Source: Pseudomonadota bacterium
Lineage (GTDB): Bacteria; Pseudomonadota; Gammaproteobacteria; Pseudomonadales; Pseudohongiellaceae
DNA length: 64,000 nucleotides
Direction of reading: 5' to 3'
Assembly: GCA_027623555.1 (NCBI GenBank)
Contig: JAQBSZ010000004.1
Span: forward strand, 62,001-126,000
Under the pieces are notes generated by a model. The model searched no databases. It was given only the letters and a program-made list of their open reading frames with translations, and was not told the DNA's origin. Of this stretch, positions 1 to 64,000 are shown in pieces. How positions within the stretch are numbered: position 1 is the stretch's first letter; each line of letters starts with the position of its first letter. The position numbers and the translations under genes are program-made.

Positions 1-1
1 C

Positions 2-964
2 ATCGAGATTGTCGATCAATACATCTCAGACGGTGCGGCGAAGAACGTAAAAGACTTCCTCCGTCACTTTCCGGTAGATGTAATGATGGAAGACCTGAAG
101 AAACTGGTGCGTGAAAATCCCGAGATCAATACTTTCATCTTTGATGACGATTTATTCACGCTCAATACCGCCTACGTTATTGAATTTTGTGAGGCGTATA
201 AGAAACACAAGGTAAATATCCCCTTTGTTGTCAATGGCCATGTTAATTGTTTCGACGAGCCCGCGGCAAAGGCACTACAGGAAGCGGGTTGTATCATAGT
301 CAAGTTTGGCCTGGAAAGCGGGTCAGCCCGGGTACGCCGCGAAGTGCTCAAGCGTTACATGAAGAACGAGCAGATCGAACATTCCTTCGCCTCGGCACAT
401 GTCTATGATCTACACAGCTCTGCATTCATCATGTTTGGTCTTCCGTATGAGAACCGTGAGGAAATCATGGAGACGATCCGGCTCTGCGCTAAGGTGAAGA
501 TGGGCCGCTTTCGCTGGGCCTTGTTCTTCCCCTTCAAGGGTACCGCCGGATATGAAATCGCCAAACCGTTAATCGATGAGTCAAAGATGGCAGGCAAAGG
601 CAATTACTTCGATGGGTCCTGCCTGAATTTTGGTGAAGAGCACGACCTGTTTCTCGACAAATTGGCCAAGCTCTGCAACTGGTATGTGAATGCAGAAACC
701 GATTGGGAATGTGCGCCGATTTATCGCGGCCTGGTTGAAAAGGTCGAAGCCATGGATAAGGAAACCTGGCTCCGTGAATATGAGGACCTGGTGGCCTATG
801 ACCGTGATTTATCTGAGCAGCTCATGGCGGAAGACAAGATTCACTATACGATTCGTTATTCCAATGTAATGGGAGTCCGCTCAGACTATATCAAGCACGA
901 GAGAGCACAATTGGCGGCGGGTGAGAAAACAGAGGCAGTCGCCTATACCCTCGACCAGAGTTAG
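2..964 (+). CDS. Radical SAM protein, C-terminal part (5' end outside window)
   Basis: The frame is open from the first bases of the window, so the gene starts upstream; the ATG codons at 80 and 83 are internal or at best uncertain starts. The visible part fits the second half of a radical SAM TIM-barrel of the type often fused to a B12-binding domain: FIFDDDLFT near the visible start, VKFGLESGS in the middle, and IMFGLPYENREEI, which matches the usual 'hmGlPgEt' strand. The CxxxCxxC iron-sulfur motif and any cobalamin domain would lie before base 1 and cannot be seen. The substrate is unknown. It is followed after 24 bp by a glycosyltransferase on the same strand, so a role in surface-glycan or lipid modification is possible but only inferred. 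Confidence 0.8.
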   Translation: MEIVDQYISDGAAKNVKDFLRHFPVDVMMEDLKKLVRENPEINTFIFDDDLFTLNTAYVIEFCEAYKKHKVNIPFVVNGHVNCFDEPAAKALQEAGCIIVKFGLESGSARVRREVLKRYMKNEQIEHSFASAHVYDLHSSAFIMFGLPYENREEIMETIRLCAKVKMGRFRWALFFPFKGTAGYEIAKPLIDESKMAGKGNYFDGSCLNFGEEHDLFLDKLAKLCNWYVNAETDWECAPIYRGLVEKVEAMDKETWLREYEDLVAYDRDLSEQLMAEDKIHYTIRYSNVMGVRSDYIKHERAQLAAGEKTEAVAYTLDQS

Positions 965-988
965 CCTCCCACTGGCTGATTTTCCGCT

Positions 989-2041
989 ATGCTCCCAGCC
1001 CTCCAATCAGTCGACAGCCTGGTAGTCAGGTGCCCCAACTGGGTTGGAGACATCGTGATGGCGACACCAGTCTTCGAATGTTTACGCGCCAACTTCCCCG
1101 CAGCGACAATTACCGCACTCATCAGGCCCTACGCCAGAGGCATACTCGAAGATGCGCCCTGGTTTGATCACATCGTGGATTGTGGAGATAAAAAGTGGCA
1201 GGGCTTGAAGGCGATACGCAACGAGTTCTCTCGTTTGCAGCCACAATTCGGTTTGCTGCTTACCAATACCACCCATTCCTGGCTCACCTTCAGGTTCGCT
1301 GGTGTTGCCAAAACCTACGGATACCGAAGAAACCTGCGTAAAGCGTTTCTTACCGGTGGGCCCGATCCGGTCAGGGAAGGTAACAAGATAAAGCCGCTGC
1401 CGATGCAGGAATACTACCTGGAGCTATGCCGTTACCTGGGCCTGGAATTACCAGAGAAGCCGAAGGCAACCCTGTATATCTCCAATGAACTGGCCAGGAA
1501 GGGAACGGCGCAGCTGGAATCCTATGGCATTGCATCCGATGACCGGGTTATCGGGCTGAATCCCGGCGCCAGTTTCGGCTCATCGAAATGCTGGCCGACC
1601 CAAAATTTCGCGCGGCTCGCCGAACAGCTACAGGCGAATTTTCGCTGCAAGCTGCTATTGCTGGTTGGCCCGGGAGAAGAAGCGATCGCGGCCAGCATCG
1701 TCAGTCAGAGCAAAGCCGCTATAATCAATACCGCCGCTGACAAGATTGATCTTGCCGAACTCAAACCGTTAATCCAGCGCTGTGATCTATTGATTACCAA
1801 TGATACCGGGCCGCGCCATTATGCCGTGGCATTCGATGTTCCCCACATCGTGCTCATGGGCCCAACCAATGCGATTTACACAGCGAGCAATCTACAGCAA
1901 TCAACCGTACTGCAACGGAACCTGCCCTGTGTCCCCTGCCATAAAAAAACCTGTCCACTGGGACACCATGCCTGCATGAGGGAAATTACACCACGCATGG
2001 TATTCGAGGCCGCGCAAAGATCCCTGGGGGCGGCGACATGA
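989..2041 (+). CDS. Glycosyltransferase family 9, heptosyltransferase II-like (350 aa)
   Basis: Predicted cytoplasmic GT-B enzyme transferring a sugar (in the family, ADP-heptose) to the LPS inner core. Seen: an N-terminal RCPNWVGDIVMATPVF segment, the first Rossmann loop of ADP-heptose:LPS heptosyltransferases; GLNPGASFGSSKCWP around residue 195; LLITNDTGPRHYAVAF near 275, the nucleotide-sugar loop (usually TNDSG.MH); and a C-terminal cysteine cluster CVPCHKKTCPLGHHAC, common in WaaF/RfaF relatives. The length is normal for the family. The stop codon overlaps the start of the next gene (ATGA), indicating translational coupling. The donor sugar and acceptor cannot be told from sequence, so no gene symbol is given. 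Confidence 0.85.
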   Translation: MLPALQSVDSLVVRCPNWVGDIVMATPVFECLRANFPAATITALIRPYARGILEDAPWFDHIVDCGDKKWQGLKAIRNEFSRLQPQFGLLLTNTTHSWLTFRFAGVAKTYGYRRNLRKAFLTGGPDPVREGNKIKPLPMQEYYLELCRYLGLELPEKPKATLYISNELARKGTAQLESYGIASDDRVIGLNPGASFGSSKCWPTQNFARLAEQLQANFRCKLLLLVGPGEEAIAASIVSQSKAAIINTAADKIDLAELKPLIQRCDLLITNDTGPRHYAVAFDVPHIVLMGPTNAIYTASNLQQSTVLQRNLPCVPCHKKTCPLGHHACMREITPRMVFEAAQRSLGAAT

Positions 2042-3528
2042 GAGCCTCCTACTACCAGGAACTGTGGCAACTCGTTAAAGAATCACCCACGGAAACTGCT
2101 GTTGAGTCTTTAGCGCAGCGCATCGCTGCCAGTTTTGTGGATCGTTATTACTACAGTGATGAATACAACCGCGAATATGTTCATCTGTTGTGCGAGATGG
2201 CTACGCATTTTTCGGAACCAGCACTGAACCTGGCGGCGGCACGCGCACTATTCGGTATTGTTATCGAACGCCTCTGCGACGACTTCGAAGAACTTCAGAC
2301 CGAGACTTACAACCGGCTGATCTGCCAGGTGGTGAATTTCCTGTGTAAACATGCGCAGGGTCAGGAGATCGAATCTGAATTGTATGGCTTTCATCTACGC
2401 ACCGAAAAACTGCTGTACAAACGCATCGAATCAATTCGCCTGAGTCCCGATCGTCAGATTCCTGCAATCGTCAAACCAAAAAAAATTCTGGTGCTTTCCA
2501 GAGTGACCATCGGTGCCGACGTGGCAATAACCAGCGTCATCTGCCAGCGATTGGCGAAACATTATCCCAATGCCAGGATCATTGTGTTCGGCGATGCAAA
2601 ATTGCAACAGGTGTTTGGCTCTGAATCCGGCATCGAAATTCACCAACTAAACTATACCCGGCGCGGCAGTTTACTCGAACGCTTCCAGATCTGGCTGGAA
2701 CTTCTCAATGAGGTCCGTGCCGAAATTGACGGTCTTTCCCCAGCAGAATTTTTGTTGCTGGATCCCGATTCTCGACTCACTCAGCTCGGTGTGTTGCCCC
2801 TGGTGCCGTTACAGAACTACCGCTTCTTCAATTCCCGGGGCAATAAAGATTACTCGGCGAAAGCGTCTGTCTCCGAGTTGACCAACCAATGGCTGGACAA
2901 TATTCTCGGAGGCCATGAGTTCTGTTATCCAGCAGTTTGGCCACAGAAAGACTGCCTGGAAAAGGCTCAACAGTTGAGAACAGTACTCGACCCGGACAGG
3001 CAGTCGAAATTAGTCACCTTGAATTTCGGTGTTGGTGGTAACTCGCGCAAGCGCGTAGAAGGAGATTTCGAAATGGAACTGGTTCTCGCTCTGCTCAAGG
3101 AATCCGACACAAAGGTGATTGTAGACAGGGGGATCGGGGAGGAGGAACTGCAGCGTAGTGGGAGAATTCTCGAGTTGGCTCAGCTACAAGGCATCACTAC
3201 ACAAGCATTGAAATTCGATGAACTCGATAGCGCATCGGCTGCCAGTCAACTATTAGGAATCGAATGTAGTGTGGGTGAGATCGCCGCACTAATTGCCTGC
3301 AGCGATGAATTCATCGGCTACGATTCCGCCTGCCAGCACATCGCCGCCGCCGAAGAAGTGAAAACCTATACCGTGTTTGCCGGCACTAACAACGTACGCT
3401 TCATCCGTCGTTGGCATGCCTGCGGCGAGAACACCAGCGAGATAATCTACGTGGACTCGATTTCCAAAGACAGCCAGGTAGACAATGCCGACATCATTGC
3501 GCGGCTGGTGGATTTACGGCAGCCCTAG
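2038..3528 (+). CDS. Glycosyltransferase family 9-like protein with N-terminal helical extension (496 aa)
   Basis: Residues 1 to about 145 are a helical extension without a recognised motif. From about 146 the chain resembles a GT9 fold: PKKILVLSRVTIGADVAITS matches the N-terminal Rossmann loop, VTLNFGVGGNSRKRV the second-domain entry, and IAALIACSDEFIGYDSACQHIAAA the 'l...D.l.tnDTGp.H.A' loop, here with GYDSACQH. It overlaps the upstream GT9 gene by 4 bp, so the two are probably one operon acting on the same glycan. The family relation is clear from motif order. Catalytic activity is not certain because several usual residues differ. A strong hairpin terminator follows. Confidence 0.7.
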   Translation: MRASYYQELWQLVKESPTETAVESLAQRIAASFVDRYYYSDEYNREYVHLLCEMATHFSEPALNLAAARALFGIVIERLCDDFEELQTETYNRLICQVVNFLCKHAQGQEIESELYGFHLRTEKLLYKRIESIRLSPDRQIPAIVKPKKILVLSRVTIGADVAITSVICQRLAKHYPNARIIVFGDAKLQQVFGSESGIEIHQLNYTRRGSLLERFQIWLELLNEVRAEIDGLSPAEFLLLDPDSRLTQLGVLPLVPLQNYRFFNSRGNKDYSAKASVSELTNQWLDNILGGHEFCYPAVWPQKDCLEKAQQLRTVLDPDRQSKLVTLNFGVGGNSRKRVEGDFEMELVLALLKESDTKVIVDRGIGEEELQRSGRILELAQLQGITTQALKFDELDSASAASQLLGIECSVGEIAALIACSDEFIGYDSACQHIAAAEEVKTYTVFAGTNNVRFIRRWHACGENTSEIIYVDSISKDSQVDNADIIARLVDLRQP

Positions 3529-3540
3529 CCAGGATTAGTA

Positions 3541-3577
3541 AAAAAAGGTGCCAGGCACTGGTGCCTGGCACCTTTTT
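3541..3577. terminator. Bidirectional rho-independent terminator built from a GGTGCCAGGCAC palindrome
   Basis: GGTGCCAGGCAC (3547-3558) pairs perfectly with its reverse complement at 3561-3572, flanked by an A run before and a T run after. This gives a stem of about 17 bp with a tiny loop. It lies between two convergent genes and can serve both. The palindrome core recurs elsewhere in the window (15447-15466 and 17950-17975), so it is also a dispersed repeat. Confidence 0.85.
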
Positions 3578-3584
3578 GGTAGCC

Positions 3585-5609
3585 TTAGTGGGCGGCTGAC
3601 GCGGCTTGCGCGGCGGGGAGCGCCATGGCGGTCAACTTGGAACTGGTCTGCAGCATGATGTACTGATGTCCATCGTGCACCCAGGAACTCATGCCATAGC
3701 TGCTGCGAGCCGGCGCTTCAATCGCGGCGATAATCTCACCAGTATCTTTATCGATACCCCACAGCATTGGCGTGCCGTCGCTGGCCTGATCTGTGTAGAT
3801 CAGCATGTTGGCGGTGACTACCATGGGTACCAGGGCACCAGTACCGGTGTTACCGACCTCATCCATGTCCGCACCTGCGCGTTCGAAGATATCCTTGTAG
3901 CGCTGGGGGGTTTCACCGGTTGGAATAACAAAGGCTTTCTCGCCAGTATTCATGTCGTAGGCAGTAATCGAGCTATAGGGTGGCTTCCAAATAGGAATAC
4001 CTGCCGGATGGCGCGGTGGTCGTGCAGTTGCACCAGCCACACCGTTGGCATAGCGAGCCGTAGTCGAACCGGTCGAATTCGGGAACAGCAGATCGGCCTC
4101 TTCACCCGGAATCAGGCGCAGTGCGAAACAGGCGGTATGGGAATTCACATAGAAGAACCCTTTGTTAGGATCTGCCACCGGCGGAGAAGTGATATTCACA
4201 CCACCGGAACCGCCAGGACAGTTCATCGCCGCATATTTTCCCATCTCGTTGTCAGCATGAATTGGCGGGTTGAACAAACCACCCATCACATACTCTTCCA
4301 TCGCTTCCAGTGCCTGGGCCTTTAACTCAGGTGTGAAATCAACCAGATCATCTTCGCCGATGCCCTGCATCGCATAGGCTTCTGGCCAGGTTACGTGGGG
4401 CTGGGTCGGTGACAGCACTTCACCCGGCACGATAGAGGCAGGCACTTCGCGCTCAACAATGGGCCAGATCGGTTCACCCGTCAGGCGATTGAAGGCATAT
4501 ACCCAGCCCTGCTTGGTGGCCTGCAGAACTGCCGGAATGTCACGGCCATCGACCGTGAGATCCATCAGCACCGGCGCCGTTGGTGTATCGAAGTTCCAGA
4601 TCTCATGATGGACAAACTGGAAGTGCCAGACCCTTTCTCCGGTTCTGGTATCCAGCGCAATGAGAGCCGCTCCATAGAGATTGTCTCCGGGCCGGAATCC
4701 CCCGTAGTAATCGATGGTGGCGCTGTTGGTTGGGATGAAGACCAGGTTGTTCTCAGGGTCTGCCGACAGCGGCGCCCAGGAGGATACGTCTCCAGTCCAT
4801 TCCCAGGCATCGTTCTCCCAGGTTTCATGACCGTATTCACCGGGCTTGGGAATCACATTGAACTTCCACTTAAGATCGCCAGTTCTGAGGTCGTAACCGA
4901 GAATGTCGCCGGGCACGTTTTCGATGCGCGCCTGGTGGTAGCCCTGTTCGGCTGAGTTACCGATTACGATCGTGTCATTCACCACGATGGGTGGAGAGGA
5001 TGAAGTGATATAGCCGACTTCCAGCGGGATACCCTCGTAGGGGTCGAAGGGATGACCCAGATCGGCGATCAGATCGACCACACCGGATCTTGGAAATCCT
5101 TCAATAGGTACGGGCTTACCCCAGTCTTCCAGGGGAATGCCAGTCTTGGCATCCAGCGCCGTCAGGAAGAATGCCGGTGAAATTATCAGGATGACTCCGC
5201 GACCGTCGATCTCGGCATAGGCTACGCCTTTACCGTAATCGGCACGCATGGAATAAGCAGCCCGGGGCGTATTGGGTTCGCGGTATGACCAGATCGTTTC
5301 ACCAGATTTCGGGTCGATCGCAATCACGTGACGGTTATAGCCGGCCACGGTATAGAGCATTCCGTCAATATATGAGGGAGTAGACCGCCCACTCACGGCG
5401 CCAAAGCTGGCACCATCCCATTCCCAGGCCACTTCGAGATCGCCGAAGTTATCTTCAGTAATTTCAGCAGCCGGCGTGTAGCGGGTGTGGGCAAAATCAT
5501 TGCCAAGTGTGAACCATTCAATGGAATCTTGCGCCAATACCAGGGTTGGTAGAGCCAGCAAGCTCGCTCCCAGTGCCAGTACAACGCTTCTTAGTGTTCG
5601 AATATTCAA
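3585..5609 (-). CDS. PQQ-dependent dehydrogenase, glucose-dehydrogenase-like propeller (674 aa)
   Basis: Predicted periplasmic quinoprotein oxidising an alcohol or sugar with electrons passed to quinone or cytochrome. It has a cleavable signal peptide (about 1-26, ending VLAQ) and no membrane anchor or haem site. An eight-bladed propeller is indicated by repeated tryptophan-docking motifs: IAIDPKSGETIWSYR, LTALDAKTG, IALDTRTGERVWHFQ, and WVYAFNRLTGEPIWP. The segment FVHHEIWNFDTPTAPVL aligns with the membrane glucose dehydrogenase block rather than with methanol dehydrogenase, and the vicinal disulfide seen in alcohol dehydrogenases is absent. The start is TTG at 5609, eight bases or so behind a strong GGAGAGGA ribosome site. 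It is 646-674 aa long like the plus-strand quinoprotein at 48 kb. Substrate unknown. Confidence 0.85.
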   Translation of the reverse strand: MNIRTLRSVVLALGASLLALPTLVLAQDSIEWFTLGNDFAHTRYTPAAEITEDNFGDLEVAWEWDGASFGAVSGRSTPSYIDGMLYTVAGYNRHVIAIDPKSGETIWSYREPNTPRAAYSMRADYGKGVAYAEIDGRGVILIISPAFFLTALDAKTGIPLEDWGKPVPIEGFPRSGVVDLIADLGHPFDPYEGIPLEVGYITSSSPPIVVNDTIVIGNSAEQGYHQARIENVPGDILGYDLRTGDLKWKFNVIPKPGEYGHETWENDAWEWTGDVSSWAPLSADPENNLVFIPTNSATIDYYGGFRPGDNLYGAALIALDTRTGERVWHFQFVHHEIWNFDTPTAPVLMDLTVDGRDIPAVLQATKQGWVYAFNRLTGEPIWPIVEREVPASIVPGEVLSPTQPHVTWPEAYAMQGIGEDDLVDFTPELKAQALEAMEEYVMGGLFNPPIHADNEMGKYAAMNCPGGSGGVNITSPPVADPNKGFFYVNSHTACFALRLIPGEEADLLFPNSTGSTTARYANGVAGATARPPRHPAGIPIWKPPYSSITAYDMNTGEKAFVIPTGETPQRYKDIFERAGADMDEVGNTGTGALVPMVVTANMLIYTDQASDGTPMLWGIDKDTGEIIAAIEAPARSSYGMSSWVHDGHQYIMLQTSSKLTAMALPAAQAASAAH

Positions 5610-5820
5610 AGTATCCTCTCCTACCTCGTAAGTTTGGTCCGCTTAACATCTAAGAGGCCCGTAGCATCATCAAGTCTTTAACGCGTTACTTATTACCATG
5701 CTTCCAGAGCACAATTCAGGTAAATCTGAACCGTGTATCCTGCCACAATTAGGGCCTTTAGGGTGAATCCAAAATGTTTCAAATTGTCGCTAAATCGACG
5801 AATGCCCGGCTATTCGGGCC

Positions 5821-6987
5821 CTATTCCCCACGCAGCGCCACCGTAATCGGCAGCCGCGCTGCGCGCACTGCCGGAAACAGGCCACCGATAATGCCCAGCA
5901 CCAGTGCCCAGTAGATGCCGCTGCGAATCAGATCCGGTGTCACCGCGAAATCGAAGGCGACCTGTGAGAAAGAACCCTGGTTCAGGGTAGAAACGGTATA
6001 GCCATTAAATCCCAGGTAAGCGATGACAGCCCCCAACACACCGCCGAGAACCGACAGTACGATGGCCTCGATCATCACCGAAATCACCACCGGCGTGGCG
6101 CCAAAACCCAGGGCCCTTAACGTCGCAATTTCCACGGTACGGGTGGTCACGGCTGAATACATGGTATTGAGCGCGGCAAACACAGCACCGATGGCCATTA
6201 TCGTGGCCACGGCATAACCGAAGCTGGTGATCAGCGTCGATAGCTGTTCGGATTGGCTGCTGAAGAACTCGGCTTCGCTGGTGATCTCCAGGTCGGCCGC
6301 TGGATTGCTGTCAAAAACTGCCTGCACGGCAGCAATCTGTGCCGGATCGGACACCTTTACCCGCATGGAGCTGACGGCTCCCTGGCGCTGAAAGGCGGAC
6401 TGCGTGGTTGGCATATCGGCCCACAGTTCGGACTCATAGGCCGAGCCATCGGCGGCGAAGACGCCTACTATGGTCCAGTTTGAATTTCGTAGATTAACCA
6501 CGGCGCCCAGGTCGATACCCAAAAACTGCTGCACCGCACTGCGACCGACGATGAGTTCGTTGCGGCCAGTCTCGAAGTTACGACCCTGGATAATGTTTAT
6601 TTCCGGCCGGATAGCGAAGGCAGCCTGCTCCACGCCGCGAATAACCACATTCGACGGCGACAGATTGGTACGCTTGGGAATGTCTGCCACCATGTAGACT
6701 TCGGCGCTGGAAAGTTCGATGCCTTCCAGCGTGCTGACATACTGCATGCGCTGGGTATCGATATTGCTGGTTAGCTCACCCTGGGCGGTGCCACCACGCA
6801 GCACAATACCGCGGTCTTCCTCGCCGCCGCGATCCAGTGTTGCGCTGAAACCAACGGCCATCGACAGGATCGCGATCAGCACACCAACAACTCCGGCAAT
6901 ACCCACAATGATTACTGAAGAGCTGCCCAGTCGTGAAGGCAGGTTCTTGAGATTCATTATGGTAATTTCTAAGACTTGTTTGAACAT
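5821..6987 (-). CDS. ABC exporter permease, MacB/FtsX type (388 aa), second copy
   Basis: Inner-membrane permease with the FtsX/MacB topology: one N-terminal transmembrane segment (about residues 22-48), a large periplasmic domain, and three C-terminal segments. The cytoplasmic loop TVEIATLRALGFGATPVVISVM is the coupling-helix signature (EIATLRALG) of this family. It is the last gene of a four-gene minus-strand operon (adaptor, ATPase, permease, permease), 23 bp after the other permease. Two distinct permeases with a separate ATPase point to a LolCDE- or YknXYZ-like heteromeric exporter. The cargo (lipoprotein, peptide or small molecule) is not revealed. About 210 bp of intergenic DNA separate it from the upstream-facing quinoprotein gene. 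Confidence 0.88.
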   Translation of the reverse strand: MFKQVLEITIMNLKNLPSRLGSSSVIIVGIAGVVGVLIAILSMAVGFSATLDRGGEEDRGIVLRGGTAQGELTSNIDTQRMQYVSTLEGIELSSAEVYMVADIPKRTNLSPSNVVIRGVEQAAFAIRPEINIIQGRNFETGRNELIVGRSAVQQFLGIDLGAVVNLRNSNWTIVGVFAADGSAYESELWADMPTTQSAFQRQGAVSSMRVKVSDPAQIAAVQAVFDSNPAADLEITSEAEFFSSQSEQLSTLITSFGYAVATIMAIGAVFAALNTMYSAVTTRTVEIATLRALGFGATPVVISVMIEAIVLSVLGGVLGAVIAYLGFNGYTVSTLNQGSFSQVAFDFAVTPDLIRSGIYWALVLGIIGGLFPAVRAARLPITVALRGE

Positions 6988-7010
6988 ATCATTTACTACT
7001 TGGCAATTGT

Positions 7011-8168
7011 CTATTTCCGTAGGGCATCCACGATCTGCAAACGATTGGCACTGATGGCTGGCACCAGGCCCACCACCACACCCAGCAGCACGGCAATCGC
7101 CATCCCCGACGCCATGGTGGTCACCGTGAGTTGAAATGATCCCAGCAATGATTCAACCACCGGTGCAATGGCGCCACTGACCAGCGCCGCCAGCCCAATG
7201 CCGAGGGCGCCGCCGAGGGCGCAGAGCATGATCGATTCCGCCAACACCAGCGCCGAGACTGAGAAGTCGGTGAAGCCAAAGGTTTTTAACACGGCGAGCT
7301 CCGGGATACGTTCGCGGAATGCCTGGGACATGGTATTCGCCGTGAGCAACAGGATTGTGAAGAAAACCGCGCTGAGTATGCCGTTCATCATCAGCCCGAT
7401 GTCACCGAGCTGTGAGGCAAACTGCCGGGTGAATTCTGCTTCAGTGGCTGAACGAGTTGGATTTCGAGAATTTTCAAACACGGCATCAATGCGGGCGGCG
7501 ACTTCCGCCGCTTCATCCGGATTTTCTACTCTGATAGTGAACCAGCTCACTATTCCCTGCATTTGCTCCGGAATCGCCTCGTTGAAATAGTCATAATTAA
7601 ACAGGAAGGCCGAGGACAGAAACGCACTATCAGGTGTTTCATAGGTGCCAACCAGCTCGAACTCCCAGAGCTTATTGCCATCTCTTTTTATGTAGATGTC
7701 GCCCTCGATGGGAATCCGGTCGCCTAACCGCCATTCAAATTGCTCCGCCATTGCTGCCGGCACTACCGCTCCGATGCGATTATTTTCGAATGCCTCGAGT
7801 TGGGCTGGATCGATAATGAGTTCCGAATACATCTGGAAGTACTCACGCGGTCGCACCGGAAACTTCGGGAAAAAATTGGTCGGACTCTGGTAGCTGCCAC
7901 CGAACCACGACTGCTGAGAGATGGCAGTCACACCCTCCACATTGAGAATTTCATTTCTATGGGATACCGGCAGAGGATCAATAATGGAATACTTGGGCGA
8001 TACATTCAGCCGGTCCACTCCCGCCAGTTCAACGCCACCCTCGAAGGCGACCACCACCGTGCGCAACAAGGCGAACAACAGAAACGCCACCAGCACGGAA
8101 AACAGGGTGAGAAAAGTTCTGACCTTGCGGCGGAACAGGTTGGACCACACCAGGGAAAACTTGTTCAT
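7011..8168 (-). CDS. ABC exporter permease, MacB/FtsX type (385 aa), first copy
   Basis: Same architecture as its downstream neighbour: an N-terminal membrane segment at about 17-40, a MacB-like periplasmic core, and three C-terminal membrane segments. The coupling motif ERIPELAVLKTFGFTDFSV is present. Its ATG overlaps the stop of the ATPase gene by 4 bp, so the two are translationally coupled. Sequence similarity to the second permease is limited, so they are an old heteromeric pair rather than a recent duplication. Confidence 0.88.
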   Translation of the reverse strand: MNKFSLVWSNLFRRKVRTFLTLFSVLVAFLLFALLRTVVVAFEGGVELAGVDRLNVSPKYSIIDPLPVSHRNEILNVEGVTAISQQSWFGGSYQSPTNFFPKFPVRPREYFQMYSELIIDPAQLEAFENNRIGAVVPAAMAEQFEWRLGDRIPIEGDIYIKRDGNKLWEFELVGTYETPDSAFLSSAFLFNYDYFNEAIPEQMQGIVSWFTIRVENPDEAAEVAARIDAVFENSRNPTRSATEAEFTRQFASQLGDIGLMMNGILSAVFFTILLLTANTMSQAFRERIPELAVLKTFGFTDFSVSALVLAESIMLCALGGALGIGLAALVSGAIAPVVESLLGSFQLTVTTMASGMAIAVLLGVVVGLVPAISANRLQIVDALRK

Positions 8169-8845
8169 GTCACAGCCTCTACCAGCAAGCCCTTATCCAG
8201 ATGCAGGGTATGGCGCGCATGGCTTGCTGCCTTCGGGTCATGGGTCACCATGATAATGGTCTTGCCATGCTCTTTATTGAGAATTTCCAGCAGACCGAGA
8301 ATTTCATCCGCCGTGTCGCGGTCCAGGTCTCCGGTTGGCTCGTCGCAGACCAGCACTTTGGGATCGGCAACCAGGGCGCGGGCAATCGCTACCCGCTGTT
8401 GTTGTCCACCGGACAATTCACCAGGCTTGTGCCTGGCACGATCCTCAAGACCAACGATCTGCAGGGCGACGTCGGCATTGCGCTTGCGCTGTTTTCCTGA
8501 CAAGCGGGTGAGCAGGAGAGGCAATTCAACATTACGCTGGGCCGTGAGCACAGGTAACAAGTTATAGAACTGAAAAATAAAGCCGATATTCTCTGCTCGC
8601 CACTGCGCCAATTTTTTACTGGAAAGCCCAACCAGTTCCTGTCCAGCCACGACAACGCTGCCGGCTGTCGGTTGATCGATGCCGCCGATCAGATTCAACA
8701 GGGTTGTCTTGCCGCTACCAGATGGACCCATCAGCGCGATGAAATCGCCTTCAGCAATTTCCAGATCGATACCGTGAAGTACTTCGACGACTTCCCTGCC
8801 CTTGGTAAAACGTTTCTCGACATTACTGAGACTTACAATGGCCAC
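8165..8845 (-). CDS. ABC transporter ATP-binding protein, MacB/LolD family (226 aa)
   Basis: ATPase subunit powering the two FtsX-type permeases. Complete motifs are visible: Walker A GPSGSGKTT, Q-loop in FIFQFYNLLP, signature LSGGQQQR, Walker B VLVCDEPTGDLD, and H-loop MVTHD. The DEPTGDLD form and the short length are typical of the MacB/LolD/FtsE group. The start is GTG at 8845. Upstream (36 bp) is the periplasmic adaptor gene, which favours a tripartite efflux or exporter complex using an outer-membrane channel encoded elsewhere. No TolC-type gene is in the window. Confidence 0.93.
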   Translation of the reverse strand: MAIVSLSNVEKRFTKGREVVEVLHGIDLEIAEGDFIALMGPSGSGKTTLLNLIGGIDQPTAGSVVVAGQELVGLSSKKLAQWRAENIGFIFQFYNLLPVLTAQRNVELPLLLTRLSGKQRKRNADVALQIVGLEDRARHKPGELSGGQQQRVAIARALVADPKVLVCDEPTGDLDRDTADEILGLLEILNKEHGKTIIMVTHDPKAASHARHTLHLDKGLLVEAVT

Positions 8846-8881
8846 TAAAAAACCTCACTACTCATTACAGCCGCTGAATAC

Positions 8882-10129
8882 TTAATTCAGAATATTTACC
8901 GGCAAGCCGTCTGCCAGGCTTAGCAGCAATTCTTCATTCAGGTTCGACACGACGCGCTCGCCATTTCTTAATCCGGCGACAATTAATACCCGGGAACCGA
9001 TCTTATCGCTCACTTCGACCGCACGCCGGCTCACCTGTTGACCCTGCACTACCCAGACGAAGAGACTGCCATCCTCGCTCGCTATAGCGCTCTCGGGAAT
9101 TAGCACACCAACCGGTACTTCTATCGCCGGCTCATTGGCCACACCTGCTTCCATGAAAGACACTTTCACGCCCATCTCTGGCAATACCCGTTCATCGCGC
9201 TCCAGAAAACCAATGCGTACCCGCACGGTCGCCTGGTTCCGATTCGCAGCAGGTATTATGGCGATGACTTCCGCCGCATAGGGGTCATCCGGATAGGCAT
9301 TCAGGGTAATCGTCGCCGGCTGTGACGAATACACACGATTGATATAGGCCTCGTTGACATCGACTTCCACTTCCAGCGATTCCATATCCACAATCGTGCA
9401 GATACCGGTAGCGGTGAAACCGCCGCCAGCGGCGACGGGTGAAATCATCTCGCCGGGTTGTGCTGCCTTGGCGATAACGACGCCGGCAAACGGCGCCCGT
9501 ATCAACATGTCTTCCAGAAATTGCTGTTGAATCGCTGTCGTGCGTTCTGCCACTTCAATGTCGCGCCTGAATTTGTTCAGGCGAGCAACAAGTGCCTCGA
9601 CGCTTAAGCGATCGGAATCCAGGTCGGCCTGGCTGACAAGATTGCGCACAGCAAGATCACGGCTGCGGGTGAGATTGAGTTCGGCCTGGCGAATCTGTAC
9701 TTCCAGCTCAGCAATGGCCGCATTGGCGGAGGCTACCTGCGACTCAGCCAGGGCCAGCTGTGCACGGTTTATGCTGTCATCGAGCCTGGCCAGGATTTGC
9801 CCCTCTTCCACCACCATTCCTTCTTCTATTAATACATCCATGACTTTACCGGTGACTTTTGAGCTCACTGTCGCCATGCGCCGGGCAATCACGTAGCCGG
9901 TCGCGTCCAGCACGCTGTTCTCACTGCTGGTCCGGGTTGGCGTCTGGGCCAGGATGGTTCTTACTTCGAGCGCTGCCGCCGGTTGTAGCGGAAAATCGAC
10001 ATACCAACCCACGAACCCCAGGCCACCGAGGATGGCGATTGCCAGGAGCCATTTGATGGGGCGAGCGCTATCGACCTGGTTATCTCCGCGGTCGATCTTC
10101 AGTTCATTCAATAATGCTTTCTTATCCAA
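8882..10129 (-). CDS. HlyD/MacA-type periplasmic adaptor (membrane fusion protein, 415 aa)
   Basis: First gene of the exporter operon. One membrane anchor (about residues 26-45) is followed by a barrel-sandwich/lipoyl half motif (VSSKVTGKVMDVLIEEGMVV), a coiled-coil hairpin rich in Ala, Glu and Arg at about 125-205, the second lipoyl half (IRAPFAGVVIAK), then beta-barrel and membrane-proximal domains (VPVGVLIPESAI). The adaptor should bridge the FtsX permeases to an outer-membrane factor. The start appears to be TTG at 10129 with a weak ribosome site; the N-terminal DKKALLNELKI helix is typical of such adaptors and supports this start. Confidence 0.88.
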   Translation of the reverse strand: MDKKALLNELKIDRGDNQVDSARPIKWLLAIAILGGLGFVGWYVDFPLQPAAALEVRTILAQTPTRTSSENSVLDATGYVIARRMATVSSKVTGKVMDVLIEEGMVVEEGQILARLDDSINRAQLALAESQVASANAAIAELEVQIRQAELNLTRSRDLAVRNLVSQADLDSDRLSVEALVARLNKFRRDIEVAERTTAIQQQFLEDMLIRAPFAGVVIAKAAQPGEMISPVAAGGGFTATGICTIVDMESLEVEVDVNEAYINRVYSSQPATITLNAYPDDPYAAEVIAIIPAANRNQATVRVRIGFLERDERVLPEMGVKVSFMEAGVANEPAIEVPVGVLIPESAIASEDGSLFVWVVQGQQVSRRAVEVSDKIGSRVLIVAGLRNGERVVSNLNEELLLSLADGLPVNILN

Positions 10130-10242
10130 GGATAATTGCCCTACTCAAGCTGAAAGAAGCGTGGCCTCTGACTCCCGACCCCGGGAAATCCGGTACCGGA
10201 GAAATTATACGGATAAAGAGGGAAGGTGTCGCGAGATAGCCC

Positions 10243-12447
10243 CTAAAACGTGCCATTGACTCTGAGAGAAATGCGTCTGCCTGTATTACCACACTGGTCC
10301 TCGATTTCCTCGAGAATGCCATCGGAAATTCGACCGACGAACCGCTGGCGTTCCCGACAGAATTTCGAATTGTTAAAACTGGATGCTTCGAGTCGAAAGG
10401 TGGTGCCACCGAAGGCAACAATCTCTACGAAGGCATTGGTGAAAGGATCTCTGGTTTGTAGCTCGATGTCATCAATATCATAGCGCTTGGAGTTACCCTT
10501 GAATTCAGCGCTCCAGTTCAGGCCGTAATTCATATTCCAACGGCTGATATCGTGTCTGAATCCGAGCGACCATCTGCCCCTATCCTTGAAGCGCATGCGC
10601 CTTTCAATTCCGAGAAAGGGGTCAGTTATCTTCGAATCTTCCAGATTCAGGCTCGAAGTAATGAGCAGATTTGGCATGTCGATCATGCGCATGCGGATAC
10701 TCGCTCTGAGGTTCATACCCCAGGCCTGGCCATCTCCGATATTGCCGTTGGCAGACTGCAGGTCATCCTCCGACGGTGACACATCGATGCGCTCGATCCT
10801 GTCCTGCCAGTCTTCAAAAAACACATTACCAGAAACCACACCAATATCATTGGGTAGTCGATAATCGGCATTGAAATCGTACTTCCAGTACCACTCCTGA
10901 CGTAGATTTTCGTTACCCGCCTGGACATTCGAATCCTCATCCCGGTTGTCAGTGGCCGCGACAAAATCATTGAAGCTCAATTGCTCGACAATTTTCTCGA
11001 TCGATCCGCGTAGTTGTATCGTGGGCGTCAGATCATAGCGAAAATCAATCTTGGGTTTTACGAAACTGAAGTCCCGGGCGTTGGAGACATCACCGCTCTG
11101 CTTAATCTCGGACTGCTCATACAACAATGAAGTTTCCAATGACATTCGGGGATTTATTATCCAGTTGTGAATCGCAAAAGGCTCATAACGAATCTCTTCG
11201 ACTGAGGAATTGGCATTGGCAACGGCAACCGGGATCAGCCCTCCTACAACAGCCGATGGAGTGCCGGTACCAGCGACTCCCAACGCCAGATTGGAATCCA
11301 GTATTGTCTGGGCGCGTTCACCACCCAACTCGATATCCTGACCCTCGAAAATATCGAACGTATAGGAACCCCTGACAATACGTTCACGAGTGGTGCTGCC
11401 GTTACCGAGAAAGAGGTTCTTGGTCTCGGCACCATCGTCTGCCAGATCCCAGCGCTGACGCGTGGTGTCAAAGGTCGCCTTATTACTGATAAACAACACC
11501 TTGAAGCGAGCCCCATTGGTAGTGTTGTACTCATAGTCTCCGCCGATCTCCCAATTGTCAGTCTCGGTTGGGCTCTCTTCCCGCTGTATCAACACCGTAT
11601 TGGGATCTACCTTCAAGTCAGTAGTCCTTCGAATCAAGTCAGTCGGTCCGTCACCTTCTCTAACCAGTGCGTTGAGCCGGACACTGTTGTTTGGATTGAT
11701 CTGGTAGTCAAGGTTAGTACTCAGGGTCATCGTAGAACCATCGGTAGTGCGATCCTCCCGCACCAGGTCGTTCGGTGAGAAATCCCCCAGCACACTGTTT
11801 TCCTTGCTGATGAAAGGGCTGTAGGGCTCTTCCGCATTTGCAGTAAGCAGATAATTCAGCCCGCCCTGCTGGCCGCTGTAGGAGAAATTGCCACCGGGTT
11901 TAAGCGTATGGTCTCGAGTAAGGTTCAGACTGGCTTCATAGGAAACACTGCTGCTGCTGAGTTGTTCGAACAGCACTACATTGATGACCTGCCCGCTACC
12001 CCGGACATCCAGTTCACCCGAAGTGCCGCGAATGATCTGGATATAATCGACCTGATCCGCCGTAATGCGGTCGAGTTGGCCGCCGGTGCTATTATTCTTG
12101 CCAGCCGTGCGCTTGCCATTGATTAGAATCTCGTTTTCACTACTGCTGCTGCCGAATCCCCGGCCACCACCGCCACCACCACCACGACTGAAGCCGCCCG
12201 ATGAACTGCCACCGAAGCCGCCGCCGCCACTGAAGCCCCCTCGATCTCTGCCACCACCACTGGAACCGGCACCGGGAATTCGATCCAGCATGTCCTGGGC
12301 GGTTACGGGTGCGTATTCGGTGAAATAAGCAGCAGGATAGACGACGGTGGATTCGTCACCGACATTTTGCTGGGCTAAGGCAAGCTGAACAGGTATGGCC
12401 AGAAGCAGGAATAGTGTGCCTTTCAGCGCATTACATCGATTGGCCAT
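10243..12447 (-). CDS. TonB-dependent outer-membrane receptor with glycine-rich plug insert, copy 1 (734 aa)
   Basis: Signal peptide 1-25 (cut after QLALA), then a conserved mature start QNVGDESTVVYPAAYF that includes a TonB-box-like STVVYPA. A plug domain follows, with DRIPG, a Gly/Ser/Arg-rich stretch (about 60-104), EILINGKR and RITADQVDYIQIIRG, then a roughly 550-residue beta barrel ending in Phe (VNGTF), the usual assembly signal. A C-terminal cysteine pair (CRERQRFVGRIS ... EEIEDQC) is conserved in all paralogues and may form a loop disulfide. Four homologues lie in tandem, a fifth at 32.8 kb. The ligand is unknown; the nearby tannase and quinoproteins suggest aromatic or polyphenolic substrates (inference). 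Confidence 0.85.
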   Translation of the reverse strand: MANRCNALKGTLFLLLAIPVQLALAQQNVGDESTVVYPAAYFTEYAPVTAQDMLDRIPGAGSSGGGRDRGGFSGGGGFGGSSSGGFSRGGGGGGGRGFGSSSSENEILINGKRTAGKNNSTGGQLDRITADQVDYIQIIRGTSGELDVRGSGQVINVVLFEQLSSSSVSYEASLNLTRDHTLKPGGNFSYSGQQGGLNYLLTANAEEPYSPFISKENSVLGDFSPNDLVREDRTTDGSTMTLSTNLDYQINPNNSVRLNALVREGDGPTDLIRRTTDLKVDPNTVLIQREESPTETDNWEIGGDYEYNTTNGARFKVLFISNKATFDTTRQRWDLADDGAETKNLFLGNGSTTRERIVRGSYTFDIFEGQDIELGGERAQTILDSNLALGVAGTGTPSAVVGGLIPVAVANANSSVEEIRYEPFAIHNWIINPRMSLETSLLYEQSEIKQSGDVSNARDFSFVKPKIDFRYDLTPTIQLRGSIEKIVEQLSFNDFVAATDNRDEDSNVQAGNENLRQEWYWKYDFNADYRLPNDIGVVSGNVFFEDWQDRIERIDVSPSEDDLQSANGNIGDGQAWGMNLRASIRMRMIDMPNLLITSSLNLEDSKITDPFLGIERRMRFKDRGRWSLGFRHDISRWNMNYGLNWSAEFKGNSKRYDIDDIELQTRDPFTNAFVEIVAFGGTTFRLEASSFNNSKFCRERQRFVGRISDGILEEIEDQCGNTGRRISLRVNGTF

Positions 12448-12846
12448 CGAGCGGCCCCCGGTTATTGTTTGAATGCCGTCGGCAATCGAGCGACGCCGTA
12501 TGGTACTCAGTAAGAATGCGTATATCTACCAAAAACTGTCGCATTGAGTCGAATCTTGATCACTACAAATTGTATAGCCTTCAATCAGTTATCGTCACTC
12601 GAAGCGCCTGGTTTTGAGGCAAGCGATGGTATTACCGGGACGAGTACCCTCGGCGAAGGCAAAAGTGTACAAAATTCAGTCGATGTAAATACACACTGTC
12701 AGGAGGGCGCTTCGCTAAAAACAGGAGACAGATTAGTAACCGGTCCCTGGGCGGTGCATCACAAGTGAGTCAAACCACCGGAGCGAGAAGCAATTAATTG
12801 CAGGCAAAAACCTGGAAACGGAAACTGGATTCCAATTGCTGGAACC
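12448..12846. other. Intergenic region between receptor copies 1 and 2
   Basis: About 400 bp with no convincing gene. It holds the upstream region of receptor copy 1, including TACAATTTGTAG on the minus strand near 12565, similar to the -35 side of the promoter element shared by the other copies. The matching -10 is not clearly conserved here. The end next to copy 2 shows no clear terminator hairpin. Confidence 0.5.
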
Positions 12847-15059
12847 CTAGAAGGTTCCAGATACTCTGAGTGACACTGTAGGGCCAGAACTGCTGCACTG
12901 ATCTTCTATCTCTTCCAGAATGCCAGCGGAAATGCGCCCGACGAAGCGTTGCCGTTCGCGACAAAATTCTCCGGCGCTAACAATTCGGTTCGCATCGAGG
13001 CGAAACGTCAAATTGCTGAATCCTACCCATTCTACAAACACTGACCAGAAAGGATCTCCGCCTGACAGCTCGATATCATCGATGTCATAACGCTCGCGAC
13101 CACCATCAAACATATTCATCCAGTTCAAGCCATAGTTCAGGTTCAAATTTGGCAGGTCATGCCGAAATCCCATGGAAGTGCGTCCCCGATAGCTGAAGAG
13201 CATGCGACGCTCTATGCCCAGAAATGGATCGATGATTTTGGAATCTTCCAGAGACACGCTGGCGGTTACTAACATGTTCGGCATATCGAACATACGCAGT
13301 CGGATACTGCTGTTCAGATCCAGGCCATACTTCTCACCATCGCCGATATTGCCATTAGCGCTCTGCAGATTCGTTTCAGAGATAGAGACATCCAACCTTT
13401 CGATTCTGTCGTGCCAGTCTTCATAGTAGAGTCTGCCACTGACAACACCGATGTCATTGGGTAGGCGATACTCACTATTCAATTCATAGTTCCAGTACCA
13501 TTCCTGACGCAGATTTTCATTTCCCACCTGCACGTTTGAGTCCTCGTCCTGATTATCAGTCGCCGCGACGAAATCGCTGAAACTCAACTGCTGTACAACT
13601 TTTTCGATTGTGCCACGCACCTGTAAGGCAGGAGTCAGGTCATAGCGGAAATCAATTTTTGGCTTTACGAAGTTGAAGTCTCGTTTTTTAGATACATCAC
13701 CGCTTTGGGTAATTTCCGAGGTCTCATACAAAACAGAGGTTTCCAGCGACATTCTCGAGCTGATGATCCAGTTGTGAATAGCAAAGGGTTCGTAGCGCAT
13801 CTCTTCCACGACTGAATTCGCGTTGGATATAGAAACCGGAACCAGTCCGCCATGGGCTAACGATGGAGTACCAGAACTACTGGCAACTCCCAGTGCCAGG
13901 TTTGATCGAGGATTGTCTGCGCACGTTCCGCCCCTAACTCAATGTCCTGGCCCTGGAAGATGTCAAATGTGTAAGAGCCACGAGCGATGCGTTCTCTGCT
14001 GGTACTGCCCGAATCCAGGAACAGATTTTTGTCTTCAGTGCCATCACCGAGCACATCCCAACGTTCCCTGGTACTTGCTCGAGTAAATGAGTTACTTATA
14101 TACAATAACTTGAATCGGTCACCGCGATCTGTGTTGTATTCATAGTCGCCACCTATTTCCCAGTTTTCGATCGAACTGGGACTTGATTCACGCTGCAGTG
14201 CAGTGACGTTTGGAACAACTTTAAGATCGGTGGTCATGCGATTTAAGGTCGATTCACCCTTACCCTCGGTGTACTGCGCATTAAATCGCCCACTGCTCCT
14301 GGTATTAATCGCGTAGTCCAGATTTGTGCTGACGGTTCGATTATCTCCATCTGTAGAATTGACTTCACGTATGCGGTCATTCGGAGAAAAATCTCCCAGT
14401 ACGGAATTCTCTTTGCTGGTGTTCTGAAAATAAACGTCTGAAGCCCTGGCACTAAGTTGATAGTTCAAGCTACCTTGCTGACCACTGTAGGAGACACTAC
14501 CCCCTGGAGAGACAGTATTGTCATCGGTCTGCTCAGCCCGCATCTCGTATTGAATGCTTGATGAGCTCAACGTCTCGAACAACACCACGTTGATAACCTG
14601 TCCACTGCCGCGTACGTCAAGCTCGCCCGAGGTGCCGCGAATGATTTCAAAGTAGTCCACCTGGTCCGCAGTAATTCGTGAGAGTTGGCCACCCGTGCTA
14701 TTGTTTTTACCGGCTGTTCGTTTGCCGTTGATGAGGATCTCTGTACCACTGCTGCCGCCGCCAAATCCGCGGCCACCGCTACCTCCACCACTGAATCCTC
14801 CCGGAGGACCACCGCTGCCGCCGGAACCACTACCGGGTGGGCCACGAAAACCACCTCCACCGGGACCGCCACCAAGCCCACCACCACTGCTTAGACCTGG
14901 AATCCTGTCCATCATGTCCTGAGCGGTAACGGGAGACCATTCAGAAAAATAGGCAGCAGGGTATCTGACTGTAGAGTCATCACCTACATTTTCTTGAGCG
15001 AATGAAAGCGGGATGAAGCCCAGCGATAGCAGGGTTGACAGGATAATATGACGAGCCAT
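12847..15059 (-). pseudogene. TonB-dependent receptor with glycine-rich plug insert, copy 2, single-base frameshift
   Basis: The first frame starts at ATG 15059 (MARHIILSTLLSLGF signal peptide, AGAGGAAGG ribosome site) and runs through the plug, with a Gly/Pro/Ser-rich insert and EILINGKR, to ERAQTILD. It then goes out of frame near 13905 and stops at 13857. The second frame, 12847 to about 13905, continues exactly where paralogues go on (NANS-VVEEMRYEPFAIHNW) and ends VSGTF. Paralogues read GATTC where this gene reads GATC on the minus strand, so one T is missing. The total, 2213 nt, is one base short of 738 codons. The rest of the frame is clean, so the lesion is recent, a sequencing error, or a reversible switch. 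Confidence 0.85.
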
Positions 15060-15157
15060 TCGGCCTTCCTCTAGGATCAATTCAGGCTCACAAAACCGGC
15101 TTGTTTGATCGTTAATTGCTTCTCGATGTATGAAGCACTTTAATGGGGCCGTAGTAT

Positions 15158-15187
15158 TGCATAGCTCTTGTGAATTATTTGTTACAA
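15158..15187 (-). promoter_or_regulatory. Promoter-like element of receptor copy 2 (TTGTAA-N18-TATGCA)
   Basis: On the minus strand TTGTAA (15182-15187) is followed after exactly 18 bases by TATGCA (15158-15163). The same spacing and -10 box occur upstream of receptor copies 3 and 4, and outside these boxes the flanks are less conserved. It lies about 100 bp before the start codon. Confidence 0.6.
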
Positions 15188-15564
15188 ATTGTATAGCGAT
15201 CAACCCTTTAGCGACGATCCGTTTGCCAATTCAGGAAAACTGTAAAGTGTTGTGACAATTGCCCCCACTGCTATTGCCAAGACATGATTGTCTTAATAAA
15301 TCCACAAAATTTGGAGAATGCCCACTCGAGGACTTAGTGAAATTACCTGGCCCGATGAGTCGATTCGAGCGCGGTTGGACACAAATTACTGGAATGCTCA
15401 ATCAGGAAAAATCTAAAGCCTTAAACTTTCGACCGGGTAGCCGTGCAAAAGTGCCTGGCACCCTTTAATGCAAGAATACGCGGAGTTACCAACTGTTGAT
15501 TTGCAGGGTCTGTGCCGTGTTACAGCTCAGGGTTAATCGGGGCAGCGAATCCTGTCAGGATTGG
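15188..15564. other. Intergenic region upstream of receptor copy 2
   Basis: About 380 bp without a supported gene. It contains one degenerate copy of the GTGCCTGGCACC repeat at 15447-15466, flanked by AAAA and TTT, which could act as a weak terminator after receptor copy 3 (minus strand). No other structure was recognised. Confidence 0.5.
15447..15466. repeat. Dispersed GTGCCTGGCACC repeat, single half
   Basis: AAAAGTGCCTGGCACCCTTT is a near-palindrome matching one arm of the hairpin at 3541-3577 and the tandem pair at 17950-17975. Confidence 0.6.
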
Positions 15565-17832
15565 CTAATAAGTGCCGTTCACACGCAGGGAAACAGTGGG
15601 ACCTGAAGTGCTGCACTGATCTTCAATCTCTTCCAGGATGCCACTGGAAATGCGACCGGCGTAGCGTAGTCTCTCCCGGCAGTTTTCACCGTTGTTGATG
15701 ATGCGCAGGGCATCGAGACGGAATGTCATATTGTTAAAGCCTACCCACTCGACAAATACACTCCAGAAAGGATCGCCTGATGAGAGTTCAATATCATCGA
15801 TATCGTAGCGAAGGCGACCGCCGTCGAAGAAGTTGCTCCAATTGCCACCGTAGTTCAGGTTCCAACGAGGAATGTCATGGCGAAAGCCGATATTGGTTCT
15901 CCCGCGAAAGCTGAACAGGAAACGCCGGTCTATCCCCAGGAAAGGATCAGTAATCTCCGAATCTTCCAATGACAAACTGGCTGTAGCCAGCAAATTTGGC
16001 ATATCGAACATGCGCATGCGGATACTGCTGTTTATATCCAGGCCATACTTCTTGCCATCACCAACATTACCGTTGGCGCTTCTCAGATCGTCCTCGGAAA
16101 CGGAAACATCCAATCGTTCAATCTTGTCGTGCCAGTCCTCATAATAGAGCCGGCTGCTGACCACACCAATATCGTTGGGCAATCGATATTCAGCGTTTAC
16201 TTCGTAATTCCAATACCACTCCTGTCGCAAATTGGCGTTACCCGCCTGCACATCGGAGTCCTCATCCTCGGCATCAGTCGCCGCCACAAAATCGTTAAAC
16301 GTTAACTGCTGCACAATTTTTTCGACAGTGCCACGCAGCTGTATAGTAGGGGTCAGGTCATACCTGAAATCTATTTTTGGTTTAACAAAATCGAAGTCCC
16401 GCTTCTTGGATACATCTCCACTCTGGCTAATTTCGGAATCCTCATACAAGACGGATGTTTCCAGTGACATTCTCGGGCTGATGATCCAGTTGTGAATTGC
16501 GAACGGTTCATAGCGTATTTCTTCGACCGTGGAATTAGCATTGCTTACCAACTGGGGTATCAGTCCACCATGGGAAGTCGAAGGCACTCCGGTGTCGCTG
16601 GCCAGGCCCAGAGCCAGATTGGAATCGAGAATGGTCTGTGCACGTTCAGCGCCTAATTCGAGATCCTGACCATCGCCGAATATGTCAAAGGTATAGGAAC
16701 TACGCACGATGCGTTCCCTGGTAGTAGAGCCTGAGTCGAGAAACAGATTTTTGCTTTCACTACTGTCACTTGAGATGTCCCAGCGCTCTCTGGTGGTCGT
16801 TCTGGTGTTGGAATTGCTGATAAACAACACCTTAAATCGGTCACCGCGGGACGTGTTGTATTCGTAGTCCCCACCAATCTCCCAGTTATCGGACTCAGAA
16901 GGACTATCCTCTCGCTGCAAACTCTCAACATGCGGAGAAACTTGCAGATCGACGGTACTACGAAATGTTTCGGTGGGGCTGTCACCATCAGAGAACAGGC
17001 CATTAAAGCGCGCACTGCTGTTGGCATTAATTTGGTAATCCAGATTCGTGCTGAACGTCAAATTAGAGCCTTCGGTGGTTCGAGTCTCGCGTACAGTATC
17101 GTTAGGCGAGAAATCGCCCAGTATAGAGTTTTCCTTGCTCAGGTTTTTGAAATAACTATCGGACGCTCTGGCACTGAGCTGAAAATTTAACCCGCCCCGT
17201 TGACCGCTGTAGGACAGACTCCCGGAAGGAGAAACCGTGTTGTCATCAGCCTGTTCAGCCCGTAATTCGTATTGCGTGGTGTAGGCACTGAAGGTGTCAA
17301 ACAGCACCACATTCACAACCTGGCCACTGCCGCGTACGTCCAATTCACCAGAGGTGCCCCTGATAATTTCAATATAATCGACCTGGTCGGAAGTTATGCG
17401 TGTGAGCTGACCACCGGTGCTGTTGTTCTTGCCCGCCGTACGCTTGCCATTAATGAGAATCTCGGTGCCACTGTTGCCGCTGCCGAATCCGCGACCACCG
17501 CCACCACCACCACCAAAGCCGAATCCAGCAGGTAAACCGCTGACGCCACCACCGCCACCTCCCGGTGGACCGCCAAAACCACCGCCGCCGCCACCGCCAC
17601 CGCCGCCAAAACCACCTCCACTACTCATGCCGGGGATGCGGTCCAGCATGTCCTGGGCGGTTACGGGTGACCATTCGGAGAAATAAGAGGCGGAGTAGCG
17701 GACCGTGGACTCTTCGCCCACATTATCCTGGGCAAAGGAACTCGACCCCAAGTTCAGAAAAAGCAGGAAAACAGGAGCATAAATCGGATTGATCCGTCGT
17801 GCTCCGGGGTTAATCTCCATGTTCAATTCCAT
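15565..17832 (-). CDS. TonB-dependent receptor with glycine-rich plug insert, copy 3 (755 aa)
   Basis: Closest in sequence to copies 2 and 4. The signal region is residues 1-34 (hydrophobic core PVFLLFLNLGSSSFA), followed by QDNVGEESTVRYSASYFSEW, the TonB-box-like segment, and DMLDRIPG. The Gly-rich insert (about 70-122) includes a run of ten glycines. EILINGKRTAGKNNSTGGQL and RITSDQVDYIEIIRGTSGELDVRG follow, then a barrel ending VNGTY. The upstream start M1 is 4 residues before a second Met; both are possible. The family-specific C-terminal cysteine pair is present. The insert is coded by GGN/CCN-rich DNA prone to replication slippage, and its length differs between copies. Confidence 0.87.
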   Translation of the reverse strand: MELNMEINPGARRINPIYAPVFLLFLNLGSSSFAQDNVGEESTVRYSASYFSEWSPVTAQDMLDRIPGMSSGGGFGGGGGGGGGGFGGPPGGGGGGVSGLPAGFGFGGGGGGGRGFGSGNSGTEILINGKRTAGKNNSTGGQLTRITSDQVDYIEIIRGTSGELDVRGSGQVVNVVLFDTFSAYTTQYELRAEQADDNTVSPSGSLSYSGQRGGLNFQLSARASDSYFKNLSKENSILGDFSPNDTVRETRTTEGSNLTFSTNLDYQINANSSARFNGLFSDGDSPTETFRSTVDLQVSPHVESLQREDSPSESDNWEIGGDYEYNTSRGDRFKVLFISNSNTRTTTRERWDISSDSSESKNLFLDSGSTTRERIVRSSYTFDIFGDGQDLELGAERAQTILDSNLALGLASDTGVPSTSHGGLIPQLVSNANSTVEEIRYEPFAIHNWIISPRMSLETSVLYEDSEISQSGDVSKKRDFDFVKPKIDFRYDLTPTIQLRGTVEKIVQQLTFNDFVAATDAEDEDSDVQAGNANLRQEWYWNYEVNAEYRLPNDIGVVSSRLYYEDWHDKIERLDVSVSEDDLRSANGNVGDGKKYGLDINSSIRMRMFDMPNLLATASLSLEDSEITDPFLGIDRRFLFSFRGRTNIGFRHDIPRWNLNYGGNWSNFFDGGRLRYDIDDIELSSGDPFWSVFVEWVGFNNMTFRLDALRIINNGENCRERLRYAGRISSGILEEIEDQCSTSGPTVSLRVNGTY

Positions 17833-17901
17833 CGCTTGAGACCTGTATCAGAAACCTAGAATTTAGTGGCCTGAATTGAGCGTTGTTATGGCTAGCAATA
17901 T

Positions 17902-17931
17902 TGCATAGCAGTTCAGGGCGAATTGTAACAA
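17902..17931 (-). promoter_or_regulatory. Promoter-like element of receptor copy 3 (TTGTTA-N18-TATGCA)
   Basis: Minus strand TTGTTA (17926-17931), an 18-base spacer, then TATGCA (17902-17907). The predicted transcript start lies about 63 nt before the start codon, the same distance as for copy 4. Confidence 0.65.
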
Positions 17932-17949
17932 ACTTTAGAGCCGTGTTTT

Positions 17950-17975
17950 GGTGCCAGGCACCGGTGCCAGGCACC
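17950..17975. repeat. Tandem GGTGCCAGGCACC repeat (2 x 13 bp)
   Basis: Two perfect adjacent copies of the 13-base unit, each itself a near-palindrome, located between receptor copies 3 and 4. It has a TTT tract on the right side and TTTT on the left, so it may form alternative hairpins and act as a terminator for copy 4. Confidence 0.7.
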
Positions 17976-18039
17976 TTTCAGCAGGATCAGGAAGGCGCGG
18001 GGAAGCAATTCCGATCAGGATTCGATGAACTGGCTTCGT

Positions 18040-20313
18040 CTAGAAGGTACCGTTCACACGCAGGGAAGCGCTGGGCCCGGAAGAGGAACACTGGTCTTCG
18101 ATTTCTTCCAGCACGCCACTCGAAATACGACCCACAAAGCGTTGCCGCTCACGGCAAAATTCAGAGTTGTTAATAATTTGTCTCAGGTCGAGCCGAAACG
18201 TGATGTTATTAAATCCCACCCATTCCACGAATCCAAACCAGAAGGGATCGCCTGCGGATAATTCGATGTCATCGATATCGTAGCGTTTGCGATTGCCATC
18301 CCAGCGATTGCTCCAGTTCATCCCATAATTCAGATTCCAGCGTGGAATGTCATGGCGAAAACCCAGGTTAGTGTGACCGCGGAAGCTGAACAGGAAGCGC
18401 CGGTCAATGCCCAGGAACGGATCGGTGATCTTCGAATCTTCCACCTGAAAACTTGCGGTTACTAACAGGTTTGGCATATCGATCATGCGCATGCGGATAC
18501 TGGAGTTCAGATCTGCACCGAATCTCTCGCCATCACCGATATTTCCATTCGCGCTCAATAAATTGTCTTCGAATACCGTGACATCCAGACGTTCGATCTT
18601 GTCATGCCAGTCTTCATAATAGACGCGGCCGCTCACCACACCGATGTCATTGGGTAAGCGGTACTCGGCGTTCACTTCATAATTCCAATACCATTCCTGG
18701 CGCAAATTGGCATTACCGGCCTGTACAGCCGAGTCTTCATCCTCGGCGTCAGTAGCGGCAACGAAATCATTAAACGTCAACTGCTGCACTATTTTTTCGA
18801 TGGTTCCACGTAGTTGTAGAGCTGGGGTCAGGTCATATCTGAAATCAACCTTAGGTTTCACAAAGCTGAAGTCTCGCTGTTTAGAGACATCCCCTCGCTG
18901 GGTAATCTCGGAATCTTCATACAACACCGATGTTTCCAATGACATTCTCGGGCTGATTATCCAGTTATGAATCGCGAAGGGTTCATTCCGTATTTCCTCG
19001 ACTGTGGAATTGGCATTGGCAACGCTAACGGGAACCAGGCCGCCATGGGCTGCCGAGGGAATACCGAAAGGGTCAGCCACTCCCAGGGCCAGCTTGGAAT
19101 CGAGAATCGTCTGCGCCCTCTCGGCACCGATCTCGATATCCTGCGCTCCGCCAAACATCTGCAAGGTATAGGAGCTGCGCACGATGCGTTCCCGGGTATT
19201 GCTGCCAGAATCCAGAAACAGATTCTTGGTCTCAGTGCCATCACCTGGCAGATCCCAGCGCTCCCTGATGCTATCGATCGTATTGGAGTTGCTGATAAAC
19301 AGAATCTTGAAGCGATCTCCACGGTTGAGGTTGTATTCGTAATCGCCACCAATTTCCCAGTTATCCTGCTCGGTTGGATTCTCTTCGCGCTGCAGGCTCA
19401 CCAGGTTTGGCGTTACTCGCAGGTTGGTGGTACTGCGAAACAAGTCTGTTGGATTATCACCGTCAGTGAGCTGGGCATTAAAACGCGCACTGCTGTTGGA
19501 ATTTATTTCGTAATCTAGGTTGGTACTGAGGGTGGAGTTACTGCCTTCGGTTATTCTCCTTTCACGGATACGATCATTCGGTGAAAAATCACCGAGCACA
19601 GAATATTCCTTGCTCAGGTTATTGAAATAGACATCGGATGCCCGGGCGCTCAACTGAAAATTCAAGCCACCGCGTTGCCCGCTATAGGACAGGCTACCCG
19701 AAGGAGTGACCGTATTATCATCCGCTTGCTGAATGGTGGCCTGGTATTGAAAAGTGGAGGTGGTGAAGGTTTGAAACAACACCACATTGACTACCTGGCC
19801 ACTGCCGCGAACATCCAGTTCACCGGAAGTGCCGCGAATAATTTCGATATAGTCCACCTGATCCGCCGTGATCCGGGTCAACTGGCCACCGGTGCTGTTA
19901 TTCTTGCCGGCGGTGCGTTTGCCATTGATCAGGATCTCACTGCCACGGTTGCCGCCACCGAATCCGCGGCCACCACCACCGCCCCCACCCCGGCTGAAGC
20001 CTCCTCCTGGGGGGCCACCACCGAATCCTCCCGGCGGCCCACCGAATCCACCACCACTGAATCCTCCCGGTGGACCTCCGAATCCACCACTACTCATGCC
20101 GGGAATGCGATCCAGCATGTCCTGGGCGGTTACCGGTGACCAATCGGAAAAATATGCGGCAGGATATCTGACCGTGGATTCATCTCCCACGTTTTCCTGG
20201 GCGAAGGAAATCGAACTAATAGTCAGAAATAACAGAAAAACAAGCGCACAGAACGGCGCACAAAACGGATAGGACCGTTGTGCTTCGAGGCCAATCACTA
20301 CTTTAAAATCCAT
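18040..20313 (-). CDS. TonB-dependent receptor with glycine-rich plug insert, copy 4 (757 aa)
   Basis: Signal region 1-38 (hydrophobic ALVFLLFLTISSISFA), mature start QENVGDESTVRYPAAYFSDW, DMLDRIPG, and the longest and most repetitive insert of the array (about 72-122). The insert is built from GGFGGPPGG-type units followed by FSRGGGGGGGRGFGG. EILINGKR and RITADQVDYIEIIRG then lead to a barrel ending VNGTF. Periplasmic-side plug and barrel motifs are nearly identical to copies 2 and 3, whereas surface-loop segments vary. It is probably the first receptor transcribed in the array, with its own promoter at 20383-20412. The ligand is unknown. Confidence 0.87.
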   Translation of the reverse strand: MDFKVVIGLEAQRSYPFCAPFCALVFLLFLTISSISFAQENVGDESTVRYPAAYFSDWSPVTAQDMLDRIPGMSSGGFGGPPGGFSGGGFGGPPGGFGGGPPGGGFSRGGGGGGGRGFGGGNRGSEILINGKRTAGKNNSTGGQLTRITADQVDYIEIIRGTSGELDVRGSGQVVNVVLFQTFTTSTFQYQATIQQADDNTVTPSGSLSYSGQRGGLNFQLSARASDVYFNNLSKEYSVLGDFSPNDRIRERRITEGSNSTLSTNLDYEINSNSSARFNAQLTDGDNPTDLFRSTTNLRVTPNLVSLQREENPTEQDNWEIGGDYEYNLNRGDRFKILFISNSNTIDSIRERWDLPGDGTETKNLFLDSGSNTRERIVRSSYTLQMFGGAQDIEIGAERAQTILDSKLALGVADPFGIPSAAHGGLVPVSVANANSTVEEIRNEPFAIHNWIISPRMSLETSVLYEDSEITQRGDVSKQRDFSFVKPKVDFRYDLTPALQLRGTIEKIVQQLTFNDFVAATDAEDEDSAVQAGNANLRQEWYWNYEVNAEYRLPNDIGVVSGRVYYEDWHDKIERLDVTVFEDNLLSANGNIGDGERFGADLNSSIRMRMIDMPNLLVTASFQVEDSKITDPFLGIDRRFLFSFRGHTNLGFRHDIPRWNLNYGMNWSNRWDGNRKRYDIDDIELSAGDPFWFGFVEWVGFNNITFRLDLRQIINNSEFCRERQRFVGRISSGVLEEIEDQCSSSGPSASLRVNGTF

Positions 20314-20382
20314 CCCCCAAGACCTTTTTCAGAAACTCAGAATTATTTGGCATGAATAGAGTGTTGTTCGCCGTAGAAGTAT

Positions 20383-20412
20383 TGCATAGCAACACACGCC
20401 AAATTGTAACAA
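20383..20412 (-). promoter_or_regulatory. Promoter-like element of receptor copy 4 (TTGTTA-N18-TATGCA)
   Basis: Minus strand TTGTTA (20407-20412), 18 bases, then TATGCA (20383-20388). Identical boxes and spacing to copy 3. The surrounding ACAATTTGTTACAATT is locally repetitive and could also bind a regulator. Confidence 0.65.
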
Positions 20413-20435
20413 ATTGTAGGACGTTCAAGCAGTTA

Positions 20436-20447
20436 GGGACAGACCTG
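20436..20447 (+). repeat. REP-type motif GGGACAGACCTG
   Basis: A short motif of the GGGNCAGACCTG / GGGACAGATTTA kind that is common around REP-associated tyrosine transposases in proteobacteria. A related copy is at 47629-47640. Too short to call an element by itself. Confidence 0.35.
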
Positions 20448-20549
20448 GATGATTTTCAGGAAACCAGCCTCTCACGAATGCGTGCCACACCTGGCCTTAG
20501 AGATTGTTTCGATCCAGGGCCCTTCTATGCACACCCGCATCCCAGCGGA

Positions 20550-21584
20550 TTAGTTGTTGATGAAGCGGTACTTCCGCAGCGCCATGCCTCCGGTTAGCGA
20601 GCCATACACATTGCCACCCGAGTCGGCAAACACCCCTTCCTGGGTACCGGTTGCGTCCGGATCGTCGATAAACGTTGTCACCCGCCCGTCCCGCACGCTG
20701 GCAATGCGGATGCCTCTTTCGTAGCCCGGGTTGTTGCGAGGGCTGGAAGAAGAATCCGTTACATAGAGAATATCATTGGCATCGATATAGATGCCGCTGG
20801 GACGACCAAACTGAAACGACTGCCTGATGAAGTTGCCCTCCTGATCAAAGACCTGCACCAGGGCATTGCCACGATCCCCCACATACAGCAGTCCTTGGGA
20901 ATCCATGGCCAGTGCATGGGGTGTCTCGAACTGACCCTGTCCTTCGCCCTTCGATCCCCAGCTCGTGATGAACCTGCCTTGCGCGTCGAACTTGACGATG
21001 CGGGCATTGGATTGACCGCCGTGGCCATCCCCGACGAAGATGTCGCCATTCGCTGCTACATACACCGCCGAAGGTTGATTGAATTCATCGGGCCCAGCAC
21101 CGGCGATCCCGGGTTTTCCCAACGCCATTAACAGCTGGCCTTCCGGACTGAACTTGAACACCTGATGGCCCTTGCCATCGCGACGCGGATCCTCCCCATC
21201 GGGACCTTCTCCGTCGCTGACCCACACGTTGCCGTCACTATCGACATGCAGACCGTGCGGACGCACGAACAGATTGGCGCCGAAGCTGGTCAGGTGATGG
21301 CCGTCCATGTCGAATTGCATGATAGGTGCCAGGTCTGAACCGACACAGTCATTGGCACCACAGCGATCGAAGACCCAGATACTGGTTTCATCGGGGTGAA
21401 TGGCATAACCCGCGGTTGAACCGATTGTTCGACCGGCGGGTAACTTGAAGAATGCCTGATCGAGTGAATAGTTATCGCTGGGAGTGAAGCGGGCATCGTC
21501 TACCTGGGCTACACCCGGCACCGACAGCACTGCCAACAAAGCAGTGGTGTAGTGCATGATTTTCCGGATAACAGCCGGTGTCAT
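20550..21584 (-). CDS. Secreted NHL-repeat beta-propeller protein (344 aa)
   Basis: Signal peptide about 1-26 (ending PGVAQ). The rest is a six-bladed NHL propeller: repeated units such as VRPHGLHVDSDGNVWVSDGE, FNQPSAVYVAANGDIFVGDG, FETPHALAMDSQGLLYVGDR, and RPSGIYIDANDILYVTDS. It resembles the periplasmic NHL proteins annotated as peptidyl-alpha-hydroxyglycine amidating-lyase-like or as SMP-30-like, but its catalytic activity cannot be judged. It is separated by only 18 bp from the upstream tannase-family gene on the same strand and is therefore probably cotranscribed with it. It may be a lactonase-like or binding partner of the esterase pathway (inference). Confidence 0.75.
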   Translation of the reverse strand: MTPAVIRKIMHYTTALLAVLSVPGVAQVDDARFTPSDNYSLDQAFFKLPAGRTIGSTAGYAIHPDETSIWVFDRCGANDCVGSDLAPIMQFDMDGHHLTSFGANLFVRPHGLHVDSDGNVWVSDGEGPDGEDPRRDGKGHQVFKFSPEGQLLMALGKPGIAGAGPDEFNQPSAVYVAANGDIFVGDGHGGQSNARIVKFDAQGRFITSWGSKGEGQGQFETPHALAMDSQGLLYVGDRGNALVQVFDQEGNFIRQSFQFGRPSGIYIDANDILYVTDSSSSPRNNPGYERGIRIASVRDGRVTTFIDDPDATGTQEGVFADSGGNVYGSLTGGMALRKYRFINN

Positions 21585-21602
21585 AAACAGTAACGTCCCG
21601 AG

Positions 21603-23105
21603 TTAGTCCGGATTCACGCAGGCAAAATTGCTGGCATCGAACTCATCACCGCTGCCATCGTATTCTGCAACCTGAGGGTAGACACAAAGAGGCCTGGTTC
21701 CGGTTCGTTGCGACCCTGGCGGGTAACTGGCAATAATCTCTTCAGGCGCATTACCACTTACTACCCACTGATCGATTACATCCAGGAAATTTACTATGGA
21801 CGGGCCTTTACCTCCGGCACAATGTAAGACACCCGGCATCATGTAAAGCTGGACATCGGCATTTGCCGTGGGATCGTTGGCCAAAACCTGTTCATAGTAT
21901 CCGATAGTTGCATCGCCGCTAATTGCCGAGTCAGACCAACCCTGGTAGATCAAAAGCTTGCCGCCATGATCCCGGAATGCCGATAGATCCGGGTTTGTCG
22001 CATTTAGCGTGGCCGCAAGATTGGCCGCTTCATTTTGAAAATTGTCGAACTGGTAAGTGGCATAATTCCAGTCCGGGTCGTGGAACACCATGTACTTCAT
22101 GATGCCGGTGCTGAACCCAAAATGGGCGTTGGGGATCGGCTGCACGCCGTTATTGCGACTCGATGACTGCGTACCACCGCTCAGCCAGGCAGACCAGCCG
22201 CCATTATCGCTCTCTCCTCCAAGGGGATAGCCATAGAAGATGGGCTTTCCCATTACATCGACCGGGCCATCATAGATTTTGCTGATTGCCGACCTTTCTG
22301 CTTGAGTGAAACACTCATCTGTATCGCCGGCCGAACAGGAAGGAAGTTCAGCGACACTGAAATCACACTGGTGTGGATTATTCAGTATTCCATCTTCGAT
22401 TCCATCCTGGGCATCGCATTTGGACAAAATCATGCCTTCCAGCATTGCCTGCTCTGCCGATGAAATAATTGCTGCACTCAGATTGGTTGGATCTGGAAAC
22501 ATCGCTTGCTGAATCTGAATTCCCTGGGCCGCTATTCCAGACCAGCTATAGGCAGGTGCTCCTGCAACGATACCGTCGAAATCATCGGGATAGCGTTGCG
22601 CTTCAATCAGGGCCTGACCGCCTCCTCGAGAACAGCCAACGAAATAATTTCGCTCGATCTCAGCACCGTAGTAGCCGCTAATCAGCGACTTGGCATTGAC
22701 CGCCGTGCGGTGTACTGCCTGATGCCCGAAGTTAACGATACGCTCCAGGTTATGCAATGCCCAACTTGCATCGATACCCTGATTCTGGTGCCCGGTGTCA
22801 GTGCCGACTGTTGCGTAGCCAGCAGCGAGTGAACCGAAGGCCAGCGAGGAATTCTGCACGCTGCCGACAAAACCACCGCCTCCACCCATGACGAATTTAC
22901 CGTTCCAGTTTTCAGGGAGCAGCAATTCGAAGCGGATTTCTGTGCCAATGATTCCCGAGGCTTTGCAGTGGGGCACAGGACGAGCAACTGACTCCACTGA
23001 AGTAAAACGCACTTCGGCCAATAGTGGCAGTGAGTCTATATCGCAATTCAATTGCGCGTAACTCAAGCCTGGCAGTAAAGCAAGCAACATCAATAGTCTG
23101 GACAT
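21603..23105 (-). CDS. Tannase/feruloyl esterase family hydrolase (500 aa)
   Basis: Secreted alpha/beta hydrolase that in this family cleaves aryl esters such as gallate, ferulate or hydroxybenzoate esters. A signal peptide is present at 1-17. The family hallmark, a catalytic triad whose Ser and His are bridged by a disulfide between the neighbouring cysteines, is complete: GCSRGGGQ (Cys158-Ser159), GWSDSAIS (Asp392), and PGVLHCAGG (His428-Cys429). An oxyanion-type loop KFVMGGGGGFVG is near 70-80, and the large lid domain contains paired cysteines. Length is normal. Its neighbours are an NHL protein downstream and a quinoprotein/cytochrome pair upstream, suggesting a periplasmic phenolic-ester module. 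Confidence 0.92.
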   Translation of the reverse strand: MSRLLMLLALLPGLSYAQLNCDIDSLPLLAEVRFTSVESVARPVPHCKASGIIGTEIRFELLLPENWNGKFVMGGGGGFVGSVQNSSLAFGSLAAGYATVGTDTGHQNQGIDASWALHNLERIVNFGHQAVHRTAVNAKSLISGYYGAEIERNYFVGCSRGGGQALIEAQRYPDDFDGIVAGAPAYSWSGIAAQGIQIQQAMFPDPTNLSAAIISSAEQAMLEGMILSKCDAQDGIEDGILNNPHQCDFSVAELPSCSAGDTDECFTQAERSAISKIYDGPVDVMGKPIFYGYPLGGESDNGGWSAWLSGGTQSSSRNNGVQPIPNAHFGFSTGIMKYMVFHDPDWNYATYQFDNFQNEAANLAATLNATNPDLSAFRDHGGKLLIYQGWSDSAISGDATIGYYEQVLANDPTANADVQLYMMPGVLHCAGGKGPSIVNFLDVIDQWVVSGNAPEEIIASYPPGSQRTGTRPLCVYPQVAEYDGSGDEFDASNFACVNPD

Positions 23106-23186
23106 TTAGCTATCCTCTTTGTGGGATCGGTTGTTAGAGATCTTTCAGTGCGTCCTGGCACCTTACTATTCATAAATTACCAATCA

Positions 23187-24842
23187 TTAATCTTCCAGTG
23201 CAAACGTAGAGAGGCTGTTACCGGAAATAACCGACACATATTGCACACCGTCCACCATGTAAGTTACCGGCGCCATCACAATCTGGCTACCAAGATTGAC
23301 ATTCCAGATCAATTCACCACTGCGGGCATCGATGGCATGGAAGTAACCTTCCCTGCCCCCGGTGAATAACAGATCCGATCCTGTTGTCAGCATGCCACTG
23401 TCGCTGACATCGAACTGGTTGTACGACCATCTTGCCTCGCCGGTTTGCGGGTCCATGGCCTTGAGTGAGGAGTAACCCATTTCGTTGGTCCAGTTGTTGA
23501 TGGGATTGGTACGCCCGATACCGATCGTGGGCGCTTCGGGCGCGGGTGCCAACACCGAGAAGCCCCCACCGAGGAACGCACGCCCCGGAATGTATTCCGC
23601 TTCCTCGGATCGATAAATCGTGGCGTAGTTTTCCCAGGCACTGAAATAGAACAGGCCAGTACTGGGGCTGAATGAGGGTGGATACCAGTTCGTCCCGCCC
23701 TGGTTGCCCGGGTAAGTGGGCATGCCTTCCGGTTGTGGAGTGGCAATGGGCCGCCCGTTCGCATCCAGGCCACTCGACCAGTTCACCTTGACATAGGGCT
23801 TGCCCTCCAGGAACTCACCGGTGACCCGATCCAGTACATAGAAGTAACCATTACGATTGGCCCACATCATGATTTTCTTTGGCTCGCCCCGCCAGACCAT
23901 GTCCGCCAACACCGGCACCTGGGTCGAGTCATAGTCATAGGGATCGTTGGGAGTGAACTGAAAGTGCCAGCTGAGCTCGCCGGAATCAGCATCCAGTGCA
24001 ATCACCGAATCTGAATAGAGGTTATCTCCCGGTCGCTGTCCAGCGTTCCAGTCAGGCCCTGGATTGCCCACGCCCCAGTAAGTCAGGTTCAAATCCGGAT
24101 CGAAGGAACCGGTAATCCACACAGGAGCGCCGCCGTGTTCCCAGTCATCCCCTTCCCAGGAATCATGATTCGGCTCACCGGGACCAGGAATCGTGTAAGT
24201 CTTCCAGGCTTGATCACCAGTGTCGGCTTCGTAGGCGACCACGTAGCCACGAATACCAAATTCACCGCCGCCGACTCCCACCATGATCTTGTCTTTCACC
24301 GCCAGCGGCGCCATGGTTACCGAGTAGGACAGGTTGACATCACCGACCTCCACATTCCACAGTGGCTGACCATTAACCCGGTCCAGCGCGATAAGCCGCC
24401 CATCAAGAGTACCCATGTAAACCTTGTCATCCAGGAGCGCGACACCGCGGTTATTGGCACCGCAACAAATACGGGCACCCTCTACCGGTACGTGACGATA
24501 TTTCCAGAACACCCGGCCGGTTACGGCGTCTACGGCCATGACACTATTAGGCCGCTCGGTGACATACATGATGCCGTCGACAATCAGTGGATTCGATTGC
24601 CAGGCCCCGAATACCTGGTTCTGTAACACCCACTGCAGCTTCAGCCCACTGACATTGTCCGGGGTAAGCTGATCCAGCAGGCTATGACGCTGACTCATGT
24701 AACCACCGTTGTAGGTCAACCAGTTCTGCGGCTCGTCATGGGCATTGAGAATTCTCTCGTAGGGCAACTGCCCTGAAGCAGGCATCACGGCTAGCAGTGA
24801 GGCGATGCAAAAAATGTACGGCGGTATTCTCATTGGTTTCAT
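23187..24842 (-). CDS. PQQ-dependent dehydrogenase, alcohol-dehydrogenase-like (551 aa)
   Basis: Signal peptide about 1-24. The eight-bladed quinoprotein propeller shows WLTYNGGYMSQRHSLLDQLT at its start, VTGRVFWKYRHVP, RICCGANNRGVAL (a vicinal Cys-Cys pair matching the disulfide ring that sits over PQQ in methanol/ethanol dehydrogenases), LIALDRVNGQPLWN, VIALDADSGELSWHFQ, and a C-terminal ARSGELIWNVNLG. The DYDSTQVPVL segment corresponds to the catalytic Asp block. Its ATG overlaps the stop of the dihaem cytochrome gene by 4 bp, so the cytochrome is the likely electron acceptor. At 551 aa without a fused haem domain it fits the type I or soluble type. The substrate is not determinable; a small alcohol or phenolic alcohol is plausible. 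Confidence 0.88.
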   Translation of the reverse strand: MKPMRIPPYIFCIASLLAVMPASGQLPYERILNAHDEPQNWLTYNGGYMSQRHSLLDQLTPDNVSGLKLQWVLQNQVFGAWQSNPLIVDGIMYVTERPNSVMAVDAVTGRVFWKYRHVPVEGARICCGANNRGVALLDDKVYMGTLDGRLIALDRVNGQPLWNVEVGDVNLSYSVTMAPLAVKDKIMVGVGGGEFGIRGYVVAYEADTGDQAWKTYTIPGPGEPNHDSWEGDDWEHGGAPVWITGSFDPDLNLTYWGVGNPGPDWNAGQRPGDNLYSDSVIALDADSGELSWHFQFTPNDPYDYDSTQVPVLADMVWRGEPKKIMMWANRNGYFYVLDRVTGEFLEGKPYVKVNWSSGLDANGRPIATPQPEGMPTYPGNQGGTNWYPPSFSPSTGLFYFSAWENYATIYRSEEAEYIPGRAFLGGGFSVLAPAPEAPTIGIGRTNPINNWTNEMGYSSLKAMDPQTGEARWSYNQFDVSDSGMLTTGSDLLFTGGREGYFHAIDARSGELIWNVNLGSQIVMAPVTYMVDGVQYVSVISGNSLSTFALED

Positions 24843-25648
24843 TGCAGACCTCGTAAGCTAAGCAGGTAACCGACCACGTCGGCGACCTCGGCGCTGGAAA
24901 GCGTGGTGGGTGGTTTGCTGGGCGCCATGCTGATCTCATAGCTGACCAGGTCGGACTTCTGCAAGGAACGCAACCTCTCCTGGGAGTCTATGACCTGAAC
25001 GGTATAGGTGTCCTCATTGAGTCTTCTGCCGATTATGGTCTCTTCATTCCGTGTAACGATGCGCACGGGCCGGTTTATCGGCAGGATTGCCGTAGCCGGG
25101 TCTAACAGGTTGCGCTGCAAGGAGGCCGGCGAGCGTATCGCGCCAATTTCGGAAAGATCCGGCGCTGTTCTGGGTCCGACACCATTGACGCGGTGGCAAT
25201 TTGCACATTCGCCCTTGCCCTGAAAAAGCGCCTCTCCCCGCGCAGGATCACCAATGAAGATGGCCACGCCTTCCGGGTTGAAGCCAGCCCTGATGTAGGC
25301 GATCACGCCATTTAAATCCGCCTCATTGAAATTGAAAGCCGGCATCTGCCCGGCGCCGGCACCGCTGGTGACGATGCTGCGCAAGTCTTCGTCAGACTGA
25401 GCCGTCTTGAATTGGCCGAGCCGAAGGTTTACACCACCGACCAGGTCTCCCTGAGGTCCGTGGCAGAGCGCGCATTCACGGCTATAGATGCGCAATCCTG
25501 CCTGAATCGCCTGGCTGGTATATTGGTGGTCACCGAGTTCCTGGGCCAGCCCAGCGCCAGGACTTATCAGGATCAGGAGCATTCCCAGGCAGCCCATCGC
25601 CCTCAGTGCTTGGCTAATAACTCGTAAATACTTCATAGAATACGGCAT
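24839..25648 (-). CDS. Periplasmic dihaem cytochrome c, partner of the PQQ dehydrogenase (269 aa)
   Basis: Signal peptide about 1-35 (ending GAGLAQ). There are two haem sites: CALCH (59-63) with Met102 in GQMPAF as likely axial ligand, and CANCH (148-152). The region 190-260 (IIGRRLNEDTYTVQVID, SYEISMAPSKPPTTLS, VADVVGYLLSL) is typical of the large c-type cytochromes encoded next to PQQ dehydrogenases. The gene is translationally coupled (4-bp overlap) to the quinoprotein downstream. Start ATG 25648; a second Met at residue 5 is an equally possible start. Confidence 0.9.
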   Translation of the reverse strand: MPYSMKYLRVISQALRAMGCLGMLLILISPGAGLAQELGDHQYTSQAIQAGLRIYSRECALCHGPQGDLVGGVNLRLGQFKTAQSDEDLRSIVTSGAGAGQMPAFNFNEADLNGVIAYIRAGFNPEGVAIFIGDPARGEALFQGKGECANCHRVNGVGPRTAPDLSEIGAIRSPASLQRNLLDPATAILPINRPVRIVTRNEETIIGRRLNEDTYTVQVIDSQERLRSLQKSDLVSYEISMAPSKPPTTLSSAEVADVVGYLLSLRGLQ

Positions 25649-25704
25649 CTTCTTTGAGTTTGAGGAGGTCTGAGAATAATCGGAAAAACTGATAAGGTCT
25701 ATCT

Positions 25705-25748
25705 ATCACCAATTCATCACCAATTCATCACCAATTCATCACCAATTC
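25705..25748 (+). repeat. Tandem repeat, 4 perfect copies of ATCACCAATTC
   Basis: Four contiguous identical 11-bp units, followed by a partial ACCAA, about 160 bp upstream of the polyesterase-like gene and 57 bp upstream of the cytochrome start. The 11-bp period is close to one helical turn, so bound proteins or bends would be phased. No spacers are present, so it is not a CRISPR array. Confidence 0.9.
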
Positions 25749-25909
25749 ACCAACGTACGCACATCTCACCACATCGGCCAGTGAATCCGCGAAATACGCG
25801 CAGTCCACGTATTTCTATGCTAGAAACACTCTGCTATATTTAAGGGCTGTACAGCACAGACTCCCGCTATGTTTACCGCTAAAACTGATAACAACAGAGG
25901 TTAACCGAG

Positions 25910-26827
25910 ATGACATTACTGAGAATCAACGCCCTGTCTAATGCCCTGATGGGACTGGTTCTTCTTGCCGGAACCTGCACCTTCTCCGCCGCTCTGGCCC
26001 AGGATAACAGCGATGGCAGATACCGTCCGGAGGGAAGAACCTTCGCGACCGCCACGGCTAACCTGTTCGATGACCGATTATATGAGGCCAGAACTTACGA
26101 GACTGGCACTGGTGTGGCTGAATTTGCCGGTGCGACAATTTTTTATCCCCTGACCCTGAGCTTTGACCTGCCGAACGGTGGCGTGGTGATGGTGCCGGGA
26201 TATCGCGGCACTCCACCGGTTTATGACTGGTGGGGCCCGATGCTGGCTTCGGTCGGTGTAATCACCATGATTATCGAGACCAATACCCTGGAAGATTCCC
26301 TGGAGGCACGCAAGAATGCCTTGATCGCCGGCGTCGCATTCCTCAAGGCAGAGAACGCTAATCCTGACAGCCCGATTCGAGGCAAACTCGATACCAGCAA
26401 CATCGGCATCATGGGCCACTCCCTGGGTGGTGGCGCCTCACTGCGAGCGGCAGAAACGCTCGGCGCGCAGATCAAGGCGGTTATTCCATTGACGCCTTAC
26501 TGTTGTGAACTGGGCCAATCCTTCGCAGGTAATCTCAGTGGTGTCGATGTGCCAACACTGATCGTGGCCAGCGCCGAAGACACCATCGCCCCACCAGCCA
26601 CTCATGCCCGCCTGCTCTACGATTCCATTAATGATGCCACCTCCAAGGTGTACCTGGAATTTGCCACTGGAGATCACATGCTGCCTTCAAATAGCGGGAA
26701 AGATCTGGGGACGCTTGGCACCTATGTATATGCCTTCCTGAAACTGCATTTCACCGATAATCAGCGTTACGGAAATTTTATTAATGGCGAGGGTGAAGAA
26801 CAGTTCTCGACCTACGAAACAAACTAA
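25910..26827 (+). CDS. Secreted alpha/beta hydrolase resembling cutinases and PET hydrolases (305 aa)
   Basis: Signal peptide 1-30 (ending AALA). The core aligns by eye with bacterial cutinases/PETase: GYRGTPPVYDWWGPMLAS (PETase GYTARQ...WWGPRLAS), ETNTLED, SPIRGKLDT, nucleophile GHSLGGG (Ser171), PTLIVASAEDTIAP (Asp224), YDS, KVYLEFATGDH (His256), and a final FTDNQRYGNF. The oxyanion residue would be in GYRG (Tyr98). The PETase subsite Trp (APW) is Tyr here (TPYCC), and both cysteines of the PETase-specific active-site disulfide are absent; a vicinal Cys198-Cys199 pair is unusual. A dienelactone-hydrolase-like ester specificity is the alternative. The start has an AGAGG site. A strong terminator follows. 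Confidence 0.82.
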   Translation: MTLLRINALSNALMGLVLLAGTCTFSAALAQDNSDGRYRPEGRTFATATANLFDDRLYEARTYETGTGVAEFAGATIFYPLTLSFDLPNGGVVMVPGYRGTPPVYDWWGPMLASVGVITMIIETNTLEDSLEARKNALIAGVAFLKAENANPDSPIRGKLDTSNIGIMGHSLGGGASLRAAETLGAQIKAVIPLTPYCCELGQSFAGNLSGVDVPTLIVASAEDTIAPPATHARLLYDSINDATSKVYLEFATGDHMLPSNSGKDLGTLGTYVYAFLKLHFTDNQRYGNFINGEGEEQFSTYETN

Positions 26828-26852
26828 CTGGTAGGTCCTTCTGAATATCCAG

Positions 26853-26885
26853 GGCGTCGGAGCCATCACTCCGACGCCTTTTTTA
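26853..26885 (+). terminator. Rho-independent terminator after the polyesterase-like gene
   Basis: GGCGTCGGA (26853-26861) pairs with TCCGACGCC (26870-26878) across an 8-base loop, followed by six T. It sits between convergent genes. Confidence 0.9.
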
Positions 26886-26896
26886 TTTTCCTGTCT

Positions 26897-27682
26897 TCAG
26901 GCAGCCAGGCGGGTAGTAAAAAATTCCAGCATCTGCTGCACGATTTCGATTGACTGTGCAGATGAGTCCAGTACATCGAAGGCATGCACACCCTGGGAAT
27001 ATTCGATCAGTTCCATCTTCACCTTGCGCGCCCGGCCTTCCACCACGAATGCATCGATTCCATCGTTGATCCCCGGAAATTCATCCTTGCCTGCTTTAAC
27101 AACGAGCAGATCAACATTCTCCGGAAAACTGTCCCTGCCATGGTTAGGATTGGCGAAGCGGAACTGGGCGGATGCATCCTGCACCGTTGTCGAATCATTC
27201 AGGTCAAGCATGTAACCGTAATTCAGGTTCGCACAGCAAATTCCCGGCACAGAGTTCAGCAGGTGTATTGCCACAGGTACATTGCCGGAGCAGGCCCACA
27301 GCCCGATTCTGTCTGCATCAATAGCAAGCGCGTCAGCCTGGCTGCGAAGGTATTCCAGGCAAGTTACTGAAGAACGTGCGGGATCTACAGTTGCATACAG
27401 CACCGCCGCCATCCTGCTGGCGGCTATCAGTCTTGCCCAGGACTGGCAAGGAGTAAGGTCTTTCAGTTTCTTGCCCGTCATCGCTTCAAATCCGGGATCC
27501 GGGAAGCCGATGACAAAGACCACAGCAGGAAACGGGCCTGTACCTGAGTCAGGGTAAAAAATATCCAGGGATTCGAATTCTTCGCCGTACACGATGTCTT
27601 CGCGGATTTCGCCGCGATAGGGAAGGCTGTAGACCACTTCACTGGTAAAAGCTGGATTTGCAGGGGGTTGTTGCTCGGTCAT
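26897..27682 (-). CDS. Alpha/beta hydrolase, dienelactone-hydrolase-like (261 aa)
   Basis: No signal peptide from the chosen start, so probably cytoplasmic. ATG 27682 (MTEQQPPANP) is preferred over the longer frame from 27796 because AGGAG lies just upstream and a terminator hairpin interrupts the longer leader. The fold is suggested by LDIFYPDSGTGPFPAVVFVIGFPDP, nucleophile elbow GLWACSGN (Ser in CSGN), LLVVKAGKDEFPG (acid) and GVHAF (His). The CSGN elbow departs from the usual GxSxG, so activity should not be assumed. No specific substrate can be named. It is monocistronic by the flanking terminators. Confidence 0.75.
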   Translation of the reverse strand: MTEQQPPANPAFTSEVVYSLPYRGEIREDIVYGEEFESLDIFYPDSGTGPFPAVVFVIGFPDPGFEAMTGKKLKDLTPCQSWARLIAASRMAAVLYATVDPARSSVTCLEYLRSQADALAIDADRIGLWACSGNVPVAIHLLNSVPGICCANLNYGYMLDLNDSTTVQDASAQFRFANPNHGRDSFPENVDLLVVKAGKDEFPGINDGIDAFVVEGRARKVKMELIEYSQGVHAFDVLDSSAQSIEIVQQMLEFFTTRLAA

Positions 27683-27712
27683 GTTTGTCTCCTGGTTGAA
27701 TTGAGTTCGAGA

Positions 27713-27759
27713 CAAAATAAAAAGCCCTCGCTGTGGAAAACTGCATCCGGGCGAAGGCT
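27713..27759 (-). terminator. Rho-independent terminator (minus strand) after the ABC-permease/M1 peptidase gene
   Basis: On the minus strand AGCCTTCGC (27751-27759) pairs with GCGAGGGCT (27723-27731) with one mismatch, followed by TTTTATTTT. It lies between the peptidase-fusion stop (27868) and the hydrolase start (27682). Confidence 0.8.
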
Positions 27760-27867
27760 CTATTCGGGTTAATCGGTTGGCGACCAATTTATGCAAGCAA
27801 TGCTAGTTGCTTTGCGTGTAGCCGGTCAAGCAACGATTACAGGTGAACAGAAAACGCTAACTTTTGC

Positions 27868-30800
27868 TTATTCTTCCAGGATATCGATGCGGGTGACATT
27901 GTCTTCTGGATTGCGATCTATCAGCTTGTTCAATGGGTCGATACCTACAGAAACAGGTCGGGTCGCAACGGTGAATACAAAGGTCTGTGCTTCTGTGTTA
28001 ACCCGTTGCTTCTCGATATGAATAATCTCTGGCACCTTGGTCTCTTCATCCCCTTCGCCCAAAACCGCGATGTCGATCAGTGCATCCATATCCACACGGG
28101 TTTCTTCACCCTGGCCATCGGCCTCGAATTTGGACGCCGCCGTGTTAATGGTTACCTCGAACCGCCCGTCCGCCAGCTCGGTGTAATGGCTGTCTTCCGC
28201 ACGCAGATCATAGATAACAATTTTCTCGAACAGATCGCTAATCATCGCCTGATATTGCGGCGCTGCATGTTCGCGGATCTTGGCCAGCAGATGTCGCGTG
28301 GTTGGATAGGGCGGCCCCTTGAAACCCCATTCGGCAATAAATTCTCTGAGAATTTGGTTGACCGTGTCCTCCCCCAGGTAATCTTTTAGTGCATACAGGA
28401 CCAGGCTGCCCTTGCGGTAGTGAATGTATCCCTGGCTCTCCACCAGCATCAGGGGCATTTCTTCCAATACTTCCGCTCCACGGCTGCTCAGATAGCGGTC
28501 GAGTTCGTATTTCAGGAAGCGTTGCATATGGGCCAGTCCATACTCTTTCTCCATCACCATCAGTGCTGAATACTGGGAAAGCGTTTCCGTAAGCACGGCG
28601 CCGCCCTGCACATTGGCACCGACCACCTGGTGTCCCCACCATTGATGGGCCAACTCGTGAGCCGTCACGTAGAACACATAGTCGATGGATTCCGGGTCGC
28701 GAATGTCAGCAACGAAGCCGATGGCTTCTGAAAATGGGATGGTATTCGGGAATGACTGGGCGAACGTCCCGCGCTGCCGTGGAAACTCGAAGATTCGGTA
28801 CTGTCGATATTGATAGGGGCTGAAATTCTCAGTGAAATAATCCAGCGATTTCTTCGATGCCTCTAACATGCGCTCTACGTTAACTTCATGTTTGTAGTAG
28901 ACTTCCAGGTCGACATCGTTCCACTTGTCACTCTTCATCTGGTAATCGGCAGAAAGGAAAGAAACGAATGGCCAGATCGGCTCATCCATCTTGTAGTGGA
29001 AATAGCGTCGACCATTCTCTTCCCATTCCCGCTCCAGGTAGCCCGGCGTCACGGCTATCTGATCACTGGATGTACTGACAATGGCTTCATAGTTGGCCCG
29101 CATTCGTGTGCCCAGTCCCACATCATGCTGACTCACGTCATCGATCTTAGCCATGCGCTCCACGGGTGGCAAGTCATAGCGGCGACGGCGGGCGTTGTCC
29201 AACAACTCAGAACCCTTGGCATAACCCGGCGTCGGAAAAGCCTCGGTATTGTTAAAGAATGTGCCGTTACTCAGCAAGCGTGTGGTGGGTCCATTGTTGA
29301 CAAAGCCGGGCGTGAGCCAGTCAATGACAAAATTGACATCGAATGACTCACCAGGGCGCATTGGTCGATCGAGTTGGTAGATATAGTAGCCAAGCTCGTC
29401 ATCGGCATGGGTCAGCTGCGAGCCAGGTACGTTAAACTCATCGATTGTCAGATAAGGCACTACCGTAAAATGCAGTTCTGAAATGGGGTCCGGATAATTA
29501 TTCTGCAGCGTATAGCGGCCTTCGATATGGGCTTCCCGTTCTTCCGGAAACAGGTCTACCTCTGTATACAGCGAAACGATATCGGGAAACAGCAGATCTT
29601 CATACTGCTTATAGGCTTTCTCGTAATTGGCAAAACCCTCCTCAACATCCAGATTACTGCGTTTTACGTTGAGGATATTGGTGTTGTAGTAGATGAAGCG
29701 ACCGCTACCGGCAAAGGCCAACAGGCAGACTGCCGCAGTTGTGGCTACCGGGGTTGTAAACCGAGGTTTGATGTTCTTCCAGCGAAATCGCCCCCGCACT
29801 TCGCTGCCGCGTTGCCACAGCAGGTGCATAGCAACCAGCAGCAGTCCACAGAACATGGCCCAATAAAATGAGAACCACACATAGGCAGCAAGATTGGGCC
29901 CGAAACCGGTAAACACGGAATAGGGAATCCCCGGTGTTGAGAACAGGTACAGGTTATGATCGAATCCCTGCTGGGGCAGGAATAGACTACCGGCAAAATA
30001 GACCACCAGGACAAACATGCCGAGGTATTTGTTGCCGGTAATGACCTGGGCAAACACCGCCAGCACACAGGTAAACCAGATGGGAATCTGGAAGAACGAG
30101 AACAGCCCGAAGAAGTACTGCAATAACTCAAAATCGTAGTAGCCTTTCAATATCTGCACCAACACCGCTGCCAGCATGGCCGCCAGTAGCATAAACGCCA
30201 TCACTGCCATCAAGCCCACCAGCTTGGCAGCGATGACTACCCAGTTTGGGTAGGGCATGGAATCGAGCATCTCCGCAACACCGACACTCCTGTCCCTGCT
30301 CAGCAACTCTGACGAATAAAAGATCAGCACTACCACCAGCGGAATCGTATAAGCCCCGTTGATAATTGTAACCAGCGCGGCAGTCGTCGGATAAATGTCG
30401 GTGCCGAAAAACCCGGCCAGGCCGAAATAGGCCGTCGCAAAAACCTGGAGCATGCCAACCAACGCCATCACCAGAAAGGCCTTGCCGATGATGATGTTGT
30501 GAAACTCGATACGGACCATGGAAGTGAACTGGGTTAACTGAGCCGGAAAATCAAAGCGCCGGGCACTGCTTGCCAGGGTGTGACCCGCACTGACCGGGAC
30601 TGGATCTGCTTTAGCCTGCTTTCTGACAAGCCGTTTAAACCAGCCCAACCAGTTTCGCTTGCTGGCTACGAATTCCAGCGAGAACGGAAAGAGGTAGTAG
30701 GCCGAGCCAACAAACACGGCCATCAACATCATGACAATCAGGCGGTTGTAAAGCAGGTTGCCCTCTAAAAGCATGACCTGCTGGTTCATCTCGAACGGGG

Positions 30801-31470
30801 TCCAGTAACGCGTGATGTCTGCCAATGCAACCTGACCGAAGGGATCCAGCAGACTGAGCAGTTGAATATCATCCGGATCCACCAGCGATGTGATAACCGA
30901 ACTTATTACTACGACCACCAGCAACACGACATAGCTCGCCATCAGGCTGCGGGTGAGGGTCGCTATCAGAAATGCCAGCGTGCCCACCATCAGGATATTT
31001 GGTATCGCTAGCGCCCAGGTGGCGAACCAGTAGGCGTCGAGACGCAGCGGCCCGATGCGTTCCACATCCAGCCACGGCATAAATTCACCCAGGAGAACTC
31101 CCGCCAGGGCAATGAAGTAGACGATGAAACAGAACACCATCGCTCCGCAGAAGCGCCCGAACAGGTAATCAAACTTGGTGACTCGCGTGGTGAGGAACAG
31201 CTCGGCGACATGGTGATCGAAATCCCGCAGGATCGGGCTGGAAGCGTAGACGACTCCGGCAATCAGTGAGGTAATGAAACTGATGCTGGCGAGAACCACA
31301 ATGACATTGAATGGCGAATTGATATTTACGTTGGTAATCGTGCCGCCGATTGTTACGTTGTCTGAAATCGTGGCGATAAAAGTCAGAAAAAACAACACCG
31401 ACGACACCACGTAGAGCAGCGGTTGCCGGGCATGGTAGTTCAACTCGAAGCGCAGGATTTGGGCAAACAT
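27868..31470 (-). CDS. ABC-2 permease fused to M1-family zinc aminopeptidase (1200 aa)
   Basis: A single frame carries two ABC-2 permease modules (membrane segments within about 18-275 and 320-590) and then a large M1-like peptidase domain (about 640-1190). The zinc motif HELAHQWWGH starts at residue 938, and a downstream Glu lies in LTETLSQY, one residue further than in classic M1 enzymes, as usual in this fusion family. The peptidase part begins after the last membrane helix and is expected on the periplasmic side. The permease must work with the ATPase encoded 34 bp upstream. Such fusions are known in Bacteroidetes and gammaproteobacteria, but cargo and peptide substrates are not established. 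No signs of frame damage. Confidence 0.88.
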   Translation of the reverse strand: MFAQILRFELNYHARQPLLYVVSSVLFFLTFIATISDNVTIGGTITNVNINSPFNVIVVLASISFITSLIAGVVYASSPILRDFDHHVAELFLTTRVTKFDYLFGRFCGAMVFCFIVYFIALAGVLLGEFMPWLDVERIGPLRLDAYWFATWALAIPNILMVGTLAFLIATLTRSLMASYVVLLVVVVISSVITSLVDPDDIQLLSLLDPFGQVALADITRYWTPFEMNQQVMLLEGNLLYNRLIVMMLMAVFVGSAYYLFPFSLEFVASKRNWLGWFKRLVRKQAKADPVPVSAGHTLASSARRFDFPAQLTQFTSMVRIEFHNIIIGKAFLVMALVGMLQVFATAYFGLAGFFGTDIYPTTAALVTIINGAYTIPLVVVLIFYSSELLSRDRSVGVAEMLDSMPYPNWVVIAAKLVGLMAVMAFMLLAAMLAAVLVQILKGYYDFELLQYFFGLFSFFQIPIWFTCVLAVFAQVITGNKYLGMFVLVVYFAGSLFLPQQGFDHNLYLFSTPGIPYSVFTGFGPNLAAYVWFSFYWAMFCGLLLVAMHLLWQRGSEVRGRFRWKNIKPRFTTPVATTAAVCLLAFAGSGRFIYYNTNILNVKRSNLDVEEGFANYEKAYKQYEDLLFPDIVSLYTEVDLFPEEREAHIEGRYTLQNNYPDPISELHFTVVPYLTIDEFNVPGSQLTHADDELGYYIYQLDRPMRPGESFDVNFVIDWLTPGFVNNGPTTRLLSNGTFFNNTEAFPTPGYAKGSELLDNARRRRYDLPPVERMAKIDDVSQHDVGLGTRMRANYEAIVSTSSDQIAVTPGYLEREWEENGRRYFHYKMDEPIWPFVSFLSADYQMKSDKWNDVDLEVYYKHEVNVERMLEASKKSLDYFTENFSPYQYRQYRIFEFPRQRGTFAQSFPNTIPFSEAIGFVADIRDPESIDYVFYVTAHELAHQWWGHQVVGANVQGGAVLTETLSQYSALMVMEKEYGLAHMQRFLKYELDRYLSSRGAEVLEEMPLMLVESQGYIHYRKGSLVLYALKDYLGEDTVNQILREFIAEWGFKGPPYPTTRHLLAKIREHAAPQYQAMISDLFEKIVIYDLRAEDSHYTELADGRFEVTINTAASKFEADGQGEETRVDMDALIDIAVLGEGDEETKVPEIIHIEKQRVNTEAQTFVFTVATRPVSVGIDPLNKLIDRNPEDNVTRIDILEE

Positions 31471-31504
31471 TAGCGATCAATCTCCAGAATGAGGGGCAGC
31501 GGTT

Positions 31505-32389
31505 CTAGGCCGCTACGCTGATCTTGTGATCATGTAGCGTGGAGAAATACACATCCTCCAGGCTTGCGCTGCTTGCCGCGAATCCATTGCTGGGATCTTT
31601 ATCACTTACGATATGAACCTTGGTCTTGCCACCGACCAGCGTCGAGAACAGTACCTGGTATTCCGATTCATAGTTTGCAAGTTCTGCGCGCTCGATTATC
31701 TTGCTGTAGATCGACCCCTCCAGGCGGGCGATGACTTCATCCGGCTGTCCCTTCATCAGGATCTTGCCTCCCCCCATGATAGCCATGTCAGAGCACAGAT
31801 CGCTGACATCATCCACGATGTGGGTGGAGAGAATCACCACGGTATCAGAACCGATATCAGCCAGCAGATTATGGAATCGGCGCCGCTCTTCCGGGTCGAG
31901 TCCGGCGGTGGGCTCGTCAACGATTACCAGCTGCGGATCGCCGATCAGCGCCTGGGCAATGCCGAAGCGTTGCTTCATACCACCGGAATAGGTGCTCACC
32001 GCCGTCTTGCGTGCATCCCAGAGGTTGACTTCATTAAGCAGGTGATCGACCAGTGCTTTGCGTTCATTCTTATTGACGATGCCTTTCAGTACCGCGAAAT
32101 GATCCAGCATGCGCAGCGCGGAAATGCGCGGATAGGTTCCAAACTCCTGGGGAAGGTAGCCCAATATCTGGCGAAGCTGTTCTTTTTCATTGAGAATATC
32201 AATCCCATTGAGAAAGGCGCTGCCGGAATCGGCATCCTGCAGCGTCGCCAGCGTGCGCATCAGGGTAGACTTCCCGGCACCGTTCGGTCCCAACAGGCCG
32301 AACATGCCCTCGGCGATATCCAGACTGACCCCATCCAGCGCCTGCACACCGTTACTGTAAGTCTTGCTTAGATCTCTGATAGTTAACAT
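31505..32389 (-). CDS. ABC-2 transporter ATP-binding protein (294 aa)
   Basis: Complete nucleotide-binding domain: Walker A GPNGAGKST, Q-loop GYLPQEFG, signature YSGGMKQR, Walker B LVIVDEPTAGLDPEERRR, and H-loop STHIVDD. The C-terminal approximately 80 residues form a small accessory domain common in ABC-2 ATPases (YQVLFSTLVGGKTKVHIVSD). It is the first gene of a two-gene operon with the permease/M1 peptidase fusion. Confidence 0.93.
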   Translation of the reverse strand: MLTIRDLSKTYSNGVQALDGVSLDIAEGMFGLLGPNGAGKSTLMRTLATLQDADSGSAFLNGIDILNEKEQLRQILGYLPQEFGTYPRISALRMLDHFAVLKGIVNKNERKALVDHLLNEVNLWDARKTAVSTYSGGMKQRFGIAQALIGDPQLVIVDEPTAGLDPEERRRFHNLLADIGSDTVVILSTHIVDDVSDLCSDMAIMGGGKILMKGQPDEVIARLEGSIYSKIIERAELANYESEYQVLFSTLVGGKTKVHIVSDKDPSNGFAASSASLEDVYFSTLHDHKISVAA

Positions 32390-32789
32390 GCTGTTTCCTT
32401 ATGCTGGTGGCACAGCCAAAGCGCCGCCTACCCACCAGAGTACGCTTGTAGAGTGAATCTCACGCGGAGAATGGACAAAAGTCAGTGTAGCAATCCTTCG
32501 TTAAAAAACCCCTGCTGCTGTCTATAGCTAAGCACGTAGTTTGCCGGTAATAGTTACAGGATCCTAGTGAAGAAAATAACCTGAACCGGAGCTTGCGCTG
32601 GAAACTTTGCACAGAATCTTGCAGCAATCTGGAGAACGGGCTGGAATATATCGCAACTCACGGAATTCTTTAGCTATTTCTCCCATTTAGTAAAGACTCC
32701 CTGCGCGTAAAACGGTACAATTCCAGCTCCGTGACCGTGATAAAAATTGCCGTTGCTTTTTAAAACTCCGGGATCCTGTTCATCGCACA
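32390..32789. other. Divergent intergenic region
   Basis: About 400 bp between the minus-strand ATPase gene and the plus-strand receptor copy 5. It must hold promoters in both directions. I could not recognise the TTGTNA-N18-TATGCA element of the receptor array here, nor any hairpin terminator or repeat. Confidence 0.5.
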
Positions 32790-34925
32790 ATGTGTACTCG
32801 TTATCGAATTTTCGCAATGGTGGCAGTTCTGGCACTAAGCCTGCTGCCTTTTCAAATACTGCAAGCACAGCTCACTGCGACCGAAGATCCCACCGACCAG
32901 TCAACCGTTGTCTATCCAGCAGACTTCTTTGCTGAATTCCTGCCGGTGTCAGCCAACGACATGCTCAGCCGCATACCTGGCATAGGCCTGGCACTACGTG
33001 GTGGCAACGGAGGTCGAGGACTGGGCTCTGGTGAGGGCGAAGTTCTGATCAATGGCCAACGCTTCACCGGCAAGAGTAACGAGGGACGCAATCAGCTGAA
33101 TCGCATCTCTGCCGACCAGGTGGACTATATCGAGATTATCCGGGGTACTTCGGAAGCGCTCGATATTCGTGGTGGCGGTCAGGTAGTTAATGTAGTCCTG
33201 CTGGATACTCCCTCCCGGTCCAGTACTAGCGTTGAGCTGCGTGCCAATCACGAAAGCGATGGCACCACAGACATGGGTGGCCAGGCGTCGCTAAGTGGAC
33301 AGACTGGCGATTTTAATTACCTGTTCAATGTCGAAGCCGATCCCCGCTACCGGGCGAGTGAGAGTCGAGAGTTCAGCTATGACCCGGATAACACGCTGCA
33401 GGAGTTGCGGCGCGAGAAAAGCACCCGCGATGAAACGGAATACCGGGTCAGCACGAACCTGGGTTACTCCCTTGAAAAGAGTGTCGTTCAGCTGAATGCC
33501 CTCTATGAAACCCGGGGTGACACACCATCGGATACCTACCGCGAAATTTATGACGTTCAAGACGATCTGCTGCGTATTCAGACTGAAGACAACAACAGTG
33601 AACGCACCAACTGGGAAATCGGCGGTGACTACGAATACGCATTCAATGGCGGAGGCAAGTATCGCTTTCTTTTTATCGTGAACGATCGCAAGTTTCAGTT
33701 CACCCGCAATCGTTTCGATGTGGAGAATGGCGTCGAAGACCAGAACCTGTTTCTTTCCAACACCGGTCGCGACCGGGAGCGAATCGCGCGCACTTCCTAT
33801 ACCTGGAATCTGAATGACAGCCAGGGGGTGGAACTCGGCATTGAGGGCGCTCAATCCATCCGGGATTCTGACCTGCGCATGGGACTGGACATTACTGGCA
33901 CACCGTCCCCTGCGTATGGAAACCTGGTACCGGTGGCGATTGATAACAGTGGCTCAACTGTTGAGGAACTGCGCTATGAAACGTTTGCGGTCCACAACTG
34001 GCAGATAAATACGCGCATGACTCTGGAGAGTTCGGTAATCGTAGAAACTTCCACGATCGAACAGTCCGGTGATGTCAGCAATAGCCGGGATTTTGAATTC
34101 GTAAGACCAAAGCTTGATTACCGGTTCGACATCACGCCAACCCTGCAACTTCGTGCCGGAATCGAGAAAGACGTCTCTCAACTCAGCTTCTCTGATTTCA
34201 GTGCATCGGTTGACGGTAGTGACGAAGACCAGAATACCCAGGCAGGTAACCCGGAAATTGTGCAGGAGCAATCCTGGCGTTACGAATTAAACCTGGAGCA
34301 ACGACTGCCTAACGACATCGGTGTGGTAAATGCCCAATTCTGGTATCGGGATGTGGAGGATCACATCGACAAAGTCGATGTCTCAACCAGCCCGGATGAC
34401 CTGCGTTCGGCGCGGGGTAATATCGGTGATGGCAAACGTTATGGTCTCAATCTCGACATCAGTACCAGGCTGGGCATGGTGGGATTGCCTAATGCCCTGC
34501 TGACTACCGGAATCAGGCTGCGGGATTCGGAATTTACCGATCCTTTTCTCGGTATCAAACGCCGGCAACACAATAACGGTCGCTGGCAGGCAAACATGGG
34601 TTTTCGCCATGACATAACCCGTCTTGCGCTGACTTATGGGCTTAACTATTCCAATAGCTCCAACGGTAGCACCGGCAGAAAGGAAATCGATATTATCGAT
34701 ATCGAAGAGCGCAAGGAACAGTCCTTCCTGTCCGCGTTCCTGGAGAAAAAAGCTTTCGGCAACTTCACGTTCAGGTTAGAGTCTCGCAATATTACCGAGA
34801 GTGAGTTTTGCCGATCGCGTACCCGCTTCGTTGGCGCAACGGCGGCCGGCATCGTCGAAGAAATAGAGGACTACTGTAACGGCAACGGAATGGAACTGGC
34901 CTTCAGGGTCAGAACTACATTTTAA
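32790..34925 (+). CDS. TonB-dependent receptor, copy 5, with short glycine-rich plug segment (711 aa)
   Basis: Paralogue of the 10-20 kb array on the other strand. Signal peptide ends about residue 26 (ILQAQ; Met1 or Met9 may be the start). Conserved motifs: DQSTVVYPADFFAEF, DMLSRIPG, EVLINGQRFTGKS, RISADQVDYIEIIRGTSEALDIRG, LRYETFAVHNW, RLPNDIGVV, SEFCRSRTRFVG ... EEIEDYC, and a final FRVRTTF. The insert is only about 15 residues (RGGNGGRGLGSGEG), which suggests that this copy keeps a more ancestral plug. The next gene, 12 bp downstream, encodes a double TonB-C-domain protein, so receptor and energy-coupling-like partner may be one unit. Confidence 0.87.
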   Translation: MCTRYRIFAMVAVLALSLLPFQILQAQLTATEDPTDQSTVVYPADFFAEFLPVSANDMLSRIPGIGLALRGGNGGRGLGSGEGEVLINGQRFTGKSNEGRNQLNRISADQVDYIEIIRGTSEALDIRGGGQVVNVVLLDTPSRSSTSVELRANHESDGTTDMGGQASLSGQTGDFNYLFNVEADPRYRASESREFSYDPDNTLQELRREKSTRDETEYRVSTNLGYSLEKSVVQLNALYETRGDTPSDTYREIYDVQDDLLRIQTEDNNSERTNWEIGGDYEYAFNGGGKYRFLFIVNDRKFQFTRNRFDVENGVEDQNLFLSNTGRDRERIARTSYTWNLNDSQGVELGIEGAQSIRDSDLRMGLDITGTPSPAYGNLVPVAIDNSGSTVEELRYETFAVHNWQINTRMTLESSVIVETSTIEQSGDVSNSRDFEFVRPKLDYRFDITPTLQLRAGIEKDVSQLSFSDFSASVDGSDEDQNTQAGNPEIVQEQSWRYELNLEQRLPNDIGVVNAQFWYRDVEDHIDKVDVSTSPDDLRSARGNIGDGKRYGLNLDISTRLGMVGLPNALLTTGIRLRDSEFTDPFLGIKRRQHNNGRWQANMGFRHDITRLALTYGLNYSNSSNGSTGRKEIDIIDIEERKEQSFLSAFLEKKAFGNFTFRLESRNITESEFCRSRTRFVGATAAGIVEEIEDYCNGNGMELAFRVRTTF

Positions 34926-34937
34926 ATAAGAGTATTC

Positions 34938-35693
34938 ATGGTCAATTTGAACGACAAAGAGTGGCAGGTCCTGAATTTTTTCAGAGTGCAGTTATCTCCC
35001 TGCCTGACCGCCCTGAGTCTATTGGTATTCTCCTCCTGTACTGCTATTGCCACAGGCCCGGCTGTCAACAGCGGCTCTGACCTTGACCCGGAACCACCCG
35101 AGAGCTTCACCCGCGGTCTCATCCCTCAGCGCACACCGGTGCCACTCTATCCACTGCGCGCCAGAAACGTTGGCATCGAAGGCTGGGTTATGCTGACTTT
35201 TACGGTGAATGAAGATGGCAATGTTGTAGGTAACACCATTGAAACGATAGACGAAGAACCCGAAGGATATTTCGAACTCTCTGCAATCAATGCCGCGCGC
35301 CGCATGACCTTTGAGAACACGCAGGGTGAGCCGATAGAAGATGTCCGTTACGTGTTTCGCTACGAACTGCAAGAGGAAAACTCGATTCTGGTTGATCCGC
35401 CTTCTGAAGAGATCGAATACCGTGAATTGATTTCCATGCGTTATATCACTCCCAACTATCCCGAGGTCGCTCTTGAGTTAAGAATCGAAGGGCACGTGGA
35501 GGTCAGCTTTACGGTAACCACTACTGGCGCCGTTGAAAACATCCGCATTCAAGAAAGTGAACCGCCGGGCGTATTTAATGAAGCCGCCATAGCGGCCGCC
35601 TCGAGACTCCGTTACGAACCCAGGATTGTTTTCAACGCGCCGGTTAGAGTAGATGATGTCAGGTACCGGTTCGTTTGGGAGTTGCAAGACTGA
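34938..35693 (+). CDS. Protein with two tandem TonB C-terminal domains (251 aa)
   Basis: The N-terminus has one hydrophobic stretch (about 15-40, LTALSLLVFSSCTAIATG), which can be a lipoprotein signal with Cys after FSS or an inner-membrane anchor. Two related domains follow: residues about 66-150 (PLYPLRARNVGIEGWVMLTF ... AINAARRMTFE ... YVFRYELQ) and about 160-250 (PNYPEVALELRIEGHVEVSF ... AIAAASRLRYEP ... YRFVWELQ). Each has the TonB_C signature YP..A...gieG.V.v.ftV...G.v.n..i. There is no ExbB/ExbD gene and no long Pro-rich linker. It may deliver TonB-like contacts to the adjacent receptor, or act as a periplasmic envelope protein. Confidence 0.8.
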   Translation: MVNLNDKEWQVLNFFRVQLSPCLTALSLLVFSSCTAIATGPAVNSGSDLDPEPPESFTRGLIPQRTPVPLYPLRARNVGIEGWVMLTFTVNEDGNVVGNTIETIDEEPEGYFELSAINAARRMTFENTQGEPIEDVRYVFRYELQEENSILVDPPSEEIEYRELISMRYITPNYPEVALELRIEGHVEVSFTVTTTGAVENIRIQESEPPGVFNEAAIAAASRLRYEPRIVFNAPVRVDDVRYRFVWELQD

Positions 35694-35740
35694 TCAAGCT
35701 GGGTATGCCCTCCACTGGTAGTAAATCAGGAACCCTGGTG

Positions 35741-37849
35741 ATGAAAAAAATCCTGTTATTCCTGCTTGCTCTTGGTCTGGTGACCACACCACTGCTTGCC
35801 GCTGAAATCAGTTCCGCCGACTACGATGCTGCAGATGGTTTCGAATTAATTACCCGCGACGATGGTCTGGCACTAAGCTGGAACGCGCCCGAAGGAAAAG
35901 CCTACCTGGACCTGCAATTCATTGCGCGGCGTGGCAACAACCCCTCTGCTCCCCTGATACGTGAGATTGGACTCGACGGCGTGGCCGCCCTGAGCGGGGT
36001 CGATCCCAATTATCTGTTCTGGGTGGGAGAGCGGGACCTGGAACTACGCGGCGGTTGGGAAATCTTCTTCGATCGGGTGCCAACCCGGCCTTACTCGGTC
36101 GAGAAAGGCTACCTGATACCGGGCACCGTAAATGTCTCAACAGACGGCGGGCGCGCCACCATTGAAATTGAGGGTCTGAACAGCACCCATTTCTCAGGCT
36201 CACTCGCCTTCATTCTGTATCACGACAGCCCGTTCGTGCATATGGAAGCGCGGGTATCCACCGAGCGTCCGGCGACGGCGTTCCTCTATCACGTAGGCCT
36301 GGCCAAGCCCGATATCACTGATCATCGCCTGGAGTGGATCGATTCCCTGGAAAATTCCCACTCGATTGAGGCCAGGGCAGAAACTGCGAACGTCTATCAG
36401 ACCCGTTACCGCAGCATGGCGCTGGCTTCAGATAACGGTTCACTGGTGATCTCGCCCTTCCCGCACCAGTATCTGTACCCCCTGGATTTCGCCGACAACT
36501 TTGGCTACAACTGGGCCGGCAACGAATACCTGGACATGATCGATGGCTTCGCCTGGGGCGTAAGACAACCGCCAATGGGCGATCGTCGCTACGTGCCCTG
36601 GGTCAATGCCCAACCTGGCAGCTTACAGAAGCTGGGCGTCCTGCTCTTCGTCTCCAGGCAATCCGGCCTGGAGAATCTCGAAATTGTGAAGCGCTATACG
36701 CGCAGCGATACATTTAAACCACTGCCGGGTTATAAGACGCTGAGCAGTCACTATCATCACGAACATTCTATGGACTTTATAACCCGGAAACTCCAGCAGA
36801 ATACTTCTGGAATTCCAGCCGGGCTGGAAGATCCGGACTTTGTAAAATTCTTCAAGCGCATGGGCGTGGACATGGTACATATGGCCGAGTTTCATTTCGG
36901 CGCCACTCCTTCACTGGATACCGCGGAGCGGTTGGCACAACTGGATATCATGCACCAGGAGTTCGCACGCCTGTCCAGTGATGACTTCCTGCTGATACCT
37001 GGTGAGGAGCCAAACGTACATTTCGGCAGCCACTGGTTAAGCCTGTTTCCGAAACCTGTTAACTGGGTGTTAAACCGCAATAACGACCAGCCCTTTGAAC
37101 AGAAGATCGACGGTTTTGGCACGGTCTATCATGTTGGCAGTGCGGCTGATGTGCTGGCATTGCTTGAAAAAGAAGGCGGACTGGCCTGGACTGCCCACCC
37201 GCGAGTGAAAGGCTCGACCGGCTTTCCCGATAATTACCGGGATACTCCGTTCTTTGTCAGCGATCGCTTTCTCGGCGGTGCCTGGAAGGCAATGCCAGCG
37301 GATTACTCCCGTGACATGCTGGGATGGCGCGTGCTGGATCTGGAAGACGACATGGCTAACTGGGGTAATCGAAAATACCTATTGGGTGAAGTCGACATCT
37401 TCAAGATCTACGCGGATTATGAACTCTACGGCACCATGAATGTCAACTACCTGAAGATGGATGCAATACCTCGCTATACAGACGGCTGGCAACCCGTTCT
37501 CGACCGCTTGAGCAACGGGCAATTCTTCGTCACAACCGGCGAGGTGCTGATTAGCAATTTCCAGGTCGGCGGTCGGCAGAGTGGTGAGACCCTGCCCGCT
37601 TCAATGGACCGGCGTGCTATCAACCTGGATACGACTCTGGAATGGACCTATCCCCTGGCCTATATGGAAATCGTTTCCGGCGATGGTTTAACAATTTACC
37701 GGCAGCGCATCGACCTGGCGGACACCCGGGAGTTCGGCGCAAAGGCTCTGAGCTTCACGAGCAATCTCCGCGATCGAAAATGGGTGCGCATCGAGGTGTG
37801 GGATATTGCTCGCAACGGGGCGTTTACGCAGCCAGTGTGGCTGGACTAG
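35741..37849 (+). CDS. Secreted protein with PHP-like metallohydrolase region (702 aa)
   Basis: The longer frame from 35675 overlaps the preceding gene; ATG 35741 opens a canonical signal peptide (MKKILLFLLALGLVTTPLLA) and is preferred. Residues 20-340 look like beta-sandwich modules without a named motif. The C-terminal half has clustered metal-ligand candidates in PHP order: SSHYHHEHS, HMAEFHFG, LLIPGEEPNVHFGSHW, and LAWTAHPR, the last resembling the CehA/McbA-type PHP proteins. A metal-dependent hydrolase acting on a phosphate or other ester in the periplasm is an inference. It follows the TonB-like gene closely and may be cotranscribed with receptor copy 5. Confidence 0.6.
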   Translation: MKKILLFLLALGLVTTPLLAAEISSADYDAADGFELITRDDGLALSWNAPEGKAYLDLQFIARRGNNPSAPLIREIGLDGVAALSGVDPNYLFWVGERDLELRGGWEIFFDRVPTRPYSVEKGYLIPGTVNVSTDGGRATIEIEGLNSTHFSGSLAFILYHDSPFVHMEARVSTERPATAFLYHVGLAKPDITDHRLEWIDSLENSHSIEARAETANVYQTRYRSMALASDNGSLVISPFPHQYLYPLDFADNFGYNWAGNEYLDMIDGFAWGVRQPPMGDRRYVPWVNAQPGSLQKLGVLLFVSRQSGLENLEIVKRYTRSDTFKPLPGYKTLSSHYHHEHSMDFITRKLQQNTSGIPAGLEDPDFVKFFKRMGVDMVHMAEFHFGATPSLDTAERLAQLDIMHQEFARLSSDDFLLIPGEEPNVHFGSHWLSLFPKPVNWVLNRNNDQPFEQKIDGFGTVYHVGSAADVLALLEKEGGLAWTAHPRVKGSTGFPDNYRDTPFFVSDRFLGGAWKAMPADYSRDMLGWRVLDLEDDMANWGNRKYLLGEVDIFKIYADYELYGTMNVNYLKMDAIPRYTDGWQPVLDRLSNGQFFVTTGEVLISNFQVGGRQSGETLPASMDRRAINLDTTLEWTYPLAYMEIVSGDGLTIYRQRIDLADTREFGAKALSFTSNLRDRKWVRIEVWDIARNGAFTQPVWLD

Positions 37850-37971
37850 TAAATTACTGAAGGCGCCGTCGGCCGCAAGCCTGCTCGAGTTTTTTGGTGA
37901 GTTTGGCACAGACCCGACAATGTAATTGTACACATCATAGAGTAGCCTGGTTGAGGTCTGGAGGATAAGTC

Positions 37972-38463
37972 ATGAACACTATAAAGAGAAGCATGAACAA
38001 GATGAGTAAATGGTTATTGCTTTTAGGCTGGGTGCCTACCCTGGCAGTTACGGGTTATCTGTTTGTGCAGACTGAAACGGTCAATGCGGCGGCGGCACGC
38101 AAACCGATCATGGTCTCGCGCATCTATACCGGCGCCGATGGGCAGACCCATGTCAAAGAATACGAAGTTCCGCTGGCTCCTGCGCAGGCAGGATCAACCA
38201 CCGATCTCTCGGCGATCCAGGCCGCGGAAAGCATTCAGTTTCGACGCACCTCATCTGAGTATTACCTGCCCTTTCACAACGCGCCGCGTCGCCAGTACGT
38301 GATTACCTTAAGCGGCGAGAGCGAGGTAGAATTCGGTGATGGCACCAAAGTGCGCCTGTATCCCGGGCATATTTTGCTGGCCGAAGACACTGAGGGCCAG
38401 GGACATATATCCAGGGCACTGGGAGACGAAGACAGGCTGTCGATTTTTGTAGCGCTAGAGTAA
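37972..38463 (+). CDS. Membrane-anchored cupin-fold protein (163 aa)
   Basis: One N-terminal membrane segment or uncleaved signal (about 12-33) followed by a single cupin domain: PRRQYVITLSGESEVEFGDG and RLYPGHILLAEDTEGQGH resemble the two cupin motifs, with only some metal ligands (GQGH) present. Enzymatic function cannot be assigned; a periplasmic ligand-binding or sensor role is possible. No operon partner is evident. Confidence 0.65.
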   Translation: MNTIKRSMNKMSKWLLLLGWVPTLAVTGYLFVQTETVNAAAARKPIMVSRIYTGADGQTHVKEYEVPLAPAQAGSTTDLSAIQAAESIQFRRTSSEYYLPFHNAPRRQYVITLSGESEVEFGDGTKVRLYPGHILLAEDTEGQGHISRALGDEDRLSIFVALE

Positions 38464-38523
38464 CGGCCTTATCAAAACCGATTCACCAATTCAATAAAGA
38501 AAGGGACTGAGGACTGAAAACAG

Positions 38524-39009
38524 ATGACCATTGACGAGTTGGGCTCATTAGGCGAATTGATTGGATCCATTGCAGTAATTCTCACTCTGATTTATCTGGC
38601 GTCACAAGTACGGCAAAGCAATGTTGCAAGCCTTGTACTAAGCAACCAAGCTATCTATAAAAAATACTCAGACTTTATGAAGGCGCTGTATACCAATCAA
38701 GAGGTATTCGATGTGTGGGCGAGAGGCAAAGCTTCGTATTCAACCTTGTCTGAGCAAGATGCCACGAATTTTCAACTGATTATGTATGATGCATTTGGCA
38801 ACTGGCACGAACAATGGTATCAATCCCATTGCGGGGTTACTGACGAGACACAGTTTCATCGAGTCAAATCAGGAATTCGCGGCGAGCTCAGAAGCCCAGG
38901 GGTTCAGGAAGTTTGGGGGAGATTCGAGAAATTCCGACTGATTGATGAGCAGTTCGAGAGATTTGTTCGAGAACAGATAGACTCGGTGAACGCGAGTCGT
39001 AATAGTTGA
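38524..39009 (+). CDS. Uncharacterised protein with N-terminal membrane segment (161 aa)
   Basis: The opening GELIGSIAVILTLIYLASQVRQSN is a membrane helix plus motif seen in many small marine-bacterial proteins of unknown function. The rest is a soluble helical domain (YKKYSDFMKAL, DAFGNWHEQWY, VWGRFEKF). No catalytic motif seen. ATG 38524 has little ribosome-site support; sequence conservation with relatives is the main reason to accept it. Confidence 0.6.
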   Translation: MTIDELGSLGELIGSIAVILTLIYLASQVRQSNVASLVLSNQAIYKKYSDFMKALYTNQEVFDVWARGKASYSTLSEQDATNFQLIMYDAFGNWHEQWYQSHCGVTDETQFHRVKSGIRGELRSPGVQEVWGRFEKFRLIDEQFERFVREQIDSVNASRNS

Positions 39010-39066
39010 AAACCGATTTGGTGTTTTCATTGAGCAATCCTGGCGAGAGAAAGTGAAAAGCAGAAG

Positions 39067-39390
39067 ATGAAAAAAATTAAGCGCATAACACCATTACTTT
39101 TCCTGACGCTGCTTGGTTGCAGTTCCAGCATACCTCCTGAATACGGCATGGTCGATTGGTCATTCATTAACAACTCCGGGGGTAGTCTAACCCTGGTGGT
39201 CTATGACAAGGTATGCAGGCGCACCTATTTCCGGGTCCAGTTATCCAGATCTGGTGAGACTGCCATAGAGACTTGTGCAACCAGTGATGACAAGGCCGAT
39301 ATCAGATATCGGCAAGCCGGTTATGACAAAGGTGACTATCCCTGGGTGGATATGCGAATGAATCGCGATCAGAGCCTGCTTGTCAGGTAA
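39067..39390 (+). CDS. Small putative lipoprotein (107 aa)
   Basis: MKKIKRITPLLFLTLLGC is a lipoprotein signal with lipobox LLGC. The mature part is about 90 residues with two further cysteines and no known domain. Function unknown. It is followed by the promoter/operator of the next module. Confidence 0.6.
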   Translation: MKKIKRITPLLFLTLLGCSSSIPPEYGMVDWSFINNSGGSLTLVVYDKVCRRTYFRVQLSRSGETAIETCATSDDKADIRYRQAGYDKGDYPWVDMRMNRDQSLLVR

Positions 39391-39427
39391 ATCAATCAGA
39401 TAACACACTTCGCCGTCGCAGGCCCTG

Positions 39428-39456
39428 TTGACCTACTTTGTAATACAAAGTAGACT
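39428..39456 (+). promoter_or_regulatory. Sigma70-like promoter with perfect palindromic operator in its spacer
   Basis: TTGACC (39428-39433), 17 bases, TAGACT (39451-39456). The spacer is filled by CTACTTTGTA, one A, and the exact reverse complement of the first ten bases (39433-39453). The ATG at 39464 falls where transcription should begin, so the message is probably leaderless. A second, imperfect copy of the palindrome is at 40449. The regulator is likely the winged-helix protein at 40038. Confidence 0.75.
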
Positions 39457-39463
39457 CGCCCTC

Positions 39464-40048
39464 ATGCCTCAAACAGACAATCTGCACCGCTTGAACGAGC
39501 GCGCCGAGGTGGATCTCCAGCTGATCCGCTCAATGATGCAACGCCGGGTAAAAGTGGTGCCAATGCCGGGCTGGGGCATCTTTGCCATCGGCCTGATCGG
39601 CCTGATCACCGCCTACTTCACACGCAATCTGCAATCGATAGACTGGATCGCCGCCTGGGGTATTGCTGCGATAGTCGCGGTATCGGTTGCCCTGCTCATT
39701 TCCAACTGGCATATCCACCAATCCGGCAAATCGATCTATGTAGGCAGCTATAATCGCTTCTGGCTGAATTTGTTGCCGGGATTTTTCAGCGCCGCGTTGT
39801 TGAGCGGCCTGCTGATCGCTCTCGACCACCCCGAGTTTCTCTCTGCACTGTGGCTGTTACTCTATGGCGTGGCCGTCAGCGCCGCCGGCAGCCATTCGAT
39901 TCCTCTTGTACGCTGGATGGGTGCGGCGTTTCTGCTCCTGGGTACCGTCTCGGTATTCTTCCCATCGCAAAACCTCGACATGGCACTGGGCTTCGGCGGC
40001 CTACATCTTTTGTTCGGCGTGTTAATTACCAGAGCGAATGATGACTAA
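39464..40048 (+). CDS. Four- to six-helix membrane protein of the HTH module (194 aa)
   Basis: Start ATG 39464 is chosen because the upstream TTG at 39428 lies inside the promoter's -35 box. After a soluble N-terminus (HRLNERAEVDLQLIRSMMQRR) the protein has hydrophobic segments at about 38-60, 68-86, 107-130, 135-150 and 160-185. No catalytic motif. The gene overlaps the regulator gene by 11 bp, so the two are co-translated. In known modules of this kind a membrane protein is paired with a small winged-helix repressor; the signal sensed is unknown. Confidence 0.7.
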   Translation: MPQTDNLHRLNERAEVDLQLIRSMMQRRVKVVPMPGWGIFAIGLIGLITAYFTRNLQSIDWIAAWGIAAIVAVSVALLISNWHIHQSGKSIYVGSYNRFWLNLLPGFFSAALLSGLLIALDHPEFLSALWLLLYGVAVSAAGSHSIPLVRWMGAAFLLLGTVSVFFPSQNLDMALGFGGLHLLFGVLITRANDD

Positions 40049-40403
40049 AGCGGCGAGCCAGCGAAAAGTCAATGCTGCCCTATCAGCCATCAAGAGCATC
40101 AATGGCAATGACCAACGCGAGGGAGTGAATCGTCTCATCTATGAGCGTGTGCGTTTGTCGCTGATCAGCATCCTCGCCGTAGAAGACTCGGTAAGCTTCA
40201 GCGAATTGAAATCCATGCTGGACACCAGTGATGGCAACCTGGCCATGCATGCACGCAAACTGGAAGAAGCTGGTCTCATTCGCTGCAAAAAAATTACCGG
40301 GCAACACCAGCCACGCACCGAATACACAATCACAGCCTCTGGCAGAAGATCGCTGGAAGCCTACCTTAACCATATGGAAAAACTGGTTAACTCCCTGAAG
40401 TAG
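40038..40403 (+). CDS. Winged-helix transcriptional regulator (121 aa)
   Basis: A one-domain regulator of the HTH_27 / MarR-like winged-helix type: VRLSLISILAVEDSVSFSELKSMLDTSDGNLAMHARKLEEAGLI forms the recognition helix region (SDGNLAMHARKLE), followed by the wing KKITGQHQPRTEYTITASGRRSLEAYL. It probably binds the ACTTTGTA-type palindromes at 39433 and 40449, controlling its own operon and the downstream membrane-protein gene. Binding is inferred from proximity and symmetry. Confidence 0.88.
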   Translation: MMTKAASQRKVNAALSAIKSINGNDQREGVNRLIYERVRLSLISILAVEDSVSFSELKSMLDTSDGNLAMHARKLEEAGLIRCKKITGQHQPRTEYTITASGRRSLEAYLNHMEKLVNSLK

Positions 40404-40448
40404 GGATCCTATGACATCGCCATCATCGATTAGAAAACATTGGCCAAT

Positions 40449-40472
40449 CTACTTTGTATTGCAAAGTATAAT
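40449..40472 (+). promoter_or_regulatory. Second ACTTTGTA operator overlapping a TATAAT box
   Basis: CTACTTTGTA-T-TGCAAAGTAT (40449-40469) is a near-perfect palindrome (two mismatches) matching the operator at 39433. TATAAT (40467-40472) overlaps its right arm. The transcript would lead to the membrane-protein gene at 40605 with a leader of about 125 nt. Confidence 0.65.
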
Positions 40473-40604
40473 CAGGCTCACAGGTATACTAATCGACTAC
40501 ATCTGCTTAGATTTCGCTCTGAATAAAGTCGCTGCTTTGCTGTTCTTTGCAATGACCTGGACTTCAAGCCATTCCGTCATTTTGACAACCACGAGGAGCT
40601 AGAC

Positions 40605-41852
40605 ATGACAAGTAATGTTGTAACAACGTCCCTGGCAGACCCCGTCAAACTCGAATCCCTCTACCACCGCGACCCGGCTACATTCGTCGCGCAGTTATAC
40701 GAAGCGCTTGAGAATCATCCGCATTCACAGATCCTGAAATTTTGGCGGGCTCGAGTGGAGTTTCAAAGCAAGTCCTTCTCGAAAGCCGGCTTCACTGTAT
40801 CGCAGCTCTTGCAGTTGTTGCTGCTGTGCCTCACTGCCAGCCTGGCTGTGAGGCTGCCTGCGTTGTTGCCAGTCTCGGAAGAATGGTACTACCCGCGCGT
40901 GCTACCACTGGTTATCGGTAGTGCGCTGATTGTCTATTTTGCCTTGCGAGACACTCTGCCCTTGCAGATCACGAAAGCCATTCTCGGAATTGTCATTGTT
41001 ACAACGACTACAGTATTACTGCTACCGGATAATTTGAACTCGTCATCGATTGTAATGGCACTCCTGCATGCACCACTGGTGATGTGGTGCGCACTCGGTC
41101 TGGCATTCTGCGCCGAAGATTGGCGCTGTAATGACAATCGTCTTACCTTCCTGCGCTACAACGGTGAGCTATTCATTTACACGATGCTGATACTCGCAGG
41201 TGGACTGGTGTTGTCACTGCTTACTATGGGTTTGTTTGAGCTGCTCAACCTGTCTATCGAGGAATGGTATATGCGCAACATCGGGCTGGCCGGGTTCATC
41301 TCGGCGCCCATCGTCGCCACCTTCCTGTTCGATAGAGTGCTGGGGCGTAACAGCCGACTAGCCACACTTATTGCCAATGTATTTACCCCGCTATTCCTGG
41401 TGATGGTAGTCCTCTACTTGCTTGCCATGGCGATCGCCCAGAGCAGTCCGTATACCGACAGAAATTTCCTGATTCTCTTCAACGGCCTGTTGTTGCTGGT
41501 ACTGGCCATGACAATTTTCTCCATTTGTGGAAGAAACTCAGACAGACCATCAATGCTTGCCGATGCAGTAAATCTCGGACTAATCGGTGTCACCTTGATT
41601 GTGAACCTGGTGGCACTCAGTGCCATCGTGTACCGCCTGTCCGAATGGGGGTTGTCGCCCAACCGGGTGGTCGTCACCGGAGCTAATCTGTTGATCTTCA
41701 CGCACCTGATCTGGATCTCCTTCAGCTATCTGAAGTTACTCCGGGGCAGAGCCGAATCCGAGGACTTAACCAGAGCGGTAACTCGAATGTTACCCGCCTA
41801 TGGTGTGTGGGCCGCGTTTGTGATGGTGGGGATACCGCTGCTGTTTGAATAA
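40605..41852 (+). CDS. DUF4153-like polytopic membrane protein (415 aa)
   Basis: A soluble N-terminal 65 residues are followed by about ten predicted membrane helices (first about 68-90, last near 395-413). The arrangement and motifs such as YNGELFIYTMLILAGG and ISAPIVATFLFDRV resemble DUF4153 proteins. The gene has a good GAGGAG ribosome site. With the operator at 40449 it belongs to the regulon of the winged-helix protein just upstream. Molecular role unknown. Confidence 0.75.
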   Translation: MTSNVVTTSLADPVKLESLYHRDPATFVAQLYEALENHPHSQILKFWRARVEFQSKSFSKAGFTVSQLLQLLLLCLTASLAVRLPALLPVSEEWYYPRVLPLVIGSALIVYFALRDTLPLQITKAILGIVIVTTTTVLLLPDNLNSSSIVMALLHAPLVMWCALGLAFCAEDWRCNDNRLTFLRYNGELFIYTMLILAGGLVLSLLTMGLFELLNLSIEEWYMRNIGLAGFISAPIVATFLFDRVLGRNSRLATLIANVFTPLFLVMVVLYLLAMAIAQSSPYTDRNFLILFNGLLLLVLAMTIFSICGRNSDRPSMLADAVNLGLIGVTLIVNLVALSAIVYRLSEWGLSPNRVVVTGANLLIFTHLIWISFSYLKLLRGRAESEDLTRAVTRMLPAYGVWAAFVMVGIPLLFE

Positions 41853-41876
41853 TGGGGTCAGGTCTCCAATTTAACA
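41853..41876 (+). repeat. REP-type motif GGGGTCAGGTCTCCAATTTA
   Basis: Immediately after the stop codon of the preceding gene. This GGGGTCAG-type sequence is a familiar motif of REP elements tied to REP-associated tyrosine transposases. No transposase is in the window. Related motifs occur at 44548 and 45920. Confidence 0.5.
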
Positions 41877-41914
41877 GGCGAATACAACTGAAAGCACAGT
41901 AAGGAGATTAGTGT

Positions 41915-42343
41915 ATGAACGCACATAGTAAATCAGACAATTCAATGCAGAAGGGAAATACTACCTACCGATACTCCCTCGCACTAGCGTTGGCATCCTC
42001 AATCTTCCTGCTCGTACTGATCGGTGCCGTTGGCGTTATCGGGGTTGAGGGCGACCGCTTCGACCTAGTCTATTTCGGGGTGGTCGCGATCGGCATCGTT
42101 GCTGCCATCATCACGCGCTTCCGACCTCGTGGTATGGCCATAGCGCTGTTCTCGATGGCAACTGCTCAGGCTCTGGTCGCTGTGATGGCGCTGATCATCG
42201 GAAAACAACACGTCGAGGTCAGTTCCGTGACCGAGATCCTGGGCCTGAATGGATTCTTTGTCGCACTGTTTCTCGGCCCGGCCATGCTGTTTCTGAGGGC
42301 AGCGCGAGAATCAGTAGATGCATCAAAAACAGAGAGAGATTGA
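41915..42343 (+). CDS. Small four-helix membrane protein (142 aa)
   Basis: Four predicted membrane segments (about 22-42, 50-66, 73-93, 110-130) in a compact protein with a Lys/Arg/Glu/Asp-rich tail. AAGGAG-like ribosome site before ATG 41915. No known domain or catalytic residue; hypothetical integral membrane protein, convergent with the decayed peroxidase gene. Confidence 0.65.
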   Translation: MNAHSKSDNSMQKGNTTYRYSLALALASSIFLLVLIGAVGVIGVEGDRFDLVYFGVVAIGIVAAIITRFRPRGMAIALFSMATAQALVAVMALIIGKQHVEVSSVTEILGLNGFFVALFLGPAMLFLRAARESVDASKTERD

Positions 42344-42364
42344 CAAAACAGAAAGCGGCTAGGT

Positions 42365-43350
42365 TCAGGGGGCAGAGAAATTTCTCGGTACTGCACCACT
42401 GAGACTTTTTAAGAAACTGAGCAGTTCTGCCAGTTCCTGGACCTGCAAGTTTCGACCAGGCTACACAGTCGCCATAACACCCACTGCGTGCCGAGGCGGC
42501 TTACCGAACCATCATGAAAACTGCGTGCAGTGTTTGCCACAATGCGCAGCGGTTGTACCCTAAACACATCGCGATCTTCCGGATTGCCTGACAGGGTCAT
42601 CAAGCCAACATCTTCTGGGTTCGAGCCAGTAAGCACGCGGAAGTCTTCCAGTACACCAAAGCGCTGCAGGCTGTTACCACCCAACAATGGTCCGTTGTGA
42701 CAAGCGGCGCAGCCAAACCGGATAAAGTGTTGTAGCCCTATTTTTGCATCTTCACCCAGTGCCGTTTCCACACCATCCAACCATTGATCGAATGCAGCCG
42801 GAGTACGCAGGCTACGCTGGTTAGTCTCAAGTGCAAGGCTATAGTTTTCGGCAGTGACCGGTTCTTCAGCAGCAGGAAATGCCTGCCGGAACAATTGCGG
42901 ATAAGGCGATGTCATCAACAGCGGGAAAATATCTTCCCGGTTGCTGAAGCCCATCGAGCCAGTGATCGAACCCAGCGCCTGTGCGGTACCTGATGCCCTG
43001 TCCCCCAGCCAACGCAAGCCGGCAGTCGCTGCCTGGGCATTGAATACGGTTTGTGAATGACGCCTGGTTGGTCGGCCTCGCGCATCCCGGGATACGCGTC
43101 TGGAGTCGGCGCCCATATTGGCAACCAGGTGACAACTGGCGCAGGCAACTTCGCCACTTGAGGACAGATCCGTGTCCCAAAACAGCACCCGGCCTAATGC
43201 CACGACCGGGTCGTTGATTTCCGCCTCTGTGACCGGTGCCAATACGCCAAACAGCGCATTAGCCTGGGTGCGCAAGGCGTCGTCGGCTGCCTCGGCCAGG
43301 CGTAGTAGCAACAGCAGAAGGCAAACAAATGTCAGCTGCACTGTCCTCAT
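42365..43350 (-). pseudogene. Dihaem cytochrome c peroxidase/MauG-family gene with two lesions near the 3' end
   Basis: From ATG 43350 (signal peptide MRTVQLTFVCLLLLLL) the frame encodes two haem sites, CASCH (70-74) and CAACH (214-218), and FHDGSVSRLG at about 278-287. It then switches to TQWVLWRLCSLVE and stops at 42409. In the +1 frame the expected family tail is readable: HAVGVMATV, a TAG where Gln is expected (42461-42463), then PGRNLQVQELAELLSFLKSLSG, ending at 42365. So there is one missing base near 42490 (GGCGAC to GGCAC would explain it) plus a nonsense change. The current ORF of 313 aa keeps both haems but lacks the conserved C-terminal helix. An earlier TTG start at 43410 is unlikely. 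Confidence 0.75.
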
Positions 43351-43582
43351 TGTGGGTACCTGCTTCTCACTCGAATCCTGATTACTGCTGCGGTTGAGTC
43401 TGGCGAGCAAAGTGACAGACTAATCTTTTGTTGTAGAGTAGTTTCCAGTTTCTATACACTCACAAGGTCGAGACTGTTGCAATCTACATGACAAGAATCT
43501 GGACTATGGCTTTAATTGTCAAGCCGGGAAAGCAAACCCATCGGTGCTGCCTATCTGATCAGCACCTTATGCGGAGACTCCC

Positions 43583-43930
43583 ATGAAAAAAGCATTTTTG
43601 ACAATCCTGTTTCTGTTCTTAAGCAGCACGACCATGGCTGCAGAGAATCTCGACGTTAGTTGGCAGGTTTTTGCCGATTGCGCCGCAGGCTATGTTGGGA
43701 ATTGGAAAAGCAGACAAGCTGACCCTGAACGCGGGCCCGAAATGAGTGCAGTCATACTCGAAATAGCAGCCGACTACGAAGCAGCCGCATTGAAGGCCAT
43801 GGGCGGTGCTGAAGCTGCGGCGAAAACCATTCGTGCGTACATCGAGGCTAATACCGATCGCTTCGTCACTATGGACAAGGCCGGTGAACTTAATCGTTTT
43901 CTGGAGGAATGCCCACAGCCGTATGATTAG
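43583..43930 (+). CDS. Small secreted protein of unknown function (115 aa)
   Basis: Clear signal peptide (MKKAFLTILFLFLSSTTMAA). The mature part is about 95 residues, helical, with two cysteines (FADCAAGY and EECPQPY) that may form a disulfide, and an Ala/Glu-rich middle (AAALKAMGGAEAAAKTIRAY). No known domain. GGAGA ribosome site about 10 bases upstream. Confidence 0.65.
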   Translation: MKKAFLTILFLFLSSTTMAAENLDVSWQVFADCAAGYVGNWKSRQADPERGPEMSAVILEIAADYEAAALKAMGGAEAAAKTIRAYIEANTDRFVTMDKAGELNRFLEECPQPYD

Positions 43931-44015
43931 AGCCGTCTTTTATTCGAGCGCAAAACAAAGTGGGACCCAAGGATTAACATAATCTCTCAGTCTCTTGTTC
44001 CCTCGCCTACTTATA

Positions 44016-44396
44016 TCAGGTAACTGTATAGGTAACTAAGGCAGAGTCATGACTTCCATGCCTTGAAGTGCCATCAAAAACCAGAGTTCCTCGGCCTTCC
44101 AATGCCGGGCTTACAGTAAACACTGCTGCAGCAGTGTGAGATGTGCCAGCACTGGCCGGCGTTACCAGAACTAAACTTCCAGCATTAACGACTGTAATAT
44201 TGCCCTGGCTGCGTTTTGCATCTCTCACCCATCTTGGAAATGGCGTATACATCAAATGTGCTGAAACAGTAGCAGTAGTAGCAGGGTTTAATGTCAGATC
44301 AACCGATGTCGGCGTTACTATGACATCACTCCCTTTTCTGTTTGCCACCAAAACTAAAACCACCAGAACTAAGCCGATTACTACTACAATTTCCAT
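44016..44396 (-). CDS. Single-pass anchored small beta-rich protein (126 aa)
   Basis: N-terminal membrane helix MEIVVVIGLVLVVLVLVA followed by a Val/Thr/Ala-rich beta domain (VTPTSVDLTLNPATTATVSAHL ... GTLVFDGTS). It resembles Ig-like or stalk-type domains but matches no family I can name. Composition and an isolated position make it a low-certainty gene. Confidence 0.45.
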   Translation of the reverse strand: MEIVVVIGLVLVVLVLVANRKGSDVIVTPTSVDLTLNPATTATVSAHLMYTPFPRWVRDAKRSQGNITVVNAGSLVLVTPASAGTSHTAAAVFTVSPALEGRGTLVFDGTSRHGSHDSALVTYTVT

Positions 44397-44544
44397 GGCT
44401 AATTCACCTCGATAAGAATGTATTGGGTATCCATTGTCTCATCGGCATTGTCTGGCTCGCAGCTTGTGAAATCAAGAGAAAGGGAAGCAAAACTTGTTCC
44501 CAGGAGTCACCCAAGAAGTAACAAAAATCTAAGGGGTTAGATCA

Positions 44545-44570
44545 AAAGGGTCAGAGAAATTATATTCTTT
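44545..44570 (+). repeat. REP-type motif AAAAGGGTCAGAGAAATTAT
   Basis: Diverged single copy of the GGGTCAGAG(T/A)AA motif, which forms a hairpin pair at 45920-45987. Lies between the terminator at 44593 and the anchored-protein gene. Confidence 0.45.
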
Positions 44571-44592
44571 AATAAAGCCTTAGCAAGGCAAC

Positions 44593-44626
44593 AAAAAGGG
44601 GCTCCGCCGAGCCCCTTTTTGTTTTT
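44593..44626 (-). terminator. Rho-independent terminator after PQQ sugar dehydrogenase 1
   Basis: GGGGCTC (44598-44604) pairs with GAGCCCC (44609-44615) over a 4-base loop, with A and T runs on both sides, so it can work in either direction. It lies just past the stop codon at 44644. Confidence 0.9.
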
Positions 44627-44643
44627 AACTGTCAATCAATAAA

Positions 44644-45822
44644 TCAGTCAATTGGCTCCAGCCGTACGATAGCCGTAGTCTCGAAATTGCCTCTTCCGCC
44701 ACCGTTGCCATCTGAAACAGCGATGTAAATATACCCATCCGGGCCCTGCCGCACATCACGAAGCCGACCCATGCCATAGGCCAGGGTTTCTTCCACGATC
44801 ACGCTACGGTAATCGTCGCTCATATGCAGGCGGGCGAGTTGCTCCCCGACCAGGGCACCGGAAATGATGCTGCCATACCACATCGGGAACTTATCGCCGG
44901 TATAGACCATCAGGCCGGAAGTGGCAATTGACGGTACCCAGAAATGGGTGGGTTGGGTCATGCCTTCATGGCCGATGCCGGCGTGAATGGGGCTGCCGGT
45001 CGAACCATAGTTAACGCCGCGGCCAATTACTGGCCAGCCATAATTTTTCCCTGGCTCGATACGGTTAATCTCGTCGCCACCCTGGGGTCCGTGTTCGGAC
45101 TCCCATAGATCACCGGTTTCCGGATGTATTGCCAGACCTTGTGGGCTGCGATGCCCATAGCTCCAGATTTCCGGAAGCACGTCACTTCGACCGACGAAGG
45201 GATTATCACCGGGAACGCTGCCATCATCATTCAGGCGAATAACAACTCCCTGGTGATTAGTCAGATCCTGAGCCGGATGAATTGTCAGATCTCCAACCGA
45301 AGGTGCCTGGCGATCCCCGGCTGTCAGGAACAGGTAGCCGTCGGCATCGAAGACCATCTTGCCACCGTAGTGTCCGAAACCGAGTGCCTGGGCAGTGAAA
45401 ATTTCCACTACATTGGTTAGTTGGTCATTTTCGAAACGGCCACGGACTATCGCCGTGGATGAACTGTTCCCGACAGGCTTGGCAAAGCTCAGGTAAACCC
45501 AGCGGTTCTCGCTGAAATTCGGATGCGGCAATACTTCAAATAGCCCACCCTGTCCCTGGTACAAAACCTCGGGTACACCCGGGACTGCTTCCGGAAGAAG
45601 TCGCCCGTCTCGAACGATTCTCAAGCGGCCAGGCTTTTCCGTAACCAGCATGTCACCATTCGGTAACCAGGCCATGGACCAGGGTTGCATCAACCCCTCG
45701 GTAACCGTTACCACTCGATAATCATGGTGAGCGGCGTAATAAATATCGGACTGCGCACTGGCCGTAACGGCGGCAGTCACCAGGACACTGGCAGCAACAA
45801 GTTTTAACAAATTACGAAACAT
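44644..45822 (-). CDS. PQQ-dependent soluble aldose sugar dehydrogenase, tandem copy 1 (392 aa)
   Basis: Relative of E. coli YliI (Asd), a six-bladed propeller enzyme oxidising aldoses with PQQ in the periplasm. ATG 45822 with AGAGGA ribosome site and signal peptide (MFRNLLKLVAASVLVTAAVTASAQ) is chosen over the longer frame from 45879. Hallmarks: GLMQPWSMAWLPNGDMLVTEKPGRLR, GQGGLFEVLPHP, YGGKMVFDADGYLFLTAGDR, IWSYGHRSPQGLAIHPETGDLWESEHGPQGGDEIN (catalytic His and Ca site region), NYGWPVIGRG, and RLRDVRQGPDGYIYIAVSD. A near-identical architecture is seen in the second copy 610 bp upstream. Confidence 0.92.
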   Translation of the reverse strand: MFRNLLKLVAASVLVTAAVTASAQSDIYYAAHHDYRVVTVTEGLMQPWSMAWLPNGDMLVTEKPGRLRIVRDGRLLPEAVPGVPEVLYQGQGGLFEVLPHPNFSENRWVYLSFAKPVGNSSSTAIVRGRFENDQLTNVVEIFTAQALGFGHYGGKMVFDADGYLFLTAGDRQAPSVGDLTIHPAQDLTNHQGVVIRLNDDGSVPGDNPFVGRSDVLPEIWSYGHRSPQGLAIHPETGDLWESEHGPQGGDEINRIEPGKNYGWPVIGRGVNYGSTGSPIHAGIGHEGMTQPTHFWVPSIATSGLMVYTGDKFPMWYGSIISGALVGEQLARLHMSDDYRSVIVEETLAYGMGRLRDVRQGPDGYIYIAVSDGNGGGRGNFETTAIVRLEPID

Positions 45823-45916
45823 GGTTTTTTTCCTCTCTAGTTCTAATGCAGGTTCACACAATGGGCGAAAAACTTCCAAATCTTAAGGTCGCTCATTCTA
45901 CAGACCTTTGGATCAA

Positions 45917-45990
45917 AGGGGTCAGAGTAATTTATTCTAGAATCTAGTCGCAGTTGCCCAGGCAGAGCAAATCAAATTACTCTGACCTTG
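45917..45990. repeat. REP-like hairpin element with 14-bp inverted arms
   Basis: GGTCAGAGTAATTT (45920-45933) and its exact reverse complement (45974-45987) bracket a 40-base centre. The arms correspond to the REP motifs seen singly at 44548 and, more loosely, 41854. A transcript would fold into a long stem. Confidence 0.75.
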
Positions 45991-46336
45991 AGATATCCCC
46001 AAAAATTTTTACCACTGCTAGATTTGTTTTGTCTTGAATTCAACTCATAGGAAGCACACGGTAACGGGGCGTTCCAGCGAGCAATCTCGGCCAAGGGCCC
46101 GTGAGTAAGGAATATCCCTGTTGCTGTGGGCGATGAGGCGACTTGTCCAGGCCAGCCGCCAGGGGCTGCGGTATTATTTGCTCACGGACCTGCGGTCCTG
46201 ATTGTTCGCAAACAACACCCCACCCCCGGGCTCGAGTAGTTGAAATTCAGCGGTTCCAACACCTTCCAAGCCTGCAGAAATCGCTCAGAACAAGCTAACC
46301 CAATAAGTTAATTCGACATTTTATGGGGATATCTCA
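45989..46336. mobile_element. Candidate MITE-like element, about 348 bp, non-coding
   Basis: The ends carry inverted repeats: TGAGATATCCCCA (45989-46001) is exactly mirrored at 46324-46336, with partial matching further in (AAAAT on the left, ATTTTA on the right). ACTCTGAC occurs just outside both ends (45979-45986 and 46338-46345), as a target-site duplication would, although the offsets are two bases and one base. No ORF inside. The left copy also belongs to the REP arm, so the duplication could be partly coincidental. The GC-rich interior has short hairpins. Confidence 0.5.
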
Positions 46337-46381
46337 GACTCTGACTCGTTTGATCCGATAGATAAAATTCAACAACGAAAC

Positions 46382-46408
46382 AAAAAAAGGGACTCAAGAG
46401 TCCCTTTT
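46382..46408 (-). terminator. Rho-independent terminator after PQQ sugar dehydrogenase 2
   Basis: GGGACTC and GAGTCCC (46389-46404) with flanking A/T tracts; on the minus strand it ends in seven T, 25 bp past the stop codon. Confidence 0.88.
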
Positions 46409-46432
46409 AATGTTGAACCTCGACTCTTCACT

Positions 46433-47602
46433 TCAGTCAGCCGGCTCCAACCGAACAACTGCAGTCTCAGCACCCTGGCGATCTGAAATGGCCAGGTAAA
46501 TATAACCATCTGGTCCCTGTCGCACATCGCGAATGCGACCCATGCCATAAGCCAGGGTTTCTTCTACAATCACGCTACGGTAATCCTCGTCCAGGTCCAG
46601 ACGCGCGAGTTGCTCTCCGGCCAGTGCCCCTGAAAATATGTCGCCATACCACATGGGGAACTTGTCACCCGTATAGACCATCAAGCCCGACGCGGCAATT
46701 GACGGTACCCAGAAATGCGTGGGTTGCGTCATGCCTTCCTCACTGATACCCACATGGATTGGTCTGCCGAATGCCCCATAATTCGCGCCACGGCCAACTA
46801 CAGGCCAGCCATAATTATTGCCCGGTTCGATCCGGTTAATCTCATCACCACCCTGGGGGCCGTGCTCAGACTCCCAAAGATCGCCCGTTTCTGGATGAAT
46901 CGCCAGACCTTGCGGGCTACGGTGTCCATAACTCCAGATTTCCGGAAGTACACCGCTGCGGCCGACGAACGGATTGTCGCTGGGTACCCGGCCATCATCA
47001 TGCAGGCGGATAGTGACTCCCTGGTGATTGCTCAGATCTTGCGCCGGATGGGCGGCCAGGGCGGCCGCATCTCCAACAGGAGGCGCCATGCGGTCACCAA
47101 GGGTAAGGAACATATAACCGTCATTATCGAACACAATCTTGCCACCGTAGTGTCCGAAACCGGTGGCCTGAGCAGAGAAGATCTCCACTACATTGGTAAG
47201 CCGGTCGTTTTCAAGCTGCCCCCTGACTACGGAAGTGTTTGAGCTGCCCCCAATTGGCTTGGAAAAGCTCAAGTATACCCAGCGGTTAGCGCTGAAATTC
47301 GGATGTGGCACCACATCAAACAGCCCACCTTGACCCTCATAAAATACCTCTGGAACGCCCGGAACTGCTTCTGGCAGAAGCTGTCCATTGCGCACGATTC
47401 TCAAGCGCCCAGGCTTTTCCGTAATCAGCATATCGCCACCCGGCAGCCAGGCCATAGACCAGGGATGTACCAGGCCATCAACAACCGTCACTACCCGATA
47501 ATCATGGTTGGCTGATGATCGGACATCGGACTGTGCACTGGCAGTAAATGCGGTGGTCACCAGCAAGCTGATAGCGGCGAGCTTTAACAAATAGCGAATC
47601 AT
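46433..47602 (-). CDS. PQQ-dependent soluble aldose sugar dehydrogenase, tandem copy 2 (389 aa)
   Basis: Close paralogue of the gene at 44644-45822; long stretches match (for example IWSYGHRSPQGLAIHPETGDLWESEHGPQGGDEI and FWVPSIA.SGLMVYTGDKFPMWYG). Signal peptide about 1-23 (ending TASAQ). All YliI/Asd active-site blocks are present. It lacks the Gly-rich GNGGGRGNFE tail of copy 1 and has an extra AALAAHP after GDRMAPPVGD. Independent terminators follow each copy, so they are separate transcription units that arose by tandem duplication. Confidence 0.92.
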   Translation of the reverse strand: MIRYLLKLAAISLLVTTAFTASAQSDVRSSANHDYRVVTVVDGLVHPWSMAWLPGGDMLITEKPGRLRIVRNGQLLPEAVPGVPEVFYEGQGGLFDVVPHPNFSANRWVYLSFSKPIGGSSNTSVVRGQLENDRLTNVVEIFSAQATGFGHYGGKIVFDNDGYMFLTLGDRMAPPVGDAAALAAHPAQDLSNHQGVTIRLHDDGRVPSDNPFVGRSGVLPEIWSYGHRSPQGLAIHPETGDLWESEHGPQGGDEINRIEPGNNYGWPVVGRGANYGAFGRPIHVGISEEGMTQPTHFWVPSIAASGLMVYTGDKFPMWYGDIFSGALAGEQLARLDLDEDYRSVIVEETLAYGMGRIRDVRQGPDGYIYLAISDRQGAETAVVRLEPAD

Positions 47603-48073
47603 AGTTTTTCCTCTCTCATTTCCAATCAGGGACAGATTTATCGAGTCTATCTAAGTACACAGCGAATAAATAGCCGCTTGCGGCAGAATTAGATGCAGTT
47701 GATTTCATCCCTGATGGGTGCTTCTAGTGCACGGTCCGGATTAAACCATTGGGCACAGTAAATAATTCCTGAATCAGTTCTGGCGAAAGCTTTTTTCGAT
47801 GAATCACTGTTAGTGACTTTTCCAGTTACAAAGAATTACAAATCTGCCCGTTCATCCTACGTTAAGCAGTTGATATTACAATGGGTTTTCTGGATAAGTT
47901 AAAGCCTCGGACTTGCTTGTGGGAAAGAGATTGCTTATCCTCTCCTTCCCGATCCCAGGCAACTTTTACACCTTCTAGATGTCCACCTGGTGTGGCCTCG
48001 GAGGCCGGATGGTGCGTTCGACTCGACTACCGAGTGCGCACGAATTAGGGACGTCATATCTGGAGAGTCGAAG
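47603..48073. other. Divergent intergenic region between quinoprotein genes
   Basis: About 470 bp with promoters expected in both directions. It contains GGGACAGATTTA (47629-47640), a REP-family motif. No other repeat, hairpin or conserved promoter was recognised. The long frame reading upstream of 48074 is not supported by a ribosome site. Confidence 0.5.
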
Positions 48074-50014
48074 ATGGTATTAAGCAAGCGATTGATTTCG
48101 TCATTCATCGTGAGTATCGGCACCCTTGGCTGTGCCTCAATGGCGTGGAGCCAGTCCGGCACCAGTGTATACGAGGGCGATTGGCCGGATTATCACGGCG
48201 ATATGTTTGCTCAGCGCTATTCACCACTCGACCAGATTAATGCAGAGAATGTTGGCTCACTCGAGCTAGCCTGGCGTTTTTCCAGTGCTAACTTTGGGCC
48301 CACTACTGATTTCAATAACCCGTCGACACCAATTGAGGTGGACGGCGTGTTATACGCGAATATAGCCAGCACTCGCAACGTGGTGGCACTGGATGCTACC
48401 AACGGCCAGATTTTGTGGCTGTGGCGGCCACAGGAAGGCGAAAGATTTGATGAGGCGCCGCGCAAGGGTGCTGGCCGTGGAGTAGCCTTCTGGCGTGATG
48501 GTGACACGGCACGGGTTATAGACGTCACCCCCGGCTACCACCTGGTTTCACTGGACGCCAAGACCGGCATACCAGATCCGAATTTCGGCAACAATGGCAT
48601 CGTGGATTTATTCGTAGGTCTCAGAAATGCCGATGATCCCAGATTTCCCTACCCGGATATCGGAATTTCTGCAGCGCCCTTCGTCATGAATGACGTCATT
48701 GTCGTAGGAGCCGCACACAGGGTAGGTATGCGGCCGCGCTCCAAGGCTAATGTCAAGGGCGACATCCGCGGTTTTGATGTGCGCACCGGTGAACTTCTGT
48801 GGACCTTTCACACAATTCCTGAACGGGGTGAAGTGGGCTTTGAATCCTGGCTCGATAGTGGAATTGAATTCACCGGTAATTCTGGAGTCTGGGCGCCCCT
48901 GTCAGGCGATCCGCAACTGGGCCATGTCTATCTGCCGGTAGAATCGGCAACCGGTGATCGCTATGGAGGTGATCGGCCCGGTGACAACCTGTTTTCAGAC
49001 TCCATCGTCGCACTGGATATTCGCACCGGCGAGCGCCAGTGGCACTACCAGTTAACCCACCACGACATCTGGGACTGGGATATTCCTGCCGCGTCGGTTC
49101 TGACTGATTTGCCCAACGGCCGCAAGATTCTTATGTCAGTGACCAAGCAGTCCTGGGTCTATACCTTCGACAGAGAAACCGGCGAGCCGATCTGGCCTAT
49201 CGAAGAGCAGCCCGTTCCTGCCGGCGATGTACCAGGTGAGTGGTACGCACCCACACAACCAATTCCTACCCGCCCTGCGCCTTTTGATCGACAGGGTTTC
49301 ACCGAAGCTGATTTGATCGACTGGACGCCGGAAATTCGCGCGTTAGCATTGGAGGCCATCGAAGGCTTTCGTCTCGCCCCAAGCGTGTATTCCCCCCCAT
49401 CACTGGCGGATGCTGCAGATGGTACACGAGGTACTCTGAGTTTGCCCTCAGCCACCGGCGGTGCCAACTGGGAGGGCGCTGCCATCGACCCGGAGACCGG
49501 GATTCTCTACGTCCCTTCGCGGACCGCCCTGGCAGTTATGACATTGGATACTGATGAAAATTCAGACCTCGCTTACAGTGCGTCCTTCGGCGTGCGCGTA
49601 CCGCGAGTGCAGGGCCTGGAGATTGTTAAGCCGCCCTATGGCCGGATAACGGCGATCGATATGAACTCTGGCGAGCACCTCTGGATGATCGCCAACGCCG
49701 ACACACCGGACAATATTGCCAATAATCGCCTTCTTGAAGGTGTCGATCTTCCCCGTACTGGCGTACCAACCCGGGCAGGAATTGTACTGACCAAGACCCT
49801 GCTATTCGTTGCTGAGGGTACCGGTGGCCCCGGAGCCAGTCCCGTTTTTCGAGCCGTCGATAAACAAACCGGTGAAATCATCGCCGAGATTGATTTGCCA
49901 AATAATCAATCCGGGTTACCGTTCACCTACGAGCACGACGGTAAACAATACGTGGCCATGTTCGTCGCTGGCGGTGGCCAACCCGCTGAGCTGGTGGCCT
50001 ATGCCCTGCCGTAA
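48074..50014 (+). CDS. PQQ-dependent dehydrogenase, glucose-dehydrogenase-like (646 aa)
   Basis: ATG 48074 is chosen (GGAGAG upstream) because it opens a signal peptide (MVLSKRLISSFIVSIGTLG...AWSQ). The propeller is marked by DWPDYHGDMFAQRYSPLDQI, VVALDATNGQILWLWR, LVSLDAKTGIPDPNFG, IRGFDVRTGELLWTFH, IVALDIRTGERQWHYQLTHH, DIWDWDIPAASVL, WVYTFDRETGEPIWPIEEQ, and VDKQTGEIIAEIDLP. It is related to the enzyme at 3585-5609 but clearly diverged. Two YceI-family genes follow closely on the same strand (24 and 27 bp), so the three form an operon. An electron-transfer link through a lipid-quinone-binding YceI protein is an attractive inference. Confidence 0.88.
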   Translation: MVLSKRLISSFIVSIGTLGCASMAWSQSGTSVYEGDWPDYHGDMFAQRYSPLDQINAENVGSLELAWRFSSANFGPTTDFNNPSTPIEVDGVLYANIASTRNVVALDATNGQILWLWRPQEGERFDEAPRKGAGRGVAFWRDGDTARVIDVTPGYHLVSLDAKTGIPDPNFGNNGIVDLFVGLRNADDPRFPYPDIGISAAPFVMNDVIVVGAAHRVGMRPRSKANVKGDIRGFDVRTGELLWTFHTIPERGEVGFESWLDSGIEFTGNSGVWAPLSGDPQLGHVYLPVESATGDRYGGDRPGDNLFSDSIVALDIRTGERQWHYQLTHHDIWDWDIPAASVLTDLPNGRKILMSVTKQSWVYTFDRETGEPIWPIEEQPVPAGDVPGEWYAPTQPIPTRPAPFDRQGFTEADLIDWTPEIRALALEAIEGFRLAPSVYSPPSLADAADGTRGTLSLPSATGGANWEGAAIDPETGILYVPSRTALAVMTLDTDENSDLAYSASFGVRVPRVQGLEIVKPPYGRITAIDMNSGEHLWMIANADTPDNIANNRLLEGVDLPRTGVPTRAGIVLTKTLLFVAEGTGGPGASPVFRAVDKQTGEIIAEIDLPNNQSGLPFTYEHDGKQYVAMFVAGGGQPAELVAYALP

Positions 50015-50038
50015 TTTTTATAAGGAGTAATTTCAATC

Positions 50039-50614
50039 ATGCGAACTTTTTTGAATCGAGCTCTATCAGGGATAGCGCTGTTAATCATCGGTCTGCCGGC
50101 GAATGCCGCTATGTGGGTACTTGATCCGGGACTGTCCCAGGTCATTTTCCAGTATTCCTACGGAACCGATCCCTACGAGGGTCGATTTTCGAATGTTGCC
50201 GCTAAATTTGATATTGACCCGATGCGCCCGGGTAGCTGTAGTTTCGACGTAACCATCCATATCGAAAATATCGATGTGGATTCTCCCGAAGTCCTGGATT
50301 ACTTACTCGATTATGAGTTGTTCGACGTGGACACGTGGCCAACTGCCAGCTTTAAGGCGGAGAAATGTCGCTTAACAGGCGTTACTTCGTTTGACTCTGA
50401 CGGCACCCTGACCATCCGCGATCAGACCAAGCCCATGACTTTTCCGTTTGAGCTGGATATCGAAACCTGTGACGGACAGGTCTGTTTTCATCTGTCCAGT
50501 GAAGTGACCATTAACCGCCTGGATTTCGGCGTTGGCCAGGGCTATTGGGCGAACACGGCAGAGGTTCCAAACGAAGTGGTTGTAAAAGTAGACGTCTACG
50601 CGCTCCAGCAGTAG
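50039..50614 (+). CDS. YceI-family periplasmic lipocalin-like protein (191 aa)
   Basis: Signal peptide about 1-23 (GLPANAA). The YceI beta-barrel is indicated by WVLDPGLSQVIFQYSYGTDPYEGRFSNVAAKFDIDPMRPGSCSFDVTIHIENIDV and DYELFDVDTWPTASFKAEKCRLTG, TLTIRDQTKPMTFPFEL. Family members bind isoprenoid lipids or quinones in a tunnel. It is the middle gene of the quinoprotein-YceI-YceI operon. Confidence 0.9.
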   Translation: MRTFLNRALSGIALLIIGLPANAAMWVLDPGLSQVIFQYSYGTDPYEGRFSNVAAKFDIDPMRPGSCSFDVTIHIENIDVDSPEVLDYLLDYELFDVDTWPTASFKAEKCRLTGVTSFDSDGTLTIRDQTKPMTFPFELDIETCDGQVCFHLSSEVTINRLDFGVGQGYWANTAEVPNEVVVKVDVYALQQ

Positions 50615-50641
50615 TGAAAGGGTTGTCCCAAGGTAAATTCA

Positions 50642-51280
50642 ATGTATCCAAATTTATTCTCTAAATACCATCGGTTCACACTAATGCTGGTCTGTTCAGC
50701 CTTACTGGTTTCTTGTGACCGCATACTGACACCTGATTTCGAAACTGAAATAACCGAGGTCAAGGCCGGGCAGTACACGCTGGATCCAGATCATGCGACG
50801 GTGTTGTGGAAGCTGAATCATTTGGGCTTTTCTACGTTTATTGGCCGATTTAATGATATCGCTGCTTCCCTGGATTTCGATCCGGAAAATATTGAAAACT
50901 CCAGCCTCGAAGTTGTTATCAATACGGCTGGACTGGATATCAATAATCCTGAATTCGAAGAGGAACTGCGCGGAGACAATTGGTTCGATGTGGAGAACTT
51001 CCCACAGGCAGTCTATCGAACAACTTCGTTCGTAGAATCAACCGGCGAAAATTCATTTGTGTTTGCAGGGGACCTGACCTTACTGGGTACCACGGCTCCG
51101 GTGAATATCAATGTCAATTTTCACGGCGGTGGCCGCAATTTTCTGACGCGAAGCAATACCCTGGGTTTCTCGGCTAATGCTACTTTTCTGCGCTCAGAAT
51201 TCGGTATGGCACGCTTCACCAGTTTCGGTGTAGGTGATGAGATCGAATTAGAAATCCATGTTGAGTTTATGGAAAACTAA
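50642..51280 (+). CDS. YceI-family lipoprotein (212 aa)
   Basis: Lipoprotein signal with lipobox LLVSC, so membrane-tethered. YceI blocks: YTLDPDHATVLWKLNHLGFSTFIGRFNDIAASLDFDPENIENSSLEVVI, RGDNWFDVENFPQAVYRTTSF, FAGDLTLLGTTAPVNINVNF. It differs from the soluble YceI neighbour in anchoring and may be its membrane-side exchange partner (inference). A terminator follows at 51317. Confidence 0.9.
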   Translation: MYPNLFSKYHRFTLMLVCSALLVSCDRILTPDFETEITEVKAGQYTLDPDHATVLWKLNHLGFSTFIGRFNDIAASLDFDPENIENSSLEVVINTAGLDINNPEFEEELRGDNWFDVENFPQAVYRTTSFVESTGENSFVFAGDLTLLGTTAPVNINVNFHGGGRNFLTRSNTLGFSANATFLRSEFGMARFTSFGVGDEIELEIHVEFMEN

Positions 51281-51316
51281 ATAATATTTCCTGACACACA
51301 AATCAGGCGTTCGAAC

Positions 51317-51350
51317 AAAAACCCTCAGCCCGGCGGGCGAGGGTTTTTTT
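51317..51350 (+). terminator. Rho-independent terminator after the YceI operon
   Basis: AACCCTC with inner GCCC pairs with GGGC and GAGGGTT around a small GGC loop, then eight T. It ends directly before the ATG at 51352, which is a reason to place the P450 start further downstream. Confidence 0.9.
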
Positions 51351-51450
51351 TATGCCTATCGATAATCCTTCTGTGGTGCGGCGGGTCGATCAGAGCTATA
51401 AAGGAAGGTTGCTGCTGTTGAATGACAGGACCGAATCGACGAGAGAGGCC

Positions 51451-52743
51451 ATGAGCGGAGCAAAACAGGACGCATACCACAAGATCCACCTGGCTCCAGC
51501 AAGCAAGCCGAGTAGCTGCCCGATCGATCATGATTTTACTCCGTTTAATGCCGACTACCTGGAGAATCCTTATCCTCAACTGGAAAGATTTAGTCAGGAG
51601 CAACCGATTTTTTATTCGGAACAGCTGGGTTACCTGGTACTGACCCGCCACCAGGACATTCTGGAAGTGTTCAAGAACTCTGCAGTGTTTTCCTCTGAAA
51701 ATGTTCAGGATCCGGTTTTTCCAGTGTGCCCGAAAGCGGCCGAAATTTTGGCGGTCGATGACTATAATCCTGTCGCCGTCATGTCTAACCGACAACAACC
51801 CGACCACACTCGAATTCGCAAATTTACCCGGGAAGGGTTTTCTTCCCGGCGCATGAAAATGCTCGAGCCCTATATTCGCGAGTGCAGTGATGAACTTCTG
51901 GACCAAATGCTTAAAAACGGCAGCCCGGCGGAATTCGTAGGCTCATTCGGCCATCCCTTACCGGGCCAGGTCATTTTTCGGTTTATCGGATTTCCACAGC
52001 ACGACTACGATGAATTAGTCGGTTGGACAGGAAACCGTCTGGCCTTTACCTGGGGTAAGCCTGCAGAACATGAGCAAGTAGCTATCGCCGGGAATATGCT
52101 GAGGTATTGGCGGTACTGCAGGGATTTCGTTGCCAGCCGTAACGCCCAGCCGGAAGATGATCTCACTTCGGAACTGCTGGCGGCGCACAAGGCGAATCCA
52201 GAGGAGCTCAGCTACCGGGAAGTAGAGTCAATAATCTATGGCATCTCTTTTGCCGGGCACGAAATCGTCAGTAATTTTATTGCCCTGACCCTGCTCAATG
52301 TCCTGCCGAATAGAGAGCAGTGGCGTGCACTGTGTCAGGATGCGAGTCTGATTCCAAATGCCCTGGAAGAAGTATTGCGCTGTGATTCTCCGCAAACCAG
52401 CTGGCGAAGAATTGCTACCCGGGACACCCGTATTGGTGGTATCGATATACCTGCCGGTACCCAGATCTTTCTGAGCCTGGGTGCAGCGAACCATGAAGAA
52501 GACTTATTTTCTGAGCCTGCTGATTTTGATATCTATCGACGCAATGCATCCAGGCATATCTCCTTTGGCCATGGCATTCATTTTTGCCTGGGTGCACGGC
52601 TGGCCAGGACGGAAGGTCAGATCGCCATTGAGGCATTAACGAAGCGAATCCCCGATTTACGTCTTGTCGAAAACCAGAGCTTGCAATTTGCACCCAACAT
52701 TACCTTCCGCGGGCCGCGGGAATTGTATGTAGAGTGGGGCTAA
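51451..52743 (+). CDS. Cytochrome P450 (430 aa)
   Basis: Soluble bacterial P450 expected to hydroxylate or O-dealkylate a small substrate with external ferredoxin partners. ATG 51451 follows GAGAGAGG; the earlier ATG at 51352 abuts the terminator. Signatures: haem loop FGHGIHFCLG with Cys379, ExxR in the K helix (EEVLR), and I-helix FAGHEIVSN. In the last, the usual acid-Thr pair is Glu271-Ile272, so the conserved oxygen-activating Thr is missing. No ferredoxin or reductase gene is adjacent. Next to pobA and pca genes, a role feeding 4-hydroxybenzoate or protocatechuate (for example from a methoxybenzoate) is possible but unproven. Confidence 0.92.
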   Translation: MSGAKQDAYHKIHLAPASKPSSCPIDHDFTPFNADYLENPYPQLERFSQEQPIFYSEQLGYLVLTRHQDILEVFKNSAVFSSENVQDPVFPVCPKAAEILAVDDYNPVAVMSNRQQPDHTRIRKFTREGFSSRRMKMLEPYIRECSDELLDQMLKNGSPAEFVGSFGHPLPGQVIFRFIGFPQHDYDELVGWTGNRLAFTWGKPAEHEQVAIAGNMLRYWRYCRDFVASRNAQPEDDLTSELLAAHKANPEELSYREVESIIYGISFAGHEIVSNFIALTLLNVLPNREQWRALCQDASLIPNALEEVLRCDSPQTSWRRIATRDTRIGGIDIPAGTQIFLSLGAANHEEDLFSEPADFDIYRRNASRHISFGHGIHFCLGARLARTEGQIAIEALTKRIPDLRLVENQSLQFAPNITFRGPRELYVEWG

Positions 52744-52823
52744 GAGCGGGGCCAAGAACAGGGCTAAGAGTAGGCAAAAGCGCGTAAGCAGAATTCTCTG
52801 GCGCAGGCCGCCGCCGACTTCCT

Positions 52824-53993
52824 TCAAGTTAACCCAACATAACGTTCTGCCAGCGCTTTGGATGCCGCTGAGGATTGGCTTAGAAAATCGAATTCCGCTG
52901 CCTGTAAGCGCTGCTGAAAAGGATCGGCGTCGGGAAACTTGTGCAGTAAGAATGTCATGTACCAGGAAAAATTTTCTCCCAGCCAGATGCGGCGCAAACA
53001 TTCAAGGGAATACGTCTCCAGCAGCTGCTCAGTACCCCTCTGGTACCAGGCGGCAATCGCCTTATCAAGAATAGCCACATCAGCAACCGCCAGGTTCATG
53101 CCTTTGGCACCTGTTGGCGGCACGATATGGGCGGCATCACCAGCGAGCAGTAATCGGTTATAGCGCATGGTTTCGCAGACAAAGCTGCGCATCGGGGTAA
53201 TCCCTTTCTCGAGAATATTTCCTTCCTTGAGAGTCCAGTCCGGAATGGTTTCGAGGCGAGCATGCAATTCCTGCCAGATTCTGTCATCAGACCAATTATC
53301 GAGTGAATCGTCTGGCGGGCACTGCAAATAATTTCGGGTCACACCTGGTGAACGCATACTATGCAGTGCAAAACCGGTCGGGCTATTGGCGTAGACCAGT
53401 TCCGTTGACGAAGGGGGAGCTTCTACTAAAATGCCTAACCACGCAAAGGGGTAATCTCGATCGAAGCATACAAGCTTGTCTTCTGGAATAGATCTTCTAC
53501 TCACCCCATGGAAACCGTCGCAACCGGCAATAAAATCACAGCTTAGTTTTTGTTGTACACCGTCTAGCAGAAATTCGAGAGAAGGCTGAGTGCTATCCAG
53601 ATCATGAATACTAACGTCAACCACATCGAAAACTAGCTTGCCACTGGCGGCCAGGCGTGCACTGATCAAGTCTTTAACAACTTCCTGCTGGCCGTAAATC
53701 GTAATTCCCTTACCATTCGTCAACTCAGCAAAGTCGATGCGATGCGCATGGTTGTTAAAGCGGATCTCAATGCCAAAATGCTGCATACCTTCTCTTTTCA
53801 AGCGCTCGCCAAGACCAACTTCGGATAACAGATTTACTGTTCCCTGTTCGAGTACGCCGGCGCGAACCCGATTTTCCACGTAGTCGCGGCTGCGATTCTC
53901 AAGCACAATAGACTCGATCCCTCGCAGTGATAGAAGGTGGGACAACAGGAGGCCAGCGGGGCCGGCGCCGATTATGCCGACTTGTGTCTGCAT
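52824..53993 (-). CDS. pobA: 4-hydroxybenzoate 3-monooxygenase (389 aa)
   Basis: FAD monooxygenase converting 4-hydroxybenzoate and NAD(P)H to protocatechuate. Motifs: GAGPAG dinucleotide loop (9-14), CDGFHGVSR (DG motif), YANSPTGFALHSMRSP, GDAAHIVPPTGAKGMNLA (FAD ribityl site). The length matches classic PobA. ATG 53993 (MQTQVGIIGAG) is preferred to 54041. It is divergent from the pcaC-pcaHG-pcaB run, whose enzymes use its product. The intergenic 220 bp should hold both promoters; I see no clear PobR/PcaQ box. Confidence 0.95.
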   Translation of the reverse strand: MQTQVGIIGAGPAGLLLSHLLSLRGIESIVLENRSRDYVENRVRAGVLEQGTVNLLSEVGLGERLKREGMQHFGIEIRFNNHAHRIDFAELTNGKGITIYGQQEVVKDLISARLAASGKLVFDVVDVSIHDLDSTQPSLEFLLDGVQQKLSCDFIAGCDGFHGVSRRSIPEDKLVCFDRDYPFAWLGILVEAPPSSTELVYANSPTGFALHSMRSPGVTRNYLQCPPDDSLDNWSDDRIWQELHARLETIPDWTLKEGNILEKGITPMRSFVCETMRYNRLLLAGDAAHIVPPTGAKGMNLAVADVAILDKAIAAWYQRGTEQLLETYSLECLRRIWLGENFSWYMTFLLHKFPDADPFQQRLQAAEFDFLSQSSAASKALAERYVGLT

Positions 53994-54216
53994 TTTTTTA
54001 TGTTCTTGATGAGGTTCAGGAATTAAGCAAGCTATGCCCACTCAAATATTTTTGTCGTATCGCATTAAAGCTCGAATAGGGCGATTAATGAACCATTTTT
54101 TACATTTACAATTCAACAGCATCGTTGTTTACTGACGGCTTATGTAGCAGCGTGCTAAACCCGCAGGTATCTGCTTTAGGCAATAGACAACAGTGAATAA
54201 CGCAACGAGGTAAGAC

Positions 54217-54627
54217 GTGTCGGAAGAAAAGGTAGATAGTGAACTCTTCGAGCTGGGCATGAAGATCAGGAGAGAGGTGTTAGGGGACGGGTATGTGGAT
54301 TCCGCTGTGGCCGCCAGCACAGAATTTGACCAGGACTTTCAGCGACTCATTACTGCATCGGCCTGGGGATTGGTATGGGGAAGGGATACGTTAACTAAGC
54401 GGGATAGAAGTTTGATAACGGTTACCCAGTTGGCCAGTCTTGGTCATCACGAAGAACTCGCTCTACACTTGAGGGCCACAGCCAACACTGGACTTTCACG
54501 TGATGATATAAAGGAAGCACTATTGCATGTAGCTATCTATTCCGGAGTTCCAGCAGCGAACAGTGCATTCAGAGTTGCGAAGAAAGTCTTCAATGAGATG
54601 GATCAAACCACCATTGCAAAGAAATGA
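54217..54627 (+). CDS. pcaC: 4-carboxymuconolactone decarboxylase (136 aa)
   Basis: Decarboxylates gamma-carboxymuconolactone to beta-ketoadipate enol-lactone. GTG start preceded by ACGAGG. Family blocks: FQRLITASAWGLVWGRDTLTKRDRSLITV, LASLGHHEELALHLRATANTGLSRDDIKEALLHVAIYSGVPAANSAFRVA. First of the pcaC-pcaH-pcaG-pcaB series. Confidence 0.95.
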   Translation: MSEEKVDSELFELGMKIRREVLGDGYVDSAVAASTEFDQDFQRLITASAWGLVWGRDTLTKRDRSLITVTQLASLGHHEELALHLRATANTGLSRDDIKEALLHVAIYSGVPAANSAFRVAKKVFNEMDQTTIAKK

Positions 54628-54681
54628 TTAGAAGTAGTTACCTAAACCTGACATCCGGGAAATAGCCTAAACCTTTCTGTC

Positions 54682-55434
54682 ATGACAAGCATCGACTGGT
54701 CACAACATCCTCCTTTTATCTATCCAGACTACAAATCTTCCGTTCTGCGGGGACCGACGCAGTCGATGCTGGACATTGGAGCGCTCTATGCAAAGGCGTC
54801 TGCCATCCGCATGGGCGAGCTAAGTGGCTCTCTAACTGATCGCTTTGTGCCGGGCGAGGCGGATCACGATTTGATCCGCAATGCACAACAGGGGGGCGCC
54901 CCTCTTGGCGAACGAATCGTCGTATCGGGCCGGGTATTGAACCAGCAGGGTAAGCCGGTTCCTGGAGTGCTTATCGAAATATGGCAGGCAAACTCTTGCG
55001 GCCGCTATGCGCACAAGGTAGACCAACATGACGCACCGTTAGATCCCAATTTTAGAGGGGTTGGCCGTTGCCTTTCTGACCGGGATGGTAGCTACCGTTT
55101 TTACACAATCAAACCCGCTGCTTATCCGTGGAAAAATCACCCCAATGCCTGGCGGCCGCAACACATTCACTTCTCACTCATCGGCCAGTCTATCGACAGT
55201 CGACTGGTCACGCAGATGTACTTTCCGGGTGATCCGCTGCTGGGCTTCGATCCCATTTTCAATGCCACACCCGGTTCGGCACAGGAGCGACTGATCGCAA
55301 CACTGGATCTTGGCATTACCGAAGCAGACTTTGCCCTGGGTTATCACTTTGACATCGTCATCGCGGGTTGCCGAGCAACTGGGCAGGAAGAAAAAACAGC
55401 AGAAAGCAGGACGGCAACTAATGCAGAATCATAA
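54682..55434 (+). CDS. pcaH: Protocatechuate 3,4-dioxygenase beta subunit (250 aa)
   Basis: Catalytic, Fe(III)-binding subunit cleaving protocatechuate to 3-carboxy-cis,cis-muconate. The four iron ligands are visible: Tyr109 (CGRYAH), Tyr148 (AAYPW), and His161/His163 (PQHIHF), nearly the same positions as in Pseudomonas. GRVLNQQGKPVPGVLIEIWQANSCGRY is the intradiol signature. It overlaps pcaG by 14 bp, coupling the two subunits. Confidence 0.96.
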   Translation: MTSIDWSQHPPFIYPDYKSSVLRGPTQSMLDIGALYAKASAIRMGELSGSLTDRFVPGEADHDLIRNAQQGGAPLGERIVVSGRVLNQQGKPVPGVLIEIWQANSCGRYAHKVDQHDAPLDPNFRGVGRCLSDRDGSYRFYTIKPAAYPWKNHPNAWRPQHIHFSLIGQSIDSRLVTQMYFPGDPLLGFDPIFNATPGSAQERLIATLDLGITEADFALGYHFDIVIAGCRATGQEEKTAESRTATNAES

Positions 55435-55990
55435 GAAATACCCGCCAACGCCGTCCCAGACAGTCGGTCCGTTTTTCACCATCGGGTTAAGCTCGACTGA
55501 TGCTGCAGGTGGATTGGCCAGTCCAGTGACGAATGAAATAGCAGGAGAAGGTGAGGAAATTCGAATCCGCGGCAGGGTACTGGACGGCAACGGGGACCCG
55601 GTGCCTGATGCGATGATTGAGATATGGCAAGCCGACAGCAAGGGCAGTTTTACCAATTGCGAGTTTATGGGTTTCGCACGCAGCGAAACCGGCGCAGGTC
55701 CTGATCATTGTTTTCAATTCAAGACGATCAAACCGGCTGCTGCCAGCAATCTGGAAGCACCCTATATATCAGTAATTGTGTACATGCGTGGACTACTGAC
55801 CCAGGCTTATACCCGATTGTATTTTTCCGACGAAGCTGAAGCGAACTCTAAAGATATTGTCCTGAGTCAATTGTCGGAAGCAAGAAGAAACACTCTATTG
55901 GCAAAAAGCCAGCAAGCAGCAGATGGGCTTTCCTATGAATTCGATATTCGTATGCAGGGTGACAGGGAAACAGTGTTCTTCAGTGTGTAG
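55421..55990 (+). CDS. pcaG: Protocatechuate 3,4-dioxygenase alpha subunit (189 aa)
   Basis: ATG 55421 (MQNHKKYPPTPSQTVGPFF) is the correct start; TPSQTVGPFF is the alpha-subunit hallmark. GRVLDGNGDPVPDAMIEIWQAD repeats the intradiol fold, while the iron ligands are absent, as expected for the alpha chain. It completes the alpha-beta dioxygenase with pcaH. Confidence 0.95.
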   Translation: MQNHKKYPPTPSQTVGPFFTIGLSSTDAAGGLASPVTNEIAGEGEEIRIRGRVLDGNGDPVPDAMIEIWQADSKGSFTNCEFMGFARSETGAGPDHCFQFKTIKPAAASNLEAPYISVIVYMRGLLTQAYTRLYFSDEAEANSKDIVLSQLSEARRNTLLAKSQQAADGLSYEFDIRMQGDRETVFFSV

Positions 55991-56002
55991 AGGAAACAGG
56001 AA

Positions 56003-57325
56003 ATGGTAAGTGCCTTCGATTCGTCAATCAGTTCTTCCGCTTTTTCAGATAAAGAATTGGCGGACTTGTTCAGCGACGAGGCCGAACTTCAAGCACTTAT
56101 CAAAGTGGAGCGAGCACTGGCTCGAGTTCAGGAATCCCTCGGCATTATCCCGCAAGGAGCAGGAGAAGAGATTAGTTGCGCACTGGAATGCCCTGCCCTG
56201 GATACGGCTTCTCTGGCTGAGGGATTTAATAAAGACGGCATTCCTATTCCGGCTCTACTGAAGCAACTCAGAGAAATCCTGCCTGGAACTGCCGCGAATT
56301 ATTTGCATTGGGGCGCTACCAGTCAGGACATTATGGATACGGCGCTCGTTCTGAGGCTAAAGACTGCCACTGATGTTATCAACAAAAATTTATCGCAATT
56401 ATGTAAGCAGTTGGCTGCGTTAGCACAGCAGCATAGAGCCACCGTTATGGTAGCTCGCACCCGCAATCAAAGCGCAGCACCAACTGTGTTCGGTTTAAAA
56501 ATCGTAAATTGGTTAATGCCGCTGCAACGGCAGCAAATACGCCTGCAAGAATTGTTACCCCGTTTGCTGGTTGTTCAGTTCGGTGGCGCCGTAGGCACCA
56601 ATGCGGCGCTGGGAAGCAAAGGGCTGCTGGTAAATCAGGCATTGGCGGAAGCTCTGGAGCTAAATCCAACTGCTGTACCGTGGCATGCGCAGCGAGATGG
56701 CATCGTAGAGTTTGCTAACTGGTGTAGTTTGACTGCCGGCGTCATTGGCAAGATGGGCCAGGACCTGCTTCTGATGTCTCAGAATGAAGTGGCCGAAATA
56801 GCGTTCAGTGGCGCGGGAAAATCCTCCACCATGCCCAATAAAGCCAACCCGGTCTTGCCAGAAACTCTGCTTGCCCTCGCCCATTTCTGTCGTAGTCAAG
56901 CTGATTTGATGCAGCAGACCTTGCTCGCGACCCATGAGCGTGATGGCGTAGGCATGTCTTTAGAGCGGATTGCTCTGGCACCGTTGGTGTGTGCCAGTGG
57001 CGCCAGTGTGCGTCTTGCTTCCCAGTGTATAGACACTATGCAGATCAATACAAAAGCCATGGGAAAAAACCTGATGGCCGGTAACGGATCAATTATGGCC
57101 GAAGCCGCTGTGTTTGCATTGAGCCAGGTTATGGATCGACTGGCGGCCTCTGAATTAGTAGCCAAGGCCTGCGGCATCGCCGCGCAAAACGATACGCAAC
57201 TGATCGATGAATTACGCAAACTGGTTGAACTACCCCTTGATTGGGAAAGCTTGAAACAAGCCGAGAATTACCTCGGTGTGGCGGATGCGATTATCGACCA
57301 GGTGCTGAAGTCTGCAACGCCTTGA
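56003..57325 (+). CDS. pcaB: 3-carboxy-cis,cis-muconate cycloisomerase (440 aa)
   Basis: Fumarase/aspartase-superfamily enzyme lactonising the product of PcaGH. The superfamily signature SSTMPNKANPV is at about 274-284, with LHWGATSQDIMDTALVLR (catalytic His region) and RTRNQSAAPTVFGLK. The length is normal. It is separated from pcaG by 12 bp. pcaD and the thiolase/CoA-transferase genes for the end of the pathway are not in this window. Confidence 0.95.
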   Translation: MVSAFDSSISSSAFSDKELADLFSDEAELQALIKVERALARVQESLGIIPQGAGEEISCALECPALDTASLAEGFNKDGIPIPALLKQLREILPGTAANYLHWGATSQDIMDTALVLRLKTATDVINKNLSQLCKQLAALAQQHRATVMVARTRNQSAAPTVFGLKIVNWLMPLQRQQIRLQELLPRLLVVQFGGAVGTNAALGSKGLLVNQALAEALELNPTAVPWHAQRDGIVEFANWCSLTAGVIGKMGQDLLLMSQNEVAEIAFSGAGKSSTMPNKANPVLPETLLALAHFCRSQADLMQQTLLATHERDGVGMSLERIALAPLVCASGASVRLASQCIDTMQINTKAMGKNLMAGNGSIMAEAAVFALSQVMDRLAASELVAKACGIAAQNDTQLIDELRKLVELPLDWESLKQAENYLGVADAIIDQVLKSATP

Positions 57326-57454
57326 GGCCTGTGTAGGCGACCCACACTCGAAGATTGCGAGAAAATTCCATCGATCATTTTGATGGCGGGTCCAGATTAA
57401 TCCTACTGGATGGATTTAGAAGAACAGATAAGCTTTTTCCTCTCTTCTCAGTTT

Positions 57455-57961
57455 CTAGTCACTTTCCCGTAACTCAAAGCGGATATTCAGGTAGACAATG
57501 GATTCAGTCTCCTTGATTCCATGGGGCACACCGGGTGGGATGAAAACGAGATCGCCTGCCCTGATGATTCTTTCATGCCCCCCTTCTATTACACCCCCGC
57601 GGAAATCCCCTGGCCCGGCCCCTGCTTGCGCGCCTACCAGGGTGCCACCGGTAACAACCACGCCAACGCCTTCGCGTATTACCCATACTTCTGTAATACG
57701 CCCGTGTTGCAGGATAGTCTCTGCGGCCTGGATGTGACGCACATTGACACTAAAAATACCTCCTTCCAGTAAACGTTTGGTGGCCAGACCGTTACCGCGC
57801 AGCTGACTCGCCGCTTCCAGGATTTCACTAAATGAAATATCCACGGCGCGGTCGGTGGGCGCAGGTGGTGCATTGGCAGTTTGCGCGTGGACCGTTGTAG
57901 AAATAAAGCTTGTAATTAAAAAGAGAGTTAAACCCAGTAGCAGTCGTTTTTGTATCATCAT
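57455..57961 (-). CDS. Secreted single-domain cupin protein (168 aa)
   Basis: Signal peptide about 1-26 (TTVHAQ). Cupin motifs RITEVWVIREGVGVVVTGG and RAGDLVFIPPGVPHGIKE; the first motif lacks the usual histidines, so metal binding may be weak. Function unknown; a periplasmic isomerase or binding protein is possible. Divergent from the DUF6152-like gene. Confidence 0.75.
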   Translation of the reverse strand: MMIQKRLLLGLTLFLITSFISTTVHAQTANAPPAPTDRAVDISFSEILEAASQLRGNGLATKRLLEGGIFSVNVRHIQAAETILQHGRITEVWVIREGVGVVVTGGTLVGAQAGAGPGDFRGGVIEGGHERIIRAGDLVFIPPGVPHGIKETESIVYLNIRFELRESD

Positions 57962-58046
57962 TGATGTTGATCCCGGTGCGGTGAAAGACTAGACAAAGCT
58001 GTCTGAATGCAGATACCTTAAATGATCCCAAAACATTCTAACTGGA

Positions 58047-59078
58047 TTGATTGTGATTGCCAGATGTCTCTTCCTCATGACGCTGATGGTAACAGGCGCG
58101 GCGAATGCCCATCACTCCCGCGCTGCATTCGATCTGAGTTCAACCATCGAAGTAGAAGGCACGCTTAGCGAGATGTCATGGCGCAACCCACACGCCTTCC
58201 TGGTAGTAGACAGCTTCGATGAGAATGGCAACGCGGTGCGCTGGACTTTTGAAGGGCACTCGATAGCGGGCCTGACACGACTCGGGTGGTCTCCAGAGAC
58301 GTTCAACATTGGCGAGCGCGTGGTCGTGGCCGCTCGGCCCAATCGAAACGCCGACCGCCGCTTCGGCCTGTTGAATCATATCACCCGTGCAGACGGCACA
58401 ACATTCTATGCATTCAGTCGACCCGAAGGGTCAGCGCCACCACCGCGGCGACCAGTGGCGCCATCTACAAACTTCAGCGGTATCTGGCGACCAATCGTTG
58501 ATTCGCAACAGGCACTCGTAGGTGGCTTCGAGCCTCCGACCGACTGGCCGTATACCGAAAAAGGCCGGGCGGAAGTCGATCGCTTCAACCTGAACGATGA
58601 TCCCGGGCTCGACTGTGTGCCCTATCCGATGCCACGATTGACACGCTGGCCGTACAATCAGCGCTGGACCGTTTCTGGCGACAACATCACGATAATCCAT
58701 GAGCAGGCATCCTCGGTGCGCAATGTATCGCTGCTGCCGGGCGCGTCAGTGCCGCCGAGCCATGTGCCGGATCAGGTGGGTTACTCAGTTGGCCAAATAG
58801 ATGCGGACGGTACACTGGTGGTAACCACCCGCGGATTCGCCGCGACAACCTGGGGTAGCGAACGGGGCGTGAGTTCCAGCGAACAGAAACGGGTGGTGGA
58901 ACGCTATCGGCTAAGCGATGGCGGATACGGACTTGAGCTCGTTTATGAAATTACCGATCCGGAGTATCTCAGCGAGACAGTTGAATTAGGCAGAAGCTTC
59001 CTGCTGGTGTCTGACTATCCGTTCACTGAGGTGGAGTGCGATGCTGTCACGGCACGCAGGCATCTGCAGTTCGACTAA
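58047..59078 (+). CDS. DUF6152-like secreted protein (about 333-343 aa)
   Basis: Signal peptide followed by NAHHSRAAFDLSSTIEVEGTLSEMSWRNPHAFLVV, the conserved N-terminal block of DUF6152 proteins, then a second domain (FSGIWRP, DCVPYPMPRLTRWPYNQRW) that recurs in proteins of unknown function from marine bacteria. The start is unclear: TTG 58047, GTG 58053 and ATG 58077 are all in frame. It ends 4 bp from the stop of the convergent aldolase-like gene. Confidence 0.7.
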   Translation: MIVIARCLFLMTLMVTGAANAHHSRAAFDLSSTIEVEGTLSEMSWRNPHAFLVVDSFDENGNAVRWTFEGHSIAGLTRLGWSPETFNIGERVVVAARPNRNADRRFGLLNHITRADGTTFYAFSRPEGSAPPPRRPVAPSTNFSGIWRPIVDSQQALVGGFEPPTDWPYTEKGRAEVDRFNLNDDPGLDCVPYPMPRLTRWPYNQRWTVSGDNITIIHEQASSVRNVSLLPGASVPPSHVPDQVGYSVGQIDADGTLVVTTRGFAATTWGSERGVSSSEQKRVVERYRLSDGGYGLELVYEITDPEYLSETVELGRSFLLVSDYPFTEVECDAVTARRHLQFD

Positions 59079-59082
59079 GAGT

Positions 59083-59976
59083 CTAGGGGCCTCTGAACAA
59101 GCCAGCCCTGAGCAGTACACCATTCAGTCTTTTCTCCAGTTCTGGCGAAGCCGGTGCCATTGGCAGTCTGTGCTCATTGGTCGGAATCAATCCCATTCGC
59201 TTCATCATGTACTTGATCGGAATAGGATTGGTATCAAAGAAAACCGACTGGTTTAACTCGAAGAGTCGATGGTGCAGTTCCCTGCCTTTGTTCAAGTCGT
59301 TTGCCCATACCGCCTCACACATTTCAGCAAGTATTCCCGGCAGCAAGTTGCCCACGGCATTCATCAGCCCAACAGCACCGATGGCCAACTCGGGAAAACT
59401 CAATTCTTCCAGACCAACGAAGACCTTGAAATCGGGAAACCTGGCCAGGCATTCGGACACGAAGCCGAGATCATTTACTGCATGCTTCATGCCTACGAAA
59501 TAGGGAGACTCTGCCTTGAGTTCAGTGACAGTGTCGATCGTTATCGAGACCGCCGCACGCCCCGGGATGTGATAAACAAGCCAGGGAATATCTGTCTCTT
59601 TAGTGACCTCAAGGTAATAGTCAATCAGTCCGCGCTGCGGTGGCTTGATGTAATAAGGAGTCACAATAAGCAGCGCATCTACTCCGGCGGTGACAGCATG
59701 ATCAGTCAATGCCTGGGTTTCACTCAGCGACTGTGAGCCGGTGGCAGCGACGACTGGAATAGCTCCGTTGGTGGCAGCAACTGCAACATCGACCAGTGCA
59801 TTTCTCTCAGCAACGGTAAGGGTTGATGGTTCGGCAGACGTGCCATTCACCAGAATTCCGTGTGATCCTTCTTCAATGTGCCACTCAATCAGCCGCGCAA
59901 AAGAATCGAAGTCGATGCTGCCGTCCTGCATGGGCGTAATCAGAGGAGGAATCGATCCTTTTATGTCTTTGTGCAT
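59083..59976 (-). CDS. DapA/NAL-family Schiff-base aldolase, likely catabolic (297 aa)
   Basis: TIM-barrel class I aldolase related to 4-hydroxy-tetrahydrodipicolinate synthase. Schiff-base Lys164 (FVGMKHA), Tyr135 and Arg140 (VYHIPGR) are conserved. The substrate loop reads GTSAEPSTLT rather than GTTGE, indicating a pyruvate aldolase of other specificity. Being clustered with hpaR and hpaG, it may supply the final aldol cleavage in place of HpaI, releasing pyruvate. A housekeeping lysine role is less likely. Confidence 0.8.
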   Translation of the reverse strand: MHKDIKGSIPPLITPMQDGSIDFDSFARLIEWHIEEGSHGILVNGTSAEPSTLTVAERNALVDVAVAATNGAIPVVAATGSQSLSETQALTDHAVTAGVDALLIVTPYYIKPPQRGLIDYYLEVTKETDIPWLVYHIPGRAAVSITIDTVTELKAESPYFVGMKHAVNDLGFVSECLARFPDFKVFVGLEELSFPELAIGAVGLMNAVGNLLPGILAEMCEAVWANDLNKGRELHHRLFELNQSVFFDTNPIPIKYMMKRMGLIPTNEHRLPMAPASPELEKRLNGVLLRAGLFRGP

Positions 59977-60025
59977 TCGTGCAGTCCTGTAGTGTTCGGA
60001 TACATCGGTTTTCTGGTAGTAATCC

Positions 60026-60460
60026 TCACCCGGTCAAACGGTCATTCAGCGACACCAACTTGCTGAGAAAATCGTCAAGCTCTGCGCTGCCGATCTTTGC
60101 TTCAAGAGCCCGGTAGATCTTCTCTGATTCCGGGACAACTTGCTGATACACTTTGCGGCCTTTTCTTGTCAGGGATATGAGCACTTTGCGTTGGTCGGAA
60201 GGATCTGAGGATCGGCTTAGCAAACCACCCTCTTCCAGGTTCTTGAGTATGCGGGTAAGGCTCGGCGGCAGGATTATGCTCTGCGTTGCCAGTTCGTAGG
60301 CCTCGAGTTTGTCACGGCTGGCCAATACCCGGATGACTCGCCATTGTTGATCGGTAAGGCCAAAACTTCTGAGCATGGGCCGAAACAGAGACATGCTTGA
60401 TTCTCTGGCCAGCAATAGCTGCATTGGCAAACTACGGTTTATGTCTCTCAGGCGCGCCAT
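60026..60460 (-). CDS. hpaR: MarR-family regulator of homoprotocatechuate degradation (144 aa)
   Basis: Resembles E. coli HpaR in length and blocks: LLLARESSMSLFRPMLRSFGLTDQQWRVIRVLA, LPPSLTRILKNLEEGGLLSRSSDPSDQRKVLISLT (recognition helix and wing). It is expected to repress the divergent hpa promoters and be released by the aromatic acid. It lies 15 bp after hpaG in the same operon. A likely operator is at 61403-61414. Confidence 0.9.
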   Translation of the reverse strand: MARLRDINRSLPMQLLLARESSMSLFRPMLRSFGLTDQQWRVIRVLASRDKLEAYELATQSIILPPSLTRILKNLEEGGLLSRSSDPSDQRKVLISLTRKGRKVYQQVVPESEKIYRALEAKIGSAELDDFLSKLVSLNDRLTG

Positions 60461-60475
60461 AGATAAATGAACTTA

Positions 60476-61336
60476 CTATTCGGATTCATCGACTATGGAA
60501 TTGGAGAGCACGCCAACTCCGGGAACTTCCACCTCCACGACATCACCTTGACGCAGATACTTCGGCGGGTCAAAGCGTGCTCCAGCACCATTGGGCGTAC
60601 CGGTCGCAATCAGGTCACCAGCTTGTAGGCGGTAGAAGGAGGATAAATAGCTGATCAGGTAGCGAAAATTAAACATCAGGTTGTCCGTTACATCATTCTG
60701 CCTTTCTTCACCATTGACCCGCGTGATTACTTGCAGCGTGCCCAATGGATCGACTTCATCTGGAGTTACCAGACAGGGACCCACTGCTCCGGAGGCTTCA
60801 AAATTCTTCCCTTGCGTTACATTGAACTTGGCGTGGCGAAGATAATCTCGAACCGAGCCTTCATTCATGATTGTCAGGCCTGCTATGTGCTCATGCGCTT
60901 TATCTTGAGGAATCCGTCTGCCTGCTTTGCCAATGACTAAAACGATTTCGCCTTCGTAGTCTAACTGGTCAGATTCCGGCGGATTCAGAATCGCTCGCTG
61001 GTGTCCTACCAGAGATTCTCTGCTGCGCATGAAGACGCTTGGGTATTTCGGCGGTTCGGTACCATCAAGGTATTCGGTATTTCTGTTCGTGTAATTCACG
61101 CCGATGCAGATAATTTTCTCAGGATTCGGAATCGTTGGGCTGAATCGGATATCTTCCAGGGCCAGATCAGCCGGGGCAGCGTGCAGGATCCTTCCCAATT
61201 CCTCCAGTCGATCCGACCGCAACGCCGCTCTGAGATCCGGGATATCAGCAAATCGATTTGAAAGGTTTACGACACCGTCTGCGTTTAGCCCACCGAAACA
61301 GCGCGTATTATTCAGTTCGAAACTCAGAAATTTCAT
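60476..61336 (-). CDS. hpaG: Fumarylacetoacetate-hydrolase-family decarboxylase/isomerase (286 aa)
   Basis: FAH fold enzyme catalysing the OPET decarboxylation and/or HHDD isomerisation steps after ring cleavage. Visible: ICIGVNYTNRNTEY, PSVFMRSRESLVGH, metal ligands in LDYEGEIVLVIGK (Glu-x-Glu) and an acidic residue in NEGSVRD (family NDVSARD), and IATGTPNGAG. ATG 61336 is chosen over TTG 61342. A single-domain enzyme, unlike the duplicated E. coli HpaG. Confidence 0.88.
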   Translation of the reverse strand: MKFLSFELNNTRCFGGLNADGVVNLSNRFADIPDLRAALRSDRLEELGRILHAAPADLALEDIRFSPTIPNPEKIICIGVNYTNRNTEYLDGTEPPKYPSVFMRSRESLVGHQRAILNPPESDQLDYEGEIVLVIGKAGRRIPQDKAHEHIAGLTIMNEGSVRDYLRHAKFNVTQGKNFEASGAVGPCLVTPDEVDPLGTLQVITRVNGEERQNDVTDNLMFNFRYLISYLSSFYRLQAGDLIATGTPNGAGARFDPPKYLRQGDVVEVEVPGVGVLSNSIVDESE

Positions 61337-61393
61337 CGTCAATCAGGTCGTTGAATTTTGATCCGCCTCTTTTCTGGTGCGGTATGGCGGGAG

Positions 61394-61423
61394 TTGAATT
61401 ATTTAATATATTAAGTAATATTA
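61394..61423 (+). promoter_or_regulatory. Candidate hpaF promoter with AT-rich palindromic HpaR operator
   Basis: TTGAAT (61394-61399), 16 bases, TAATAT (61416-61421) towards hpaF. The spacer holds the perfect palindrome TTAATATATTAA (61403-61414), and TAATATTA (61416-61423) is a second, shorter one. MarR proteins typically bind such sites in divergent promoters. Confidence 0.6.
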
Positions 61424-61456
61424 AAACTCATTGCCAGCGTTTCAACCAGCGAACTT

Positions 61457-61855
61457 ATGCCTCACCAGATAATTGAAGTCTCCCCAAACCTGCCTGAAGT
61501 GCTGGACCTGAAAAGCCTGGTTCAAGCGCTCCATGAGTGTGCTGCAGAGCAGGAAGCGCTGCCGCTAGGCGGGCTGCGCACACGCGTGCACATTGCCGCA
61601 GAGCATTTAATTGCAGACCAGTCCCCTGCCTTTGGTTTTATAGCGGTGTACCTGAGGATTGCCGAAGGACGAACCGATGCCATCAAGAAACAGATCGGCG
61701 CAGCACTTTTCCAATGCCTCTGCCATTTCGTGGACAGTGCGTTGGGTGAAGCACCGGTGGCACTCTCTTACGAGATTCAGGAAATAAATCCAAACTTTCG
61801 TTGGAATAGAAACAAAATAGCGGACTTTATGGTCGGCCAGCAGGAGTCTTCATGA
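61457..61855 (+). CDS. hpaF: 5-carboxymethyl-2-hydroxymuconate delta-isomerase (132 aa)
   Basis: Tautomerase-superfamily enzyme whose catalytic base is Pro at position 2 (MPHQIIE), exposed after Met removal. Blocks LVQALHECAAEQEALPLGGLRTRVHIAAEHLIAD and FGFIAVYLRIAEGRT are typical of CHMI. Its stop overlaps the hpaE start (ATGA). Confidence 0.92.
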   Translation: MPHQIIEVSPNLPEVLDLKSLVQALHECAAEQEALPLGGLRTRVHIAAEHLIADQSPAFGFIAVYLRIAEGRTDAIKKQIGAALFQCLCHFVDSALGEAPVALSYEIQEINPNFRWNRNKIADFMVGQQESS

Positions 61856-63378
61856 ACGCCGTAGTGCTTGAAGAAAACCTTCAAAAATTGAGTGCGCTCA
61901 TCGACAGGTTCTCGAAAAGCCCAACCCTGCATTTCATTAATGGCGAACACCTCGCCGCCACAGATGAGGGGACGTTCGCAAATTTTTCCCCGATTGACGA
62001 CAGCATAATCGGTGAAGTCGCCGCGGGTACGATGGAGGATGTCGAGAAGGCCTGCAAGGCAGCAGAAAACGCCTTCGATGACTGGGCAGCGATGCCCGGT
62101 AAGCAGCGCAGGGACCTACTCCATGCCATCGCCGATGCTATCGAGGCAAGCGCAGAACAAATCGCCCTGGTGGAAAGTTACGATACCGGCCAGGCCCTGA
62201 GATTCATGGCCAAGGCGGCCATTCGCGGCGCCGAAAATTTTCGATTCTTCGCCGATTTGGCCCCCACCGCCAGAGATGGACTGTCGCTCCCGGCGCCCCA
62301 ACATATGAATTACAGCAGCAGGCAGCCCATCGGTCCGGTCGGCATAATCACCCCATGGAATACCCCCTTCATGCTGTCAACCTGGAAGATCGCGCCCGCG
62401 CTGGCGGCTGGTTGCACGGTAGTTCACAAGCCGGCCGAGTGGTCACCCTGTACCGCCGCGCTGTTAGTGGAAATCATGCATGAAGCCGGGCTACCGGCGG
62501 GGGTTGCTAACACGGTCCATGGTCTGGGCGAAATTGCCGGAAAGGCTTTGACAGAAAACGAGGCGATTAAAGCGATTGCTTTCGTGGGCGAATCAAGCAC
62601 CGGTAGCGCGATTATGAAACAGGGGGCGGATACTCTGAAGCGGGTCCATTTTGAACTCGGCGGCAAGAATCCTGTTATCGTCTTTGACGATGCTGATCTG
62701 CACCGGGCTTTGGATGCGGTCGTGTTCATGATTTACAGTTTGAATGGAGAGCGCTGCACTTCTTCGAGTCGACTCCTGATTCAATCCACTATCGCGGAGG
62801 AGTTTGTTGCCCGACTCAAGGACAGAGTAGCCGCGCTGAAGGTTGGACATCCCCTGGACCCGGATACCGAGGTCGGGCCACTTATTCACAGCAAGCATCG
62901 TGAAAAGGTGTCTTCTTATTTCGAGATAGCAGAAAAGGAAGGGGCGACGATTGCCATTGGCGGTAAATGCGCCGATCTTGATGGCCGCGGATGTTTTGTT
63001 GAACCTACCCTGTTCACCAATGTTACATCGACCATGCGTATCGCGCAGGAAGAAATCTTCGGTCCGGTACTCTCTGTCATCGAATTCGAGGATGAAGCAG
63101 ACGCCATCGCCATAGCCAATGGCGTGCGTTATGGACTGGCGGCCTATGCCTGGACCGGTGATTCTGGTAGAAGCATTAGACTTGCCAGGGATTTGGAGGT
63201 TGGCATGGTATGGATAAATTCGGAAAATAACCGCCATCTGCCATCCCCTTTCGGCGGCATGAAGGCCAGTGGCATAGGCAGGGACGGTGGTGACTACAGT
63301 TTCGATTTTTACATGGAAACCAAGAATGTCTGTATCGCTACCAACGAACACAAGATTCCTACCCTGGCCAGGCTATAG
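61852..63378 (+). CDS. hpaE: 5-carboxymethyl-2-hydroxymuconate semialdehyde dehydrogenase (508 aa)
   Basis: NAD-dependent aldehyde dehydrogenase oxidising the ring-cleavage semialdehyde. Catalytic Glu268 (FELGGKNP) and Cys302 (NGERCTSSSR) are in place, with GIITPWNTPFMLSTWKIAPALAAGC and EEIFGPVLSV. Context (hpaF, hpaG, hpaR, extradiol dioxygenase subunits) supports the specific name over generic ALDH. Confidence 0.9.
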   Translation: MNAVVLEENLQKLSALIDRFSKSPTLHFINGEHLAATDEGTFANFSPIDDSIIGEVAAGTMEDVEKACKAAENAFDDWAAMPGKQRRDLLHAIADAIEASAEQIALVESYDTGQALRFMAKAAIRGAENFRFFADLAPTARDGLSLPAPQHMNYSSRQPIGPVGIITPWNTPFMLSTWKIAPALAAGCTVVHKPAEWSPCTAALLVEIMHEAGLPAGVANTVHGLGEIAGKALTENEAIKAIAFVGESSTGSAIMKQGADTLKRVHFELGGKNPVIVFDDADLHRALDAVVFMIYSLNGERCTSSSRLLIQSTIAEEFVARLKDRVAALKVGHPLDPDTEVGPLIHSKHREKVSSYFEIAEKEGATIAIGGKCADLDGRGCFVEPTLFTNVTSTMRIAQEEIFGPVLSVIEFEDEADAIAIANGVRYGLAAYAWTGDSGRSIRLARDLEVGMVWINSENNRHLPSPFGGMKASGIGRDGGDYSFDFYMETKNVCIATNEHKIPTLARL

Positions 63379-63381
63379 GCA

Positions 63382-63726
63382 ATGAGTCTCTACCAGGTTC
63401 AGAAATTTCTGTACAACTTGAATCGCGAAGAAAAGCTGCAGTCCAGGTTTCGCGAGGATAAACACGCCACGCTCGCCACCTATGAGTTAACTGACGATGA
63501 ATTCACAGCACTGGCATCAGGAGATATCGGCCTGCTGTACGTATTCGGCGTCAATGGTCAGATATTGATGCACTATGCCGCCTTTCTGCAGATCGAGTGG
63601 TTCGATTACCTGCAGCTAATGCGCGGCGGCATAGACAAGCATGGACCAGTGCGGGCAGGAATCTATGCCATGACCGGTGGCGGCAAGCAATTCGCCGAGG
63701 CTGGCAAGACAGGTGAAGAAAGTTGA
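63382..63726 (+). CDS. LigA-type small subunit of a class III extradiol dioxygenase (114 aa)
   Basis: Matches the LigA domain of protocatechuate 4,5-dioxygenase: VQKFLYNLNREEKLQSRFREDKHATLATYELTDDEFTALASGDIGLLYVFGVN, followed by MHYAAFL. It caps the active site of the catalytic LigB subunit, encoded immediately downstream. It lies 3 bp after hpaE. E. coli HpaD has no such separate subunit. Confidence 0.88.
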   Translation: MSLYQVQKFLYNLNREEKLQSRFREDKHATLATYELTDDEFTALASGDIGLLYVFGVNGQILMHYAAFLQIEWFDYLQLMRGGIDKHGPVRAGIYAMTGGGKQFAEAGKTGEES

Positions 63727-64000
63727 GCCTGGTGTACGCAGGCATTCTGAGCCACGCACCAGGCATTACCGGTAGAGCGCATCTCGCGCCCAATGCAGCC
63801 GTTCGGGACGCGTTTTATGCTTGTCTTCACAAGCAAGCGGCTGAGATACGGGCAAGTGAAGCAGAAGTGCTGCTTGTCGTCGCTGCGGAACACTTCGCGA
63901 ATTTCTTCATGGATAATATGCCGGCCTACTGCCTAGGGATCGGCGAGAAGCATACTGGCCCTATTGAAGACAGTGACTGGCTGAAAATAGAAAAAACAAC
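63723..64000 (+). CDS. LigB-type catalytic subunit of extradiol dioxygenase, partial (3' end outside window)
   Basis: The frame is open to the window end and overlaps the preceding stop. The start is TTG 63723 or GTG 63732. The visible 92 residues fit a LigB family N-terminus: GILSHAPGITGRAHL (Fe-ligand His), VLLVVAAEHFANFFMDNMP (second His region), and CLGIGEKHTGPIEDS. Together with the LigA gene it should perform meta cleavage of the catecholic acid that feeds HpaE. Confidence 0.82.
   Translation, partial: MSLVYAGILSHAPGITGRAHLAPNAAVRDAFYACLHKQAAEIRASEAEVLLVVAAEHFANFFMDNMPAYCLGIGEKHTGPIEDSDWLKIEKT

Follow-up and report, generated by a model that had tools for sequence, protein, structure and literature searches.

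A glycine-rich plug insert of variable length in a family of TonB-dependent receptors adjoining PETase-family hydrolase genes

The receptor genes and their neighbours

In this work, we describe a group of paralogous receptor genes, A to E, carried by a stretch of 64,000 nucleotides (G000:C62:62001-126000, hereafter the window) within a 4.5-Mb draft genome. The genes and features relevant to the analysis, in window positions, are the following:

10243..12447, minus strand: receptor A, intact, 734 aa
12133..12270, minus strand: Gly-rich plug loop of A, 46 aa
12847..13809, minus strand: receptor B, C-terminal fragment past the frameshift, a separate ORF
13857..15203, minus strand: receptor B, N-terminal fragment carrying the plug and its loop, a separate ORF; frame lost near 13,904
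14742..14894, minus strand: Gly-rich plug loop of B, 51 aa
15565..17832, minus strand: receptor C, intact, 755 aa
17464..17628, minus strand: Gly-rich plug loop of C, 55 aa
18040..20313, minus strand: receptor D, intact, 757 aa
19939..20097, minus strand: Gly-rich plug loop of D, 53 aa, modelled with very low confidence; repeat of 36 bp at 20015-20094
20550..21584, minus strand: NHL beta-propeller protein, a recurring neighbour
21603..23105, minus strand: tannase-family esterase, best solved relative MHETase; in some loci only
23187..24842, minus strand: PQQ-dependent dehydrogenase, methanol/ethanol type, TIGR03075 above cut-off
24839..25648, minus strand: cytochrome c protein, two CxxCH motifs
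25910..26827, plus strand: PETase-family (PF12740) hydrolase, divergent
32790..34925, plus strand: receptor E, short-loop paralogue
32982..33038, plus strand: short plug loop of E, 19 aa
34938..35693, plus strand: TonB C-terminal-domain protein adjoining E

An earlier note on this DNA had described four consecutive minus-strand receptor genes. Coordinates and strand are confirmed, and A, C and D are intact, but B is split by a frameshift, its barrel region lacking one base near 13,904 by comparison with A, C and D. Since the two fragments are still 69 and 78% identical to D, the frameshift is either recent or, we infer, a sequencing error; with no long homopolymer near 13,904, B may correspondingly be a pseudogene or the product of such an error. 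The motifs noticed as common to these genes are all present, namely a TonB-box-like STV(V/R)Y(P/S)A segment, RIPG, EILINGKRTAGKNN, a beta-barrel and a C-terminal pair of cysteines, C719 and C741 in the numbering of D, invariant across the 81-row family alignment. The inserts lying between RIPG and E(I/V)LING, 50–64% Gly, measure 46, 51, 55 and 53 aa in A, B, C and D, respectively, and both their length and the order of their residues differ in every copy, as had been observed; the insert of E, previously put at about 15 residues, is actually 19 aa long.

The Pfam Plug domain (PF07715) is recognized in C and E (25.0 and 34.2 bits, above the cut-off of 23.9). A and D are not among the matches of that scan at an E-value of 0.001, but in a genome-wide scan the domain scores above the cut-off at the positions corresponding to A, C, D and E, B being unlisted. 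When D and E were compared to NCBIfam, no curated receptor subfamily cut-off was reached, the best match, TIGR01782, scoring 21.1 and 38.5 bits, respectively, against a cut-off of 310. AlphaFold models of the same two proteins (mean pLDDT 79.9 for D and 81.9 for E, built on family alignments with 81 and 41 rows, respectively) were matched by Foldseek to solved TonB receptors at probability 1.00 and a TM-score of about 0.5, the best matches being siderophore, heme, colicin/microcin, copper and PQQ receptors. Single-sequence searches of the PDB gave only two chance-level matches for D (E-values 0.67 and 0.72) and none for E. A TonB-box-like pattern occurs shortly after the signal peptide, the latter judged by eye, and TonB binding is predicted. 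By sequence and predicted fold, the A–E family is one of TonB-dependent outer-membrane transporters, with a putative role in uptake.

In the D model, practically the whole insert, residues 74–122, falls below a pLDDT of 50, with blocks within 81–120 at 23–32; the low-confidence part of the E model corresponds to residues 71–82. Such low AlphaFold confidence indicates that no order is predicted for the loop, and says nothing of its function.

Among the neighbouring genes, the tannase-family protein (PF07519, 373 bits) has MHETase (6qz1) as its best solved relative, with an E-value of 1.7e-64 and an alignment that includes the regions of Ser, Asp and His, followed by a carboxylic ester hydrolase (1e-50) and feruloyl esterase B-2 (1.3e-49). 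By domain and best relative the protein is MHETase-like, and activity on MHET is predicted. The divergent hydrolase scores 170 bits against PF12740, where the cut-off is 28, and matches PET hydrolases at 1.5e-40; its GHSLGG motif, D and H, which we take to be the Ser-Asp-His triad, align with 8eu0. Against the NCBIfam BHET hydrolase equivalog it reaches 148 bits, with a cut-off of 520, and its activity on PET or BHET is putative.

This gene set recurs in other genomes. Genes for PETase (at least 71% identity), cytochrome c, PQQ dehydrogenase and NHL are found together with a receptor in 7 of 40 stretches (L117, L119–L123 and L134), and L138 contains the portion of this set that precedes its contig end. 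Further contigs with this set are contributed by L043, L044, L066 and L076, among the 77 loci that represent the best 80 of 170 relatives in a collection of named genomes. Some match to the hydrolase is present in 46 genomes of the 61-genome sample of the genus, at 70% identity or more in 8 of them (the next being at 59%); in all 8 the PETase orthologue lies 4.0–6.7 kb from the nearest listed receptor. An orthologue of the tannase-family protein (at least 71%) adjoins receptors in three of these eight genomes, G000, G045 and G025; in G032 the orthologue is located elsewhere, on a contig with no listed receptor. Less similar PF12740 genes also adjoin family receptors, at G055:C263, G040:C13, G002:C87 and G041:C79 in a non-systematic count. 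The receptor array belongs to a recurring locus, recurrence being an association and not a proof of substrate.

A separate observation concerns the surroundings of E: at 32790-37849 this receptor and the TonB C-terminal-domain protein lie in a row with a third protein, which is CehA/McbA-like (58 bits, below the cut-off of 80), and the same order is repeated by their relatives in L120 and L122.

Place of the insert in the plug and its spread

When the family alignment was compared by hhalign to K-12 BtuB, a probability of 94% was obtained, with RIPG, the loop, RGLG and LINGQR falling on BtuB RLPG, VDITQNGGSGQLSSIFIRG and LIDGVR (mature residues 48–84). The insert replaces BtuB VDITQNGGSGQLSSIFIRG, approximately mature residues 52–70. 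PfeA aligns with the family in the same manner, at the RG-G and L-V-D-G motif; for FhuA alone the hhalign probability is 1%, yet the register of the motifs is unchanged. According to the available text of PMC5413942, the force exerted by TonB unfolds half of the plug, residues 23–73 in BtuB and 20–83 in FhuA, and these weak halves of the two receptors touch the ligand. Taken together, the BtuB alignment and these ranges place the insert in a ligand-side loop, where the labile half reaches its C-terminal end, in line with the earlier remark that plug apices contact ligands. It is very probably, judging from these alignments, an expanded form of the first ligand-side loop of the plug. Arg81 of FhuA, located within the corresponding loop, presumably contacts ferrichrome.

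The distance from the TonB-box-like motif to the end of RIPG is 22–23 aa in all 95 receptors, out of 112, in which the motif was found by pattern (in the other 17 the pattern did not find it). The corresponding distance in BtuB, from the TonB box to the end of PG, is about 40 residues, counted from what we take to be the place of the BtuB TonB box, and the comparison suggests that the N-terminal half plug is short in this family. From RG to LING the median distance is 10 (range 8–40, the maximum probably deriving from an early pattern match), and from PG to RG the distance varies from 4 to 45.

The Gly-rich stretch is not a chance occurrence: when ORFs of at least 150 aa, from all six frames of the window and of sampled loci, were searched for at least 17 Gly in a 40-residue stretch, 86 of 159 family ORFs were selected, against none of 1515 other ORFs. 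An error in a single assembly, considered earlier as a possible source of the insert, is ruled out by the presence of 86 distinct full-length receptors in many genomes, with loops of 19–55 aa (median 40); the full loop list has 114 entries, a few of which duplicate one gene by overlap.

Relatives are found in all 61 sampled genomes of the genus and, at the family level, in 64 of 79 genomes and 7 of 8 genera, some being very weak. At the order level they are found in 34 of 194 genomes, with the listed matches above 40% identity all in genomes of the same family, and at the class level in 8 of 275, the source genome included, the other seven at 21–32% identity. Relatives in named genomes mostly belong to uncultured Pseudohongiella, OM182, Pseudomonadales and other Gammaproteobacteria, and a plasmid search gave three weak partial matches. 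A 58% relative is also present in L088, a record titled Klebsiella pneumoniae MAG; the other records are environmental, and the title may be wrong. As to whether the receptors are a widespread, named subfamily with a known substrate, they are widespread within one bacterial family, but D and E reach no NCBIfam subfamily cut-off, Pfam assigns the generic Plug only, and a literature search covering mostly non-subscription sources found no described substrate for the family.

Distant kin have shorter segments in place of the loop. Fourteen of them were compared, a set of 11 plus three with 23 residues, two of which from one genome; 13 (10 of the 11, and the three) have 18–24 residues at this position, not Gly-rich, and the remaining one has 37, likewise not Gly-rich. 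An unrelated ORF of L213, picked up by the pattern by chance, was excluded. In the sister genera the loop is 25–42 residues long and Gly-rich. In a tree made without the loop, distant kin have 17–23 residues (one 36), the E clade 19–22, the sister genus 24–35 and the rest of the genus 27–55, counts which are up to one residue shorter than the direct ones. This is a quick tree, with long branches among the distant rows, of which the order outside, sister genera, genus alone was used. It suggests a stepwise expansion of the loop, from distant kin through sister genera to the genus. Within the array, C clusters with a receptor from a different genome (SH-aLRT 99), and the branch leading to A is deeper; by their placement in the tree the array copies are old paralogues, and the proposal of a recent, local repertoire finds no support, because the closest partner of C lies in another genome.

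Variation and composition of the loop

The length of the loop changes fast relative to the remainder of the protein, as evaluated by pairwise comparison of indels inside the loop and outside it (from 30 residues before the loop to the protein end, the signal region being left out). In the 54 pairs at 80–90% identity there are 0.1 gap residues outside the loop, and loop length differs in 87% of them; in the 66 pairs at 75–80% identity, 0.4 gap residues over about 649 positions compare with a loop-length difference of 6.4 residues, and loop length differs in 92%. At 40–50% identity the figures are 6.6 gap residues outside and 16.6 in the loop. Of the 14 pairs that are closest (at least 90% identity), 12 have loops of equal length and 2 do not. 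The pattern indicates that the loop is an indel hotspot on the evolutionary time scale, not a fast switch.

Slippage, to which the diversity of the loops had been attributed, finds weak support. Repeated 12-mers sum up to 59, about twice the 31.7 expected from synonymous shuffles, and the loop DNA of D contains a 36-bp repeat in 2.2 copies; but the excess is significant (p<0.05, synonymous shuffling) in 4 of 84 genes only, and most of the closest pairs have loops of the same length. A comparison of dN/dS by domain, also proposed earlier, found plug dN lower than barrel dN in 35 of 40 listed pairs (109 computed); since barrel dS is saturated in 28 of these 40, no claim on selection by domain is made.

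Composition was determined on 102 family receptors (112 minus 10 distant rows), for a total of 2747 codons. The variable part contains Gly (49.5%), Ser (16.8), Arg (8.4), Pro (6.7) and Phe (5.4), with Asp and Glu at 0.7% each (1.4 together), Tyr at 0.3, His at 0.2 and Lys, Trp and Cys at 0.0. The corresponding figures for the remainder of the proteins are Arg 7.8, Phe 5.0, Asp 7.7, Glu 6.7, Lys 2.3, Tyr 3.5 and Trp 1.4%: Arg and Phe are thus at background level in the loop, and acids, Lys, Tyr, Trp and aliphatic residues are lower. As Arg and Phe are kept rather than enriched, and Tyr and Trp are depleted, there is no general gain of aromatics. Gly codons are mixed (GGT 521, GGC 499, GGA 227, GGG 114).

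Receptors at the recurring locus have a median loop length of 43.5 (n=30, four of E type included), against 36 for those outside it (n=47, 27–51 aa), with 35 of the 112 receptors unassigned. The difference has a Mann-Whitney p of 0.002 when kinship is ignored, and is not significant when kinship is allowed for (4–5 independent pairs); a link between loop length and the polyester locus is suggestive. Since long loops are also found outside the locus, the loop is not specific to its substrate.

The main rival to a functional reading of the loop, somewhat unlikely in our view, is a tolerated, near-neutral expansion: the solvent-filled cavity of the barrel would accept in-frame indels, and Gly-rich sequence would be harmless there. 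The free length and order of the loop, the E-type receptors and distant kin with 17–26 residues, the background level of Arg and Phe, the repeat in D and the twofold excess of 12-mers would all be in agreement with it. It does not account well, however, for the near absence of Asp and Glu, as reachable as Ser from Gly codons: Ser AGY and Asp GAY are each one G-to-A step from GGY, and occur 294 and 19 times, respectively, AGY exceeding GAY in 85 receptors, these being related sequences, and the reverse being true of one. Phe persists as well, although it is two steps from GGN. In prokaryotic low-complexity regions, according to the part of PMC6821194 considered here, Arg and aromatics are under-represented, which makes their retention, as Arg and Phe, unusual in this loop. 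Finally, none of the 47 receptors outside the locus has a loop shorter than 27 aa, although E-type kin with 22–26 exist. We read this as selection probably acting on composition, for a flexible, uncharged or positive segment with some Phe, the order of residues being free.

Possible ligands and role of the loop

The neighbourhood of the array points to ester or polyester substrates, in line with the earlier idea of ester or polymer ligands. That the receptors are instead ordinary ones for siderophores, cobalamin or other small nutrients, lying beside esterase genes by happenstance, is unlikely. The nature of the best solved folds, and the occurrence of relatives in every genome of the genus sample, many of them away from the locus, could be so explained; but several genomes repeat the order PETase, cytochrome c, PQQ dehydrogenase, NHL, receptor(s), the less similar PF12740 genes adjoin other receptors of the family at the four contigs listed above, and no siderophore or cobalamin gene was noticed among the ORFs of the window, inspected by eye and, for 20 proteins, with Pfam. 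A slippage-driven repertoire, switching rapidly by phase or antigenic variation of the plug loops, would suit the fast change of loop length, the tandem paralogues and the one broken copy, but is highly improbable given the mixed Gly codons, the weak repeat excess, the equal loop lengths in most of the closest pairs and the location of the B frameshift in the barrel, outside any repeat.

We tentatively favour, as a proposition close to evenly balanced, an expanded and disordered plug loop contacting bulky ester oligomers produced by the adjoining enzymes. In one bacterial family, the first plug loop has very probably grown into a segment of Gly, Ser, Arg, Pro and Phe, itself probably disordered. 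This segment would hang in the barrel's external cavity, where Arg, Phe and the backbone would provide loose, multivalent contacts with bulky ligands. Because it closes the half plug that is extracted by TonB in BtuB and FhuA, the loop would travel together with the ligand, and unfolding would be unnecessary. The ligands may be oligomers freed by the adjoining PETase-family hydrolase; monoesters and alcohols would then be processed by the tannase/MHETase-like esterase, the PQQ dehydrogenase and the cytochrome c, and the old receptors A–D would cover, in parallel, different oligomers. As for the single parts, a role of the loop in ligand contact and gating could go either way, and ester oligomers as the ligands are a possibility held with somewhat more reserve. 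Among the findings that count against the whole, the tannase-like gene adjoins receptors in only 3 of the 8 genomes, and E, with its loop of 19 aa, shares the neighbourhood of the array. A further elaboration, which we regard as very doubtful, would see the force-labile, ligand-contacting part of the plug largely lost as a folded unit, its place taken by a disordered filler of Arg, Phe and Gly. Inside the barrel this filler would form a sticky, selective mesh: ester oligomers of aromatic or hydrophobic nature would load it, TonB would draw it out without unfolding work, and loop length would set the size of what may pass, the plug being gated by disorder.

Receptors A–E share with the BtuB, FepA/PfeA and FhuA class the TonB-box-like motif, the PG..RG..LI(D/N)G plug motifs and the fold, and differ from it in the first plug loop, which has lengthened from some 20 residues to a maximum of 55. 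The PETase and MHETase couple of Ideonella sakaiensis is known as a system, and the presence in one locus of a PF12740 hydrolase and a MHETase-related tannase-family esterase resembles it; here, in contrast, a PQQ dehydrogenase, a cytochrome c and a receptor array are also found, and the hydrolase falls far short of the BHET hydrolase cut-off. In G-F and R-G-G spacing and order-free composition, the loop resembles Gly/Phe-rich segments of the FG/RGG type, such as DNAJB linkers and FG-repeat proteins, as far as their available descriptions go; the loop is, however, located inside an outer-membrane barrel, homology is absent and the resemblance is compositional only. The phase separation proposed earlier is a speculation which neither gains nor loses from these results. 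Histidine-rich TonB-dependent receptors provide another case of a low-complexity stretch in a TonB receptor, but those regions, in the available text of PMC6821194, are rich in His and discussed in connection with metals, whereas the one described here consists of Gly, Ser, Arg, Pro and Phe, with hardly any His, in one plug loop.

In a literature search covering mostly non-subscription sources, none of the matches listed dealt with a Gly-rich plug loop or the A–E receptors, or joined TonB-dependent, PETase and MHETase, and no uptake partner was described; the accessible portions of PMC6821194 and PMC8552747 do not cover a Gly-rich plug loop of TonB receptors. Most TonB transporters in marine gammaproteobacterial genomes are not amenable to substrate prediction, according to the section of PMC8371827 considered. 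How TonB receptors pass large or oligomeric ligands beyond the plug is an open question. With loops of 19–55 residues in receptors of one type, a single genome provides a natural series in which the contribution of the ligand-side plug loop can be tested directly. A first class of substrates is suggested by the linked genes of PETase, MHETase and PQQ type, and the receptors, a family carried by little-studied aquatic bacteria, could supply the uptake partner of a polyester-like pathway.

A few minor features of the region may be recorded. The segment 20550-26827 of the window is a candidate pathway for a natural polyester or an aromatic ester. Three PQQ-type dehydrogenases are encoded within 50 kb (3585-5609, 23187-24842 and 47990-50014), and in L117 (genome G045) a second PQQ-type gene, at 15170-17824, with 27% identity and on the opposite strand, lies between two receptors of the array. 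At 51352-57325, about 25 kb from the PETase-type gene, a P450, a FAD monooxygenase, two dioxygenase-family proteins and a lyase form an aromatic ring-cleavage cluster, in which one of the two dioxygenase-family proteins has the N-terminus of the protocatechuate 3,4-dioxygenase beta type.
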